DNA of 49,735 bases from Campylobacterales bacterium (GTDB taxonomy: Bacteria; Campylobacterota; Campylobacteria; Campylobacterales; Sulfurimonadaceae). The DNA is taken from the NCBI GenBank assembly GCA_026390075.1, contig JAPLGP010000012.1:1-49735 (forward strand). Reading direction: 5' to 3'. Shown piece by piece: positions 1-49,735 of this stretch. Positions within the stretch are counted from its first letter, which is position 1; each line of letters starts with the position of its first letter. A program made the translations under genes and the position numbers. The notes under the pieces were generated by a model. It was given only the letters and a program-made list of their open reading frames with translations, was not told the DNA's origin and made no database searches.

Positions 1-116
1 CTACCATATTTATCCCATTTTCCTACAACATTTTTTGGTTCAAAAACTTTTTTACTACTACATGCTCCAAAGAAAAGTATTGAGAGTGTTAAAAGTACAA
101 AGGATAATGTTTTCAA
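1..116 (-). CDS. Lipoprotein, BamB-like by context (5' part only)
   Basis: The gene runs off the left edge, so only about 38 N-terminal residues are visible. They begin MKTLSFVLLTLSILFFGACSS: a short basic start, a hydrophobic stretch and a lipobox (FGAC) with the lipidated Cys at about residue 19. The start is TTG at 116-114, directly after the stop of the YfgM-like gene upstream. In Proteobacteria a yfgM-type gene is commonly followed by bamB, the lipoprotein beta-propeller of the outer-membrane assembly machine. The BamB assignment rests on this context only, because no propeller repeat is in view. The lipoprotein call itself is firm. Confidence 0.6.
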   Translation of the reverse strand, partial: MKTLSFVLLTLSILFFGACSSKKVFEPKNVVGKWDKYG

Positions 117-119
117 AAT

Positions 120-716
120 TTATTTCACTCCATAGTGAAGCAATGCTTTTGCAGTTTTGCTTAATGGTGATTGCTCAGTTATGAGAGCCAACTTTTGATG
201 TGCTGCTTCAATTTTACCTTCATTCATCAGCAATACAGCACTTTGAACCTGTGCTAAATCTTTATAAATTGCATTTTGTTGTAAAGAATATGCATCCAGC
301 CCAGCCATATCTTTTTTGTTTTGTGCTAGTTCATAGGAAGCTAAATCACTTATCAACATCGCTTTTGAATCTTTGAGTTTTTCTAATGTTGCTAAGTCTT
401 TATCTGCTATAGCTTTTGAATAGAGCCAAGCATCATGTAAATTTGGGCTTAATGATTGAAGTCTCGCTAATACACCTGCATTATTAGCATCTTTATTTAA
501 CTCAGCAAGTGCTTCATTCGAAGCGTTCATTTGACTCTTTTTATTAAGGTCATACGCTATATTTGCTCCAACGACTAAAACGATGGCTACTAAAGAACCT
601 ATCATTACATTTTTATATTTTTTAACAAATCTTTCAGTAATAACAGCTTTTTCAAAAAACTTTTCTTCAGAATTTAACTCTTCTTTTACCATATCTATGT
701 CGTGTTTTAAGCTCAA
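120..716 (-). CDS. YfgM-like membrane-anchored TPR-type protein
   Basis: Predicted protein of 198 residues: a short cytoplasmic head rich in Glu and Lys, one membrane segment at about residues 37-55 (MIGSLVAIVLVVGANIAY), then an Ala/Leu-rich helical periplasmic part like the tetratricopeptide region of YfgM, a periplasmic chaperone-associated protein. The open frame extends up to 851, but that would overlap gatC. I chose TTG at 716-714 because AGGA lies seven bases upstream (727-724). An ATG at 692 is possible but has no good ribosome site. It is followed without a gap by a lipoprotein gene, matching the yfgM-bamB pairing of other Proteobacteria. The family call is moderate and the single-span topology is firm. 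Confidence 0.65.
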   Translation of the reverse strand: MSLKHDIDMVKEELNSEEKFFEKAVITERFVKKYKNVMIGSLVAIVLVVGANIAYDLNKKSQMNASNEALAELNKDANNAGVLARLQSLSPNLHDAWLYSKAIADKDLATLEKLKDSKAMLISDLASYELAQNKKDMAGLDAYSLQQNAIYKDLAQVQSAVLLMNEGKIEAAHQKLALITEQSPLSKTAKALLHYGVK

Positions 717-809
717 AAATGTTTCCTTAGCATATATATATTTTAAAATTATCCAAAATAATATCGCATAGTTTGTTAAAGTTTCATCAAACACACATCT
801 TTTTTTCGT

Positions 810-815
810 TACAAT
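810..815 (+). promoter_or_regulatory. Candidate -10 element for gatC
   Basis: TACAAT lies 30 bases before the gatC start in the divergent spacer, after a T-rich run. AGGA at 833-838 serves as ribosome site. There is no clear -35 box, which is normal for sigma-70 promoters of Campylobacterota. This is a by-eye call. Confidence 0.4.
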
Positions 816-845
816 CTTACAAATTAAAATTTTTAGGACTATTCC

Positions 846-1136
846 ATGCAAGTAAATGACGCACTTTTAACAAAACTTGAAAAACTATCTTTTTTAAAAG
901 TTTCCGATGATAAAAGAGAAGAAATTATTAATCAACTCTCAGAAATTGTTAGTTTTGTTGACAATTTGAGCGAATTAAATACAGATGGTGTAAGTGATTC
1001 GTTTGCTATGAGCGATGCAAGTACATTTCTACGAGAAGACACTGTTTCTCATGATTCAAAGGTAAATGATGACATTTTAAGACACGCCCCGCAATCTGCT
1101 GATCACTTTTTTATCGTTCCAAAAATTATAGAATAA
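846..1136 (+). CDS. gatC: Asp/Glu-tRNA amidotransferase subunit C
   Basis: A 96-residue protein of the usual GatC length. GatC is the small clamp subunit of the GatCAB complex, which converts Glu-tRNA(Gln) and Asp-tRNA(Asn) to the correct amidated forms in bacteria that lack GlnRS or AsnRS. Visible family features are the N-terminal helix with LEKLSFLKVSDDKREEI, the FVDNLSELNTDGV segment, and the C-terminal LREDTV...ILRHAP...FFIVPKIIE, which is the classic tail. It is first in a tight unit with an ArsC-like gene (4-base gap) and pilT. gatA and gatB are not in the window, so the complex is encoded at scattered sites, as is common. Confidence 0.93.
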   Translation: MQVNDALLTKLEKLSFLKVSDDKREEIINQLSEIVSFVDNLSELNTDGVSDSFAMSDASTFLREDTVSHDSKVNDDILRHAPQSADHFFIVPKIIE

Positions 1137-1140
1137 AAAC

Positions 1141-1482
1141 ATGATAAAAGTGTATGGAATTAAAAATTGTGGCAGCGTAAAAAAAGCTCTCTCCTTTTTT
1201 AAAGAACATAATCTGGCATGTGGATTTCATGATTTTAAAAGTGAAAAAGTATCTTGCGAAACAATTTCCTCATGGTTATGGCATGTGGAAATGAAAACTC
1301 TCTTTAATGCAAAAAGCACAACCTACAAAAATTTAAACCTCAAAGAACTGGGCTTAGATGACACAGCCAAAAAAGAGTGGCTCTGTAAAGAAAATATGCT
1401 CATTAAAAGACCCGTCGTAGAATTTGACAACAAAGTCGTGGTTGGTTTTGATGAACAAACATATAAAGGACTCTTTTTATGA
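1141..1482 (+). CDS. ArsC/Spx/YffB-family thioredoxin-fold protein
   Basis: A 113-residue protein with the N-terminal pattern IKVYGIKNCGSVKKALSFF: a beta strand followed by one active-site-like Cys at residue 10 and a Lys-rich helix. The cis-Pro motif of the thioredoxin fold is at KRPVVEF near residues 89-95. A single Cys without CXXC fits the ArsC/YffB branch, which uses glutathione or an unknown thiol. True arsenate reduction is doubtful because there is no ars gene nearby. The substrate is unknown. The gene overlaps the pilT start by 4 bases. It carries two copies of the window's repeated 11-mer, at 1215 (10 of 11) and 1280 (full), which encode ACG and WHVE. Confidence 0.75.
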   Translation: MIKVYGIKNCGSVKKALSFFKEHNLACGFHDFKSEKVSCETISSWLWHVEMKTLFNAKSTTYKNLNLKELGLDDTAKKEWLCKENMLIKRPVVEFDNKVVVGFDEQTYKGLFL

Positions 1483-2567
1483 GTGAAGAAATAGTAGAAA
1501 AAAAGCCCATTGACATAAAAAAGTTACTTAAAAGTGTTTTAGCTTTTAAATCATCAGACCTGCACCTCGTCGTTGGCAGTGAGCCACAGATCCGTATTGA
1601 TAAAGAGTTACGACCTCTTAATTTACCCGTTTTAGATGCGAACGAGATAGAAGAAATGGCGTATTCTCTCATTATAGACAAGCAAAAAAAAGAGTTTGAA
1701 GAACATAATGAACTCGATTTTTCCTTTCAACTCGATGGTATTGGTCGTTTTCGTGCAAATTACTACCGTACCATTCATGGAATTGCTTGTGCTTTTCGTA
1801 TGATTCCCATAGACATACCAACGCTTGATGAATATGGAAATCCTCCAATTTTAAAAGAACTTATCAAAAAAGAAAAAGGTCTTATTCTGGTCACAGGTCC
1901 AACGGGAAGTGGCAAATCAACGACTCTTGCGTCTATGCTTCATGAAATAAATCTCACAGAAAGACGACACATCATAACTGTTGAAGACCCAGTTGAGTTT
2001 GTTCACAAAAACATAAAATCTCTCTTTTCTCAAAGAGATGTAGGAAATTCCACTGCATCTTTTGCAACAGCACTCAAGTTTGCTCTAAGACAAGATCCAG
2101 ATATCATCCTTATCGGAGAGATGAGAGATGCTGAGACTATCGGTGCAGCACTTACAGCGGCGGAAACTGGTCACTTAGTTTTTGGAACGCTTCATACAAA
2201 CTCTGCTCCAGGAACTATTAACCGTATTATTGATGTTTTTGAAGGTGTGGAACAAGCACAGGTAAGAGCGCAACTAGCAAGCTCTCTTATTGCTGTTGTT
2301 TCGCAGTCTCTCATACCAAAACTCGGTGGTGGAAAGGTTGCTTCTCAAGAAATTCTTATCACAAATCCTGCTATTTCAAACCTTATCAGAGAAGATAAAG
2401 TACATCAACTTTATTCTCAAATGCAGTTAAATCAAAACGAAACAAATATGACAACTCAAACGCAACAGCTCGTTGAATTGATACAAGCTAAAAAAATCAG
2501 TAAAGCAAATGCGCTAAAAAACTCAAATCGTCCCGATGAGCTAAAAAAACTGATAGAAAATCTATAA
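1479..2567 (+). CDS. pilT: Type IV pilus retraction ATPase PilT
   Basis: A 362-residue hexameric ATPase of the PilT branch, which depolymerises type IV pili for twitching and DNA uptake. Residues 1-110 form the PAS-like N-domain (SSDLHLVVGSEPQIRI). Walker A GPTGSGKS is at 140-147, Asp boxes at about 165-180, Walker B DPDIILIGEMRD at 206-217, and the His box GHLVFGTLHT at 231-240. The C-terminal AISNLIREDK near 293-302 is the AIRNLIRE-type motif that separates PilT from the assembly ATPase PilB. Length and motif order are normal. It ends a small unit with gatC, which is probably a chance operon. It is the one visible part of a DNA-uptake pilus, which matters for the repeated 11-mer described elsewhere. 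Confidence 0.9.
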   Translation: MSEEIVEKKPIDIKKLLKSVLAFKSSDLHLVVGSEPQIRIDKELRPLNLPVLDANEIEEMAYSLIIDKQKKEFEEHNELDFSFQLDGIGRFRANYYRTIHGIACAFRMIPIDIPTLDEYGNPPILKELIKKEKGLILVTGPTGSGKSTTLASMLHEINLTERRHIITVEDPVEFVHKNIKSLFSQRDVGNSTASFATALKFALRQDPDIILIGEMRDAETIGAALTAAETGHLVFGTLHTNSAPGTINRIIDVFEGVEQAQVRAQLASSLIAVVSQSLIPKLGGGKVASQEILITNPAISNLIREDKVHQLYSQMQLNQNETNMTTQTQQLVELIQAKKISKANALKNSNRPDELKKLIENL

Positions 2568-2570
2568 ACA

Positions 2571-2594
2571 ATTCTCTTGAATTTTCAAGAGAAT
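2571..2594. terminator. Perfect inverted repeat after pilT
   Basis: ATTCTCTTGAA is followed after TT by its exact reverse complement, four bases past the pilT stop. It can fold as an 11-bp or slightly shorter hairpin. No long T run follows (GACTTTAG), so it is a weak or non-canonical terminator. Confidence 0.5.
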
Positions 2595-2600
2595 GACTTT

Positions 2601-2698
2601 AGACTTCTTGCAAAACTCTCTTTTTAGATTGCTTTGCTTTGCTCGCAATGACCGTCATCGCGAGCAAAGCGAAGCGATCTTAGTTTTGTAAGAAGTCT
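2601..2698. repeat. REP/MITE-like palindromic element, copy 1
   Basis: A 98-bp element built of nested inverted repeats. The outer arms AGACTTCTTGCAAAACT (2601-2617) and AGTTTTGTAAGAAGTCT (2682-2698) differ from perfect complementarity at one G-T pair. The inner arms (2626-2652 and 2654-2680) are G+C-rich and contain GCTCGCAATGAC and GTCATCGCGAGC. It fills the space between the convergent pilT and the histidine kinase gene. A second copy, in the opposite orientation, lies at 10349-10450. Palindromes with a CATTGCGAGCGAAGCGAAGCAATC-like core are, from memory, found in many unrelated bacteria. No coding potential is seen. Confidence 0.8.
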
Positions 2699-2700
2699 TG

Positions 2701-4194
2701 TTAGTTTTTATCTTGAAATAAATCGCCAACTTTTTTAAACTCATATTTTTCAACTAGCTCTTTTACTTGCTTAAACAAATTTTCATCTTCATTTGAAAGT
2801 GCATAAACTTCCAGCTCTTTTATAATCAACTCACACTCTTTTGGTCTTGAAGTTGCTGCTGATTCTTTTAGTTTGCTAAAAAGTTCTTCTCTCTTGGCAT
2901 GTGGAAGTTCTTGTTTATTTTGTTGCAATACTACTTTTTCTTCTGACTTTTTTACAGTTTTTTTGACTTGGGAATGCTGTTGGTATGTGTCACTTTGTTC
3001 AGTGGCATGTGGAAGTGGAAGTTCAAAAATAAACTCACTCCCTACCCCAACTTCACTCTCTATCCAAATCTTACCACCCATAAGCTCCGCCAATTCTTTA
3101 GATATACTCAAACCTAAACCTGTTCCACCATACTTCCTTGTTGTACTAATGTCTGCTTGATGAAAGGATTGAAATAAGTTCTTTTGCTGCAATTTACTTA
3201 TTCCGATACCTGTATCTTGAACACTAAACCTTAATGTCTCATTTGATATATGTTTTATTATGAGTTTCACTTCACCAGCATCTGTAAATTTTATTGCATT
3301 ATTTAAAAGATTTATGAGAATTTGTCCAATTCTAAGTGAGTCACCATAAAATAGAGGACTTTCATCATTATAAATAATAGTAAACTCTAAACTTTTTTCA
3401 TACGCTTTTTGCTCAAGAAGATTTTTTACATTTACAATCACTTCTCGCATATCAAAATTTCTATATTCTATCTCTAATTTTACGGCTTCTAGTTTAGAAA
3501 GGTCTAAAATATCGTTTATAATATTTAAAAGATTTTTAGATGCAGTTTCGATATTATTTATATAATTTAATTGTTGATTATCTAAAGATGTCTCTTTTAC
3601 AAGGTGTGTCATACCAATAATTGCATTCATTGGTGTTCTAATTTCATGTGACATATTTGCCAAAAAACTTGATTTGAATTTTGTTGATTCCTCTGCTTTT
3701 TGCTTTTGTATTTCTAACTCATTTAAAGATTTTTGCAATTCTAATTTTGTAATTTGAAGGTTTTTATTTGTATTTGAAACTTGTTTATTTTTTATAGCGA
3801 GGGTTGCATGCGATGTCATCATAGCGCCTTGAATCTCTTTTTGGTCTGTTATATCTACCAAAATTGAGTACTTCACATTTCTTCCATCGGGCCAACTCAT
3901 AAGTTCATCATAAGATTTCATCCATTTATCATCTGCTTCATCAAAAAATTCTAATATAAATTTTCCACTCTTTGTTTTTTTCGCTCGTCTATCTTGAAGC
4001 TTGAAAATACTACACCAGCTACAAATCTCTTCTTGTCCAAAAACTCTTCCCCAACAGTGTGTCTCATTTGGTGCATACATATTTTCTCGCATAAGTTTAT
4101 TCGCATAAACAACTTCATAAGTATCAACATCAACAGCATACGCACCAAATGGAATTACATCTAAGAGTGCTTCAAATAGTTTATTTTCTAACAT
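2701..4194 (-). CDS. PAS-type sensor histidine kinase
   Basis: A 497-residue soluble kinase. Residues 1-125 form a PAS-like input domain with three Cys (C47, C58, C61, the last two as CSWC). A coiled coil spans about 130-175. HisKA has [18 protein letters not shown] with phospho-acceptor H183. HATPase_c has [12 protein letters not shown] (N box), VQDTGIGI (G1) and [18 protein letters not shown] (G2). The last 100 residues are a Lys/Glu-rich helical tail with no receiver or Hpt domain. The input domain is a close paralogue of that in the adjacent cyclase gene (one base between the genes). It is last in the five-gene signalling operon. The ligand is unknown; metal or redox sensing through the Cys cluster is a guess. 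Two copies of the repeated 11-mer are at 2896 and 3004. Confidence 0.88.
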
Positions 4195-4195
4195 A

Positions 4196-5131
4196 CTACA
4201 ACCTAAAGTTTACTTTATTTCTACCTGTATCTTTTGCATTGTACAACTCTTTATCCGCTTGTTCAAGTGTCATATCCAAAGTATCATTCACCTCTTTTTT
4301 AACTAAACCTATGCTTACAGTAAAACTTATTTTCTGATTATTATGATTGATGATAATTTTTTCTGTATCTTCTCTTATCTTTTGTAGTTTTTGTATGACG
4401 CTATCACTACAAGGAGATTGCATTATAAGAGCAAACTCTTCCCCACCCAACCTTCCAAATATATCTGTTTCATTCAAGTGTTTTTCAACTGTTTTTGTAA
4501 AAGCTTGCAGAGCTAAATCGCCCACTTTATGACTATAAGTATCATTAAGCAATTTAAATTTATCAAGGTCAAACATTGCAACAAAAATAAACTCATTATC
4601 TGGCAAAGCTTTTGCAAAAACTTCCTCACCTAGATTGAAAAAATTGCCTCGATTGTTTATAGCTGTTAGAAAATCTTTTTTAGCCATAAACTCTAGTTTT
4701 TCATTTGCTTCTTGTAACTTTTTACTTTGCATGGCTAGTTTTGTATGCGTTGTAATCATCGCAGCTTGTATCTCTTTTTGCTCAGTAATATCAACAGTTA
4801 TAGAATATTTTACTGTTCTTCCATCGGGCCATCTTAAAATTTCATCATATATTTGGAGCCAACTATCTGTTACTTCATCAAAAAAATGGTTAATGAGCTT
4901 TTCACTTTTGTAAACAGCTTCTCTTTTTTTTAGCTCATCTATTGTACACCAGCTACAAACTTCATTCTGTCCAAATATTTTTTTCCAACAATACTTTTCT
5001 CGTGGTGCATACATGTTTTCAGTCATAAGCTTATTTGCATAAACCACTTCATAAGTGTCCACATCTACAGCATATGCAGCAAATGGAATTACATCCAACA
5101 GAGCTTCAAAAAGTTTATTTTCTTGCATCAT
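4196..5131 (-). CDS. Diguanylate cyclase with Cys-containing PAS-like domain
   Basis: A 311-residue soluble protein. Residues 1-130 are the same input module as in the neighbouring kinase, including [26 protein letters not shown] and the Cys set C48, C59, C62. A short helix leads to a GGDEF domain (about 150-311) with [11 protein letters not shown] and an intact GGEEF active site at 229-233, so it should make cyclic di-GMP. No RxxD inhibitory site is seen five residues before GGEEF. Two starting Met codons are adjacent; either works. It is separated from the CheY-like gene upstream by 6 bases and is almost certainly co-transcribed with it. The shared input module implies that one stimulus drives both c-di-GMP synthesis and a phosphorelay. 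Confidence 0.88.
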
Positions 5132-5137
5132 TTATCC

Positions 5138-5551
5138 CTATAAATCATCATCTGAGAGTTCTAAATCATCTTCATTTTCACTGTATGTATATTCTAAAAA
5201 AGCTTCACCAATTATTTCTGCCAATTTTTCATCCGTAATAGGTTTTAACATATATCCAATCGCACCTGCTTTGATGGAATCAATCACCATATCTTCTTGA
5301 CCATGTGAGGTAACCATAATTATTTTTGCATTCGTATCAATTTTCATAATATGCTTTACTGCAGTAATACCATCCATATCAGGCATAGTGATATCCATAG
5401 TTACTAAATCTGGCTGAACACTCTCATAAATATCTATAGCTTCTTGCCCTGTTTTAGCTTGTCCAACAACTTCATGGCCTAACTTTTCTACAATAGTTAT
5501 TATCTTTTTTCTAATTATCAGAGAATCATCTACTATTAAAATTTTTAACAT
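5138..5551 (-). CDS. CheY-like single-domain response regulator
   Basis: A 137-residue stand-alone receiver. The phospho-acceptor is D53 (VTMDITMPDMDG), with acidic pair D8/D9, T81 (MVTS) and K103 (MLKPI). The last 20 residues are an acidic extension (SENEDDLELSDDDL) not found in flagellar CheY. There is no output domain, so it must act by binding a partner. It lies between the CheX-like phosphatase and the cyclase in an operon with the CheA-like kinase. The likely flow is kinase to this receiver, with CheX removing the phosphate. Whether it touches the flagellar motor cannot be told from the sequence. Confidence 0.9.
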   Translation of the reverse strand: MLKILIVDDSLIIRKKIITIVEKLGHEVVGQAKTGQEAIDIYESVQPDLVTMDITMPDMDGITAVKHIMKIDTNAKIIMVTSHGQEDMVIDSIKAGAIGYMLKPITDEKLAEIIGEAFLEYTYSENEDDLELSDDDL

Positions 5552-5571
5552 TTTTGCTCCTAATTTATAAA

Positions 5572-6042
5572 TTATTTCGATGCGTCTTTAGCAATAATAG
5601 CACTCATGCTAAGTTCACCAAAGTGTGTTCTAATATTTGCTGAGACAATCTTTGAATCTTTGTGTTTTTTAATATTTGAAGCATCATTTATGCTGATTGG
5701 AGGTGTTATAGTCACACCTTTACCTCTTTTTGGGAAGGTTGGTAGTGCGAGACCGATGATTGTATTTATCACTTCACCTGTTACACTCTCTTTTATCTCT
5801 TCTTCTTCCTCTGAAGCGACATCTTCTCCTTCCATAAAAACTTCAACGAGTTTATCTAGCATTGTATCGTCAAAACTAATGACAACCATCATATTAAGCT
5901 CTCCACCAACACCTATCATAGCGGTATGAGATTTTAAATTTAAATCAACACTATCCTCTTCTCGAGCAATATCATCTATTTCAATACCCATATCTTCTGT
6001 AAAAAAAAGTTTTGATTGAAGTATTAATGAATCTAATATCAT
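5572..6042 (-). CDS. CheX-like chemotaxis phosphatase
   Basis: A 156-residue protein with the CheX/FliY-type layout: a central helix ESVTGEVINTIIGLAL that holds the Glu and Asn pair (pattern E-x2-N within GEVIN) used for CheY-P dephosphorylation in this family, a preceding acidic linker (EDVASEEEEE), and C-terminal strands ending in SMSAIIAKD. It lies 20 bases from the CheY-like receiver and 12 bases after the CheA-like kinase, so it probably dephosphorylates that receiver. It is confidently in the CheX/CheC fold group. The assignment to CheX over CheC rests on the single Glu-Asn helix. Confidence 0.8.
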   Translation of the reverse strand: MILDSLILQSKLFFTEDMGIEIDDIAREEDSVDLNLKSHTAMIGVGGELNMMVVISFDDTMLDKLVEVFMEGEDVASEEEEEIKESVTGEVINTIIGLALPTFPKRGKGVTITPPISINDASNIKKHKDSKIVSANIRTHFGELSMSAIIAKDASK

Positions 6043-6054
6043 GTTATTTTCCTT

Positions 6055-8544
6055 TTATAGTGGTAATACAAATATAAATGTCGTACCAACATTTTTTGCA
6101 CTTTTTATTTCAACTACACCGCCAAGCTTATCAAGTTCAGCTTTAACAGCACCCATACCAACTCCACGACCTGAAATATCTGTAACACTCTCTTTTGTAC
6201 TAAACTCATTTTTAAATATAAAATTATAGAACTCTTGGTGTGTTAAGTTTGCTGTATCTATATTTTGTGATTCTAGTTTTTCTTTTATTTTCTCTATATC
6301 TATCCCCATTCCATCATCTGAAATCATAATTTTAAGGGTATTTTCAACTTGTTCAAACTTGCATACAATTGTACCTTTTTCATCTTTTTCGAGCTCAAAT
6401 CTTTTCTCTGGTAACTCTATACCATGATCGATACTATTTCTAAAAACATGTATAAGTGACTTTACAAATGGTTTTATTTTCTCTGGAACTGCCAAATTTG
6501 TATCTCCATCAATCTCTAATTCATAAATCTCTTTTTCAAATCGCATTGCCAATTGACTGACAAGTGCAATATAAGGTTTTAATAATGCGAATAGTTTAGT
6601 GCTAGAGAGCGTTTGAACCTGAGAAAGTATATCTTGACACTCGAGTGATGCCATCCCTTTTTGATTAAAAACTTTAGCAATTTTCTCCTGTAAACTTTGA
6701 ATATTTGATAAATCTATTTTCACAAAGTTATGCAAATCTAAAAATTCTGCACCTAAAACATCTTTTATAACATCTAAACATACCTCAAAACTTGTGCGAA
6801 AATCAGTTGCTTTTAAAAGTTCTTTTAATGCATCACTATTTTGTACATTTTCTTTAGATATTTTTGCTATTTCACTCTCGACATTATGTAAAACTTGCAC
6901 AACATCTTCCATGTAAAGTTGCGAGAAAGCACCCTTGAAAGTATGCACTGCTCTATAAATATCACTTAAATTTTCTTGTGGCGATTTATTTTCATCTATT
7001 AGTGTATCGATTGAATTTATAAATTTTAAATATTCATCTTTTGTGTCATAAAAAATCTGTGTCTCACTCACGATTGAAACTATCATTTTAAAAACTTCTT
7101 GCTCTTTTTTTATCTTATTTTCAAGTTTCTTTTGTGAACTTATATTTGTAAGAATGAGCATAAAATTTTCATCTTCTAAAACTTTATATTCTAATTTAAG
7201 AGCCTTTTTATTTAAGATAATAATAGTTGGAAGAAGCGACAGGTAGGCATTTCTTTTCATCTCCATAGTTTCATTTTGTGCATCTAAGAGTGTGCTTTTA
7301 AAAAATTCTTGTTTTCTTACATCATGAAACAGAATTTTTGCTATATCTTGTGAAGCTATTTTTTCACCTAAAAGTTTTATACACTCTTTTGAATATTCAA
7401 CATCTATTTTAAAGTTTTTATCGAAAGTTAAAAACCCCTGACCTGCATTGTCAAGTAATATTGTAATTTTTGAACGACTTTTTTGGATGAGTTTATTGAG
7501 TCCAGATAACTTTCGATTCCAATAATACAATCCAACAAATAAAATAACTATGACACCTAAAATCTTCCACAATAACACATAATCAATACTGCTCTCAACA
7601 TACATGGCATCAGGATAGATAAATTCCTTTATATCAATCGAAGACTTTGAAATATCAAGAAGATTATATGTTTGAATGATTTGACTGATGATTGCAGGTT
7701 TAAATTTTTCATACTCTCTTAAACCAAAATGACTCATTTTTTCTAGCTCTTTAGCTTCAAACATAAGATGTTCTATTGATTTATTTTGAGTATTGTACTT
7801 ATCAAATATAATTTTTGATGCTTCTTCTGGATTATGATAAGCATATTCCCATCCTTTTTGGGTTGCTTTATAAAAATTTTCAACTAACTGTGGGTCTTGT
7901 TGCAAAAGTCTTTTAGAAGTAAAAAGAATATTGTCATAAAAATCAAATCCAAAATTGGATGGATTTAAAATAGTATACTGCAACCCTTTTTCTATCATAT
8001 AATAGGGCTCATTTGAGAGGTAAACGGACATAGCATCTGTTTTATCGTCGATTAAATCTTGTGTATTAAAACTGTGTTGTTGATTTATAAAATCACTATT
8101 GGAAAGATGATTTACTTTAAACATTGCATTGAGCGATGCCATGGTAATTTGATTTGGCGTAAGCATAACTCTTTTGCCTTTTAAATCAGCTACGGTTTTT
8201 AAATCATCTCTCTTTTTTGTCATTAAAACGAATGGAGATGTTTGAAGCAAAGGCATCAAAAGATAAACATCAAGCCCTTGAACCTTATCTAAAATCAAGG
8301 AGGAACTATCAACACCGAAATCACTTTTGCCCTCAGAGACATCTTTGGCTATATTTGTTCCAAAATCGTACTCTTTGATTTGAACATCAAGCCCAACATC
8401 TTTGTAAAAACCTTTCTCTTTAGCTACATAAAACCCTGCAAATTCAAACTGATGTTTCCAAAGTAGCTGAATCGAAACCTTCTGAGCCTCACTACTAAAA
8501 AGTGATACAACCAACAACGATAGTATAAATAAATATTTTTTCAA
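6055..8544 (-). CDS. CheA-like histidine kinase with periplasmic NMT1/THI5-type sensor
   Basis: An 829-residue transmembrane kinase with an unusual layout. A signal peptide (1-20) is followed by an NMT1/THI5 or SsuA-type solute-binding domain (about 21-315; LLWKHQFEFAGFYVAKEKGFY is its hallmark). A membrane segment is at about 323-342. A PAS-like region follows (355-470), then an Hpt domain with phospho-acceptor H534 (RAVHTFKGAF) and a CheA-type ATPase (HVFRNSIDHGIE 699-710, DDGMGID, GRGVGMGA 792-799). It ends at the ATPase, so the CheW-like P5 domain of CheA is missing. It therefore probably senses a small molecule (pyrimidine-, sulfonate- or taurine-like ligands in the family) directly and not through chemoreceptors. 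First gene of the operon with CheX- and CheY-like partners. Start preceded by AGGAAAAT. Confidence 0.85.
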   Translation of the reverse strand: MKKYLFILSLLVVSLFSSEAQKVSIQLLWKHQFEFAGFYVAKEKGFYKDVGLDVQIKEYDFGTNIAKDVSEGKSDFGVDSSSLILDKVQGLDVYLLMPLLQTSPFVLMTKKRDDLKTVADLKGKRVMLTPNQITMASLNAMFKVNHLSNSDFINQQHSFNTQDLIDDKTDAMSVYLSNEPYYMIEKGLQYTILNPSNFGFDFYDNILFTSKRLLQQDPQLVENFYKATQKGWEYAYHNPEEASKIIFDKYNTQNKSIEHLMFEAKELEKMSHFGLREYEKFKPAIISQIIQTYNLLDISKSSIDIKEFIYPDAMYVESSIDYVLLWKILGVIVILFVGLYYWNRKLSGLNKLIQKSRSKITILLDNAGQGFLTFDKNFKIDVEYSKECIKLLGEKIASQDIAKILFHDVRKQEFFKSTLLDAQNETMEMKRNAYLSLLPTIIILNKKALKLEYKVLEDENFMLILTNISSQKKLENKIKKEQEVFKMIVSIVSETQIFYDTKDEYLKFINSIDTLIDENKSPQENLSDIYRAVHTFKGAFSQLYMEDVVQVLHNVESEIAKISKENVQNSDALKELLKATDFRTSFEVCLDVIKDVLGAEFLDLHNFVKIDLSNIQSLQEKIAKVFNQKGMASLECQDILSQVQTLSSTKLFALLKPYIALVSQLAMRFEKEIYELEIDGDTNLAVPEKIKPFVKSLIHVFRNSIDHGIELPEKRFELEKDEKGTIVCKFEQVENTLKIMISDDGMGIDIEKIKEKLESQNIDTANLTHQEFYNFIFKNEFSTKESVTDISGRGVGMGAVKAELDKLGGVVEIKSAKNVGTTFIFVLPL

Positions 8545-8626
8545 TAATTTTCCTCTATGGGTATTTTAAACTTCACATGCCAATTCAGTTATATCTCTAA
8601 AATAATAATTTAAAATTAAACTGACT

Positions 8627-9064
8627 TTATTCTTCTACTGATGTAATATTAAAAGGATTGATAATATTTATGTCTAAATTTTGAAAGTCTTTTTCATTTC
8701 TAGTCACTAAAATAAAATTTTTGTTCCTACTTGTAGAGGCTATGAGAGAATCCATAATGGGCATTGGTTTACCCATACTTTTAAGCTTTTGATTGAGTTT
8801 ACCCCATTCAAGCATAACTTCTACATCGATATCGACAATCTTACCGCTAAATCTTTTTAGTAAATCATCATATAGCCAAGTTAATAATTTAGTTTTTTTA
8901 TTATGGTCTTGAAGTTTTTCGATTCCTGATTTTATTTCGCCTATCGTAATCACAGACAAAAAAATGGAACTCTCTGCTTGTTTTTCTAAAAATGTAAGTA
9001 CATTTTTGTTTGGCTGTTTTGATATAAGCTCAGAAATTATATTTGTATCTAAAAGGTATTTCAA
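8627..9064 (-). CDS. VapC-family PIN-domain toxin
   Basis: A 145-residue PIN-domain nuclease of the VapC/FitB type, which would cleave RNA (often tRNA) when free of its antitoxin. All four acidic metal ligands can be placed: D6 (LLDTNIISEL), E43 (TIGEI), D105 (IMDSLIA) and D126 (TRNEKDF). Length is normal and nothing is truncated. The start overlaps the antitoxin stop by 4 bases, the usual coupling of antitoxin-first pairs. It stands alone between a signalling operon and a housekeeping methyltransferase gene, a typical spot for a mobile toxin-antitoxin unit. Confidence 0.88.
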   Translation of the reverse strand: MKYLLDTNIISELISKQPNKNVLTFLEKQAESSIFLSVITIGEIKSGIEKLQDHNKKTKLLTWLYDDLLKRFSGKIVDIDVEVMLEWGKLNQKLKSMGKPMPIMDSLIASTSRNKNFILVTRNEKDFQNLDINIINPFNITSVEE

Positions 9065-9282
9065 AATTGGACTCTATCTTCATAAACTTCTTTTTCTCTC
9101 AAAAGTTCTATCTCACCACACAATGGCGAATTTTGAAAAAAACTCACTAAAGAATCCGTTTGCTTGAACTTCTCTTGAGCTGATTCAATTTTTATTTTTA
9201 AATCACTTGATGGGATATTGTTTAAAAAAAACATCACTTTCTCAAAGATATTATCATTTATATCTAATCTAATTGAATGCAT
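9061..9282 (-). CDS. Antitoxin partner of the VapC-like toxin
   Basis: A 73-residue protein encoded just upstream of and overlapping the toxin gene, the usual position of the antitoxin. The N-terminal MHSIRLDINDNIFEKVMFFLNNIP could form the strand-helix part of a small DNA-binding antitoxin. I do not recognise a PHD, AbrB or standard ribbon-helix-helix signature. The acidic C-terminus (EIELLREKEVYEDRVQF) is the likely toxin-binding segment. GAGG stands six bases before the ATG. The function is inferred from position; the sequence family is unassigned. Confidence 0.7.
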   Translation of the reverse strand: MHSIRLDINDNIFEKVMFFLNNIPSSDLKIKIESAQEKFKQTDSLVSFFQNSPLCGEIELLREKEVYEDRVQF

Positions 9283-9316
9283 TGTACACCTCTTTTTTTG
9301 CTAACTTATTGCCAAT

Positions 9317-9322
9317 ATTGTA
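9317..9322 (-). promoter_or_regulatory. Candidate -10 element for the toxin-antitoxin pair
   Basis: On the minus strand GCTACAAT (extended -10 style TACAAT) lies 34 bases before the antitoxin ATG. No -35 was identified. By-eye call. Confidence 0.4.
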
Positions 9323-9329
9323 GCATAGA

Positions 9330-10328
9330 TTATTTTTTCCTAAACTTTATCATCTTAAACCGCTCACCCAAAAAATTAGGCAATATCAGCATTTTCACCT
9401 TTTCTAACTCTTGCTTATATATTTTATCTTCCACATGCCCTTTTAACATCTCTAAAAGTTCTAAAATGCCCATGTCAATGAGAGCTAGCATTTGAGTTTT
9501 CAACTCTATAAACTTCACTCCAGCTTCTTCGTAAGCGTCTTTAACATGTGCAAAAGTGACATCGTAGGTTATATCTGATTTTGCAAAAAGTTCTTCTCTT
9601 TTTATCTTTTCATCAAAAAATGGAATTACATTATGTTTTTCATACACTCTTAGAGAAAAATCAGGTCGTGCCTGCATCTCTCCATAGTCAAAACTCATAA
9701 ACTCAAACTTTCCACATGCCATACTCATCTCTTTGGCAAACTCTTCATATCCTAAAGCGATTTCACCTCTATCTTTATGATATTTTTTTGCTTTTTGGCT
9801 CACCCAATCATCATCCACATCAAATTCTATGGCGTGTTCATCGACTCTTGCAGTTTTTCCCTTGTAAAAAAGTTCACAAGGAAAGGCGTCAAAAATTTCA
9901 TTTGCAATAAAAAAAGCATTTTCACACTTGAACTCACTCAAAGATTTATAGTGAGTCAGCTTTAGGGCATCGCCAAACGACTCTTGAAAGTAGTTTTTTT
10001 GAAACTCCTGAAGCGTATCAAATCTCTCAATAATCACAAACTTTAATGACTCAAGAAGTTTAGGTCGGAGCGTGTAGATAAACTCACAAACATCTGCCAA
10101 AAAATAGCCGTGATGCGCACCTATCTCACAGACTACGCCATTTTCTGCTAAAAAACCTTCATCCACCAAAGAGATGATATGTTTTGCGATAGTTCCGCCA
10201 AAAAATTTGCTCGTACTCACAGAGGTATAAAAATCGCCCTCTTTGCCTATGTTTTTATAAGTTGCGTAGTAGCCATTTTCGCCATAGAGCCACTCGCTCA
10301 TGTACGCACTAAATTTATGATTAAGCAT
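9330..10328 (-). CDS. MidA/NDUFAF7-like SAM-dependent methyltransferase
   Basis: A 332-residue protein of the Methyltransf_28 family, whose mitochondrial member NDUFAF7 (MidA) methylates an arginine of complex I. Visible parts are the N-terminal FSAYMSEWLYGENGYYA with GDFYTSVSTSKFFGG, a SAM-binding loop VCEIGAHHGYFLADV (about residues 63-77), and FFIANEIFDAFPCELF. Length is slightly short for the family but the core is complete. It stands alone between the toxin-antitoxin pair and a REP-like element. The bacterial substrate is not established. Two full copies of the 11-mer are at 9429 and 9710. Confidence 0.85.
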   Translation of the reverse strand: MLNHKFSAYMSEWLYGENGYYATYKNIGKEGDFYTSVSTSKFFGGTIAKHIISLVDEGFLAENGVVCEIGAHHGYFLADVCEFIYTLRPKLLESLKFVIIERFDTLQEFQKNYFQESFGDALKLTHYKSLSEFKCENAFFIANEIFDAFPCELFYKGKTARVDEHAIEFDVDDDWVSQKAKKYHKDRGEIALGYEEFAKEMSMACGKFEFMSFDYGEMQARPDFSLRVYEKHNVIPFFDEKIKREELFAKSDITYDVTFAHVKDAYEEAGVKFIELKTQMLALIDMGILELLEMLKGHVEDKIYKQELEKVKMLILPNFLGERFKMIKFRKK

Positions 10329-10348
10329 TTTGCACCCTTTGACTTACT

Positions 10349-10450
10349 AGACTTCTTACAAAACTAAGATTGCTTCGTCGTTTATTTCTTGGCACAAAAC
10401 CGTCATTGCGAACGAAGTGAAGCAATCTAAAAAGAGAAAGTTGCATTATG
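10349..10450. repeat. REP/MITE-like palindromic element, copy 2
   Basis: The same element as at 2601-2698, in inverted orientation. The left arm starting AGACTTCTTACAAAACT (10349) followed by AAGATTGCTTCG matches the reverse complement of the right end of copy 1. CGTCATTGCGAACGAAGTG and AGCAATCTAAAAAGAGA (10400-10436) match its left half. The centre holds about 20 extra bases and the last 15 bases have drifted. It ends directly at the argD stop codon (10452-10454), so the insertion may have set the C-terminus of ArgD. Confidence 0.75.
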
Positions 10451-10451
10451 A

Positions 10452-11636
10452 CTACAAAGCAGAAACAGCGCGCTCAAGAGACACAAAGCCCTCATCTATT
10501 TCCTCTTTTGTAATTGTAAGTGCAGGTAAAAGTCTTAGCGTATCTCTTCCAGCTTTTAAAACCATAACACCTTCTTCTCTTGCTCTAGTGATAACTTTTG
10601 CCAATGTATTGCCATCTTTTGCACGCAATCCGCACATCATACCGATGCCAACTTTAGATGTAAATATCTCTTGATGTGCCTTATAAAATTTCTCTAGTTC
10701 ACTATCAAAATACTCTATATTTTTTGCCAATGTACCATTTTCATACATTTCTTTTAAAATATCCACGACTTCACATGCCGCCGTTGCACTCAAATAATTT
10801 CCGCCAAAAGTTGAACCGTGATCCCCTGCGCTAAAAATATCTTTAAGTCCAGTCATAACAACGCCTATCGGAACTCCGCCACCTAGACCTTTTGCTAAAG
10901 TAATGACATCAGGAGTTATCTCATAAAGGTTGGAAGCTAGAAACTCACCCATTCTATAAATTCCAGTTTGAACTTCATCCACGATAAGTAAAATATTTTT
11001 AGACTTTAAAAGTTTTGCCAACTCTTGCACAGCTTGTTTGTCAAGTGGTTGCACTCCGCCCTCACCTTGAACGAGCTCTATCATAACCGCACAAGTATGG
11101 TCATCAAGCAAACTCTCGATTTGAGCGATGTTATCAGCGTACACAAAACCATCAGGAAATGGTCCAAAATAGTTGTGCAGAGAAGCTTGTCCCGTCGCTT
11201 TTACGGTTGTAATTGTTCTGCCGTGAAAAGAGTGTTGCAAAGTGATGATTTTATATCTTTTTGCTTCGCCCTCTTTTTCACCAAATTTTCTAGCAATTTT
11301 AATCGCGCCCTCATTTGCTTCCGCACCGCTGTTTCCAAAAAAACACTTCATATCGTAGCCACTTGCTTCAACTATCTTTTGAGCAGCTTTTGCCTGTGGA
11401 GCGGTATAATAAAGGTTTGAGCTATGCGTGATATTTGCTATCTGCTTACAAATCGCATCATTGACTCTTTTGTTTGCATGACCCACACTGCACACCGCGA
11501 TACCTGATGTAAAATCTATATATTTTTTGCCATTCGCATCCACTAATCTCGCATTATCGCCACTTACAAACTCTACATCTGCTCTTGCGTATGTAGGCAG
11601 AACATATTTTTTATCCAATTCAACTGTAGTACTCAT
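10452..11636 (-). CDS. argD: Acetylornithine aminotransferase
   Basis: A 394-residue class III PLP aminotransferase. In arginine biosynthesis it moves an amino group from glutamate to N-acetylglutamate semialdehyde. Motifs present include YIDFTSGIAVCSVGHANKRV, FFGNSGAEANEGAIKIARK, HSFHGRTITTVKATGQ, VDEVQTGIYRMGEF, and the PLP-binding Lys in TLAKGLGGGVPIG. Length is typical. It is downstream of and overlaps (4 bases) the molybdopterin oxidoreductase gene, so the two are probably co-transcribed, although no metabolic link is obvious. A REP-like element abuts its 3' end. Confidence 0.95.
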   Translation of the reverse strand: MSTTVELDKKYVLPTYARADVEFVSGDNARLVDANGKKYIDFTSGIAVCSVGHANKRVNDAICKQIANITHSSNLYYTAPQAKAAQKIVEASGYDMKCFFGNSGAEANEGAIKIARKFGEKEGEAKRYKIITLQHSFHGRTITTVKATGQASLHNYFGPFPDGFVYADNIAQIESLLDDHTCAVMIELVQGEGGVQPLDKQAVQELAKLLKSKNILLIVDEVQTGIYRMGEFLASNLYEITPDVITLAKGLGGGVPIGVVMTGLKDIFSAGDHGSTFGGNYLSATAACEVVDILKEMYENGTLAKNIEYFDSELEKFYKAHQEIFTSKVGIGMMCGLRAKDGNTLAKVITRAREEGVMVLKAGRDTLRLLPALTITKEEIDEGFVSLERAVSAL

Positions 11637-13366
11637 CTATAAACCTCTACTTTATTTTTTTGATATATTGCACATTTCCCATCATGAGAGTGCTTTGAAG
11701 TTGTTAAATTATTTACACCTTTTGTACCGCTGTAAATCAAAACGCAATCATTTCGTAAATCGTAATTATACTTAACTTTTAGCCGTGCACTTCCACATGC
11801 CGAAGATATTGTAACAATTTCATCTTCATCAAATCCAAGGGATGGATGGAGATAAACACTTTCTTGGCGGTTAAACTGTGAATTTAAACTTGTAAAGCTT
11901 TTTGGAGTGAGTAAAAAAAGTTTTTCACTCATGTTAAAATCAACATCAAACTCTTCCAAAAACTGAAACTCTCCATCGTCCGTGTCAAAACCCTCTTTGT
12001 AAGGAACCTCTCTTCTACTTTGCACATGTCGAGTGCCATCTGTTTTTTGTACCGAAAAACTTTTAAAATGTTCAAGATAAAATGCTTCACTTTCCAAATT
12101 TATCTCAAAAACACGACACAAATAGGCACTCAAATCATATTCGCTTATGCCGTGATTTACTTCAGCGACTTTTTCCATCGGCATCATTGCGTTATGCGAG
12201 TAGGATGTTCGGATGTCATTTTTATGTAAAAAACTCTTTGCTGGAAGTACCAAATCTGCAATTTCACTTGTTTCATTTTCATACAGTCCAAAATAGACAA
12301 CATTTGTAACATGAGAGATAGACTCTTTCACTCTGAGTGAATTTGGCATTTGTGAGAGAGGATTTGCACCTTGAATAAACACTGTTTTATAGTTGCTAAA
12401 CTCCGTATTTACCTTTGAGACTCTTTTTGCTTTTGTGTTAAAAGGGGAAGTGATGTTTTCTTTTGAGTTGCCCAAATAGGCAACACCACATCCCTCTTTG
12501 CCAAAAAGTCCAAGCATGACTGCAAAGGCATCAATAGCTCTTAAAACATCTGCTCCATCGCTGTATTTTTGAATGCCTACACCGCAAACTATGGCTACTT
12601 TTTTCCCTTTTACTAACTCTAAAACTTTACCAATTTGCCCAAGCGTCACATCAATAGTATCGAGTGTAGCTTTTATTCTTACATTTTGCGTAAGCTCATA
12701 ATACTCTTCAAAACCTGACGCATAAGCATTTAAGAAGAGTTCATCCTGTCCATTTTCTATATATAAAAAACGGCTCAAAAGCATCGCCAACGCTAAATCG
12801 CCATGTGGTTTTATCTGAATATGCAAGTCTGCATTTTGTGCTATTTTTGTTTTTACAGGGTCTATGACGATGATAGTTTTACCTTTTAAAAGTGGTAAAA
12901 GATGAGAAGATGTGGCATGTGGATTTCTTCCCCAAAGCAGAACAACTTCAGATTTTGCTATCTCGCCAAGAGGCATATTTTTGTTTGAGCCTCTGCCCAT
13001 CATTATCCCCGCTTCTCCCGCGCTATCACACAAACTTCCCTCTGTTAAAGTCGCACAAAAAGTTGCAAAAAAGTGGTCAGTCACACCCTGCATAAGTCCA
13101 AAATTTCCAACTCCTCGGTAGTGCAAGATTTCATCTTTTTTTGTTGTGGATAGAATCTCTTTTAATTTTAAAAGTGCTTCATCTAAAGTTATCTCTTTAC
13201 CTTTATAAGTCGGCATGTGGATTTGTTTATGTTTGTCATAATGATTTAGATGTGGACACAAAAAGCCTTGTGTATGTCCAGATTTTAAAGCTTTTAACTT
13301 ACCATCTTCATAAATAATTCCACATGCATCATAACAATCAAGCGGACAGGCTGTTAAAATTTTCAT
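11633..13366 (-). CDS. Molybdopterin oxidoreductase (short catalytic subunit)
   Basis: A 577-residue member of the DMSO-reductase superfamily. The N-terminal ACPLDCYDACG with a later FLCPHLNHYD gives a 4Fe-4S site (four Cys). LLWGRNPHATSSHLLPLL and VIDPVKTKIAQNADLHIQIKP mark the pterin-binding domain, and LVLPAKSF and the C-terminal beta-barrel domain follow. I chose the ATG at 13366, which has AAAGG nine to ten bases upstream, over a longer frame beginning at 13420. There is no Tat signal or companion Fe-S or membrane subunit, so it is a cytoplasmic single-subunit enzyme. The substrate is unknown. Three copies of the 11-mer (11791, and 10 of 11 at 12914 and 13212) and a partial one at 13318 lie inside it. 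Confidence 0.85.
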   Translation of the reverse strand: MKILTACPLDCYDACGIIYEDGKLKALKSGHTQGFLCPHLNHYDKHKQIHMPTYKGKEITLDEALLKLKEILSTTKKDEILHYRGVGNFGLMQGVTDHFFATFCATLTEGSLCDSAGEAGIMMGRGSNKNMPLGEIAKSEVVLLWGRNPHATSSHLLPLLKGKTIIVIDPVKTKIAQNADLHIQIKPHGDLALAMLLSRFLYIENGQDELFLNAYASGFEEYYELTQNVRIKATLDTIDVTLGQIGKVLELVKGKKVAIVCGVGIQKYSDGADVLRAIDAFAVMLGLFGKEGCGVAYLGNSKENITSPFNTKAKRVSKVNTEFSNYKTVFIQGANPLSQMPNSLRVKESISHVTNVVYFGLYENETSEIADLVLPAKSFLHKNDIRTSYSHNAMMPMEKVAEVNHGISEYDLSAYLCRVFEINLESEAFYLEHFKSFSVQKTDGTRHVQSRREVPYKEGFDTDDGEFQFLEEFDVDFNMSEKLFLLTPKSFTSLNSQFNRQESVYLHPSLGFDEDEIVTISSACGSARLKVKYNYDLRNDCVLIYSGTKGVNNLTTSKHSHDGKCAIYQKNKVEVYR

Positions 13367-13479
13367 CACGAAATACCTTTTGTAAATATTGGATGATTTT
13401 ACCAATACCTCACTTAACATTCAAGCATAATTTCATTTTATTTTAGATACCATAATAAACTTTTACACAAAGGGTACTT

Positions 13480-14427
13480 ATGTCTGTTTTAGATAATGTT
13501 GATGCTTCTACAAATTTAGCGAAAAATAACGAACTGCAATTATTGGTTTTTAGAATCAGTAACGCCTCAGAATCTGCTTTTTATGCAATAAATGTTTTTA
13601 AAACAAGAGAAGTGGTAGAATCAAGAAACCATTTTCTCACACAGATACCATCGTCTCATCATTTGCTCGAGGGTACAATTATTCTTCGTGGCTTACAAAT
13701 CCCTATTTTAAATCTTCCTGCATGGTTAGGTGCAACTTTAACAAAAGAAGAGATAAAACTCTCAAACATACTTGTTTGTGATTTTAACGGTGTAATCATC
13801 GGTCTAAGAATTATGTCGGCATACAGAGTTATAAAGAAAAACTGGAATGAAATGCATGCACCTGACAGCTACAGACTCAAAAGTGATGGTCTTGTTATGA
13901 ATGATACAAGACTCGAAGATGGGAGCTTATGTCTTATTTTAGATTATGAAAAACTTTTAGCAGATGTCATTCCTCAAGCTCTAGTAGATGTTGTATCTGA
14001 TAGTGAACATTTTAGAGATTTAGAGATGCCAGAAAAATTAAAAAATGGAACAGTTCTAATAGCAGAAGACTCTAAAACTGCACAAAGAGCGCTTATACAA
14101 ATATTTGCAAAAGCAAAAATTGATATGAAACTCTTTGATAATGGTAAAAAACTTGTTGATTATCTTATAACTTTAGGTAAAAGCGCTGTTGATGAAACAC
14201 CAGTTATTATTACAGATATAGAGATGCCTGAGATGTCTGGATTTACTGTTATTCAAACATTAAAAGCAAATCCACTTTTTAACAAAATCCCCATTATTGT
14301 CAATAGCTCTATGACAGGTGAAAACAACAAAAGAGAAGCGCAATCTCTTGGAGCGGATGGCTTTATAGATAAAACAAAAAGTCATAACATCATACCTTTA
14401 ATCATTGAAACGATGAGAGGCGCATAA
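13480..14427 (+). CDS. cheV: CheV chemotaxis coupling protein
   Basis: A 315-residue fusion of a CheW domain (about 15-165; LQLLVFRI, EGTIILRGLQIPILNLP) and a receiver (about 190-315) with D246 (IITDIEMPEMSG) and K298 (FIDKTK) in the phosphorylation site. CheV links chemoreceptors to CheA and can be tuned by phosphorylation. Helicobacter and Campylobacter carry one or more copies. Length and order are normal. It is transcribed alone, divergent from the molybdopterin gene, with AAGGG five bases before the ATG. The P in ITDIEMP and the acidic pair (AEDS) are intact, so phosphorylation is expected. Confidence 0.95.
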   Translation: MSVLDNVDASTNLAKNNELQLLVFRISNASESAFYAINVFKTREVVESRNHFLTQIPSSHHLLEGTIILRGLQIPILNLPAWLGATLTKEEIKLSNILVCDFNGVIIGLRIMSAYRVIKKNWNEMHAPDSYRLKSDGLVMNDTRLEDGSLCLILDYEKLLADVIPQALVDVVSDSEHFRDLEMPEKLKNGTVLIAEDSKTAQRALIQIFAKAKIDMKLFDNGKKLVDYLITLGKSAVDETPVIITDIEMPEMSGFTVIQTLKANPLFNKIPIIVNSSMTGENNKREAQSLGADGFIDKTKSHNIIPLIIETMRGA

Positions 14428-14461
14428 TAAATTTCTAATTTTAGAATTTAAAGAAATCTTT

Positions 14462-14484
14462 GGCATGTGGAACTTCCACATGCC
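14462..14484. repeat. Perfect inverted pair of the GGCATGTGGAA motif
   Basis: GGCATGTGGAA, one C, then TTCCACATGCC: a perfect 23-bp palindrome between the convergent cheV and pycB. It could fold into a 9-bp stem with a 5-base loop and act as a two-way terminator. No long U run follows on either strand (ATAAAAAATT on plus, CAAAGATTTC on minus). Confidence 0.75.
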
Positions 14485-14498
14485 ATAAAAAATTCTAC

Positions 14499-16280
14499 TT
14501 ATTCCAAAACTGCTATAACTTGACCTTCAGTAACTTTATCACTTGTTGTAACATTGATAGCTTTAATCACGCCACTACGAGGGGCTACGATATCTATTTC
14601 CATTTTCATAGATTCTATAATCATAAGAACATCACCCTCTTTTACACTCTGACCTAAAGTAGCAACTATTTTCCAAACAGTTCCTGGTAGAAGTGCTTTA
14701 ATAGAAGAACCATTCTCTACAACTTGTGGAGTTCCTGTACTCGCACTCTCTCCATTTACAGCTATAATCTGAATATCTGCATTGCCCTCTGCAACTTGAA
14801 CACTAAATTTTTGACCATCCACAACTACTGTATAATTTCCACTACTCATATTTGCACCTTCTGCTTTAATATCTGATAATTTTCTAACATTTACTTCTGC
14901 TTCACCTTTTAAAAATGTGATACCTTTATCTCCACATGCCGCTGCAATAAAAATATTTTCATCAGTTCTCTCAATGCCCTCTTCTTCTAATCTTTTACTC
15001 CAATGTGCCAAAGATTTCGTCTCATCCGCCTCTGTTAGTTCAAGAACTTTCTTTGTTGTTGGTTGTAAATGTAACTTCTCAGAAGCAATTTTTACAATTT
15101 CAGCGTCAGGAGCAACGGGAGTTTTACCAAAATAGCCAAGAACCATTTTTCCATATCCTGGAGCTATAGCGTTCCATGGACCTTGCATTACATTGTTGAG
15201 TGCTTGTTGAAAATAAAACTGAGAAACAGGAGTTACACTTGTACCGTATCCACCTTTTTCAACAACTTCACGCATAGCGTCAATAACTTCTGGAAATCTT
15301 TCTAAAATATTGTTGTCACGCATCATTTGAGTATTTGCAGTTAATGCACCCCCTGGCATGGGCGAAAATGGAATAAGTGGAGAAACCATAGTCGCTTCTG
15401 GCGGCATAAAATAATCTTCAAGACAATGATGCACAACTTTTTCATACGCTAAAATTTTATCTATCTCTAAACCACCAAGGTCATAATCCATACCTTTAGT
15501 TGCATGAAGCATCGTTAAAATATCTGGCTGAGAAGTTCCACCGCTTACAGGTGCAGCTGCTAAATCTATACCATCTACTCCAGCATCGAGGGCCGCCAAA
15601 TACGCAGCAACAGAAACACCTGCTGTTTCATGCGTATGAAGTCTAAGATGTGTTCCCTCAGGAACTAATTTTCTAGCCATTTTTATAGTTTCATACACTT
15701 TTTTAGGGCTTGAAGTTCCTGAAGCATCTTTAAAACAGATACTGCTATATGGAATTCCACTCTCCAAAATTTCTCTAAGAGTTTTCTCATAAAATGCAAC
15801 ATCATGCGCACCAAAACATCCAGGAGGTAAATCCATCATCGTTACAACAATTTCATGTTTGAGACCATGATGTACAATTCTCTCCCCTGAATATTTTAAG
15901 TTTTCAACATCATTGAGTGCATCAAAGTTTCTAATCGTCGTCGTTCCATGTTTTTTAAACATTTTTGCATGTAAATCGATTAAATCTTTGCTCCCAGTAT
16001 CAAGCATAACTGTATTGACACCACGAGCAAGAGTTTGAAGGTTTGCCTCTGCTCCTACGATAGCGCGAAATTTATCCATCATAGTAAAAGCATCTTCATT
16101 TAAGTAAAAGTAGAGAGATTGAAATCTTGCTCCACCGCCAAATTCAAAGTGAGTAATTCCCGCATGTTTTGCCGCTTCTACTGCTGGAAAAAAATCATCC
16201 ATAAGTACACGACCACCAAAAACTGACTGAAAACCATCTCTAAAAGTTGTATCCATTACATCTATAAACTTCTTAGCCAT
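14499..16280 (-). CDS. pycB: Pyruvate carboxylase subunit B (biotin carrier and carboxyltransferase)
   Basis: A 593-residue protein with an HMGL-like carboxyltransferase domain (about 1-300; FIDVMDTTFRDGFQSV, HTHETAGVSVAAYLAALDAG, DLAAAPVSGGTSQPD), the conserved PYC_OADA domain (about 300-470), and a biotinyl domain whose target Lys is in IIESMKMEID. It transfers carboxyl from biotin to pyruvate to give oxaloacetate. The N-terminus resembles the pycB of Campylobacter jejuni more than classic OadA. Start chosen at 16280, six bases after AAGG; the frame runs further upstream, but that part belongs to the preceding small gene in another frame. The PycA subunit is not in the window. One 10-of-11 copy of the repeat is at 14931. 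Confidence 0.92.
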   Translation of the reverse strand: MAKKFIDVMDTTFRDGFQSVFGGRVLMDDFFPAVEAAKHAGITHFEFGGGARFQSLYFYLNEDAFTMMDKFRAIVGAEANLQTLARGVNTVMLDTGSKDLIDLHAKMFKKHGTTTIRNFDALNDVENLKYSGERIVHHGLKHEIVVTMMDLPPGCFGAHDVAFYEKTLREILESGIPYSSICFKDASGTSSPKKVYETIKMARKLVPEGTHLRLHTHETAGVSVAAYLAALDAGVDGIDLAAAPVSGGTSQPDILTMLHATKGMDYDLGGLEIDKILAYEKVVHHCLEDYFMPPEATMVSPLIPFSPMPGGALTANTQMMRDNNILERFPEVIDAMREVVEKGGYGTSVTPVSQFYFQQALNNVMQGPWNAIAPGYGKMVLGYFGKTPVAPDAEIVKIASEKLHLQPTTKKVLELTEADETKSLAHWSKRLEEEGIERTDENIFIAAACGDKGITFLKGEAEVNVRKLSDIKAEGANMSSGNYTVVVDGQKFSVQVAEGNADIQIIAVNGESASTGTPQVVENGSSIKALLPGTVWKIVATLGQSVKEGDVLMIIESMKMEIDIVAPRSGVIKAINVTTSDKVTEGQVIAVLE

Positions 16281-16392
16281 GAGAAACCTTTGATAATTTT
16301 TTATGATGCGCAATAGCCGCTGATATTGTTGCAACGATTCGTTTGTTGTCTATCGGAGCATTTTCATTTGCTTTTTTTGGAACATTTTGCAT
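16273..16392 (-). CDS. Very small OadG-tail-like protein (39 residues)
   Basis: A 39-residue frame: MQNVPKKANENAPIDNKR then IVATISAAIAHHKKLSKVSHG. AGAAGG lies eight bases before the ATG, and the stop overlaps the pycB start (ATGGCTAA), so translation is probably coupled. The stretch IDNKRIVATISAAIAHHKK resembles the C-terminal tail of OadG-type gamma subunits of biotin-dependent sodium-pump decarboxylases (D-x-x-VVAAIAAA-x-x-HR type). Here it stands without the usual membrane helix. I infer that it helps PycB assemble. The resemblance is by eye and needs a profile search. Confidence 0.6.
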   Translation of the reverse strand: MQNVPKKANENAPIDNKRIVATISAAIAHHKKLSKVSHG

Positions 16393-16421
16393 AAAATCTA
16401 CCTTCTATTTATTTGTTAAGT

Positions 16422-16427
16422 ATTATA
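16422..16427 (-). promoter_or_regulatory. Candidate -10 element for the pycB operon
   Basis: A perfect TATAAT on the minus strand, about 30 bases before the start of the 39-residue gene. No -35 was identified. The ribosome site AGAAGG follows at 16406-16401. Confidence 0.5.
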
Positions 16428-16480
16428 AAACTAAAACGAAGCAATAGTATAGCAATCACACCATATTCATAATATTACAT

Positions 16481-16486
16481 TACAAT
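16481..16486 (+). promoter_or_regulatory. Candidate -10 element for the DUF3817-like gene
   Basis: TACAAT preceded by ATTACAT, 42 bases before the ATG at 16529, in the divergent spacer. AAGGAA at 16515-16520 is the ribosome site. By-eye call. Confidence 0.35.
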
Positions 16487-16528
16487 TTTAATGATAAACT
16501 TCCACAAATAAATTAAGGAAAGTAAAAT

Positions 16529-16819
16529 ATGTTCGACAACATTGTTAAAAAATTTGGTTTCATTAACACTATCGAGGGATATTCGTATCTCATTCTTCTT
16601 TTTATTGCTATGCCTATGAAATACATTTTTGGATATCCACTTGCTGTAAAAATTGTTGGCATGGCGCATGGTGTACTCTTTATACTTTTTTGTATTTTAT
16701 TGGTAGAAGCTTGGAAAAAAACAAATTGGTCACTTAAAGAAAACATTCTTTTTTTTCTTGCTTCACTTATTCCATTTGGAACTTTTTACACAAAAAACAG
16801 AATAAAAGCATACGAATAA
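16529..16819 (+). CDS. DUF3817-family small membrane protein
   Basis: A 96-residue protein with three hydrophobic segments (about 15-35, 42-62 and 73-90). The motifs GFINTIEGYSYLILLFIAMPMKY, the central GMAHGVLFILF, and LASLIPFGTFYTKNRIKA are those of the DUF3817 family of small integral membrane proteins. The biochemical function of the family is not known to me. It is transcribed alone, divergent from pycB, with AAGGAA eight bases before the ATG. Length is normal for the family. Confidence 0.8.
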   Translation: MFDNIVKKFGFINTIEGYSYLILLFIAMPMKYIFGYPLAVKIVGMAHGVLFILFCILLVEAWKKTNWSLKENILFFLASLIPFGTFYTKNRIKAYE

Positions 16820-16884
16820 AATTTCTATAAAAGTAACTTTTTGATAGAATTCGTAATTATTATAACCATAAGGACAAACAACAA

Positions 16885-17181
16885 ATGATAGGTGGAATGT
16901 ACGAACAAGACTTTGTAGCATATGTGATTTTTGGACTTGTCCTGAACTTTTTATTTTCTATACTTTTTGGTATTTATCTTACAAAAAATATTGGCATGCA
17001 AGAGATGATTACATCAAAAGGCGACAAAGAACAATCTCTTTTGGTAAGCCTTAGCCTTTTTATACCTTTTGCAAAAATGCTTATCACTTTATATAGAGTG
17101 GTTATTCTTCAAATATATTTTTTAAATCAGGGCTACACACACAAAGAATTCTGGATTTATATGACAAATAAGCATAACTAA
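16885..17181 (+). CDS. Small membrane protein of unknown function
   Basis: A 98-residue protein that I do not recognise. It has two clear hydrophobic segments: about 12-32 (VIFGLVLNFLFSILFGIYL) and about 50-76 (LLVSLSLFIPFAKMLITLYRVVILQIYF). A polar loop (SKGDKEQ) lies between them and a polar tail follows. AAGGA lies ten bases before the ATG; a second Met at residue 5 is a less likely start. It follows the DUF3817-like gene by 65 bases and may share its transcript or have its own promoter (TATAAC-like at about 16860). It ends 10 bases from the convergent SNase-like gene. Confidence 0.65.
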   Translation: MIGGMYEQDFVAYVIFGLVLNFLFSILFGIYLTKNIGMQEMITSKGDKEQSLLVSLSLFIPFAKMLITLYRVVILQIYFLNQGYTHKEFWIYMTNKHN

Positions 17182-17191
17182 TTTTTTAGAT

Positions 17192-17707
17192 TTATTCTTT
17201 AGTCAGTTCTTTCGCACACTCTTTTTCTACAGGTTCATTCCACATGCCAAGCTTCAAAAATTTTGCGCTTGCTTGTGCTTTTTCAAAACTATATCTAAAC
17301 TCTTCATCTTTAAATGTTGATTTATTCATAGCTAACCCTTTTTCAAGCAAAAGTTCTGAAAGTGTTTTTTGTCCTTGTGCATAAATAAGGCACCTACTCT
17401 CTCTAAATTCCACATGATACATCTGCTGACTTTTTAAAATTCCATAGGTAAAATATTTTAAATCAGGATGCTTTTTGTAAAAACTCTCTATCGTCTCTTT
17501 ACATTTTGAACCATTTTCAGAATTTTCCAACAAACTCTCTAAAGTCAAAATTCCATAAGGTCTGCAAATAAAATTATTTTTTTCTATGTTAAATCTTTGT
17601 AAAGAATTTGAGTCAATACTAAGTAAAATTGCCATAGTAGGCTCTTTTGCACTTAAAGAGTGTATAAAAAGAGTGTATAAAAGGAAAAAGTATATTATTT
17701 TATTCAT
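17192..17707 (-). CDS. Secreted SNase-like (thermonuclease fold) protein
   Basis: A 171-residue protein with a signal peptide (1-20, ending SLSAKE). The C-terminal half matches the staphylococcal-nuclease fold: RCLIYAQGQKTLSELLLEKGLAM, then a helix F..AQASAKFLKLGMWNEP, the usual AK..GLW ending. The N-terminal half is diverged, and I cannot place the full catalytic Arg-Glu-Arg set, so nuclease activity is uncertain. Three Cys in the mature part (in FICRPYG, SKCKE and SRCLI) plus one near the end could form disulfides in the periplasm. The GMWNE segment is written by one full copy of the 11-mer (17238). Confidence 0.65.
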   Translation of the reverse strand: MNKIIYFFLLYTLFIHSLSAKEPTMAILLSIDSNSLQRFNIEKNNFICRPYGILTLESLLENSENGSKCKETIESFYKKHPDLKYFTYGILKSQQMYHVEFRESRCLIYAQGQKTLSELLLEKGLAMNKSTFKDEEFRYSFEKAQASAKFLKLGMWNEPVEKECAKELTKE

Positions 17708-17730
17708 GTAGAATTTTTACACTATTTTTT

Positions 17731-19965
17731 TTATTCATTCATCTTTCCTACTTGTATAATAAAATAACTCTTATTATCAACTTTTTTGTATGTTAAATTA
17801 CCATCAAAATGTTCATTCATAATTCTTCTGCCCATATAAAGTCCAAGCCCAGTTCCTTTGCCTTTGTCTTTTGTTGTAAGGTATGGAGTGAAGAGTTTGT
17901 CAATAATTGAATCATCAACTCCACCTGCATTATCTTCAACTACTATCTCTTTTGGTGTAGTATATTTGACACAGATACATTTTTCTATCTCTAAATCAGA
18001 TTTTTCAAAAGCATCTTTAGAATTAGAAAATAGGTTCAATAAAACTTGTTCCAACATATCCTCCCTCCCATACACAACATCATCTAAAGAGGAATCATTT
18101 TCTATAACTATATTTATATTGTGTGCGCTATATTGTACTGACACGAAATCATTTATAGTTTTAATAACATCGCGTAAATGAAAGTTTTTTTCTTCACTGC
18201 GATTACTCGAATAACTCATGAAGGAGTCTATAACATTTGACATTTTTTGACACTGTTTTTGTACAAATACAGCATGTTCTTCTATCCCATCTGAGGTAAG
18301 TTTATCTAATGTATTGGATAATGATAATTTTATTGATGATGCACTTATTGCATTAATAGGCTGTCTCCATTGATGGGCTATCATACTAATCATCTCACCC
18401 ATTTGAGCCATTTTAGACTGTTGAAACATCAGCGTATCTCTTTGTTTTGACTCTAATTCAATTTGCCTTATAGCAGAGATATCTATAAGTATAAAAACAT
18501 GCTTTAAAGAGTTTTCAATATACGATTTGTAACTCTGAATCATGAAAGAAATATTTTTATGTTTATTTTTTAGAGTGATTTCAAACTTATCTGAGTCTTT
18601 ATGTACACTTTTTAATATTTTTAGACAATCTGTCTTCTGAAAATAATCTCTAATTTCAATATTCTTCATATCTCCATTCATAGGGATATCAAGCATAGCT
18701 GAAAATGATTTACTAGCTTTATATTTTTGTTGTAGTTTGTCATATATGATATAATGAAAATCATCTATCTCTGATAAAATTTGTAAAATATCTAACTCTC
18801 GAACATCTTTTGTAATATCTATAAATGTGGTTACATAGTGCTTTTGCATCTCTTTTGTCAATAACTTTCTTACCTGCACTTTAAAGGTTATCATATCATT
18901 AGAGAAATTTTTCATAATGACTCTATGCTCAATTTCTGGATTTTTCATTACATATTCTTGCCATTCATTTATACAATGAGTTGAAGATATATATCTGTTA
19001 TCATCTACACTAATAAATTTATCACAAAGACATCGTTCTTCATCTAAGAACTGTTCTAAACTATTTTTTCTAAAAAAGTTCAAAAATGCCTGATTCGATT
19101 CAACTATTTTACCATTAGCATTCACAATTATCATATTATCCTGCATATTTATAATTGTTTTGAGATGTTCCAAATTCTCTTTATATCTATTTTTTTCTAA
19201 TTCCAAGCTATCTTGAAGTTTTAGTAATTCTATTTTGTATTGTGAACTTATATACATACCACAATCTAATTTTTTTAATTTATCAATTAAATCAGAAATA
19301 TACTTTTTTTGTATTATTGAACCATGTTGCGGTAAAATTAGCTCAATATCTAAAGCTTGTATTTTATTGAGTGAATAGTTTAATATCTCTCTACTTGGCA
19401 TATAATTTTCATGAAATAGTTTTACAGCTTCAAAATAATTTTCATCAGCATAAAAATTCCAAGACTCATTGAGTCCTCCAAAAATATCTGATGAAAAAAG
19501 AGTTTTTGTCATGCTATCATATGTAACAAATGCACCTGGTGCGTGTGCATAGGGTGTTGTTAAGAACTTTAAAATTTTACCATTTGACAATTGTAATACA
19601 CTATTATCACTAATATAGAGATACTCAGAATTTATACCATAGTGTTTTATAAGTGCTGCTGTTCTTTTATGTGTAACTACTTGTAAATCATCTCTATTTA
19701 TAATTTTTTCAAGTAATGGAATAGCGGCACAGATATCTGGATCTTGGTGATGCGCTATAATATATTTAACATTTTTCATTGATGTTAAAGTTTCTACTTT
19801 TGCTATGAGTTCATCATACTCCAACATAGAACCTGGGTCTATAAGAACACAACTCTCACCATTTAATATTAAGTAAGGATGACACTGAAAAGAATCATTT
19901 TCTAGATACTTTCCAACCCAATATATATCTTGTGCAACTTCAATTGCTTTATTGAAATCTAACAT
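17731..19965 (-). CDS. Diiron (ODP/metallo-beta-lactamase fold) PAS histidine kinase
   Basis: A 744-residue soluble kinase. Residues 1-240 form a metallo-beta-lactamase fold of the flavodiiron or oxygen-binding diiron (ODP) type: HHQDPD (72-77), H141 (YAHAPGAF), D160 (SSDIFGG) and H214 (PQHGSI) are the expected metal ligands. Two PAS-like regions follow (about 270-390 and 395-500). HisKA has H531 in MIAHQWRQPINAIS. HATPase_c has LLNLFSNSKDAFE, VEDNAGGVD and KGTGLGLYMGRRIM. In related proteins the diiron site binds oxygen, so oxygen or redox sensing is the best inference. It lies directly after the REC-GGDEF-EAL gene with no spacer, so that gene product is a likely partner. Confidence 0.85.
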   Translation of the reverse strand: MLDFNKAIEVAQDIYWVGKYLENDSFQCHPYLILNGESCVLIDPGSMLEYDELIAKVETLTSMKNVKYIIAHHQDPDICAAIPLLEKIINRDDLQVVTHKRTAALIKHYGINSEYLYISDNSVLQLSNGKILKFLTTPYAHAPGAFVTYDSMTKTLFSSDIFGGLNESWNFYADENYFEAVKLFHENYMPSREILNYSLNKIQALDIELILPQHGSIIQKKYISDLIDKLKKLDCGMYISSQYKIELLKLQDSLELEKNRYKENLEHLKTIINMQDNMIIVNANGKIVESNQAFLNFFRKNSLEQFLDEERCLCDKFISVDDNRYISSTHCINEWQEYVMKNPEIEHRVIMKNFSNDMITFKVQVRKLLTKEMQKHYVTTFIDITKDVRELDILQILSEIDDFHYIIYDKLQQKYKASKSFSAMLDIPMNGDMKNIEIRDYFQKTDCLKILKSVHKDSDKFEITLKNKHKNISFMIQSYKSYIENSLKHVFILIDISAIRQIELESKQRDTLMFQQSKMAQMGEMISMIAHQWRQPINAISASSIKLSLSNTLDKLTSDGIEEHAVFVQKQCQKMSNVIDSFMSYSSNRSEEKNFHLRDVIKTINDFVSVQYSAHNINIVIENDSSLDDVVYGREDMLEQVLLNLFSNSKDAFEKSDLEIEKCICVKYTTPKEIVVEDNAGGVDDSIIDKLFTPYLTTKDKGKGTGLGLYMGRRIMNEHFDGNLTYKKVDNKSYFIIQVGKMNE

Positions 19966-21681
19966 CTAAATTACCTCCGGTAAAGGTTTCCCAACAAAAT
20001 ATCCTTGAGCATAATCAACACCTAAATCTTTCACAATATTAAATATATTTTCTGAGTGAACAAACTCTGCAATAGTTTTTTTGTTTGTCTTCTTAGCAAG
20101 ATATATCATAGTTTCAACAATATGCTTTGAACTAGTATTTGTATCTAAATCTTTTATAAATAACCCGTCAATTTTTATAATATCTACATTTAAGTTTTGA
20201 ATACGCGTAAAATTTGAGTTTTGTGCACCAAAATCATCAAGAGCCAATAAAAATCCCGCATCTTTTATCTCTTCTAATTTAAGAGTAACATTTTTAACAT
20301 CTTTGTCATTGATATTTTCAAGTATTTCTAATGTAACATTCGATGAATTAATTTCATACTTATCACATAAATACTGAAGCATCAAAAAAAGCTCATCATC
20401 TTTTAAATCTTCATCTGTAATATTTACACTAAAAGAAATATCTTTAAAATCTTTAAAAAATTCAAATGTTTGATTGAGCATAATTTTTGTAAGTGTTGGA
20501 ATTAATCCAGAAACTTTTGCACTATCTAAAAAATAGAAAGGTGTTATAACTTCATTACCTTCAACTATTCTAGCAAGAGCCTCATACTTTGTTATTCTAC
20601 CTTCTTTAAACTCATATATGGGCTGATAGAATGCTTTTAACTGATGATTTTTTATTGCATCTTTAGTTTTTTTTGCCCACTTTAAAAGCTCTTTTTGTTT
20701 CTCCAAAAGTGACATGTTTTTTTGGTAAATAGATATAGAATTTTTATGATTATTTCTACCATTTTGAAGAGCTAATTTTACTTTATTATAGGGAAGTGTC
20801 GTATCTTCATCTGAGCATTCTAAAAGTCCTATTGATGCACTTAAGTTAAACTCTTCATCATCAACTAGATAATTATATTTGTTAAATTGTTGTTGAATAT
20901 TTTCTGCAAAAAACAAAGTTTTCGTTATCTCCATATCATCTAGCATCATCATAAACTCATCACCATAAAGTTTATATAGTTTAATCTCATTCGTTGAAAA
21001 AGCTTGTAAAAATAAAGAAACTTGCTTTATTATTTCATCCCCTATTTTATAGCTATGGGTTAGATTTATAAAATTAAAATTATCAATATTAAACAACATT
21101 AGAATTGGTTTTTTGGTAAAATTCATATAATCTATTTTTAGTTTTTCAACATTATAAAGATTTGTCATAGAATCTTTTTGAAGCATATCTATTAATGATT
21201 TTGATTGTTGTTCAATAATATTTTTTTGTTTCTTTAATTCAATCTGTAAACGATGGTCAAAGTCTTTTTTAACTTGTTCAGAGTGTACTATATTTATTAT
21301 TTTAGACAAAATATTCATTAGTTGAGATTGTTCAATTGGTTTTAGTATATACCCATCAATATTTAAAGCTATCGAATCTAATAAAATATTTTTACCTGAG
21401 TGCGCTGTAATAAATATGGATTTAAATTCTTTATGTTCTAATCTTAAAAGACGCATCATTTCTAATCCATCCATAATAGGCATATTGATATCACTTATCA
21501 CAAGGTCAATACTATTATTTTTAAAGAGTTCCAAGCCCTCTTTCCCATTTTTAGCCACAAACATACTTATGAAAAACATCTTCAAAAGCCCGCTGAGCTC
21601 TTTTCTAGCATCATCATCATCTTCAACATATAATACAGTTATATCTTTTGCATATTCAATTATTGTTTTTAGCTCTTCCAT
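19966..21681 (-). CDS. Response regulator REC-GGDEF(degenerate)-EAL, likely c-di-GMP phosphodiesterase
   Basis: A 571-residue protein. The receiver (about 10-125) has D64 (VISDINMPIMDG) and K114 (ILKPI). The GGDEF-like domain (about 170-320) has YGDEF at 239-243, so the first Gly is lost and cyclase activity is doubtful. The EAL domain (about 335-571) has EAL at 367-369 (YEALARI), DDFGAQNSNF and KIDGLFIKDL, all needed residues apparently present, so it should hydrolyse cyclic di-GMP. It sits immediately upstream of the diiron-PAS kinase and is probably its target. AGGGG stands before the ATG. Confidence 0.88.
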   Translation of the reverse strand: MEELKTIIEYAKDITVLYVEDDDDARKELSGLLKMFFISMFVAKNGKEGLELFKNNSIDLVISDINMPIMDGLEMMRLLRLEHKEFKSIFITAHSGKNILLDSIALNIDGYILKPIEQSQLMNILSKIINIVHSEQVKKDFDHRLQIELKKQKNIIEQQSKSLIDMLQKDSMTNLYNVEKLKIDYMNFTKKPILMLFNIDNFNFINLTHSYKIGDEIIKQVSLFLQAFSTNEIKLYKLYGDEFMMMLDDMEITKTLFFAENIQQQFNKYNYLVDDEEFNLSASIGLLECSDEDTTLPYNKVKLALQNGRNNHKNSISIYQKNMSLLEKQKELLKWAKKTKDAIKNHQLKAFYQPIYEFKEGRITKYEALARIVEGNEVITPFYFLDSAKVSGLIPTLTKIMLNQTFEFFKDFKDISFSVNITDEDLKDDELFLMLQYLCDKYEINSSNVTLEILENINDKDVKNVTLKLEEIKDAGFLLALDDFGAQNSNFTRIQNLNVDIIKIDGLFIKDLDTNTSSKHIVETMIYLAKKTNKKTIAEFVHSENIFNIVKDLGVDYAQGYFVGKPLPEVI

Positions 21682-21814
21682 ACTGCATCCCCTCTAAAGT
21701 TGATAACCACCATCACTCTGCGTGTTACAATATCACAGAAATCACCAAGTCCGAAATGATTATATCACTCCAATCTAAAATATAATATATATCAATAAAT
21801 AATCCTACCAGAGC

Positions 21815-23437
21815 CTAAAGCTCACTAGATGGTTCCTTTATAAAGTAGCCTTGAGCATAATGAAAACCTAGTTTTCTGCCTTCATTTAAAATCTCTTCAC
21901 TCTCAACACCAACTAAAATACTTTTAATATTTACCTTATTTATATAATCAAGCAAAAAAGAGAGAACATTTTTCATATTTGGGTCTATCAAAGATTTTTG
22001 AAGTAAAATTTGATTTATTTTAATATATTCTGGTTGCAATATAGAGAGTAATTCTATATTTATATTAGCAGAGGCAAATCCTTTTAGTGCTATTTTAAAT
22101 CCCATTTCTTTTAATTTTAACAAAGATTTTACCACACTACTAGATGCTTCTAATGATTCATAGTGCATAATATCTAAAATAACCCTACTATATTCAACTT
22201 TATATTGATTACTTAAATATACAAGATAATCTTTCATAGCACTATTTTTCCACTCAGCATCTGTAAGATTTATATGAAAATAAAAATTAGTTGAAGCCAG
22301 TTTCATAAAACTTTGCTTAAAGACACTTTGTGATATTTCTTCAAGTATTCCAGCTTTTGCACTTAAATCAATAAAAAATGCTGGTAGTACATATTTGCTT
22401 CCTTGTTTAATTCTAGCAAAAACTTCATACGATAGTGTTTTCATACTGTTTATATCAACTATAGGCTGATAAAACGGTATGATAGTCTCTTGTTTTAACG
22501 CATCAAGTGTAATTCCCAACCATGAAAGAGCATTATTTTTTTTTGCTTCTTCCATATCAATGTCCATTTTAACAACTAAATTACTATGTTCGTCACTTTT
22601 TATATTTTCAACAACAGAATTGATATGAAGTAAAAAATCTTCACTTGTATGATTAGAATTACTGCTATCTTTGACTAAAATGACACCATAAGAAAGTGTT
22701 ATATAAATTTTTAAATTATTAAATCTTATAATGAGGTTATTATGATTACTAGAAAAAGCTTGTACTGCTTCAAGTGTATTATCTAGATAATGTTTATTTA
22801 TTCCACATATAATTACATCATTATAAAGTTGTAATATATCGTCATCTTCAACACCAAAATTTGATAAATGCTCTTTTACCCCTTCTATAATAAAATCTTT
22901 AGTCTCACAACCAAAGCTTTGAACAATCTCGTTAAACTTATCTACAACTATTAAAAATAGCGCTTGGTCATTATTTTCTAATAAATTTGTAAGCTTTTTA
23001 TCTTTTTCACTATATATAATATCTTTTTTATCAATATCAATTAAATGACTCACTTTATAGAGCAGTTGAAACAGTTTGTCCATAGAGACGGGCTTAAGTA
23101 ATATCCCATCGACTTGAAATTCTATTGAGTTTCTTAAGTTTTCATTTGTATTATGAGCTGTCATTATAATAATGTGTTGATTTGGGTTTATTTTAAGTAT
23201 TTCACTTATTAAATCAACACCACTCATTTTAGGCATTGTTAAATCTGTAATTATTAAATCATACTTTTTTTTATTGTACTCTTCGAGTGCTTCTTTGCCA
23301 TTTTCTACAGATTTGACATCTTTATATAAGAGTTTAAATATATTTTCATACTGCTCTCTTGTATCCTCTTCATCCTCAGAGTACAAAACAGAAATATTTT
23401 TTGCAACACTATTTAATTTTTGATGTATATCTAACAT
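21815..23437 (-). CDS. REC protein with degenerate GGDEF and EAL domains
   Basis: A 540-residue paralogue of the preceding protein with the same order. The receiver looks functional: D65 (IITDLTMPKMSG) and K115 (LLKPV). The GGDEF position reads YNDVI (205-209) and the EAL position reads EVF (338-340, YEVFARI). The EAL DDFG motif is replaced by KGFA. Both enzyme sites are therefore dead, while the fold (FYQPIVDINS, FHINLTD, GYFIKEP) is kept. It may bind cyclic di-GMP or act as a phosphorylation-controlled scaffold. A 133-base spacer separates it from the active paralogue. No frameshift is seen, so selection has kept the reading frame. Confidence 0.85.
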   Translation of the reverse strand: MLDIHQKLNSVAKNISVLYSEDEEDTREQYENIFKLLYKDVKSVENGKEALEEYNKKKYDLIITDLTMPKMSGVDLISEILKINPNQHIIIMTAHNTNENLRNSIEFQVDGILLKPVSMDKLFQLLYKVSHLIDIDKKDIIYSEKDKKLTNLLENNDQALFLIVVDKFNEIVQSFGCETKDFIIEGVKEHLSNFGVEDDDILQLYNDVIICGINKHYLDNTLEAVQAFSSNHNNLIIRFNNLKIYITLSYGVILVKDSSNSNHTSEDFLLHINSVVENIKSDEHSNLVVKMDIDMEEAKKNNALSWLGITLDALKQETIIPFYQPIVDINSMKTLSYEVFARIKQGSKYVLPAFFIDLSAKAGILEEISQSVFKQSFMKLASTNFYFHINLTDAEWKNSAMKDYLVYLSNQYKVEYSRVILDIMHYESLEASSSVVKSLLKLKEMGFKIALKGFASANINIELLSILQPEYIKINQILLQKSLIDPNMKNVLSFLLDYINKVNIKSILVGVESEEILNEGRKLGFHYAQGYFIKEPSSEL

Positions 23438-23457
23438 TTTATGCTCCTAAAATTTTA

Positions 23458-24774
23458 TCAAACAGAAATAATTACTAAATTCTTACCGCCTTTTTTTGCT
23501 TTTAAAATAGCATCGTTTACTCTAAATAAAATATTATTTTCATTGTCATCACGCCTAAAAACAGTTACACCAAAAGAACATGTAAATTTAGATTTATATT
23601 GTTTGTTAATAGATAATCTTAAATCATCTGCTCTTTTAAAAGCATTTTCTAGATTCATATTTTTAAAAATAATTACAAAGGCTTCACCACCATAGCGTGC
23701 TAAAAAGTCGTCCTTATTAAGATTCGATTTGATAAAGTTTGCCACAGAGCGTATAACTTTATCACCTACATGATTTCCATACAAATTATTAATTTCAGTT
23801 AAATTATCAATATTTATCATTACTAAAGACACATCAGTATATTTTTTATTTTGAAAATTTTTGTATATTTCACTAAAATAATTATTAAATTTATATTTAT
23901 TGTACAAATTGGTAAGAGTATCAATTTCAGATAATTTTTTCAGTTCTCTATTATTCTTATCCATATTATTTATATCTGTAAATACTGAAATTAGTGTATT
24001 AATATTTGGATAAAATTTATTTGTTAGTTGAAATACTTTAAGGGTATTATTTTTATCTTTTATATAGACTTTTTTATCATTTTCTTCAAAGTTTAAAACA
24101 TCGCGTTTATACTCTGCATAATCTTTATATACTACATTTGACATCTCATTTTTTATAAAAGTATATAAATTCTCATTTACTGCTATACACTCTTCATAAC
24201 TTTCATAACCTAAAAAATCTAAAAATGAATTATTAATATATTTAATTTTTCCATCTCTCTCAAGAACTGTAAATACAGGAGATAGTTCCAATGCAAGATT
24301 TAAAAGTTCTTTCTCTTCTTGCATTACTTCAAACTGATTGATAAACTCTAAATCAAAAATACTTTCATAGAGTCGTTCAAAAAAAACTTCTTTATTGAGT
24401 GGCTTAATTAAATATTTATTTATACCCAGTTCTAATGCTTTTAACAGGTGCGCATTTTCTATAAAACCTGTTAAAATTATAAAGCTTACTTCAAAATTTA
24501 ATTTTTGTATCTCTTCTATGAGTTGCAATCCATTCATCTGGGGCATATTAATATCTGTAATAACTATATTTGGAGTAAACTCTTTATACAATTTTAATGC
24601 TTCAACACCATCTTTAGCCAATATGACATTATCAAAAAACATACTCAATATATCTTTCATAATTTCTCTATATGACTCATCATCGTCAACATAGAGTATG
24701 CTATATTTATTTGCATATTTTAAAAGATATTCTTCTGCATTAATATGCAACTTAAATTCTTTATTTAAAAACAT
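23458..24774 (-). CDS. Response regulator REC-PAS-GGDEF (GGEAF variant)
   Basis: A 438-residue protein: receiver (about 20-135) with D74 (VITDINMPQMNG) and K124 (LIKPL); PAS domain (about 160-275; VFTVLERDGKIKYINNSFLDFLGY); and a GGDEF domain (about 285-438) with DTLTNLYNKYKFN and an active-site GGEAF at 362-366. The Glu in the fourth place of GGEEF is Ala, so activity may be weak or lost. GGAG lies eight bases before the ATG. It heads the four-gene cluster and is 20 bases from the next gene. It has no transmembrane part, so it takes signals from a separate kinase. Confidence 0.85.
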   Translation of the reverse strand: MFLNKEFKLHINAEEYLLKYANKYSILYVDDDESYREIMKDILSMFFDNVILAKDGVEALKLYKEFTPNIVITDINMPQMNGLQLIEEIQKLNFEVSFIILTGFIENAHLLKALELGINKYLIKPLNKEVFFERLYESIFDLEFINQFEVMQEEKELLNLALELSPVFTVLERDGKIKYINNSFLDFLGYESYEECIAVNENLYTFIKNEMSNVVYKDYAEYKRDVLNFEENDKKVYIKDKNNTLKVFQLTNKFYPNINTLISVFTDINNMDKNNRELKKLSEIDTLTNLYNKYKFNNYFSEIYKNFQNKKYTDVSLVMINIDNLTEINNLYGNHVGDKVIRSVANFIKSNLNKDDFLARYGGEAFVIIFKNMNLENAFKRADDLRLSINKQYKSKFTCSFGVTVFRRDDNENNILFRVNDAILKAKKGGKNLVIISV

Positions 24775-24941
24775 TTTTTATGCTCCAAAATCCTAATTTT
24801 ATAATTTATTCAATTATTATACCATGGAATATTTATGGAGTTAAGAAAAATATTTCAAATATAATTATCAAACATAGATAAAATAATAGTTTTAATGATT
24901 CTTATGTATAATAATATTAATAAACTCGATGAAGGGAAGCA

Positions 24942-25118
24942 ATGAATGATTTCAAACTAAAACTAATTCTTAGTTTGCTTGGTGGTGTGGTTTTTGCATT
25001 TTTATTTATTTTACTTGCTTTCGCACTTCCAGTTAAAAAAGAAGAAGCTATCATCATACAACCTAAGAGTCAGTTAGATGCTATTTCTAAAGCTGTACAA
25101 GAAAGATTAGAACGCTAA
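24942..25118 (+). CDS. 58-residue single-span membrane protein
   Basis: A short frame, MNDFKLKLILSLLGG onward, with one strongly hydrophobic helix at about residues 8-30 and a polar C-terminal helix ending in AISKAVQERLER. GAAGGGAA stands five bases before the ATG. The codon use is normal for its surroundings. It lies between the REC-PAS-GGDEF gene (divergent) and htpG (convergent), with the 13-bp motif hairpin just after its stop. I do not recognise a family. It is a real gene by its ribosome site, topology and position, with function unknown. Confidence 0.6.
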   Translation: MNDFKLKLILSLLGGVVFAFLFILLAFALPVKKEEAIIIQPKSQLDAISKAVQERLER

Positions 25119-25133
25119 TCGATAAGAAGAAAA

Positions 25134-25168
25134 TTTCCACATGCCGCTCTTGAGTCGGCATGTGGAAA
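25134..25168. terminator. Hairpin of two inverted GGCATGTGGAA motifs after htpG
   Basis: A 13-bp perfect stem (25134-25146 with 25156-25168) with a 9-base loop, between convergent genes. On the minus strand it is followed by TTTTCTTCTT, a fair U-rich tract, so it should terminate htpG. On the plus strand the following bases are AATATTAAAG. The arms are the window's repeated 11-mer extended by T and G. Confidence 0.75.
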
Positions 25169-25171
25169 ATA

Positions 25172-27064
25172 TTAAAGAGCTTTGGAAATTATTCTGTTCA
25201 ATCTCGCGATAAAATCCGCAGTGTCTCCTAACTCTTGTCCATCAAAAAGTTTTGCTTGATCAAGTAAAACATGGGCTGCATCATTGATGAGATTTTGATC
25301 TACTGAATCTTTTAACTTCATGATAAGTTCATGTTTAGGATTGATAAGTAAAATCGGTGCAGGAGCTGGAACATCGCCACCTTGCCCCATCTGTTTCATC
25401 ATTTGAGCCATCATGTAAGATGGGTCTTCTTTGTCGATTTTGATAGCAACTGGAGAGTCCGTTAAATCAAAAGTAGTTTCAACAGATTTTACGCTCTCGC
25501 CAAGTGCATCTTTAAACTCTTTTGCTAAACCTTCATAAGTTTTTGCAACTTCTTCTTCGGCTTTTTTCTCTTCTTCTGTCTCTTCAAATTTTGCATCTGC
25601 TACTGGAACAAGTTTGTACTCTTTGTACTCATGCACCATCGGGAAGATGATAGTATCCACTTCTTCATTTAGAACCAAAACATCGATATTTCGTGCTTTA
25701 AATCTCTCTAATGCAGGAGAATTTTTGAGCATTGCCAAAGATGTTTTTCCTGTGATGTAATAAATCTCTTTTTTATCTGCATCTACATTTTTTACAAACT
25801 CTTCGATGTTTGTTTTTTCGTTTGAAGAAAGTGTATTAAAGAGCATCAACTCTAAAATTTTCTCACGATTTGCGTAGTCATTGTAAAGACCTTCTTTTAA
25901 AACATTTCCAAATTCAGCGTAAAATTTACTATATTTTTGCGCATCATTTTTAGCGATTTTTCCAAGCTCTGAGAGAACTTTTTTTACAGATGCATTTTTG
26001 ATTTTAGCCATAACTGCATTGGATTGTAAAATTTCACGAGAAACATTCAGAGGTAAATCTTTTGAGTCAATCACACCGCGTAAAAATCTGAGATATGTTG
26101 GCATTAACTCTTTTTCATCGTCTGTAATAAAGACACGGTTAATGTAGAGTTTGATACCCGTTTGATAATCCACTCTATATAAATCCATAGGTGCTTTGCT
26201 TGGTATATAAAAAAGTGTTGTATATTCAATTGCACCCTCAGCTTTATGGTGCATCCAAGAGAGAGGCTCTTCAGAAGAGTGAGCGATTGAGCTATAAAAA
26301 TCTTTGTACTCTTCATCTGTAACTTCATTTTTAGAGATTGTCCAAAGTGCGTTTGCTTTGTTGATTTGTTTGTTTTCTATATCTGTTCTTGAAGGTTCAA
26401 TCTCTTTTCCATCATCATCTTTGACAGAAGAAACAAATTTTTCTTTATCCATAAAAATAGGGAATGGAATGTGATTTGAGTATTTTTTGATAATACTTTC
26501 AACTCTGTGTGACTCTAAAAACTCATCTTCGTCCTCTTTGAGATGCATAACGATTGTTGTTCCATGACCATCTTGCGTAGTGTTTTCTATGTCAAATTCA
26601 CCATCGCCCTTACTTATCCACAAAAACGCCTGTTCTTCACCCGCTTTTTTCGTTGTCACTTCAACTCTGTCTGCAACCATAAAACATGCGTAAAAACCAA
26701 CACCAAACTGACCAATAAGATTAGAATCTTTTTTCTGATCGCCTGTAAGATTTTCTAAAAATGCTTTTGTACCCGACTTTGCAATCGTACCAAGATGACT
26801 CATCAAATCCTCTTCGTTCATACCGATACCAGTATCTCGAATCGTTAAAGTTTTTGTCTCTTTGTTTGCCACAATATCTATACGAGGTGCAAAGTTCACA
26901 CCTTTATATTTTTCGTCAGTGAGAACCAAAAGATTAAGTTTATCAAGTGCATCCGAAGCGTTTGAAACAAGCTCACGAATAAATATTTCTTTATTAGAAT
27001 AAAGTGAGTGAATCATTAAGTTTAATATCTGATTTGCTTCCGTCTGAAACTGATGTTTTGCCAT
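25172..27064 (-). CDS. htpG: Chaperone HtpG (Hsp90)
   Basis: A 630-residue Hsp90 homologue of normal bacterial length. N-terminal ATPase domain (about 1-215): FQTEANQILNLMIHSLYSNKEIFIRELVSNASDA, DTGIGMNEEDL, and IGQFGVGFYACFMVADRVEV. Middle domain with RGVIDSKDLPLNVSREILQ (about 315-340). C-terminal dimerisation domain ending in NRIISKAL. It folds and stabilises client proteins in the cytoplasm with ATP. It is transcribed alone from a promoter with a TATACT box. The GGVP-rich, Met-rich stretch near 555-570 (MAQMMKQMGQGGDVP) is typical of epsilon HtpG. Confidence 0.97.
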   Translation of the reverse strand: MAKHQFQTEANQILNLMIHSLYSNKEIFIRELVSNASDALDKLNLLVLTDEKYKGVNFAPRIDIVANKETKTLTIRDTGIGMNEEDLMSHLGTIAKSGTKAFLENLTGDQKKDSNLIGQFGVGFYACFMVADRVEVTTKKAGEEQAFLWISKGDGEFDIENTTQDGHGTTIVMHLKEDEDEFLESHRVESIIKKYSNHIPFPIFMDKEKFVSSVKDDDGKEIEPSRTDIENKQINKANALWTISKNEVTDEEYKDFYSSIAHSSEEPLSWMHHKAEGAIEYTTLFYIPSKAPMDLYRVDYQTGIKLYINRVFITDDEKELMPTYLRFLRGVIDSKDLPLNVSREILQSNAVMAKIKNASVKKVLSELGKIAKNDAQKYSKFYAEFGNVLKEGLYNDYANREKILELMLFNTLSSNEKTNIEEFVKNVDADKKEIYYITGKTSLAMLKNSPALERFKARNIDVLVLNEEVDTIIFPMVHEYKEYKLVPVADAKFEETEEEKKAEEEVAKTYEGLAKEFKDALGESVKSVETTFDLTDSPVAIKIDKEDPSYMMAQMMKQMGQGGDVPAPAPILLINPKHELIMKLKDSVDQNLINDAAHVLLDQAKLFDGQELGDTADFIARLNRIISKAL

Positions 27065-27100
27065 TTTTAATTCCTTTTTTGTTTAAAATTTTGAAAAGGA

Positions 27101-27106
27101 AGTATA
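27101..27106 (-). promoter_or_regulatory. Candidate -10 element for htpG
   Basis: On the minus strand GGTTATACTT gives TATACT, 37 bases before the htpG ATG, with AAAGGAA as ribosome site close to the start. No CIRCE or HspR-type inverted repeat was found beside it. Confidence 0.45.
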
Positions 27107-27153
27107 ACCAAAAAAAGTTAATGACTTAAAATAGGCTCAAAGTAGTTTAGTGT

Positions 27154-27180
27154 GAGTGACTAAAGTTTTCTTAGTCACTC
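27154..27180 (-). terminator. Hairpin downstream of pgk
   Basis: GAGTGACTAA and its reverse complement TTAGTCACTC form a perfect 10-bp stem with a 7-base loop (AGTTTTC), about 70 bases after the pgk stop. It is followed on the minus strand by CACTAAACTACTTTG with no long U tract. Between it and pgk lie one full (27186) and one partial (27202) copy of the 11-mer. Confidence 0.5.
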
Positions 27181-27251
27181 ATTATTTCCACATGCCAAGA
27201 TTTCCACATGTGCCCGAACGAAGTGACAAATGCCCTTGGGGTACCTTCATA

Positions 27252-28463
27252 CTATTCGTTTTTTTCGAGATATTGAAATCCTGGAAGAACAATTCCCTCA
27301 AGAAGTTCTAAACTTGCACCACCGCCTGTTGAAATAAAACTAATATTTTCTTTTTCTCCAGCTTTGTCTGCGGCATTTGCTGTATCTCCACCGCCAACTA
27401 TGCTATACGCATAAGTATCAGCTATGGCATGTGCTATTCTGTATGTACCTTTTGAAAATCTATCAATTTCAAAAATACCCATTGGTCCATTCCAAATAAT
27501 TGTATTGGACATTCCTATGACTTCTTCAAAAAGTTTTACAGTTGCAGGACCAATATCTACAGCACTAAAACCTTCAAGCATATCTTGTGCAGGAACGATT
27601 TTAACATCCACTGGGTGTTTGATATCATCCGTGATAACAACATCCACAGGAAGATAAACATTCACTTTCGCCTCTTTTGCGTTCTTTAAGATTTTGATAG
27701 CTTCTTCGACATAAGCATCTTCAACAAGAGATTTTTGCATATCATATCCGAGGGCTTTTAAGAAAGTGTTGCTCATTGCTCCACCAATTACAATCTTATT
27801 GACTTTAGGAATAATATTGTTAAGGAGTGTAATTTTAGAAGAGACTTTTGCCCCGCCAACCACCAAACAAATCGGTGCGAGAGGTTTAAAAAGTGCTTTT
27901 GCAAATGCGTCTATCTCTCGTTTTAGTAAAAATCCAGCTACTTTTGTCTCTACAAAAGCCGTAATTCCTACAGTAGAGCTATGCGCTCTGTGACTTGTTC
28001 CAAAAGCGTCATTGACAAAAACATCGCAAAGTGATGCCAACTCTCGTGAGAGCGTTTCATCATTTTTGGTCTCGCCCTTGTAAAATCTTATATTTTCTAA
28101 CAAAATAATTTGTCCGTTATCACAACTCAAAACTTTCTCTTTGTTGTTGATAAAATCCTCTACAAATGCAACCTTTTTATCCAGCAATCTTTCCAATCTT
28201 TTAATGATATGCTTGAGCGAATAATCAGGGTCAATATCCCCATCAGGACGACCCAAATGCGTCACCAAAACGATATATTTTGCTTCATGGTCAACGCAGT
28301 AGTTGATAGTATGAATCGCCTCTTTGATTCTTGCATCATCTGTAATATTGTGGTGCGAATCCATAGGCACATTAAAATCCACTCGAATGAGAACTCTTTT
28401 ATCTTTTACATCAATCTGCTTTAATGATTTCACATTTTGCATCAATTCTATATTACTAAGCAT
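27252..28463 (-). CDS. pgk: Phosphoglycerate kinase
   Basis: A 403-residue protein of normal length. It transfers phosphate between 1,3-bisphosphoglycerate and ADP in glycolysis or, in an autotroph, gluconeogenesis. Motifs: RVLIRVDFNVPMD, HLGRPDG, ENIRFYKGE, NDAFGTSHRAHSST, VVGGAKVSSKI, WNGPMGIFE and the C-terminal VGGGDTANAADKAG...FISTGGGASLELLEG. The start at 28463 is supported by GAGGAG five bases upstream. It follows gap by 49 bases, with one full copy of the 11-mer (28484) in the spacer. The order gap-pgk fits a shared transcript. Confidence 0.97.
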   Translation of the reverse strand: MLSNIELMQNVKSLKQIDVKDKRVLIRVDFNVPMDSHHNITDDARIKEAIHTINYCVDHEAKYIVLVTHLGRPDGDIDPDYSLKHIIKRLERLLDKKVAFVEDFINNKEKVLSCDNGQIILLENIRFYKGETKNDETLSRELASLCDVFVNDAFGTSHRAHSSTVGITAFVETKVAGFLLKREIDAFAKALFKPLAPICLVVGGAKVSSKITLLNNIIPKVNKIVIGGAMSNTFLKALGYDMQKSLVEDAYVEEAIKILKNAKEAKVNVYLPVDVVITDDIKHPVDVKIVPAQDMLEGFSAVDIGPATVKLFEEVIGMSNTIIWNGPMGIFEIDRFSKGTYRIAHAIADTYAYSIVGGGDTANAADKAGEKENISFISTGGGASLELLEGIVLPGFQYLEKNE

Positions 28464-28512
28464 TTTTTCTCCTCAAAATTACATTCCACATGCCAGAACT
28501 CAAAATTTTTAC

Positions 28513-29508
28513 TTATTTTGTTCCCACAAATACAACCATATCCACAAGACGACTGCTATATCCCCACTCATTATCATACCAAGCAAGAACTTTTACAGTA
28601 GTTCCATCGACCACACTTGTCATATCTGGCACAAATGTTGCGCTATAAGTACTTCCGATGAAATCACTCGAAACTCTTTGATCATAATCAATCTCTAACA
28701 GACCTTTAAAGTTTCCGTTTGCAGCTTTATCCATTGCCGCATTAATTTGCTCTTTTGTAACTGCTTGATTCAAATTCACTGTTAAATCAACCACAGAAAC
28801 ATCCGCAGTTGGAACACGCATCGCATAACCGTTGAGTTTTCCTAAAAGATTTGGCATAACTTTTCCGATAGCTTTTGCAGCTCCTGTTGTCGTTGGAATC
28901 ATATTTATAGCTGCAGCTCTTGCTCTTCTAAAATCTGAAGCGTGTTTTACATCCAAAATATTTTGGTCATTTGTATAGGAATGGATTGTAGTCATCAAAC
29001 CATTTTTTATACCGAACTCTTCATCTAAGACTTTACAAATAGGTGCTAAACAGTTCGTTGTACAACTTGCATTGGAGATAATCGCTTCGCCTTTGTAATC
29101 AACTGTATTGATATTGAGTACATAAGTTGGTGTTTCATCTTTGGCTGGAGCACTCATTACAACTTTTTTTACACCATTTTTTAAATATGTTTGACATTTT
29201 TCAGTAGTTAAAAAAGCTCCCGTACATTCGATAACCACTTCAGCACCACATGAACCAAAATCTATCAAGGCAGGGTCTCTATGATTGAAAAGTTTTACAA
29301 CTTTTCCAGCGATTTCGATTGAGTTATCATCAATTACTTTTGCATCAATACCTTTATGAACTGAGTCATATTTGAGTAAATATACAAGCATATCTGGCTT
29401 TGTAGTTGAGTTGATTGCTACTAACTCAATATCACTTCTTCCCATCACTATTTTAGCAACTATTAAACCTATTCTACCTGTACCGTTTATTGCAACTTTT
29501 ACTGCCAT
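28513..29508 (-). CDS. gap: Glyceraldehyde-3-phosphate dehydrogenase, type I
   Basis: A 331-residue protein. NAD(P)-binding start AINGTGRIGLIVAKI, active-site Cys in NASCTTNCLAP, catalytic His in the downstream region with HSYTNDQNILD, RRARAAAINMIPTTTGAAKA, and the C-terminal WYDNEWGYSSRLVDM. Complete and of normal length. It converts glyceraldehyde-3-phosphate and 1,3-bisphosphoglycerate and is paired with pgk. GTGRIG in place of the usual GFGRIG is a small variation. In Campylobacterota such as Sulfurimonas it mainly works in the gluconeogenic direction (family knowledge). Confidence 0.96.
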   Translation of the reverse strand: MAVKVAINGTGRIGLIVAKIVMGRSDIELVAINSTTKPDMLVYLLKYDSVHKGIDAKVIDDNSIEIAGKVVKLFNHRDPALIDFGSCGAEVVIECTGAFLTTEKCQTYLKNGVKKVVMSAPAKDETPTYVLNINTVDYKGEAIISNASCTTNCLAPICKVLDEEFGIKNGLMTTIHSYTNDQNILDVKHASDFRRARAAAINMIPTTTGAAKAIGKVMPNLLGKLNGYAMRVPTADVSVVDLTVNLNQAVTKEQINAAMDKAANGNFKGLLEIDYDQRVSSDFIGSTYSATFVPDMTSVVDGTTVKVLAWYDNEWGYSSRLVDMVVFVGTK

Positions 29509-29567
29509 TTTTTTTCCTTTTTATTATAAAAACTATACCAAATAATATCATATTTTGGCAACATTTT

Positions 29568-29583
29568 TTGGTACTATTTTTGC
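29568..29583 (+). promoter_or_regulatory. Sigma-54-type promoter for the EF-hand gene
   Basis: TTGGTAC, five bases, then TTGC: GG and GC are exactly 12 bases apart, as the -24/-12 elements of RpoN promoters demand. The sequence differs from TTGGCAC-N5-TTGC at one place. The predicted start site is near 29595, about 34 bases before the ATG, with AAGGAA at 29616-29621. In Campylobacterota RpoN mainly drives middle flagellar genes. Confidence 0.6.
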
Positions 29584-29628
29584 TTATACTTTTTGCTATA
29601 AAAAACAAATTGTTTTAAGGAACTTAAA

Positions 29629-30165
29629 ATGACAGTCAATGGAAATTCTATGATGTCTAGTTACGCATCTCAGATATCTAACAACAAAAATGTTCAATCA
29701 CAAAGTGGTGCAAGTGGTTATTCAACCGAAGGTACAGACGGAAATAAAGGTTTTGATGCTATTGCTCAAATGCTTATGACTGCGCTTGATACGAATAAAA
29801 CAGGCACAATCGATAAAGCAGAATTTAGTCAGGCGGCTAGCACTTTAGCAAAAGGTCAAACTAGTCAAAATGTGGATAATGCTTTTGGCAAAATTGATTC
29901 TAATGGTGATGGGCAGATAAGTTCTGATGAATTTATGAGTGCATTAAAAGAAGCTGGAGCTCAGAAACATCAACATAAACATCACGCTGATAAAAATTCA
30001 TTGGATTCTAGTTTACTAACGCAACAAACTGATCCATTAACAAAGCCTGCTGCACAGTCAGCTACACAAATCAGTGATATGCAAAAAACATTGTTCAACA
30101 AAATAATCGCTGCTTATGGAAACACAACAGCAACAACGGGAACAACAACAAATATCTCTGCCTAA
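29629..30165 (+). CDS. EF-hand calcium-binding-like protein
   Basis: A 178-residue protein of low complexity at both ends. The first EF loop is at 54-65 (DTNKTGTIDKAE), with Thr in the third ligand place, and a second, canonical loop is at 90-101 (DSNGDGQISSDE). A His-rich stretch is at 112-119 (QKHQHKHH). The N-terminus (Ser/Asn/Gln-rich) has no signal peptide. The C-terminal tail is Thr/Ala-rich. The family is not one I can name. A sigma-54-like promoter in front suggests control with flagellar or other RpoN genes. Calcium or divalent-metal binding by the second loop is a strong inference; by the first it is weaker. Confidence 0.75.
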   Translation: MTVNGNSMMSSYASQISNNKNVQSQSGASGYSTEGTDGNKGFDAIAQMLMTALDTNKTGTIDKAEFSQAASTLAKGQTSQNVDNAFGKIDSNGDGQISSDEFMSALKEAGAQKHQHKHHADKNSLDSSLLTQQTDPLTKPAAQSATQISDMQKTLFNKIIAAYGNTTATTGTTTNISA

Positions 30166-30172
30166 GCTTTTT

Positions 30173-30206
30173 ATCTTGGCATGTGGAAATTTCCACATGC
30201 CAAGAT
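30173..30206. repeat. Perfect 34-bp palindrome of two motif copies
   Basis: The 17-base half ATCTTGGCATGTGGAAA is followed directly by its exact reverse complement. It holds two full GGCATGTGGAA copies (30178 and 30191) between the convergent EF-hand gene and phoB-like gene. As a hairpin it would have a strong stem of about 15 bp. The flanks (CTTTTT before, ATAAAAAAATG after) do not give a U tract after the stem on the plus strand. Confidence 0.8.
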
Positions 30207-30221
30207 TATAAAAAAATGAGG

Positions 30222-30887
30222 TTACGAAAAGATATACCCCTCACCTCTTACTGGCTTGATATACTCTTTTTCTCCGTTAGGGTCGATTTTTTCTTTTAAT
30301 CTTTTTATGGCTACATTGACCGTTTTTGATTGCAAATCACCACTCTCCTTCCACACATTTTCCAGCAGTGTATCGCGACTTAAAAGAATATTTCTGTTGT
30401 TAAAAAATTCCAAAAATAAATCATGTTCCAAATGCGTCAGAGGGATTTCTTTATCATCTATAAAAAACTTTTTATTGGATGCTTGATAGACAATGTCTCT
30501 TATTTTCATCACATCAACATCATTGGAACTTCTTTTGATGAGGGCTTTAACTCTTGCTCTTAAAACATCAAGGTTAAAAGGTTTGGTAATGTAGTCATCT
30601 GCACCTCGCTCAAAACCTTCGAGTATATCGCTATCACTATCTTTTGCAGTAAGATAAATTACAGGTTGCGTGTAGCCCATAGCTCGTAGGCTTTGGATGA
30701 AAACACTTCCCTCTGTATTTGGAAGATTTCTATCCATAAGTATCAAGTCTATGTTCTCTTCATCGAGCAACTTGATAACATTTACAGTATCTAAACAACC
30801 AATAACTTCGTGGTTATCCTTAGAGAGCGTATATTCGATAAGCTCTAAAATATCCTCTTCATCTTCAACGACTAAAATTGTACCCAT
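30222..30887 (-). CDS. PhoB/OmpR-family response regulator
   Basis: A 221-residue regulator: receiver (about 1-120) with D52 (ILMDRNLPNTEG) and K101 (ITKPF), then an OmpR-type winged-helix domain (about 130-221) with LTHLEHDLFLEFF, LLENVW and VAIKRLKEKID...PVRGEGYIF. It is last in the pst-phoU operon, so it is probably the phosphate-response regulator, PhoB-like. The partner kinase (PhoR-type) is not in the window. The next gene downstream is convergent and unrelated. Identity as PhoB rests on context, because this domain layout is shared with many regulators. Confidence 0.82.
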   Translation of the reverse strand: MGTILVVEDEEDILELIEYTLSKDNHEVIGCLDTVNVIKLLDEENIDLILMDRNLPNTEGSVFIQSLRAMGYTQPVIYLTAKDSDSDILEGFERGADDYITKPFNLDVLRARVKALIKRSSNDVDVMKIRDIVYQASNKKFFIDDKEIPLTHLEHDLFLEFFNNRNILLSRDTLLENVWKESGDLQSKTVNVAIKRLKEKIDPNGEKEYIKPVRGEGYIFS

Positions 30888-30899
30888 GACAACGACTCC

Positions 30900-31562
30900 T
30901 TAGAGTTGGTGAATCTCTCCACCGATTTTTGCAAAAAGTAAAAGTGAAGCGATGCTCATAGCACGGTCAGCTATCTTTTCACTTTTTCTTAAAGCGGAGA
31001 GCATTTTATGATATTTACCAAAATCTTCTACTTTTTTTGATTGTTCCAATAAATTTGCTTCCACCATTTCAAACAAATCATCTGTTTTACTTTCTGCTAT
31101 TAAAACTTTATTAAAACACTCTTGAATTTCGTCAACACAATCCACACTCATCATAGCCACTGCATACTCTAAAGCTTCCACAGTCGATTTTTGCATAGGA
31201 ATTGCATAAGTGTTGATTGTTGTTATATCAAATTCACCACATATAGTAACAAAACCTTTCACAAAATTTCTTGTATTTGCTGCGGCTCTTACCAATTCAT
31301 TTGTAATTTTGAGATACGAAACCATAGCTCTTAAATCACCAGCTTCTGGAGATTGAAGTGCAAGAATAGTAATAATGCTTCTATCTATTGCATTTGTTTT
31401 ATTACTTACATTTTTGATATATGATTTTGCATCATTAAATTTATCGATATTGCAGTTTTCAAACCCATCTAATATCATCTTATTTGCGTTGATTAATCCA
31501 TCACCTATCTCTACAATAGACGCTTTTATCTCTATAAATTTATTTTCATATTTTGCTAACAT
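30900..31562 (-). CDS. phoU: PhoU-domain phosphate-signalling protein
   Basis: A 220-residue all-helical protein with two PhoU repeats (about 10-100 and 115-205). The first has SIITILALQSPEAGDLRAMVSYLKITNELVRAAANTRN, and the second ends with RKSEKIADRAMSIASLLLFA. PhoU links the Pst transporter to the PhoR/PhoB kinase-regulator pair and restrains the response when phosphate is plentiful. Its start overlaps the stop of pstB by one base (TAATG), so translation is coupled. It is 12 bases from the phoB-like gene. Confidence 0.88.
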   Translation of the reverse strand: MLAKYENKFIEIKASIVEIGDGLINANKMILDGFENCNIDKFNDAKSYIKNVSNKTNAIDRSIITILALQSPEAGDLRAMVSYLKITNELVRAAANTRNFVKGFVTICGEFDITTINTYAIPMQKSTVEALEYAVAMMSVDCVDEIQECFNKVLIAESKTDDLFEMVEANLLEQSKKVEDFGKYHKMLSALRKSEKIADRAMSIASLLLFAKIGGEIHQL

Positions 31563-32329
31563 TATCCAAATCTCCCTGTAATATAATCTTCTGTTTTCTT
31601 ATGTGTTGGATTGATAAATATTTTTTCTGTTTCATCATACTCTATCAAATCCCCAAGATGAAAAAATGCAGTCATATCCGCTATTCTTGCAGCTTGTTGC
31701 ATGTTGTGCGTAACTATGACGATAGTATAGTCTTTTTTAAGCTCAAGCATCAAAGCTTCAATCTTCTCTGTGCTTATCGGGTCAAGCGCGGATGTAGGTT
31801 CATCCATAAGGATAACATCTGGCTTCACCGCGATAGTTCTGGCAATACAAAGTCTTTGCTGTTGCCCACCGCTAAGACCAGTTCCAGGTTCTTTGAGTAT
31901 ATCTTTTACTTCATTCCAAATACCAGCACTTTTAAGAGATTGCTCAACCAAGTCATCACAATCACTCCCTTTTTTGACACTTCCATGTTTAAGCGGTGCA
32001 TACGCCACATTTTCGTAAATAGACTTTGGAAAAGGATTTGGCTGTTGAAACACCATACCAATTCTTTTTCTCACACTTACTTCATCCACATCTTTGTCAT
32101 AGATATTTTTGCCATCTATAACAACTTCTCCCTCAACTCTAACCGAACTAATCAAATCATTCATACGGTTCAAACATCTTAAAAATGTAGATTTACCACA
32201 TCCTGAGGGTCCGATCAAAGCTGTAATTTTATTTTTTTGAATTTCTATGTTTAGATTATGTAAAGCATGTTTATCCCCATACCAAAGGTTCAAATCTTTT
32301 ACAACTATTTTTGCTTTATCTTTTGCCAT
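31562..32329 (-). CDS. pstB: Phosphate ABC transporter ATP-binding protein
   Basis: A 255-residue ABC ATPase of the Pst phosphate importer. Walker [11 protein letters not shown]-loop [10 protein letters not shown], signature [16 protein letters not shown], Walker [14 protein letters not shown], and H-loop VTHNMQ are all intact. I chose the ATG at 32329 because GGAG stands seven bases upstream (32340-32337). A longer frame would run back into the end of pstA. It is followed by phoU with a one-base overlap. Confidence 0.95.
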
Positions 32330-32342
32330 TTTTATACTCCTA

Positions 32343-33524
32343 TTACCATTTAACTTCAAATTTTTTTCTTAAGTAAACCGCCATAGCATTGAGTGAAATG
32401 AGTACAGTTAAAAGTACAAGTATTCCCGCAGCAGTTCTCTCGATGTACGCTCTCTCAGGCATTCCAGCCCATGTAAATATTTGTGCGGGCATAACCGTAG
32501 CAGCTTCCATAACGCTCGTTGGGCTATCAGGAATAAAAGCTATCATACCTACAATAATAAGCGGTGCTGTCTCTCCCATGGCATGTGCAAGTCCGATGAT
32601 GCTTCCTGTCATAATTCCTGGAAAAGCCAAAGGAAGAACATGGTCTTTGACAACTTGAACTTTTGTAAGTCCTAAACCATATCCAGCCTGTCTTATCGTT
32701 GCAGGAACACTTCTAAGTGCTGCTCTTGAGCTTACAACGATGATAGGCAAAGTCATAAGCGCCAAAGTAAGTCCTCCAACAAGTGCTGAACTTCTTGGAA
32801 ATCCAAAGAGATTTATAAATATGGCAAGTCCTAAAAGTCCAAAAAGAATGGAAGGTATCGCTGCAAGATTGTTAATATTTACTTCTAAAAACTCTGACCA
32901 TGCGTTTTGTTCACTGAACTCTTCAAGATAAACAGCCGTCGCCACACCAATAGGAAAAGCGACAAACATTGCCACAGCCAGAGTTAAAATCGTTCCTATC
33001 ATAGCTGATAATATTCCTGAATATTCAGGCGTTTTACTGTCTCCATGCGTAAAAAAGATTGTATTAAATTTTTTCTCAACTCTGCCATTTTCAATGAGTT
33101 CAGTCAGTGTTGCTAAATCTTTATTGCTGATTTTGTAGTAGTACTCTTTCATGTACATATCCACTTGATCATCCGCCAACATCCAAGCAACCTTAGTTGT
33201 ACCTAATAAAGATGGATTTTTTTTGATTTGCATAGGTATTTCTCTCAAAACTGCACGACTTAACAACTCTAAATACTTTTTATCTACTGCATCTCTATAA
33301 TTTTCTGCACTCTGTTCGTTGTAAGAAACTTCCACTTGCACATAAGTTTGCTGTACAGCAGAACTCCCTTTTACAACCATATCGATAAAAAATATGGCTA
33401 AAAATGCTAAAGAAACTATCAAAGAAGAGAGCGTAAAATACTTAAATAGTTTTGATTTAAAGTGTCTTCTCTTTAAGCTTGGGTCATAAAATACATTTTT
33501 CTTATTTTTTTTGATTTTGCTCAT
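32343..33524 (-). CDS. pstA: Phosphate ABC transporter permease PstA (long form)
   Basis: A 393-residue permease, longer than the usual 280-300, because about 110 periplasmic residues (about 55-165; [34 protein letters not shown]) lie between the first membrane helix (about 31-51) and the core. That is the DUF3333-type N-terminal extension. The core has the inner-membrane transporter loop [35 protein letters not shown], which docks to PstB. It forms the channel with PstC. It overlaps the pstC stop by one base (TAATG). Confidence 0.93.
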
Positions 33525-34459
33525 TATAAACTACTCATTTTATATTTTTCTTTAAACTTTTTTATCATTCTTACAGAGACAACATTCAGCACTAAAGTTA
33601 CAAAAAATAACGCTAGTCCCAAAGCAAATGCTGAGAGTGTAGCGGGTGAATTAAAAGCTTGGTCTCCTGTAAGTGCATCCACTATTCGCACGGTTACCGT
33701 TGTCATATCTTCGAGTAAATTCCAAGAGAGATTTGGGCGCAAACCCGCTGCCATAACTACAATCATAGTCTCACCCAAAGCTTTGGATATACCAAGAAGT
33801 GTAGCGGAAATAATTCCTGGCAAAGCCGAGGGTATAACTATATCTCGGATTGTCTCAGATTTTGTCATTCCAAGAGCAAGAGACCCTTTTCTTAGGCTAT
33901 CTGGTACAGCGGTTATTACATCATCGCTGAGTGAAGAGATGTAGGGAATAATCATAATTCCCATTACAACACCTGACGCCAAAGCACTATTAAAAGAGGC
34001 TTCTAGTCCAACCGCTGCGGAGATTTTTACAATAAACGGTGCAACAGTAATAGCAGCAAAAAAGCCATACACAACAGTTGGAATACCTGCTAAAATTTCT
34101 AACAACGGCTTAAGAATGGTTCTCTGATTTTTACTAGCATATTCACTCATGTAAATAGCGCTACCAAGCCCAATAGGAAGTGCTACAGCCATAGCAATTG
34201 CAGTAATCATAAATGTACCAGCAAAAATAGGAAGTGCACCAAACTTGCTATTTTCAACTCCAGGAGTCCATTCTGTTCCAGTAAAAAAGTAAACAAAACT
34301 TCTTAGTTGAAAAAACTCAATAGCCTCAAAAACAATAGAAAAGAGAATTCCAAATGTAGTAAGTATAGATATGGTTGCGGCGAGTATAAGAAGATATTTG
34401 ATGACATCTTCTTGTAAGTGCGCATATCTATGTTTTGATTCAAAAGTTGCCAAACTCAT
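33524..34459 (-). CDS. pstC: Phosphate ABC transporter permease PstC
   Basis: A 311-residue six-helix permease. MSEYASKNQRTILKPLLEILAGIPTVVYGFFA and DSLRKGSLALGMTKSETIRDIVIPSALPGI (EAA-type ATPase docking loop) are typical. It starts the pstC-pstA-pstB-phoU-phoB operon. AAGG lies right against the ATG at 34459, so the TTG two codons on (34453), five bases after AAGGA, may be the true start. The phosphate-binding protein PstS is not upstream of it, where it is often found. Pho-box-like repeats lie in front. Confidence 0.92.
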   Translation of the reverse strand: MSLATFESKHRYAHLQEDVIKYLLILAATISILTTFGILFSIVFEAIEFFQLRSFVYFFTGTEWTPGVENSKFGALPIFAGTFMITAIAMAVALPIGLGSAIYMSEYASKNQRTILKPLLEILAGIPTVVYGFFAAITVAPFIVKISAAVGLEASFNSALASGVVMGIMIIPYISSLSDDVITAVPDSLRKGSLALGMTKSETIRDIVIPSALPGIISATLLGISKALGETMIVVMAAGLRPNLSWNLLEDMTTVTVRIVDALTGDQAFNSPATLSAFALGLALFFVTLVLNVVSVRMIKKFKEKYKMSSL

Positions 34460-34481
34460 CCTTGTGTCATTTTATGACGCA

Positions 34482-34526
34482 ATTGTAGAGCTGCTTAGTT
34501 ACAAAATGATTACAAAACAGTTACAG
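34482..34526 (-). promoter_or_regulatory. Pho-box-like repeats and -10 element before pstC
   Basis: On the minus strand three 7-mers, CTGTAAC, TTGTAAT and TTGTAAC, lie at 34526-34520, 34515-34509 and 34504-34498. They are exactly 11 bases apart with 4-base AT-rich spacers, the geometry of PhoB sites (CTGTCAT repeats in E. coli). Ten bases on is TACAAT (34487-34482), a -10 box with the Pho repeats in the place of -35. The repeats overlap the end of the dehydratase gene. Confidence 0.7.
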
Positions 34527-36309
34527 AACCGTTGAGCTGATGATTAAATTCAGGTACTATCTCTTTTAATTTATCTAACTGATTTGCACATGCCAAGAGT
34601 TCCTCTATATCTTTGTTCAATATATCAATATCATAAAGCGTTGGCTTTGCAACTGTTATAGACTCATACTCAGTTTTACTCTCAGTTTCATCGATGAGAA
34701 GTTCTTCATACAACTTTTCACCAGGGCGCAATCCTGTGAATTCTATGGTTATATCCTCTCGACCACTCAGACTAATCATCTTTTTAGCTAAATCCACTAT
34801 TTTAATCGGTTCACCCATATCGAGGATAAATATCTCTCCTCCTGTTCCTATAGCTCCAGCTTGAAGTACAAGCTCACATGCCTCTGGAATAAGCATAAAA
34901 TATCTTGTAATATCAGGATGTGTCACCGTAATATTTTGCCCTTTTTCTATCTGAGATTTAAACTTTGGTATGACACTTCCACTACTTCCCAAAACATTTC
35001 CAAAGCGTACAGCGACTATGTCCGTGCCATTTGCATTTTTTAGAGAAACTGCGTTTTCTGAAGAAACTGCGTTTTGAGCATAAAGTTCACAGATGCGTTT
35101 GGTCGCACCCATGACATTTGTAGGGCGTACTGCTTTATCTGTCGATATCATCACAAACTTTTTTACACCATATTTTATAGAGAGGTCTATCACATTTTTA
35201 GTACCAATTACATTGTTTAAAATACCTTCATGGATGTTTGCTTCAACAAGAGGAACATGTTTATAAGCAGCAGCGTGAATCACAATGTCTGGCATGTGGG
35301 TTTTAAAAGTTTCTTCTAAAAACTCTTTATTTACTACGCTTTGCATAACAGATACAATTTCCACTTTTGTTAGCTCTTCTGTTATGGCATAAAGATTATA
35401 TTCGCTACTATCTAACAGTATAAGTTTTTTTGCACCGAATCTTTCGCATTGTCTGCTTATCTCACTCCCAATACTTCCACCAGCACCTGTTACTAGAATG
35501 GTTTTATTTTTGATGAAATTTTCTACAAGTGTTTTATCCAAATCTTTTGGATGTCGTGCTAGAAGGTCTTCAACTGTTAAATCTTTTATCTTTTTTTCTT
35601 GCTCACTCATTGTTGCGATTTTTATATCTTTTATTCCAAGTGTGTTCATCTGCTCATAAAGTTCAAGAAGTTTTTTTTGTTCAAAGTTTTTTGCTATAAC
35701 CACTGTTTTTATATTCATTTCTTTGATTACAGTACTCAGATTTTTACTATCTTGCACTTTGATATTTACAAAATAGGAATCTATAATCATTGCGTCATCA
35801 TCAACAATAGAACAAATATTAAGAGTGTTATTTTCTCTTATAAGCATTTGAGTTATAGAATTGGCACCTATAATAAGAGTTTCGTTGTTTTTATCATGTG
35901 TATTATTTTCGATAATCAATCGTTTTGAAATCCTCAGCATACCAAGCAATAAAAAAGACAAAACAAAATCTATCATCAATATACTTCTTGCAAATGGTAA
36001 GAAAAAGTTTTCAAAAGATAAAAATATGAAAATAAAAACTATATAGCTATAAATATGTGCCTTGAGTATCTTTTTTCCTTCATTTAAAGAAAAAAATCTC
36101 CATGCAACCTTATAAATATTGTAATAAATTAAAAAGGCTATTTTCAATGGCAAAAGTACTAGAAAAATTTTCCAAAAGTTATCTAAAAATGGAGTTGGGA
36201 TTTCAAAACTAAATCGAAGTTCAAATGCCACATACAAACTGATAAGAGACAAAAAAATATCAAAAAATAGAAAAAAAAGTACCCTTTTAGTATGTGTTTG
36301 TTTTAACAA
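34510..36309 (-). CDS. Membrane nucleotide-sugar 4,6-dehydratase (WbpM/PglF type)
   Basis: A 599-residue protein: four N-terminal membrane helices (about 8-30, 45-66, 82-104 and 110-127), a CoA-binding-like domain (about 140-235), and a C-terminal extended SDR domain. The SDR has VTGAGGSIGSEI (273-284), AAAYKHVPLVE, and STDKAVRPTNVMGATKR with S389, D391, K392, M400 and K404, the Met-Lys variant of this family. It would make UDP-4-keto-6-deoxy-GlcNAc at the membrane, the first step to QuiNAc, FucNAc or bacillosamine-type sugars. It follows the WecA-like and SDR genes in the order wbpK-wbpL-wbpM of Pseudomonas. Its 3' end overlaps the Pho-box repeats. Confidence 0.88.
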   Translation of the reverse strand: MLKQTHTKRVLFFLFFDIFLSLISLYVAFELRFSFEIPTPFLDNFWKIFLVLLPLKIAFLIYYNIYKVAWRFFSLNEGKKILKAHIYSYIVFIFIFLSFENFFLPFARSILMIDFVLSFLLLGMLRISKRLIIENNTHDKNNETLIIGANSITQMLIRENNTLNICSIVDDDAMIIDSYFVNIKVQDSKNLSTVIKEMNIKTVVIAKNFEQKKLLELYEQMNTLGIKDIKIATMSEQEKKIKDLTVEDLLARHPKDLDKTLVENFIKNKTILVTGAGGSIGSEISRQCERFGAKKLILLDSSEYNLYAITEELTKVEIVSVMQSVVNKEFLEETFKTHMPDIVIHAAAYKHVPLVEANIHEGILNNVIGTKNVIDLSIKYGVKKFVMISTDKAVRPTNVMGATKRICELYAQNAVSSENAVSLKNANGTDIVAVRFGNVLGSSGSVIPKFKSQIEKGQNITVTHPDITRYFMLIPEACELVLQAGAIGTGGEIFILDMGEPIKIVDLAKKMISLSGREDITIEFTGLRPGEKLYEELLIDETESKTEYESITVAKPTLYDIDILNKDIEELLACANQLDKLKEIVPEFNHQLNGSVTVL

Positions 36310-36351
36310 TTTTAGAGCCTTTAAAGTTTATTATTTTTGTATGCTTATAAA

Positions 36352-37329
36352 TCATTCAAATTCTTTCTTCGTATCTATAAATTTCATGACACTATACAAA
36401 ACAAGCACTGAAAGTAGTAATGAAACTGCCACCATTGTCAAAAAGAATAAAAAACCAAACAAAACAACATTTATGAGTATAGAAAAAATCACCACTTTAT
36501 CATGAGACCAACCACTTTGTGTAAGCCTTTGATAGGCATGTTTTTTATGCGCTTGACTTAATTTTTCACCATTTTTATATCTTCTAAAAAGCGTCAAAGT
36601 GGCATCAAACCAAAACAGTCCAAAAAGTACAATCCAAACCCATAAATTTGAACTTTCTTGATTTGAATAATAGAGAGTAAAAATGGCTACAGTATAACCC
36701 AAAAGCGTACTTCCAACATCACCCATAAAGATTTTTGCTTTGTGCCAGTTCCAAAATAAAAACCCAAGAACCGCAACAGCCAAAACGATGAAATGCATGC
36801 CACCAAAAAGTAAAAATCCAGCAATCGCCAAAAAGAGTGCTTCACTTCCTGCATAACCGTCAATGCCATCCAAAAAGTTATAAAGATTAATGAACCAGAC
36901 TATCATAAAAAATGCAAGCAAATTTGTAATGATTTGATTGTCTATAATAAAAAATCCAAAATCAAGAGAGTGTAATCCGCCCAAAGCCAAAAGCCCACCA
37001 ATGGCAACACCGCTTTGTACCAAAAGTCGTAACTTCGCACTCAGTTCAAACAAATCATCAAAGTAACTCACAACCGAGATAACCACGCCAATAAGCAAAG
37101 CATAAAAAAGATTTGGCTGGATAAGTCCATTAAAATAAAGATAAAAAAGCCCCGTGAACCAAGTACCAGCAATAGCAATACCCCCGCCATGTGGAACTGC
37201 AACAGTATGTGAACTTCTATCGGTCACTTTTGCAAGAAGTGATTTTTTTATGGCGTAGTTTTTTATGAAGTATGTGAGCATAAAAGACAAAAAAAATAAC
37301 AATATATACACCATAAAAATCTCCATCAC
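36352..37329 (-). CDS. WecA/WbpL-family undecaprenyl-phosphate sugar-1-phosphate transferase
   Basis: A 325-residue polytopic protein (about ten membrane segments) of glycosyltransferase family 4 of the MraY-WecA type. VSYFDDLFELSAKLRLLVQ, NLYNFLDGIDGYAGSEA, KIFMGDVGSTLLGYTVA and a cytoplasmic loop with HAYQRL are the family motifs. It would place the first sugar phosphate (GlcNAc, QuiNAc or FucNAc type) on undecaprenyl phosphate to start the polysaccharide repeat. It overlaps the SDR gene upstream by 4 bases and precedes the dehydratase, matching the wbpL position. Confidence 0.88.
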   Translation of the reverse strand: MMEIFMVYILLFFLSFMLTYFIKNYAIKKSLLAKVTDRSSHTVAVPHGGGIAIAGTWFTGLFYLYFNGLIQPNLFYALLIGVVISVVSYFDDLFELSAKLRLLVQSGVAIGGLLALGGLHSLDFGFFIIDNQIITNLLAFFMIVWFINLYNFLDGIDGYAGSEALFLAIAGFLLFGGMHFIVLAVAVLGFLFWNWHKAKIFMGDVGSTLLGYTVAIFTLYYSNQESSNLWVWIVLFGLFWFDATLTLFRRYKNGEKLSQAHKKHAYQRLTQSGWSHDKVVIFSILINVVLFGFLFFLTMVAVSLLLSVLVLYSVMKFIDTKKEFE

Positions 37330-38174
37330 CCTAGCATCAACTTTATTCCATCTTCGACACTATAAGGATTTTTGAGGTTCAATCTCTCTTTTGTCAAACT
37401 GTTGTCCACTTCCAAACTTCCATAAAGTCTCTTATGAAATGATGGTTTAAGTAGTTTGAATAAACTCTCAAAAAATGGAATTTTCACTAAATAAACTTTT
37501 TTATGTAACTCTTTTTCTATGAGTTCAATCAGATTTGCTGTACTGAGTGGCTTATCGTCAGAGGCTAAAAATATTCCACATGCCGTACTTTGTATTACAA
37601 CATTCATTAAATGACAAAGGTTTCCGACATAGACCATACTTCTCTTATTTTTTATGCCACCAAATGGTAAAATAGGAACTTTATTTACTAAATTTACAAG
37701 ATTTTTTATATTTGCTTTTACTCCATAGCCATAAACTATTGGGGTTCTGATGATTGAAATTTTAAAATTTTCATCTTCGAGTTTAAGCAGTTCATTTTCA
37801 GCTTTTAGTTTACTTTTTCCATACTCATCTTGTGGAGTACAGATGCTAGTTTCAGTGTAGATGCTACTCGTCTCTTCCCCATAAACCTTAACCGTACTCA
37901 TAAACACAAACTGCCCTACACCACTCTCTTTTGCTTTTTTTGCCAAATCAAGCGTTTGAGTAACATTTACCTTTTCGTAATCATCCACATTTGCCCCACC
38001 CATCTGATGGACTAAAGCTGAGAGATGTACAACAATATCTACACCTTGTAGATTGAGCAAAGTAAAATTATCATTTAAAAAACTAAATTTTTGTATCGTG
38101 TATTTAGAACTATAATTTTCAATAAAATAGCTTCCGACAAAGCCGTTTGAGCCAGTTAATACTATACTTTTCAT
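37326..38174 (-). CDS. SDR nucleotide-sugar reductase/epimerase, WbpK-like
   Basis: A 282-residue extended short-chain dehydrogenase: NAD loop GSNGFVG (8-14), STVKVYGEE for the active-site Ser/Thr, and YGKSK for the Tyr-Lys pair. STVKV-x-GE is characteristic of the reductase partner of WbpM-type dehydratases, reducing the 4-keto sugar to FucNAc or QuiNAc. The product (which epimer) cannot be decided from sequence. It overlaps its neighbours by 4 bases on both sides. It holds one full copy of the 11-mer at 37574, the last one before a long stretch without any. Confidence 0.85.
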   Translation of the reverse strand: MKSIVLTGSNGFVGSYFIENYSSKYTIQKFSFLNDNFTLLNLQGVDIVVHLSALVHQMGGANVDDYEKVNVTQTLDLAKKAKESGVGQFVFMSTVKVYGEETSSIYTETSICTPQDEYGKSKLKAENELLKLEDENFKISIIRTPIVYGYGVKANIKNLVNLVNKVPILPFGGIKNKRSMVYVGNLCHLMNVVIQSTACGIFLASDDKPLSTANLIELIEKELHKKVYLVKIPFFESLFKLLKPSFHKRLYGSLEVDNSLTKERLNLKNPYSVEDGIKLMLG

Positions 38175-39316
38175 TTTACACCGTTTTGTATTTTTAAAAA
38201 TTCTTTTCGTAGTTCATCATAAAAACAGTTTTGCGAATATCTATCTACAACACTTTTTCTTACATTATTTTTGATACGATTGTAATATTCTTTATCTACA
38301 ATAAACTTTTCAATTTCATTATATAAACTTACTTCATCCTTTTTATTTACAAGTGCTCCGTTCTCTGCATGTCGGATTATTTCATTGCAACCATTGATAT
38401 TTGTCGCTACAAGTGGTACCCCATAACTTCCAGCTTCGATTAAAACATTTGGCAATCCCTCTCTATAAGAAGGTAAAACAAATAAATTTGAGATAGCTAA
38501 AAAATTTCTGATATCCTCTTGAAATTTGATATAAATTATATCTTTCTCTGAGTCTATAATTTTTTTACTATTTTTAGAGATAGGATCCAATTCATTTTCA
38601 TAATCACCAATAAGTAATAATTTTATATGAATATACTTTTTTTTCAATTGAACAAAGACGCTAATAAGCTCATTTATACCTTTATCTTTAACGATTCTTC
38701 CAACAAAAGTTAAAACAAAATCATTTTCAAAAATTTGATTTTCAAACCTTATTTGTAACTTTTCCTGCTCATTTAAAATATCATGAAAATTGTCCGTATC
38801 AACGCCATTGACTGAACCTTGACCTATTACGGTTACATTTTTTGTAGTTAATTTTTTTATTTCACTAATCAAATTAAAACTATTACAAAAAAGATTTGTT
38901 GCAAAGAAATAGGTAAGCTTTTCCGTAAAAATCAAAATACTTTTTTTTCTACCTTGTGCTTCAAGGTGCGGCAATCCAACAACACTATGAATTCTATGCG
39001 GAACCATTGCTACAGAAGAAGCAATCATCCCCAAAAGTCCAGCTTTAGGTGTGAGAGTATATACAATAGATGGTCGATTTTTTATAAAATACAAAAATAA
39101 CTGTAATAATACTTTCAAATCTTTAAAAAGATTTATTTTTCTAGTAAAATCAACAACTTTAATGGAAACATTTTCAAATTGCTCGATATTTTTTATATTT
39201 TCTGAACTTGATGTAATTATTTCTACTTCATAATAATTTGATAAAAATTTCGCTTGTCCTTTTAGCCATGTTTCTAAAACGAGGGGAACTGTTACCACGA
39301 TAACTAACTTATTCAT
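38171..39316 (-). CDS. Glycosyltransferase, GT4 family
   Basis: A 381-residue GT-B-fold enzyme. FVGRIVKDKGINELISVF and EGLPNVLIEAGSYGVPLVATNINGCNEII (the E-x7-E donor-binding motif) are retained, and the N-terminus MNKLVIVVTVPLVLETWLKGQ is like that of O-antigen and capsule transferases. It should add one sugar to the growing lipid-linked repeat on the cytoplasmic side. Donor and acceptor are unknown. It overlaps both neighbours by 4 bases. Confidence 0.85.
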   Translation of the reverse strand: MNKLVIVVTVPLVLETWLKGQAKFLSNYYEVEIITSSSENIKNIEQFENVSIKVVDFTRKINLFKDLKVLLQLFLYFIKNRPSIVYTLTPKAGLLGMIASSVAMVPHRIHSVVGLPHLEAQGRKKSILIFTEKLTYFFATNLFCNSFNLISEIKKLTTKNVTVIGQGSVNGVDTDNFHDILNEQEKLQIRFENQIFENDFVLTFVGRIVKDKGINELISVFVQLKKKYIHIKLLLIGDYENELDPISKNSKKIIDSEKDIIYIKFQEDIRNFLAISNLFVLPSYREGLPNVLIEAGSYGVPLVATNINGCNEIIRHAENGALVNKKDEVSLYNEIEKFIVDKEYYNRIKNNVRKSVVDRYSQNCFYDELRKEFLKIQNGVK

Positions 39317-40131
39317 ATTTGTAATTCTTCTCTCAAATATTCTTGAACTTCTCTAAATATTTTTCTGCCTATTAAACTTATCAGCAATTGGTTATCAGCT
39401 GTAGAAATTTTCAATTCATTTTTAGTTATATTGTCAACTAGAATATCAATTTTATTGTTTTTTAAATAATCAATAATAGTTTTAATAGATATGCCATTGC
39501 CTGTACCTATATTTAAAATAGGAATATTTTCACTCTCTAAAAGCTTTACATATACCTCAACTACATCATCAATATGAATAAAATCTCTTATAGCATTACC
39601 ATTATTCACTATAGTCAGTTGTTGGTTCATTCTGTACGCGTTAATGATTTTACTGACTATTGAAAAATTATCATCCCCACCATACATGTTAAATATTCTT
39701 GCGGTAGTGTAATCAATAGTATTATCACTACAATATCTCTCTATAAGTTTTTCATTTGCTACTTTTAAAGAAGCATGCAGATTCATCGGTTTTAACTCAT
39801 CTTTTTCATTACACAATATATTGTTCCCATAGACAGAACTACTACTAGTATAAATTATTTTATTTATCCGTGTATCTCTAAAATAGTCTAAAACTTTTGC
39901 AGTTATTAGAATAGAATTTGTTACATATTCTTCTGCATTATGAAGAGTATTTAACTCTGTCGCTGGCTGAAAATTATTGAAAATAAGATTTATTTTTTTA
40001 GCTTTAAAAGGTAGTAAGATATCTCGATTTGTTAGAATTTCTCTTGAAGATATAACAACACTATTATGCAATTTTAGTAATAAAGCACTTGATAAATTGC
40101 TATTTTTTCCAATAATAATATTTAACATCAA
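39313..40131 (-). CDS. SDR-fold sugar epimerase-like protein with altered active site
   Basis: A 272-residue extended SDR. The Ser part TSSSSVYG (95-102) and the downstream IRDFIHIDDVVE are typical of nucleotide-sugar epimerases. The N-terminal dinucleotide loop is degenerate (GKNSNLSSAL in place of GxxGxxG). The Tyr of YxxxK is His (H119) with Lys kept (K123, HASLK). Catalysis by the standard Tyr mechanism is therefore doubtful. It may be a different enzyme or a binding protein. It overlaps the next two genes by 4 bases, so it is an intact operon member. Confidence 0.75.
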   Translation of the reverse strand: MMLNIIIGKNSNLSSALLLKLHNSVVISSREILTNRDILLPFKAKKINLIFNNFQPATELNTLHNAEEYVTNSILITAKVLDYFRDTRINKIIYTSSSSVYGNNILCNEKDELKPMNLHASLKVANEKLIERYCSDNTIDYTTARIFNMYGGDDNFSIVSKIINAYRMNQQLTIVNNGNAIRDFIHIDDVVEVYVKLLESENIPILNIGTGNGISIKTIIDYLKNNKIDILVDNITKNELKISTADNQLLISLIGRKIFREVQEYLREELQI

Positions 40132-40952
40132 ATAAGCCCCTTCAACTTGAGTTTACTATTCTTGATTATTAATTTCAATATCCAGAAAAAAGAACTAAAC
40201 ATATAATGCCCTGTTGAAATCTTTTTATTTAAGAGTAAAAAAGAGAGTAAATATAATCCTTTTCTATAACTCGTATCCGTTTCTCTGGAGGAAAGAGAAG
40301 TTGTACACACTCTATAGTTCAAGAGTCTTTCTTCTAAAAGTTTCACAGTTACTCCTGAACATAAATTATCAATCCAATAATTCCAATCTTCAAGAGCTAT
40401 TAAATTTTTATCTTCACTAAATTTTATTTGTTTATTTGTCTTCATGAGGACTGAATTTATATTTATAAAGTTAGTATAAAATAAAACATCTCTTTCATTA
40501 AAAAAATATTTTAACTTATTATATATTCTATGACTATTTAAAAAACCTTGATATATTGAATTTTCATCTATTACATTAGCAAGAGTATGTACTATATCTA
40601 TATTATTAGTTTGTATAAAATTTAGCTGTTTTTGCAATTTCTCAGGGAGCCAAACATCATCAGCATCTAAAAAAGCCATATACTTTCCATTGGCATTTTC
40701 TAAACCTTTATTTCTAGGTCTGGCAGGGCCACCAAAGTTTATTGAGAACTCTAGTAATATTATCCTGTCATCATTTTTTTCATATTCTTTTACGATTTCT
40801 CTGCTTGCATCCGTAGAGCAATCATCCACAATAATCATTTCCCAATGTATGTATGTTTGATTTATGACACTTTGAATTGTTTTGGCAATATACTTCTCTG
40901 CATTATACAGAGGAGTTATAATCGTAATCAAGGGTTGATTTATATTGTTCAT
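40128..40952 (-). CDS. Glycosyltransferase, GT2 family
   Basis: A 274-residue GT-A-fold enzyme: PLITIITPLYNAEKYIAKTIQSV at the start, IIVDDCSTDAS, and AFLDADDVWLPEKL with the DxD-type metal site. The rest has two hydrophobic stretches near the end (LYLLSFLLLN and FSSFFWILKLIIK) that may hold it at the membrane. An earlier GTG (40964) is in frame, but the ATG at 40952 is better. It likely adds a sugar to the repeat. Sugar unknown. Confidence 0.85.
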   Translation of the reverse strand: MNNINQPLITIITPLYNAEKYIAKTIQSVINQTYIHWEMIIVDDCSTDASREIVKEYEKNDDRIILLEFSINFGGPARPRNKGLENANGKYMAFLDADDVWLPEKLQKQLNFIQTNNIDIVHTLANVIDENSIYQGFLNSHRIYNKLKYFFNERDVLFYTNFININSVLMKTNKQIKFSEDKNLIALEDWNYWIDNLCSGVTVKLLEERLLNYRVCTTSLSSRETDTSYRKGLYLLSFLLLNKKISTGHYMFSSFFWILKLIIKNSKLKLKGLI

Positions 40953-40985
40953 TATTATACTCACTGTAAAAATTGATGGAGATAT

Positions 40986-42176
40986 TTATTTATATAATTT
41001 TAAAATTTCTTGATTCATGGCATGTGTAGAAAAAATATTTTTTACTCTTTGAAAAGAAAAATCAATGAAATTTTTTCTAATATTTTCATTGTTTCGTAAA
41101 AAATTTATTTTTTCCACCAAATCATCAACATCTTTATTATCAACGAGTAACCCACCATATTTATCTACGATTTGTTCTGGTATTCCACCAACCAAACTCG
41201 CTATGATAGGAATTTTATAAGACATTGCCTCACTAATCGCGTAAGGTAAACCTTCTTGATTGGACATAAACACTATCATATCAGCAAATTGATAAACCTC
41301 TTGCGGATTATCCATCCAACCCATAAATACAACTCTATTTTGAAGTCCCAATGCATTTACATCTTTTAAAAGCGTTTCTTTATTTGGACCATCACCTACT
41401 AGTAATAATTTAACATTAGTATCCAATCTCAACATTGCTTTTATCAATAAATCTTGTCTTTTTGTTGATCCCAACAAAGCAACCATAGCAATCCAACTTT
41501 CATTCTCTTTTTTTTCAATTGTATAATCTTGATAATGCAATGTGTTTAAAGGTATAAATTCTTTTGGAATATCTACTCCTGTATATACAACATGGATTTT
41601 ATTCTCATTTATATTCATAAATTTAACCAAATTAAATTTTATTTCCTTTGAATTAGGAATATAGAAGTCTATATATTTATCTACAATATCATCTATACTA
41701 GCCTGAACAAATCTAAATATTTTACTAGTCGAGTAATGTGGAGAAGGAGAACTCAATATACAAATTCCAACTTTATCAAATCCTAACTTTTTTGAAGCAA
41801 CTGAAGTTACTAAACAACTCAAAGCAGCAGGATACCCACCATTTACTATAATAATATTTTTGTAACTTACTAGTTGTTTTAATATTTTTTTTATTTTAAA
41901 ATAATTTAGTATCATTGACAAATAATAAGCTAAAAAATTCCATATTTTTACAAATTTATTATATTGAATATTATTTTTAGACAAATGAAGTTTAAAATTA
42001 CTGAGTTGAACAACATCGTATTTTATATTATTTAAGATAGCAAACTTTATTATTCTATCATTTTCGCTGTTCACAATAACATGTATGTCAAATAGCTTAC
42101 TATTTATAAAGTCAAAAACGAACCTTTCCAATCCACCTGAAAAATAGTTTTCCGTATATAGAACTAGTTTAGTCAT
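40986..42176 (-). CDS. Glycosyltransferase, GT4 family (second)
   Basis: A 396-residue GT-B enzyme with NYFSGGLERFVFDFI at the N-terminus, SWIAMVALLGSTKRQDLLI, FMGWMDNPQEVYQFADM and EGLPYAISEAMSYKIPIIASLVGGIPEQI (E-x7-E). The frame extends to a TTG at 42188, but I took the ATG at 42176, which overlaps the methyltransferase stop by 8 bases (ATGACTAA). It is related to the other GT4 of the cluster only in the family core. Its sugar is unknown. Confidence 0.83.
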   Translation of the reverse strand: MTKLVLYTENYFSGGLERFVFDFINSKLFDIHVIVNSENDRIIKFAILNNIKYDVVQLSNFKLHLSKNNIQYNKFVKIWNFLAYYLSMILNYFKIKKILKQLVSYKNIIIVNGGYPAALSCLVTSVASKKLGFDKVGICILSSPSPHYSTSKIFRFVQASIDDIVDKYIDFYIPNSKEIKFNLVKFMNINENKIHVVYTGVDIPKEFIPLNTLHYQDYTIEKKENESWIAMVALLGSTKRQDLLIKAMLRLDTNVKLLLVGDGPNKETLLKDVNALGLQNRVVFMGWMDNPQEVYQFADMIVFMSNQEGLPYAISEAMSYKIPIIASLVGGIPEQIVDKYGGLLVDNKDVDDLVEKINFLRNNENIRKNFIDFSFQRVKNIFSTHAMNQEILKLYK

Positions 42177-42936
42177 TTTTAATAACAAACATTAGATAAC
42201 TTGAGATGTATTTATTTGCAGTTGAAGGAAATATAAATGATATTAATTTAATGATAATTTTTGTAAATAATCTTATTAATGGATTTTTTATATCATTTGT
42301 ATTGAATAATGCAGATTCAAAGCCACCAATATAATCAATAAATATAATTTTCTTATTTAAATTATTGAGCATATCTTCCATAATTTTTTTATCCATCATT
42401 ACGATATTATGATTTTTAATAATCTTTGTTCCAGAAATTTTATCAATAAACGACTGAATATAATAATTTAATCCGCGAAAATTAGGAAAACCTATAACTA
42501 TATATCCACCTTTTTTTCCATAAGAAAGATGCCTATTAAAAATATCTTGATAATTATCAAAATGTTCTATAAATCCAAGAGATAGGACTAAATCATACTT
42601 TTTGATAGGCACTTGAGTAAGAAAATCAGCAGTAATAACATCAAATTTTTCATCAGGTACAGCGCATATTAAAAGATTTTCTCTTGTTTTCTCGGCAGCA
42701 ACATCTAAATATTCAAAACCATGAACGATATAATTCAATTTTTCGTATAAAAACAGCATCCATTTACCAGGAGCACATCCTATTTCTAAGGCTATTTGAT
42801 TTTCAGTTGCAACAGGAATATAATCTAAAATAGTTTGAGCAATCACTCGATCATTTTTAAAACTAAAATTAATCTTGCTTGGTAAGATTATTGTTCCCCA
42901 GTATTTTTCCCAAAAACTTTTTTCGGTAATTTCCAT
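42169..42936 (-). CDS. Class I SAM-dependent methyltransferase
   Basis: A 255-residue protein with motif I ALEIGCAPGKWM (about 48-60), LDVAAEKTRENL, and LVLSLGFIEHFDN for the motif IV region. The last 40 residues have a hydrophobic stretch (IIIKLISFIFPSTANKYISSYLMFVI) that could lie on the membrane. In a polysaccharide cluster it probably methylates a sugar or a chain end. The target cannot be decided. It is 4 bases from the flippase gene. Confidence 0.8.
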   Translation of the reverse strand: MEITEKSFWEKYWGTIILPSKINFSFKNDRVIAQTILDYIPVATENQIALEIGCAPGKWMLFLYEKLNYIVHGFEYLDVAAEKTRENLLICAVPDEKFDVITADFLTQVPIKKYDLVLSLGFIEHFDNYQDIFNRHLSYGKKGGYIVIGFPNFRGLNYYIQSFIDKISGTKIIKNHNIVMMDKKIMEDMLNNLNKKIIFIDYIGGFESALFNTNDIKNPLIRLFTKIIIKLISFIFPSTANKYISSYLMFVIKND

Positions 42937-42940
42937 TGAA

Positions 42941-44437
42941 TCAAATCCTTTTTTTTCGAAAAATATTTTTTATACTCACAATATTTTCTCTACTTAGTCC
43001 AAAAATACTTGGCATTATAAGTGTTCCTACTGTAACAAAAGCTGTATATATAACTCCTGAGAGAAGAAATTCTATCCATTTATTTTCTAAAGAAATCATT
43101 ATAAAATGAGTTAGAAACATAATGAGTACAAAAAATAATAACGACACAATCTGGTGATAAATAAAATCAAAAAGTCTTAACTTTAAAAATTTACTATTAA
43201 AATAAAGTTGTATATTTACACTGATAATTTGTATTATTACCATTTTCCAAGCTAATCCAACTGCTCCTAATTTCAAAAAATAGATAAACAAAACAGTTAA
43301 AGCAAAACCAAATAAACTCGATACTATACCAACATTTCTGACAAGCCTTGTTTGTTCTGTTACATAAAAAATAGAGCCACTTAATTGACCATATGTTTGA
43401 TGGATGGGGTAAAAAGCTATAACAACAAGAACTAGATAGGCATCTAAAAAATTTTCATCAGTAAAAATAATAAGTAAATTTTCACTTTGGAAGGAAATAA
43501 ATACTCCAAAATATGCCGCAATCGAATATAACATTGGTATATATTTTGAAAAAAGACTTTTGATTTTTTTTAAATCTTTTTCTTCATATGATTTTGCAAA
43601 CTCTCTAGTAATAATAGGAGTCATTGCACTTGTAAATAAAAAACACATTGCAGCAATCCCATATGCCAGACTATAAAAACCTGTTTGTTCGGAGCCACCC
43701 ATTGTTTGTAAAAGCCAAATATCAAATAAACCAAAAATGATTGAAACAATATTCAATAGTAATAAGGGAGACGAAAAAGAAAGAAATTCTTTCGTTAAGG
43801 ATTTCATATTTAATGATATGCTCAAAACATTTTTAGAAAAAATACTCTTGTGAATAAAAAGATATATAACCAATAATATAAATATAAATAAAGTAATATA
43901 ATTATAAACAAAATAATACGCTACGTCAAAAGCTAAATAATTAACAAATACGAACAGCAATAACACTGACACTATCTTATGCACAATTTTAATAGTTTCA
44001 ACCGATACAGTTAAGGCATGTGCATCGGAGATATAAATAAAAATAGTTGTAAACCAAACTAAAAAACCAAAGACGATACCCATATAAATATAATTACTAG
44101 ATATATCTGGAAACAAATATGCCAAGTAATCAAAATAATTTATTAAAGAAATAGAGATAATCATCAAACTAAATAAAAAAAATGAATAAAAAGAATAAAA
44201 CTTTATAAGTTCTATTCTTTTTCTATCTTTTGAGAGTTTTGTAAAAAATGCCGTAGATGAGCCAGAGTCAAGTAAACCAATGAGTTTTGAAAAAAACTGT
44301 TGAATATATGCAAATTGACCATAAGCCACTGGCCCAAGTGCTTTTGGAACAATGGCAATTATAATCATATTTATCAAGCCATTTACTATATTTGCAAAGA
44401 GTTTAATGAAGTATCTTTTTTTTAAACTATCTTCCAT
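42941..44437 (-). CDS. Wzx-type polysaccharide flippase
   Basis: A 498-residue protein with about 12-14 membrane helices spread over its length. The opening LFANIVNGLINMIIIAIVPKALGPVAYGQFAY is typical of the MATE-like Wzx flippases, which move lipid-linked repeat units across the inner membrane. No matching Wzy polymerase was identified in the window, so polymerisation may be done elsewhere or the product may be a single repeat. It overlaps the gene upstream by 11 bases. A/T content is high, as in the rest of the cluster. Confidence 0.85.
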   Translation of the reverse strand: MEDSLKKRYFIKLFANIVNGLINMIIIAIVPKALGPVAYGQFAYIQQFFSKLIGLLDSGSSTAFFTKLSKDRKRIELIKFYSFYSFFLFSLMIISISLINYFDYLAYLFPDISSNYIYMGIVFGFLVWFTTIFIYISDAHALTVSVETIKIVHKIVSVLLLFVFVNYLAFDVAYYFVYNYITLFIFILLVIYLFIHKSIFSKNVLSISLNMKSLTKEFLSFSSPLLLLNIVSIIFGLFDIWLLQTMGGSEQTGFYSLAYGIAAMCFLFTSAMTPIITREFAKSYEEKDLKKIKSLFSKYIPMLYSIAAYFGVFISFQSENLLIIFTDENFLDAYLVLVVIAFYPIHQTYGQLSGSIFYVTEQTRLVRNVGIVSSLFGFALTVLFIYFLKLGAVGLAWKMVIIQIISVNIQLYFNSKFLKLRLFDFIYHQIVSLLFFVLIMFLTHFIMISLENKWIEFLLSGVIYTAFVTVGTLIMPSIFGLSRENIVSIKNIFRKKRI

Positions 44438-46112
44438 TAAATTCCTTTTCCAAAATCAATGTTGCTTTCTCGACTGTATCACATTTTTTTGAAGAATAAT
44501 ATTCTATGATAGCATCATATCTTTTTCTGTTTTTAGTAAGTATTTCTATATTTTGAATAATACCAATCAATGCTTTTTCATCAGGACATAATATAAACAT
44601 TTTTTCCATGTCTTCTTTTATATCTTCTCCTATTGGAAATGGAGAATGTTGAAATAATATAATGTCTTTTTTGTAATGAACTTCTCTACTGCTAAATTCT
44701 GAAGAAAAATAATCACTTATAATATATTTTGAATTTTCAATTAAACTATGCAATGGAGTTGTAAATTCTATAGTTATGTTAGTATAAAATTTACTTAATT
44801 CAATAAAAGGCACATACATATGAGATGTCATCATAGAAGGCTGTATTTTAATACATAATTTTTTACTAGTAAACATTTTTCCAAATAATTCTATTATATT
44901 TTTATGCCTGTTATATATACTCATTCCATCCATAGAAATTGTTGAACCGCTCATACCGATAAAGGTACCAGGATAAGCATAACTTGAACAATATGCAATA
45001 TAGACATAATCATATAAAATTTTGCTATCCTGATATTGCTTATTAAAATTTACCGTTCCTACAACTTCGACATTTTTAGCTTCTCTTTTTTTAAAAAGCT
45101 CACTAGTATAATCATTAAATACAAAATTTATATCTGCTGGGTAGATTTCACAATATTTAAGAGTTATATTTTCATGTATATAACTTCCATGTTGCATAAA
45201 AACTTTTGATATATTGTTTTGCTCATAAATTATTGTTCTTATAAATTCTTGATTATTTGATAAGAAAACAAAAGGTTGTATTTTCAATATTTGCTTTTGT
45301 GGCACTGTGTCTAACACATTTTTTAAAGAAGAAAAAAAACTGTCATACATTTTATTTATTATAGAATTAAAATTTTCCTCTTTAACTAAGTCTAAAAAAC
45401 ATTGTTTAAAATCTTCATATTCTTCATCTATTTTTTTATAAGTTACTTCTTTTGCTTCTTTTTTATAAAAAAAAGATCTAAAATGTACATTGTCATAATA
45501 TATATTTAATTGATTTTTTTCGCTAAATAGTAACATCTTAATTTTTATTAATATCTTTGTTGTATGTTTTATTTTAGAAAACAATATCTTAATTTTTTGT
45601 TTAAAATAAAATAAGTTATCTTTTTCTCTGATATGAATACTGTTCGAAACTTCTTCGAATAAAGATATCAGATTGATGTTATTTGACATAAAATCATAAT
45701 TATTCATATCTTTATTTATAGCTTTTGTATCACTAATATAGACAATATTGTACTTATCTGCTTTTTTCTTTTGAATATAATTCAAAACTATTTTATAATA
45801 GTGCTGTTTTGTTTTGATAAGTACTAAATAATAAAACAGATAAGAAAAAGATTTGTAATCAGTAATTAATTTTTCAATTTTTTCACACTCATAAATAATA
45901 TTATCTCTAAACTCTTTAATAGGGATAATATCATGAAATGTATCATACTTTTTGTCAATAGAATCAAGCAAATAACTTGAGTATGGTGTTAATGCTATTA
46001 TCTCAGAATCTTTACAAATATTATAATTTAATAAATTAAACTCTCTTTTTTGCTTAAATCTGATATCAATGATATAAAGATATTTATTTTTCAAACCTAT
46101 CTCCAAATTCAT
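44427..46112 (-). CDS. Unknown polysaccharide-cluster protein with GT-B-like C-terminal half
   Basis: A 561-residue soluble protein that I do not recognise. The first 290 residues are Lys/Ile/Tyr-rich helices. The second half has KVFMQHGSYIHENI, then VEVVGTVNF, KLCIKIQPSMMTSH and LIENSKYIISDYFSSEFSSREV. An HG motif, a KIQP-like basic motif and a (I)SDYFSSEFS-type end resemble the C-terminal nucleotide-binding half of CDP-glycerol or capsule (KpsC/KpsS-like) transferases. I infer a sugar- or polyol-phosphate transferase. It is first in the cluster, behind a TATAAT box. Confidence 0.55.
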   Translation of the reverse strand: MNLEIGLKNKYLYIIDIRFKQKREFNLLNYNICKDSEIIALTPYSSYLLDSIDKKYDTFHDIIPIKEFRDNIIYECEKIEKLITDYKSFSYLFYYLVLIKTKQHYYKIVLNYIQKKKADKYNIVYISDTKAINKDMNNYDFMSNNINLISLFEEVSNSIHIREKDNLFYFKQKIKILFSKIKHTTKILIKIKMLLFSEKNQLNIYYDNVHFRSFFYKKEAKEVTYKKIDEEYEDFKQCFLDLVKEENFNSIINKMYDSFFSSLKNVLDTVPQKQILKIQPFVFLSNNQEFIRTIIYEQNNISKVFMQHGSYIHENITLKYCEIYPADINFVFNDYTSELFKKREAKNVEVVGTVNFNKQYQDSKILYDYVYIAYCSSYAYPGTFIGMSGSTISMDGMSIYNRHKNIIELFGKMFTSKKLCIKIQPSMMTSHMYVPFIELSKFYTNITIEFTTPLHSLIENSKYIISDYFSSEFSSREVHYKKDIILFQHSPFPIGEDIKEDMEKMFILCPDEKALIGIIQNIEILTKNRKRYDAIIEYYSSKKCDTVEKATLILEKEFNGR

Positions 46113-46186
46113 AATCTCTATCTGCTACTTTATAATTCTAGTTTTAACTAGTAATTTTTGTTTTAACAAATATAAAAAAAACCTTG

Positions 46187-46192
46187 ATTATA
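46187..46192 (-). promoter_or_regulatory. Candidate -10 element for the polysaccharide operon
   Basis: TATAAT on the minus strand in the spacer between ispH and the cluster, about 75 bases before the first ATG. The leader holds two small palindromes (TTTGTTTTAACAAA- and CTAGTTAAAACTAG-like). Whether ispH transcripts also run through is unknown. Confidence 0.4.
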
Positions 46193-46203
46193 AAAGATAA
46201 AAA

Positions 46204-47031
46204 TTAGCAGTTTTTTTGAATTGAATTCACAACATTTTGTATAATCCAGTCAGGAGTAGAAGCACCAGCACTAATGCCACAAAATGATTTATTTATAAAC
46301 CAAGAGTAATCCAAATCATTTTCATCTTCAATATGATAACTATCATGGCAATTATCTTTAGATATGCTAAAGAGTTGCTTCGTGTTGGATGAGTTTTTAC
46401 CGCCAATAATTATCATAACATCTGCTTTTTTAGAAATTTTTCTAACAGCTTCTTGATTTTCAAAAGTTGCATTACAAATAGTATTGAAAACACGAACTTC
46501 TTTATGACGCGGTATGAGATAGTTTGCGATTTCAAGATAATCTTCAACTTTTCTTGTTGTTTGAGCAACCAAAGCTACTCTTTCACCAAGTTTTAAATTT
46601 TCCAACTCTTTTGGAGAAGTTACAACGCGAGCACCATGAATAGCATAACTCTTAACGCCCTTAATTTCTGGATGTGCTTCATCTCCAAAAATAATAATAT
46701 CATATCCAGCTTCACTCATTTCTTGACAAATTTGCTGTGGTTTTGTCACATAAGGACAAGTTGCATCCACAACATCCACATAATTATTTTTTAGTTCAGC
46801 TAACTCATTTTTAGGGATTCCATGCGTTCTTATAACTGCTTTATCACCAGGTTTAAAAGTTTTATAATCATCCGTAAGAGCAACTTTAAAATCGCGTTCT
46901 AATCTTTGTATCTCTTTAGAATTATGTATAAGCGGTCCATAAGTAGAAGAGTTTTTATTCTCTTCTGCTATTTTTATAGCTCTTTTTACACCAAAACAAA
47001 AACCATAGTTTTCAGCAAGTTCTATCTTCAT
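46204..47031 (-). CDS. ispH: 4-hydroxy-3-methylbut-2-enyl diphosphate reductase
   Basis: A 275-residue Fe-S enzyme of the MEP pathway, making IPP and DMAPP. The three cluster Cys are in GFCFGVKRA (C12), DATCPYV and ICNATFENQ. Also present: [41 protein letters not shown] and [11 protein letters not shown]. Length is normal for the short epsilon form. Its start overlaps the aroA stop by 4 bases. In Helicobacter and Campylobacter rpsA usually follows; here a polysaccharide cluster follows. Confidence 0.96.
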
Positions 47032-48308
47032 AACATCTGTATCTTTGTAATTTTTTGGAGTAGTTCAAAAAAGTTTGGAAACGATGTGTTTATACAATCA
47101 ATATCACTTACTAACATACCGCATCTAAGTCCTGCAATGATAAAACTCATAGCAATTCTATGGTCACCGTGACTGTCAATAGCAGCAGATTTTAGGACGC
47201 CACCTTTTACACTGTAGCCATCAGCAAACTCTTCGACTTCAATTCCACATGCCATGAGTCCATTAACAACAGTAGAAATTCTATCGCTCTCTTTGACTCG
47301 AAGTTCTTCAGCATTTTTTATTTCACTTACACCCTCAGCGCATGCGAATGCGATGGAAAGTGCTGGAAGTTCATCGATAAGCCATGAAATATTTTCTTCT
47401 ACTGTGATAGCTTTTAGGGGAGCATATTTAACGCTTATATTTCCAATAGGTTCATATTTGTCGTCAGTAATTTCGTAGCTAATATTTGCACCCATTCGCT
47501 CTAACGCCTTAAAAGCTTCAATACGAGTGACATTGAGCGTGACGCCTTCTAAAATAATCTCGGCATGTGGAGTTATAGCGGCTGCCACTGCAAAGAAAAA
47601 TGCACTCGATGGATCCGCTGGAACTCTTATAATTAAAGGCGATAAAAGCTCTTTCATTGGTGCTATTGTAGTTTTTAAGCCATCTACTTTTATATCAGCA
47701 CCCATGCCACTGAGCATTCTTTCTGTGTGGTCACGAGAGAGTTCTGGTTCAGTATAAGTACAAATTCCATCCGCTCTAAGTGCTGCCAAAATCATTGCAC
47801 TCTTCACTTGCGCAGAAGCTATTTTACTTTCATAATGAAATGCTTTAAGCGAAGCACCTCGAATGCTGAGTGGTGCTAAATCTCCATCATTCCTACCATC
47901 AAGTTTTGCTCCAATATCACGAAGTGGAGCAGTAACTCTCTTCATAGGACGACGACGCAAATACTCATCACCAGTTAGAATAAAATGCCCTTTTGCAGAA
48001 CTTAAAAGTCCACAAAAAAGTCTCATACCAGTTCCAGAATTTCCACAATCAAGTATTTCTGAACTCTCTTTTATACCATCCGAACTTATTTTTATCGTAA
48101 TGCCGTCATCTTCAACAGTAGCACCTAGATTTTTCACGATTTCTAAAGTATTGAGCGTATCTTCAGCTCTTAAAAAATTCGTGATTTCACTCATTCCACA
48201 TGCCAACATACTAAACATTGCACTACGATGAGAAATAGATTTATCAGGTGCTATTTCTGATATTTTGAGAGAAAATTCAGAACATGCAAATACCTCTACT
48301 CTACTCAT
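47028..48308 (-). CDS. aroA: 3-phosphoshikimate 1-carboxyvinyltransferase (EPSP synthase)
   Basis: A 426-residue enzyme of the shikimate pathway, joining PEP and shikimate-3-phosphate. [10 protein letters not shown] (Lys/Ser binding start), [60 protein letters not shown] and [16 protein letters not shown] are all present. Complete. It is coupled by 4-base overlaps to pheT upstream and ispH downstream. Two full copies of the 11-mer (47243 and 48194) and one 10-of-11 copy (47562) lie inside, encoding ACG or PHA. Confidence 0.97.
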
Positions 48309-49735
48309 CGAAGCCCTATTCCCAACTCACTATGCAACGCTTCTAAAATCGTATCCATTGAAGAAGTGATATCTTCTTCTTGAAGCGTTTTTTCAACCGA
48401 CTGAAGCATAAAACGAATCGATAAACTCATCTTGTCTCCTAATGAAGTATCACTATATCTATCCACTGGATAAAAGTTTATCAACTCTTCACTCGCGTTA
48501 TTCTCAATCACTTGTTTCACTTCTTCATAACTCATATTTTTAGGCATAAGAAGACTTAAATCTCTAAAAGAAGCTTGATATTTAGATGTTTTTTTTGCTT
48601 TTTTAAGGGCATGTGGAATCTTTGAAAAATCAAGTTCACAAACAAAAGTTACTTCTAAATCATAACTATTTTCTACATTTGGATGCACTCTAAAAAGTTC
48701 TCCAACTGCCTCTCCATCTATCAAAACTTGAGCCGACTGAAAAGTATGTGAAAGAGAGTGTTTCGTTTCATAAGAAGTAAGCTCAAATGCACCAATAATA
48801 TCAGAAATTTTTTGTGTAAAATAAGCGAAATCTACTTTCTCTGGTTTACCAGCATTTGATAGTTTTTGATGCTCTTTATCTCCAGAAAATAAAACTGAAA
48901 ATCTAAGTGATTCCTCTCTCTTTGGAGAAAAAACAGAACCTATTTCAAAAAGTCTTACAGATGAATATCCATTTTTCACATTATGTGAAGCCGCCTTTAA
49001 AAGTCCTGTTAAAAGTGTAGGTCTTAAAGTATCGAGCGTATTGACAATAGGATTTAAAAGTTCTAGCTCTTCTAAAGTTGTAGCAAAGCCGTATTCATTA
49101 AGAACTTTTTTTTCATCAAAAACAAAATGAACACTCTCAAAAAAACCATTCGCTGCTGCACGATGTCTAAAAATACTTCTTTTTTTATACTCAAAATAAT
49201 CATCTTTAAGTCTATTTTTTTCTTTAAATTCAAAAGGTTTTGAAGGGATGTTATCAATTCCAACTAAACGAACTATCTCTTCTGCGATATCTTGCTTATT
49301 GACTATATCGTGACGAAAATGTGGCACAGATATAATAAAACCATCGGCTATTGATTTTGAAGTATTAAAACCTAAATTTTTAAAAATCTTTGTTATTTTT
49401 ACTTTTTCTATATTCGCACCAATAATATCATCGATAGTTTGTTTACTAATACTTACAATCGTATCTTTATGCGCATATCCGTAATCAATACTTCCACTAA
49501 AGGTAGATGAACGAGAATACGACTCAATTAAATTAACACAGTATGTTAGCCCATAGTTCAATTCAGGCTCACTTCCTCTTGAAGTTCTATAGTACATTGT
49601 GCCAGCTTCTATTTTATGTTCCGCCATCTTTTTAGAAATAACATCTGGTTGAATATAACTAGCTTCAAGTAAAACTGTACCTTCATCATAAGTTACTTTT
49701 GAACAATCTTCTTGGATAACTCCTACAATGGAAGC
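48305..49735 (-). CDS. pheT: Phenylalanyl-tRNA synthetase beta subunit (3' part)
   Basis: The frame is open to the right edge of the window, so the 5' part is missing. 476 residues are visible. They include part of the B3/4 domain region ([21 protein letters not shown]), a B5 domain ([22 protein letters not shown]...[25 protein letters not shown]), the catalytic-like core ([30 protein letters not shown]) and the C-terminal anticodon-binding ferredoxin-like domain ([17 protein letters not shown]...[10 protein letters not shown]). PheT pairs with PheS. One full copy of the 11-mer is at 48608. Confidence 0.95.

Follow-up and report, generated by a model that had tools for sequence, protein, structure and literature searches.

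The Four-Gene Cassette and Its Surroundings

The window, a stretch of 49,735 nucleotides from a Sulfurimonas-like bacterium, carries a cassette of four same-strand genes at 17731–24774. A sequence-only reading of this DNA had placed four genes in one direction here, and its coordinates and gene order proved exact: G (23458–24774; 438 aa), E2 (21815–23437; 540 aa), E1 (19966–21681; 571 aa), and K (17731–19965; 744 aa) all lie on the minus strand. G is separated from E2 by 20 bases and E2 from E1 by 133, while no base separates E1 from K. A purine-rich tract resembling GGAG, AGGA, or GAGG stands 5' of every start.

The intergenic stretch at 24775–24941 may hold the cassette promoter. On its minus strand lies TTAACT-17-TATAAT (24844–24816), with a TG before the second hexamer. 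A promoter consensus scan returned three sites against 3.1 expected by chance, with no excess over shuffled sequences, so this site is not evidence by itself. Rfam and tRNA scans of the whole window gave no matches. On the other side, 23 bases downstream of K, the minus strand encodes a 171 aa SNase-like protein with a hydrophobic N-terminus (17192–17707; Pfam SNase, 8.5e-5). Its gene adjoins the cassette in Sulfurimonas sp. S03.Bin072 (locus L131) too, where the protein is 67% identical, and inspection of its start in the window found no clear ribosome site; its membership in the cassette is unsure.

The same four-gene order is found at L131. For this one genome pair, dN/dS is 0.06–0.14 across the four genes (0.069 for E2), and all four are under purifying selection. 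Gene order and dN/dS in this pair make the cassette more than a chance association.

The ODP-Kinase K

K is a soluble histidine kinase that combines an ODP domain (1–240), a helix, two PAS-like units, HisKA with H531, and HATPase. Profile, modelled fold, and ligand set identify its N-terminus as an ODP-type domain, which would presumably bind metal. ODPs are defined in part by holding two irons and forming a peroxy species with O2. Residues 26–215 match ODP (Pfam PF19583) at 1e-61, with 208.6 bits against a cut-off of 27.2, and the match spans the full profile (positions 1–194 of 194). The best PDB sequence match of K is the ODP 6qrq (2e-25), and a Foldseek search with the AlphaFold model of K (mean pLDDT 70.5) returned ODP chains (6qrq/6qwo) at all of ranks 1–6, with TM scores of 0.79–0.81 by target. 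K thus appears to share both fold and ligand letters with the ODPs of Treponema denticola and Thermotoga maritima (6qrq, 6qwo, 6qnm, 6r9n; PF19583).

The ODP metal set in K comprises H73, D75, D77, H141, D160, Q213, and H214, with the hydrophobic I78. The residues first proposed as diiron ligands of the flavodiiron/ODP type, HHQDPD (72–77), H141, D160, and H214, are all present. The assignment itself narrows to its ODP half: K shows the ODP set of D75, Q213, and a hydrophobic side chain at position 78, whereas the three flavodiiron proteins compared have E75, H78, and L213. In motif terms, HxDxD, H, D, and the Gln-His of motif 5 replace the HxExDH set of flavodiiron proteins. A glutamine in motif 5 is described as an ODP feature (PMC7785958, in the part consulted), and K has it as well. 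Of 49 other ODP-kinase rows, 48 carry the ligand letters of K; the remaining one is truncated, and its positions 73 and 75 fall in gaps.

The kinase core is intact as judged from its sequence. HATPase_c matches residues 634–735 (2.8e-12) and HisKA residues 522–590 (1.8e-4; 21.9 bits, below the curated cut-off of 26.9). The H, N, G1, and G2 boxes are all present (H531, NLFSNS, VEDNAGG, and GTGLG) and kept in L131. The PAS-like units match Pfam weakly (0.0098) and form the least confident part of the AlphaFold model. The highest 19-residue Kyte-Doolittle mean in K is 1.00, so K is without a membrane segment; a membrane sensor is ruled out by the absence of any hydrophobic segment.

The Output Proteins E1, E2, and G

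All three output proteins begin with a receiver that keeps the acidic pair, the phospho-Asp (D64 in E1, D65 in E2, and D74 in G), the Thr, and the Lys. Their enzymatic domains differ in state. E1 is a REC-GGDEF-EAL protein (REC, 2.3e-23; EAL, 4.3e-57). Its EAL domain, aligned to that of 8pps (3.3e-27), keeps the letters EAL, N, E, DD, K, E, and Q, which we take to be the complete catalytic set. E1 is therefore likely, as a prediction, to be an active c-di-GMP phosphodiesterase, and its EAL domain looks like the only clearly active output enzyme of the cassette. The GGDEF motif of E1 reads YGDEF, a form seen in 2 of 98 GGDEF domains, and the motifs of E1 are kept in L131.

E2 had been described as a receiver protein with dead GGDEF and EAL domains, and both are indeed degenerate. 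Although Pfam recognizes REC (2.2e-24), GGDEF (8e-7), and EAL (4.4e-36), the GGDEF motif is replaced by YNDVI, and the EAL domain has LKGF for LDDFG, LDIM for LEIxE, and LVGVE for xAEGVE; the DD is lost, E becomes D, and AEG becomes LVG. E2 is likely a non-catalytic partner or binding regulator. G has the architecture REC-PAS-GGDEF (REC, 2.6e-24; GGDEF, 3.2e-30; PAS_8, 8.5e-4, below cut-off). Its motif GGEAF keeps the third-position Glu with the fourth position changed and occurs in 2 of 98 GGDEF domains, those of G and its L131 counterpart; NKDD stands where an RxxD I-site is expected. The cyclase activity of G is uncertain from these letters, and the GGEAF domain of G and the YGDEF domain of E1 could both be inactive.

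ODP Domains and c-di-GMP

A wider collection of ODP loci places the cassette in context. Merging identical ODP domains reduced 145 rows to 132, the truncated row L056 was kept out of the tree, and loci L125, L141, L182, and L196 were left out as no ODP frame was picked there. ODP domains are widely tied to c-di-GMP across these records. ODP-GGDEF fusions make up 47 of 131 tree rows in 10 named phyla, and at L150 ODP is fused to GGDEF plus EAL. GGDEF, EAL, or HD-GYP is fused (47) or lies within three genes in 67 of the 127 ODP proteins with neighbourhoods read, against 22 of 291 distant genes of the same loci, a comparison of related rows that carries no p-value. Adding a weak PilZ-type match raises the linked proteins to 72 of 127. 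The window genome encodes a second ODP, flanked on one side by a REC/weak-PilZ gene and on the other by a PAS-kinase gene and a REC-HD-GYP gene.

Among the kinases, a REC-GGDEF or REC-GGDEF-EAL gene lies within three genes of the ODP-kinase at L032, L033, and L137 (L032 shares its contig with L163, and L033 with L138). With L131 counted, four of the seven non-window kinases of K's branch type are near such receivers; the other three have no GGDEF, EAL, or HD-GYP within three genes. Kinases of the types that go with an OmpR regulator account for 41 of 49 kinase tree rows, window included, and none of these 41 has GGDEF, EAL, or HD-GYP within three genes.

Oxygen or Nitric Oxide

Taken together, K is probably a cytoplasmic diiron gas-sensing kinase that controls c-di-GMP through E1, E2, and G. 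The sequence-only reading had proposed that oxygen or redox state sets the phosphorylation of the regulators and so the c-di-GMP level. It is supported in part by the ODP domain, the intact kinase core, the L131 gene order, and the ties between ODP and c-di-GMP. It fares less well on two counts: oxygen is not settled as the signal, and setting c-di-GMP both ways is a weaker claim because two of three outputs have degenerate or odd catalytic motifs.

The strongest alternative, credible if the less probable account, takes the ligand to be NO: Campylobacterota ODP-kinases would be diiron NO sensors, the OmpR branch serving nitrite/NO respiration and the window's branch serving c-di-GMP in place of H-NOX. 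An ODP-kinase of about 510 aa of the OmpR-regulator type occurs at 17 loci of the genus (in L040 the contig ends within the regulator gene, and in L043 the regulator lies beyond the contig). At 16 of the 17, nirE lies directly upstream, mostly in norCB-nirSJFE clusters, and in 13 of the 17 NirS- and NorB-type genes both fall within the stretch read. Five further loci share this nir-linked layout, as do eight more from a listing of 18 in which ten contigs were already counted. The radical SAM gene of these clusters is NirJ-type (1.4e-112, but under the model's cut-off), and in another family all four genomes in which this kinase is unlinked have a NirS-type match. The window genome itself has NirS, NirF, NirE, and NorB, and a search of it for HNOB/H-NOX gave no match. 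FIST genes, moreover, lie no more than five genes away from the ODP gene at L032, L033, and L135, in a neighbouring tree branch, and the FIST domain is linked to NO sensing (PMC8846402, in the part consulted).

Several points count against the NO account. FIST is common, being present in 45 of 60 genus genomes, and the L032 FIST-kinase scores 68.5 bits, far below the 450 bits required for NosP. Oxygen also controls nitrite reduction genes, so the nir linkage suits an O2 sensor equally. A NirS-type match (at least 140 bits; 60 genus genomes) occurs in 14 of 17 genomes with this kinase versus 23 of 43 without it (p = 0.045), and the nir background of 54 of 291 is useless as a comparison because its genes were drawn from the same nir loci. 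A known NO regulator replacing the ODP-kinase in nirS-bearing genomes would argue for NO. Eight selected neighbour proteins, drawn from eight nirS genomes without the kinase, from pieces of a ninth (G018), and from the cluster of the window genome, comprised Sel1-repeat, MraW, receiver-only, and integrase types plus one that matched nothing, a sample too small to favour either gas. The nir-linked kinases all fall within a 53-row clade (support 98) with K outside it, and in the window genome the nirE of the nor-nir cluster is not followed by an ODP-kinase. Membership of K in that clade is not supported by the ODP tree, a quick tree with many open forks and no bootstrap that leaves K's branch, the L032/L033/L135 branch, and a 57-row clade unordered. 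Published work, in the portions drawn on here, also points away from NO: elsewhere in the phylum, NO and nitrate responses use Nss regulators (Wolinella; PMC6682613), and ODPs are characterized as oxygen and iron sensors (PMC7319448).

Nitric oxide is an about equal candidate to oxygen because ODP relatives in the larger clade sit in norCB-nirS clusters, and neither gas is established for K because K falls outside the nir-linked clade. K may sense oxygen, nitric oxide, or both.

It is unlikely that K senses cellular iron or general redox state, through metal occupancy or Fe(II)/Fe(III), and no gas as such. The term oxygen and iron sensors fits this account, as does a hemerythrin HD-GYP enzyme reported to sense redox state without forming an adduct with O2 (PMC8846402, in the part consulted); the proximity of one ODP-kinase clade to electron-acceptor genes (nir, nor) weighs weakly against it. 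Still less probable is a kept metal site with other wiring, K serving a distant regulator and E1, E2, and G answering to other kinases. The preponderance of OmpR-regulator types among ODP-kinases would allow this, and with 65 GGDEF matches in the window genome (one below cut-off), the receiver specificity of K is open to question. The zero gap between E1 and K, the order kept in L131, and the c-di-GMP receivers close to ODP-kinases at three other loci argue otherwise. It is highly improbable that the N-terminus is a common hydrolase of the metallo-beta-lactamase fold, or a flavodiiron enzyme, joined to a kinase, and this reading is rejected: Lactamase_B matches the N-terminus of K (8.5e-9) far more weakly than ODP does, a Pfam search of K found no flavodoxin domain, and the residue counts already contradict it, with D75, I78, and Q213 instead of E, H, and L.

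Comparison with Known Systems

As a gas-sensing kinase acting on c-di-GMP, K would have relatives in function if not in fold. The hemerythrin fold, for one, is unrelated to ODP. The hemerythrin-diguanylate cyclase of Vibrio cholerae and the hemerythrin-HD-GYP protein of Ferrovum feed diiron O2 or redox input to c-di-GMP, as described in the parts of PMC8846402 drawn on; unlike the K cassette, they hold input and output in one protein, without a phosphorelay. A similar layout is found in HnoX-HnoK-HnoB-HnoC-HnoD of Shewanella oneidensis, which likewise has a gas sensor, a kinase, an active EAL receiver protein (HnoB, resembling E1), and a degenerate receiver protein that restrains it (HnoD, resembling E2) (PMC6335343, PMC8846402; both in part). 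The Shewanella sensor is a separate heme H-NOX, whereas the predicted non-heme diiron domain lies within K; HnoD is of the HD-GYP type and E2 of the GGDEF-EAL type; and the transcription factor HnoC is without a counterpart among the four cassette genes. The NosP-NahK-NarR system of Legionella resembles K and E1 in pairing a sensor and kinase with a REC protein that has both diguanylate cyclase and phosphodiesterase activity (PMC8846402, same parts), but its sensor NosP stands apart from the kinase and carries a FIST domain in place of a diiron one.

Among ODPs, that of T. denticola is a protein of its own that partners a chemoreceptor (PMC7666581, in the part consulted), while K's is fused to a kinase beside c-di-GMP receivers. 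That ODPs are encoded in signalling operons and occur as fusions with signalling domains is already in print in general terms (Muok 2019, via PMC7319448), and in this sense K is a member of the fused group that the excerpted text recognizes. Chemoreceptors are the only partners that the ODP section of that source names, and neither a c-di-GMP cassette nor a nir/nor link is brought up there. Neither the three-regulator cassette nor the nir/nor link of ODP-kinases was found in the literature searched. What is new here is the ODP-kinase with an OmpR-type regulator directly behind nirE, and the ODP-GGDEF fusions in records of ten phyla.

Proposed Mechanism and Significance

In the mechanism favoured here for K, a non-heme diiron centre in the ODP domain would bind either O2 or NO as a small oxidant. 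The helix and the two PAS-like units would transmit this state to the DHp helix and so alter autophosphorylation of H531, and K would pass the phosphate to the receivers of E1, E2, and G, as their adjacency suggests. E1 would be the key enzyme, its phosphorylation altering EAL activity and with it the c-di-GMP level, the sign of the response being, like the ligand, part of the proposal. E2, as a catalytically dead receiver protein, would tune E1 or compete for phosphate, much as HnoD acts on HnoB in Shewanella, while G would be an added cyclase if GGEAF works and a second tuner otherwise. Along a gradient of oxygen or of nitrate/NO, cells would in this way switch between swimming and an attached state.

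A more tentative proposal, which we hold to be rather doubtful, unites the Campylobacterota ODP-kinases as a non-heme diiron NO-sensor family, in which the OmpR branch would control norCB-nirS and the window's branch c-di-GMP through an active EAL receiver protein and a dead tuner. This would be a heme-free counterpart of H-NOX/HnoK, and the ODP-GGDEF fusions of ten phyla would extend it.

The c-di-GMP input census (PMC8846402) covers, in the parts drawn on here, gas or redox inputs of the globin, PAS-heme, H-NOX, FIST, and hemerythrin kinds, and word counts show no occurrence of 'ODP', 'diiron', or 'lactamase'. Should ODP kinases and cyclases act in the proposed way, they would be a widespread sensor class absent from that census. 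The regulation of respiration in free-living Campylobacterota is little known, according to the part of a review consulted (PMC6682613), and the pair of ODP-kinase and OmpR-type regulator behind nirE is a direct candidate regulator for it.

The Kinase Carries a Sensor-Type ODP Domain

Four minus-strand genes, ordered G (23458-24774), E2 (21815-23437), E1 (19966-21681), and K (17731-19965), make up the cassette and lie exactly where the sequence-only reading had placed them. That reading also saw an oxygen-binding diiron protein (ODP)-like N-terminus in the histidine kinase K, which Pfam, the PDB, and Foldseek all bear out. Pfam assigns K an ODP domain at residues 26-215 (1e-61), HisKA, and HATPase_c; oxygen-binding diiron proteins head the PDB matches to its N-terminus (2e-25 and 4.3e-21); and a Foldseek search with the AlphaFold model returns ODP chains at ranks 1-6, with flavodiiron proteins below them. 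The model, built from 14 sequences (mean pLDDT 70.5, pTM 0.44), presents an MBL-type domain ending near residue 232, a helix at 241-272, PAS-like units at 278-383 and 403-495, and then DHp helices and the catalytic domain. The two PAS-like units are graded as likely because they form the least confident region of the model and one has a weak Pfam match (0.0098).

An alignment of 132 distinct domains defines the metal site. K and 48 of the 49 other ODP-kinase rows share the ligands H73, D75, D77, H141, D160, Q213, and H214 along with L, I, or V at position 78, while the remaining row is truncated, with gaps at 73 and 75. In three flavodiiron proteins from the same genus, E75, H78, and L213 are found instead. 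These differences argue that the K site is of the sensor type; of the flavodiiron/ODP ligands claimed earlier, the ODP set is present and the flavodiiron set is absent. Two ODP-GGDEF proteins (L112 and L113) read NEDYDRY and NEDYEKY at the seven ligand positions, having lost most of the site. Their metal site is probably lost, so it is not retained by default.

One Probably Active Receiver, One Degenerate, and One Doubtful

All three receivers retain the acidic pair, phospho-Asp, Thr, and Lys (E1 D64, E2 D65, G D74). By Pfam, E1 is REC-GGDEF-EAL, E2 is the same with a weak GGDEF match, and G is REC-(weak PAS)-GGDEF. Aligned to a solved EAL domain, E1 retains the catalytic EAL residues. E2 lacks the DD pair as well as the glutamate of AEG, D replaces one E, and the GGDEF motif is absent, in line with the sequence-only reading of one regulator as REC with dead GGDEF and EAL. 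The variants GGEAF (G) and YGDEF (E1) each occur in 2 of 98 GGDEF domains compared, those of the window and of Sulfurimonas sp. S03.Bin072, the closest relative found. Judged by motif, the cassette would encode one probable phosphodiesterase (E1), one catalytically dead protein (E2), and one doubtful cyclase (G).

This relative has an identical gene order and a K that is 87% identical. For this single genome pair, dN/dS is 0.069 for E2, 0.105 for K, 0.135 for E1, 0.064 for G, and 0.052 for the adjoining HSP90 gene, which suggests that dead E2 is conserved as well as the other cassette genes. Between the cassette and the HSP90 gene lies a divergent 58-aa frame with one hydrophobic stretch (24942-25118, plus strand). 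A CheW-REC (CheV-like) gene lies 3.3 kb from the cassette (13480-14427, plus strand); one is also near the cassette in the relative.

Related Kinases Lie Behind nirE

PF19583 matches (E 0.001) occur in 37 of 60 genus genomes, the window's included, a count that takes in flavodiiron and weak MBL proteins. A shorter (~510-aa) ODP-kinase paired with an OmpR-type regulator is present in 17. At 16 of these loci nirE is directly upstream, and NirS and NorB-type genes are both seen within the stretch read at 13. As for the others, L042 has nirS but norB is not nearby, the L043 contig is short, nirE occurs without nirS at L046, and neither occurs at L044; Cytochrom_D1 had no match in the genomes of L044 and L046. 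With 5 and 8 further loci, the link extends to 29 (L036-L043, L045-L049, L053-L055, L100, L115, L116, L129, L130, and 8 of L144-L173), the OmpR regulator being present where the contig reaches. The pair is a candidate regulator of nitrite/NO respiration. In another family it is located elsewhere, yet all 4 genomes have a NirS-type match. Across the genus, 14 of the 17 genomes that carry the pair have NirS, versus 23 of the 43 that lack it (Fisher p 0.045). By presence, the association is therefore only weak; adjacency is the strong signal.

The window genome has its own norC-norB-nirS-cytc-nirJ-nirF-nirE cluster (L067, G000:C59:1-18000, at 4952-12224). Unlike many relatives, it has no ODP-kinase/OmpR pair after nirE, where a 4HBT thioesterase and a proC-like gene are found. 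A phage-integrase-type gene occupies 1612-2778 of the same stretch.

Which Gas Might the Kinase Sense?

In the best-supported model, K would be a soluble kinase that senses a gas at its diiron site and sets the phosphodiesterase activity of E1, with E2 acting as a non-catalytic tuner. A Shewanella network described in PMC6335343 and PMC8846402 is similar: a kinase, an active EAL receiver, and a degenerate receiver that inhibits it.

Oxygen, which the sequence-only reading proposed alongside redox state, is the gas named in published accounts of ODPs. NO is put close to equal with it, since relatives of K are found beside NO-producing and NO-removing genes, the window genome has such genes itself, and a search of that genome gave no H-NOX match. 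Against NO, nitrite/NO respiration genes are also under oxygen control. Moreover, in a tree of 131 ODP rows, the 29 nir-linked kinases and the unlinked L044 group together, with many open forks among them, and K and its closest relative pair together (support 99) inside a 65-row clade (98) but outside the 53-row clade (98) holding that group. Other NO-responsive regulators (Nss) are also known in the phylum, according to PMC6682613.

ODP Domains and c-di-GMP

GGDEF, EAL, or HD-GYP domains accompany ODP in 67 of 127 rows (47 in the same protein, 20 within three genes), against 22 of 291 genes at least 7 places away in the same loci. Standalone ODPs (16/26) and K-type kinases (4/7, window excluded) have this link and OmpR-type kinases do not (0/41); it therefore belongs to certain ODP branches, K's among them, rather than to every ODP-kinase. 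The window genome, with 65 GGDEF matches, has one other ODP, a standalone domain in a cassette (L052, G000:C26:67000-85000, at 7132-12666) ordered REC/weak PilZ, ODP, PAS-PAS-kinase, REC-HD-GYP. Its REC/PilZ gene is split between overlapping frames of 116 and 411 aa; most relatives have a single ~500-aa gene. Of the 131 tree rows, 15 have such an ODP/PilZ-type pair.

According to PMC7319448, ODPs encoded in one operon with signalling genes, or joined to signalling domains, have been on record since 2019. Among the matches listed, drawn from a collection lacking most subscription journals, no title or abstract opening placed an ODP-kinase next to c-di-GMP receivers or inside a nir/nor cluster.

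ODP-GGDEF fusions make up 47 of the 131 tree rows. The named ones, mostly from metagenome-assembled genomes, bear titles from Pseudomonadota, Campylobacterota, Nitrospirota, Acidobacteriota, Deferribacterota, Nitrospinota, Spirochaetota, Aquificota, Chloroflexota, and Thermodesulfobacteriota. One ODP-kinase locus (L163, same contig as L032) has a FIST-PAS-kinase at 6561-8885 together with REC-SpoIIE and REC-GGDEF; of the 60 genus genomes, 45 have a FIST domain. Finally, of L132-L134 and L146, the two Leptospiraceae proteins scanned (L132 and L146) are ODP-SpoIIE-TPR, and their SpoIIE-type phosphatase represents a further type of output for the ODP sensor.
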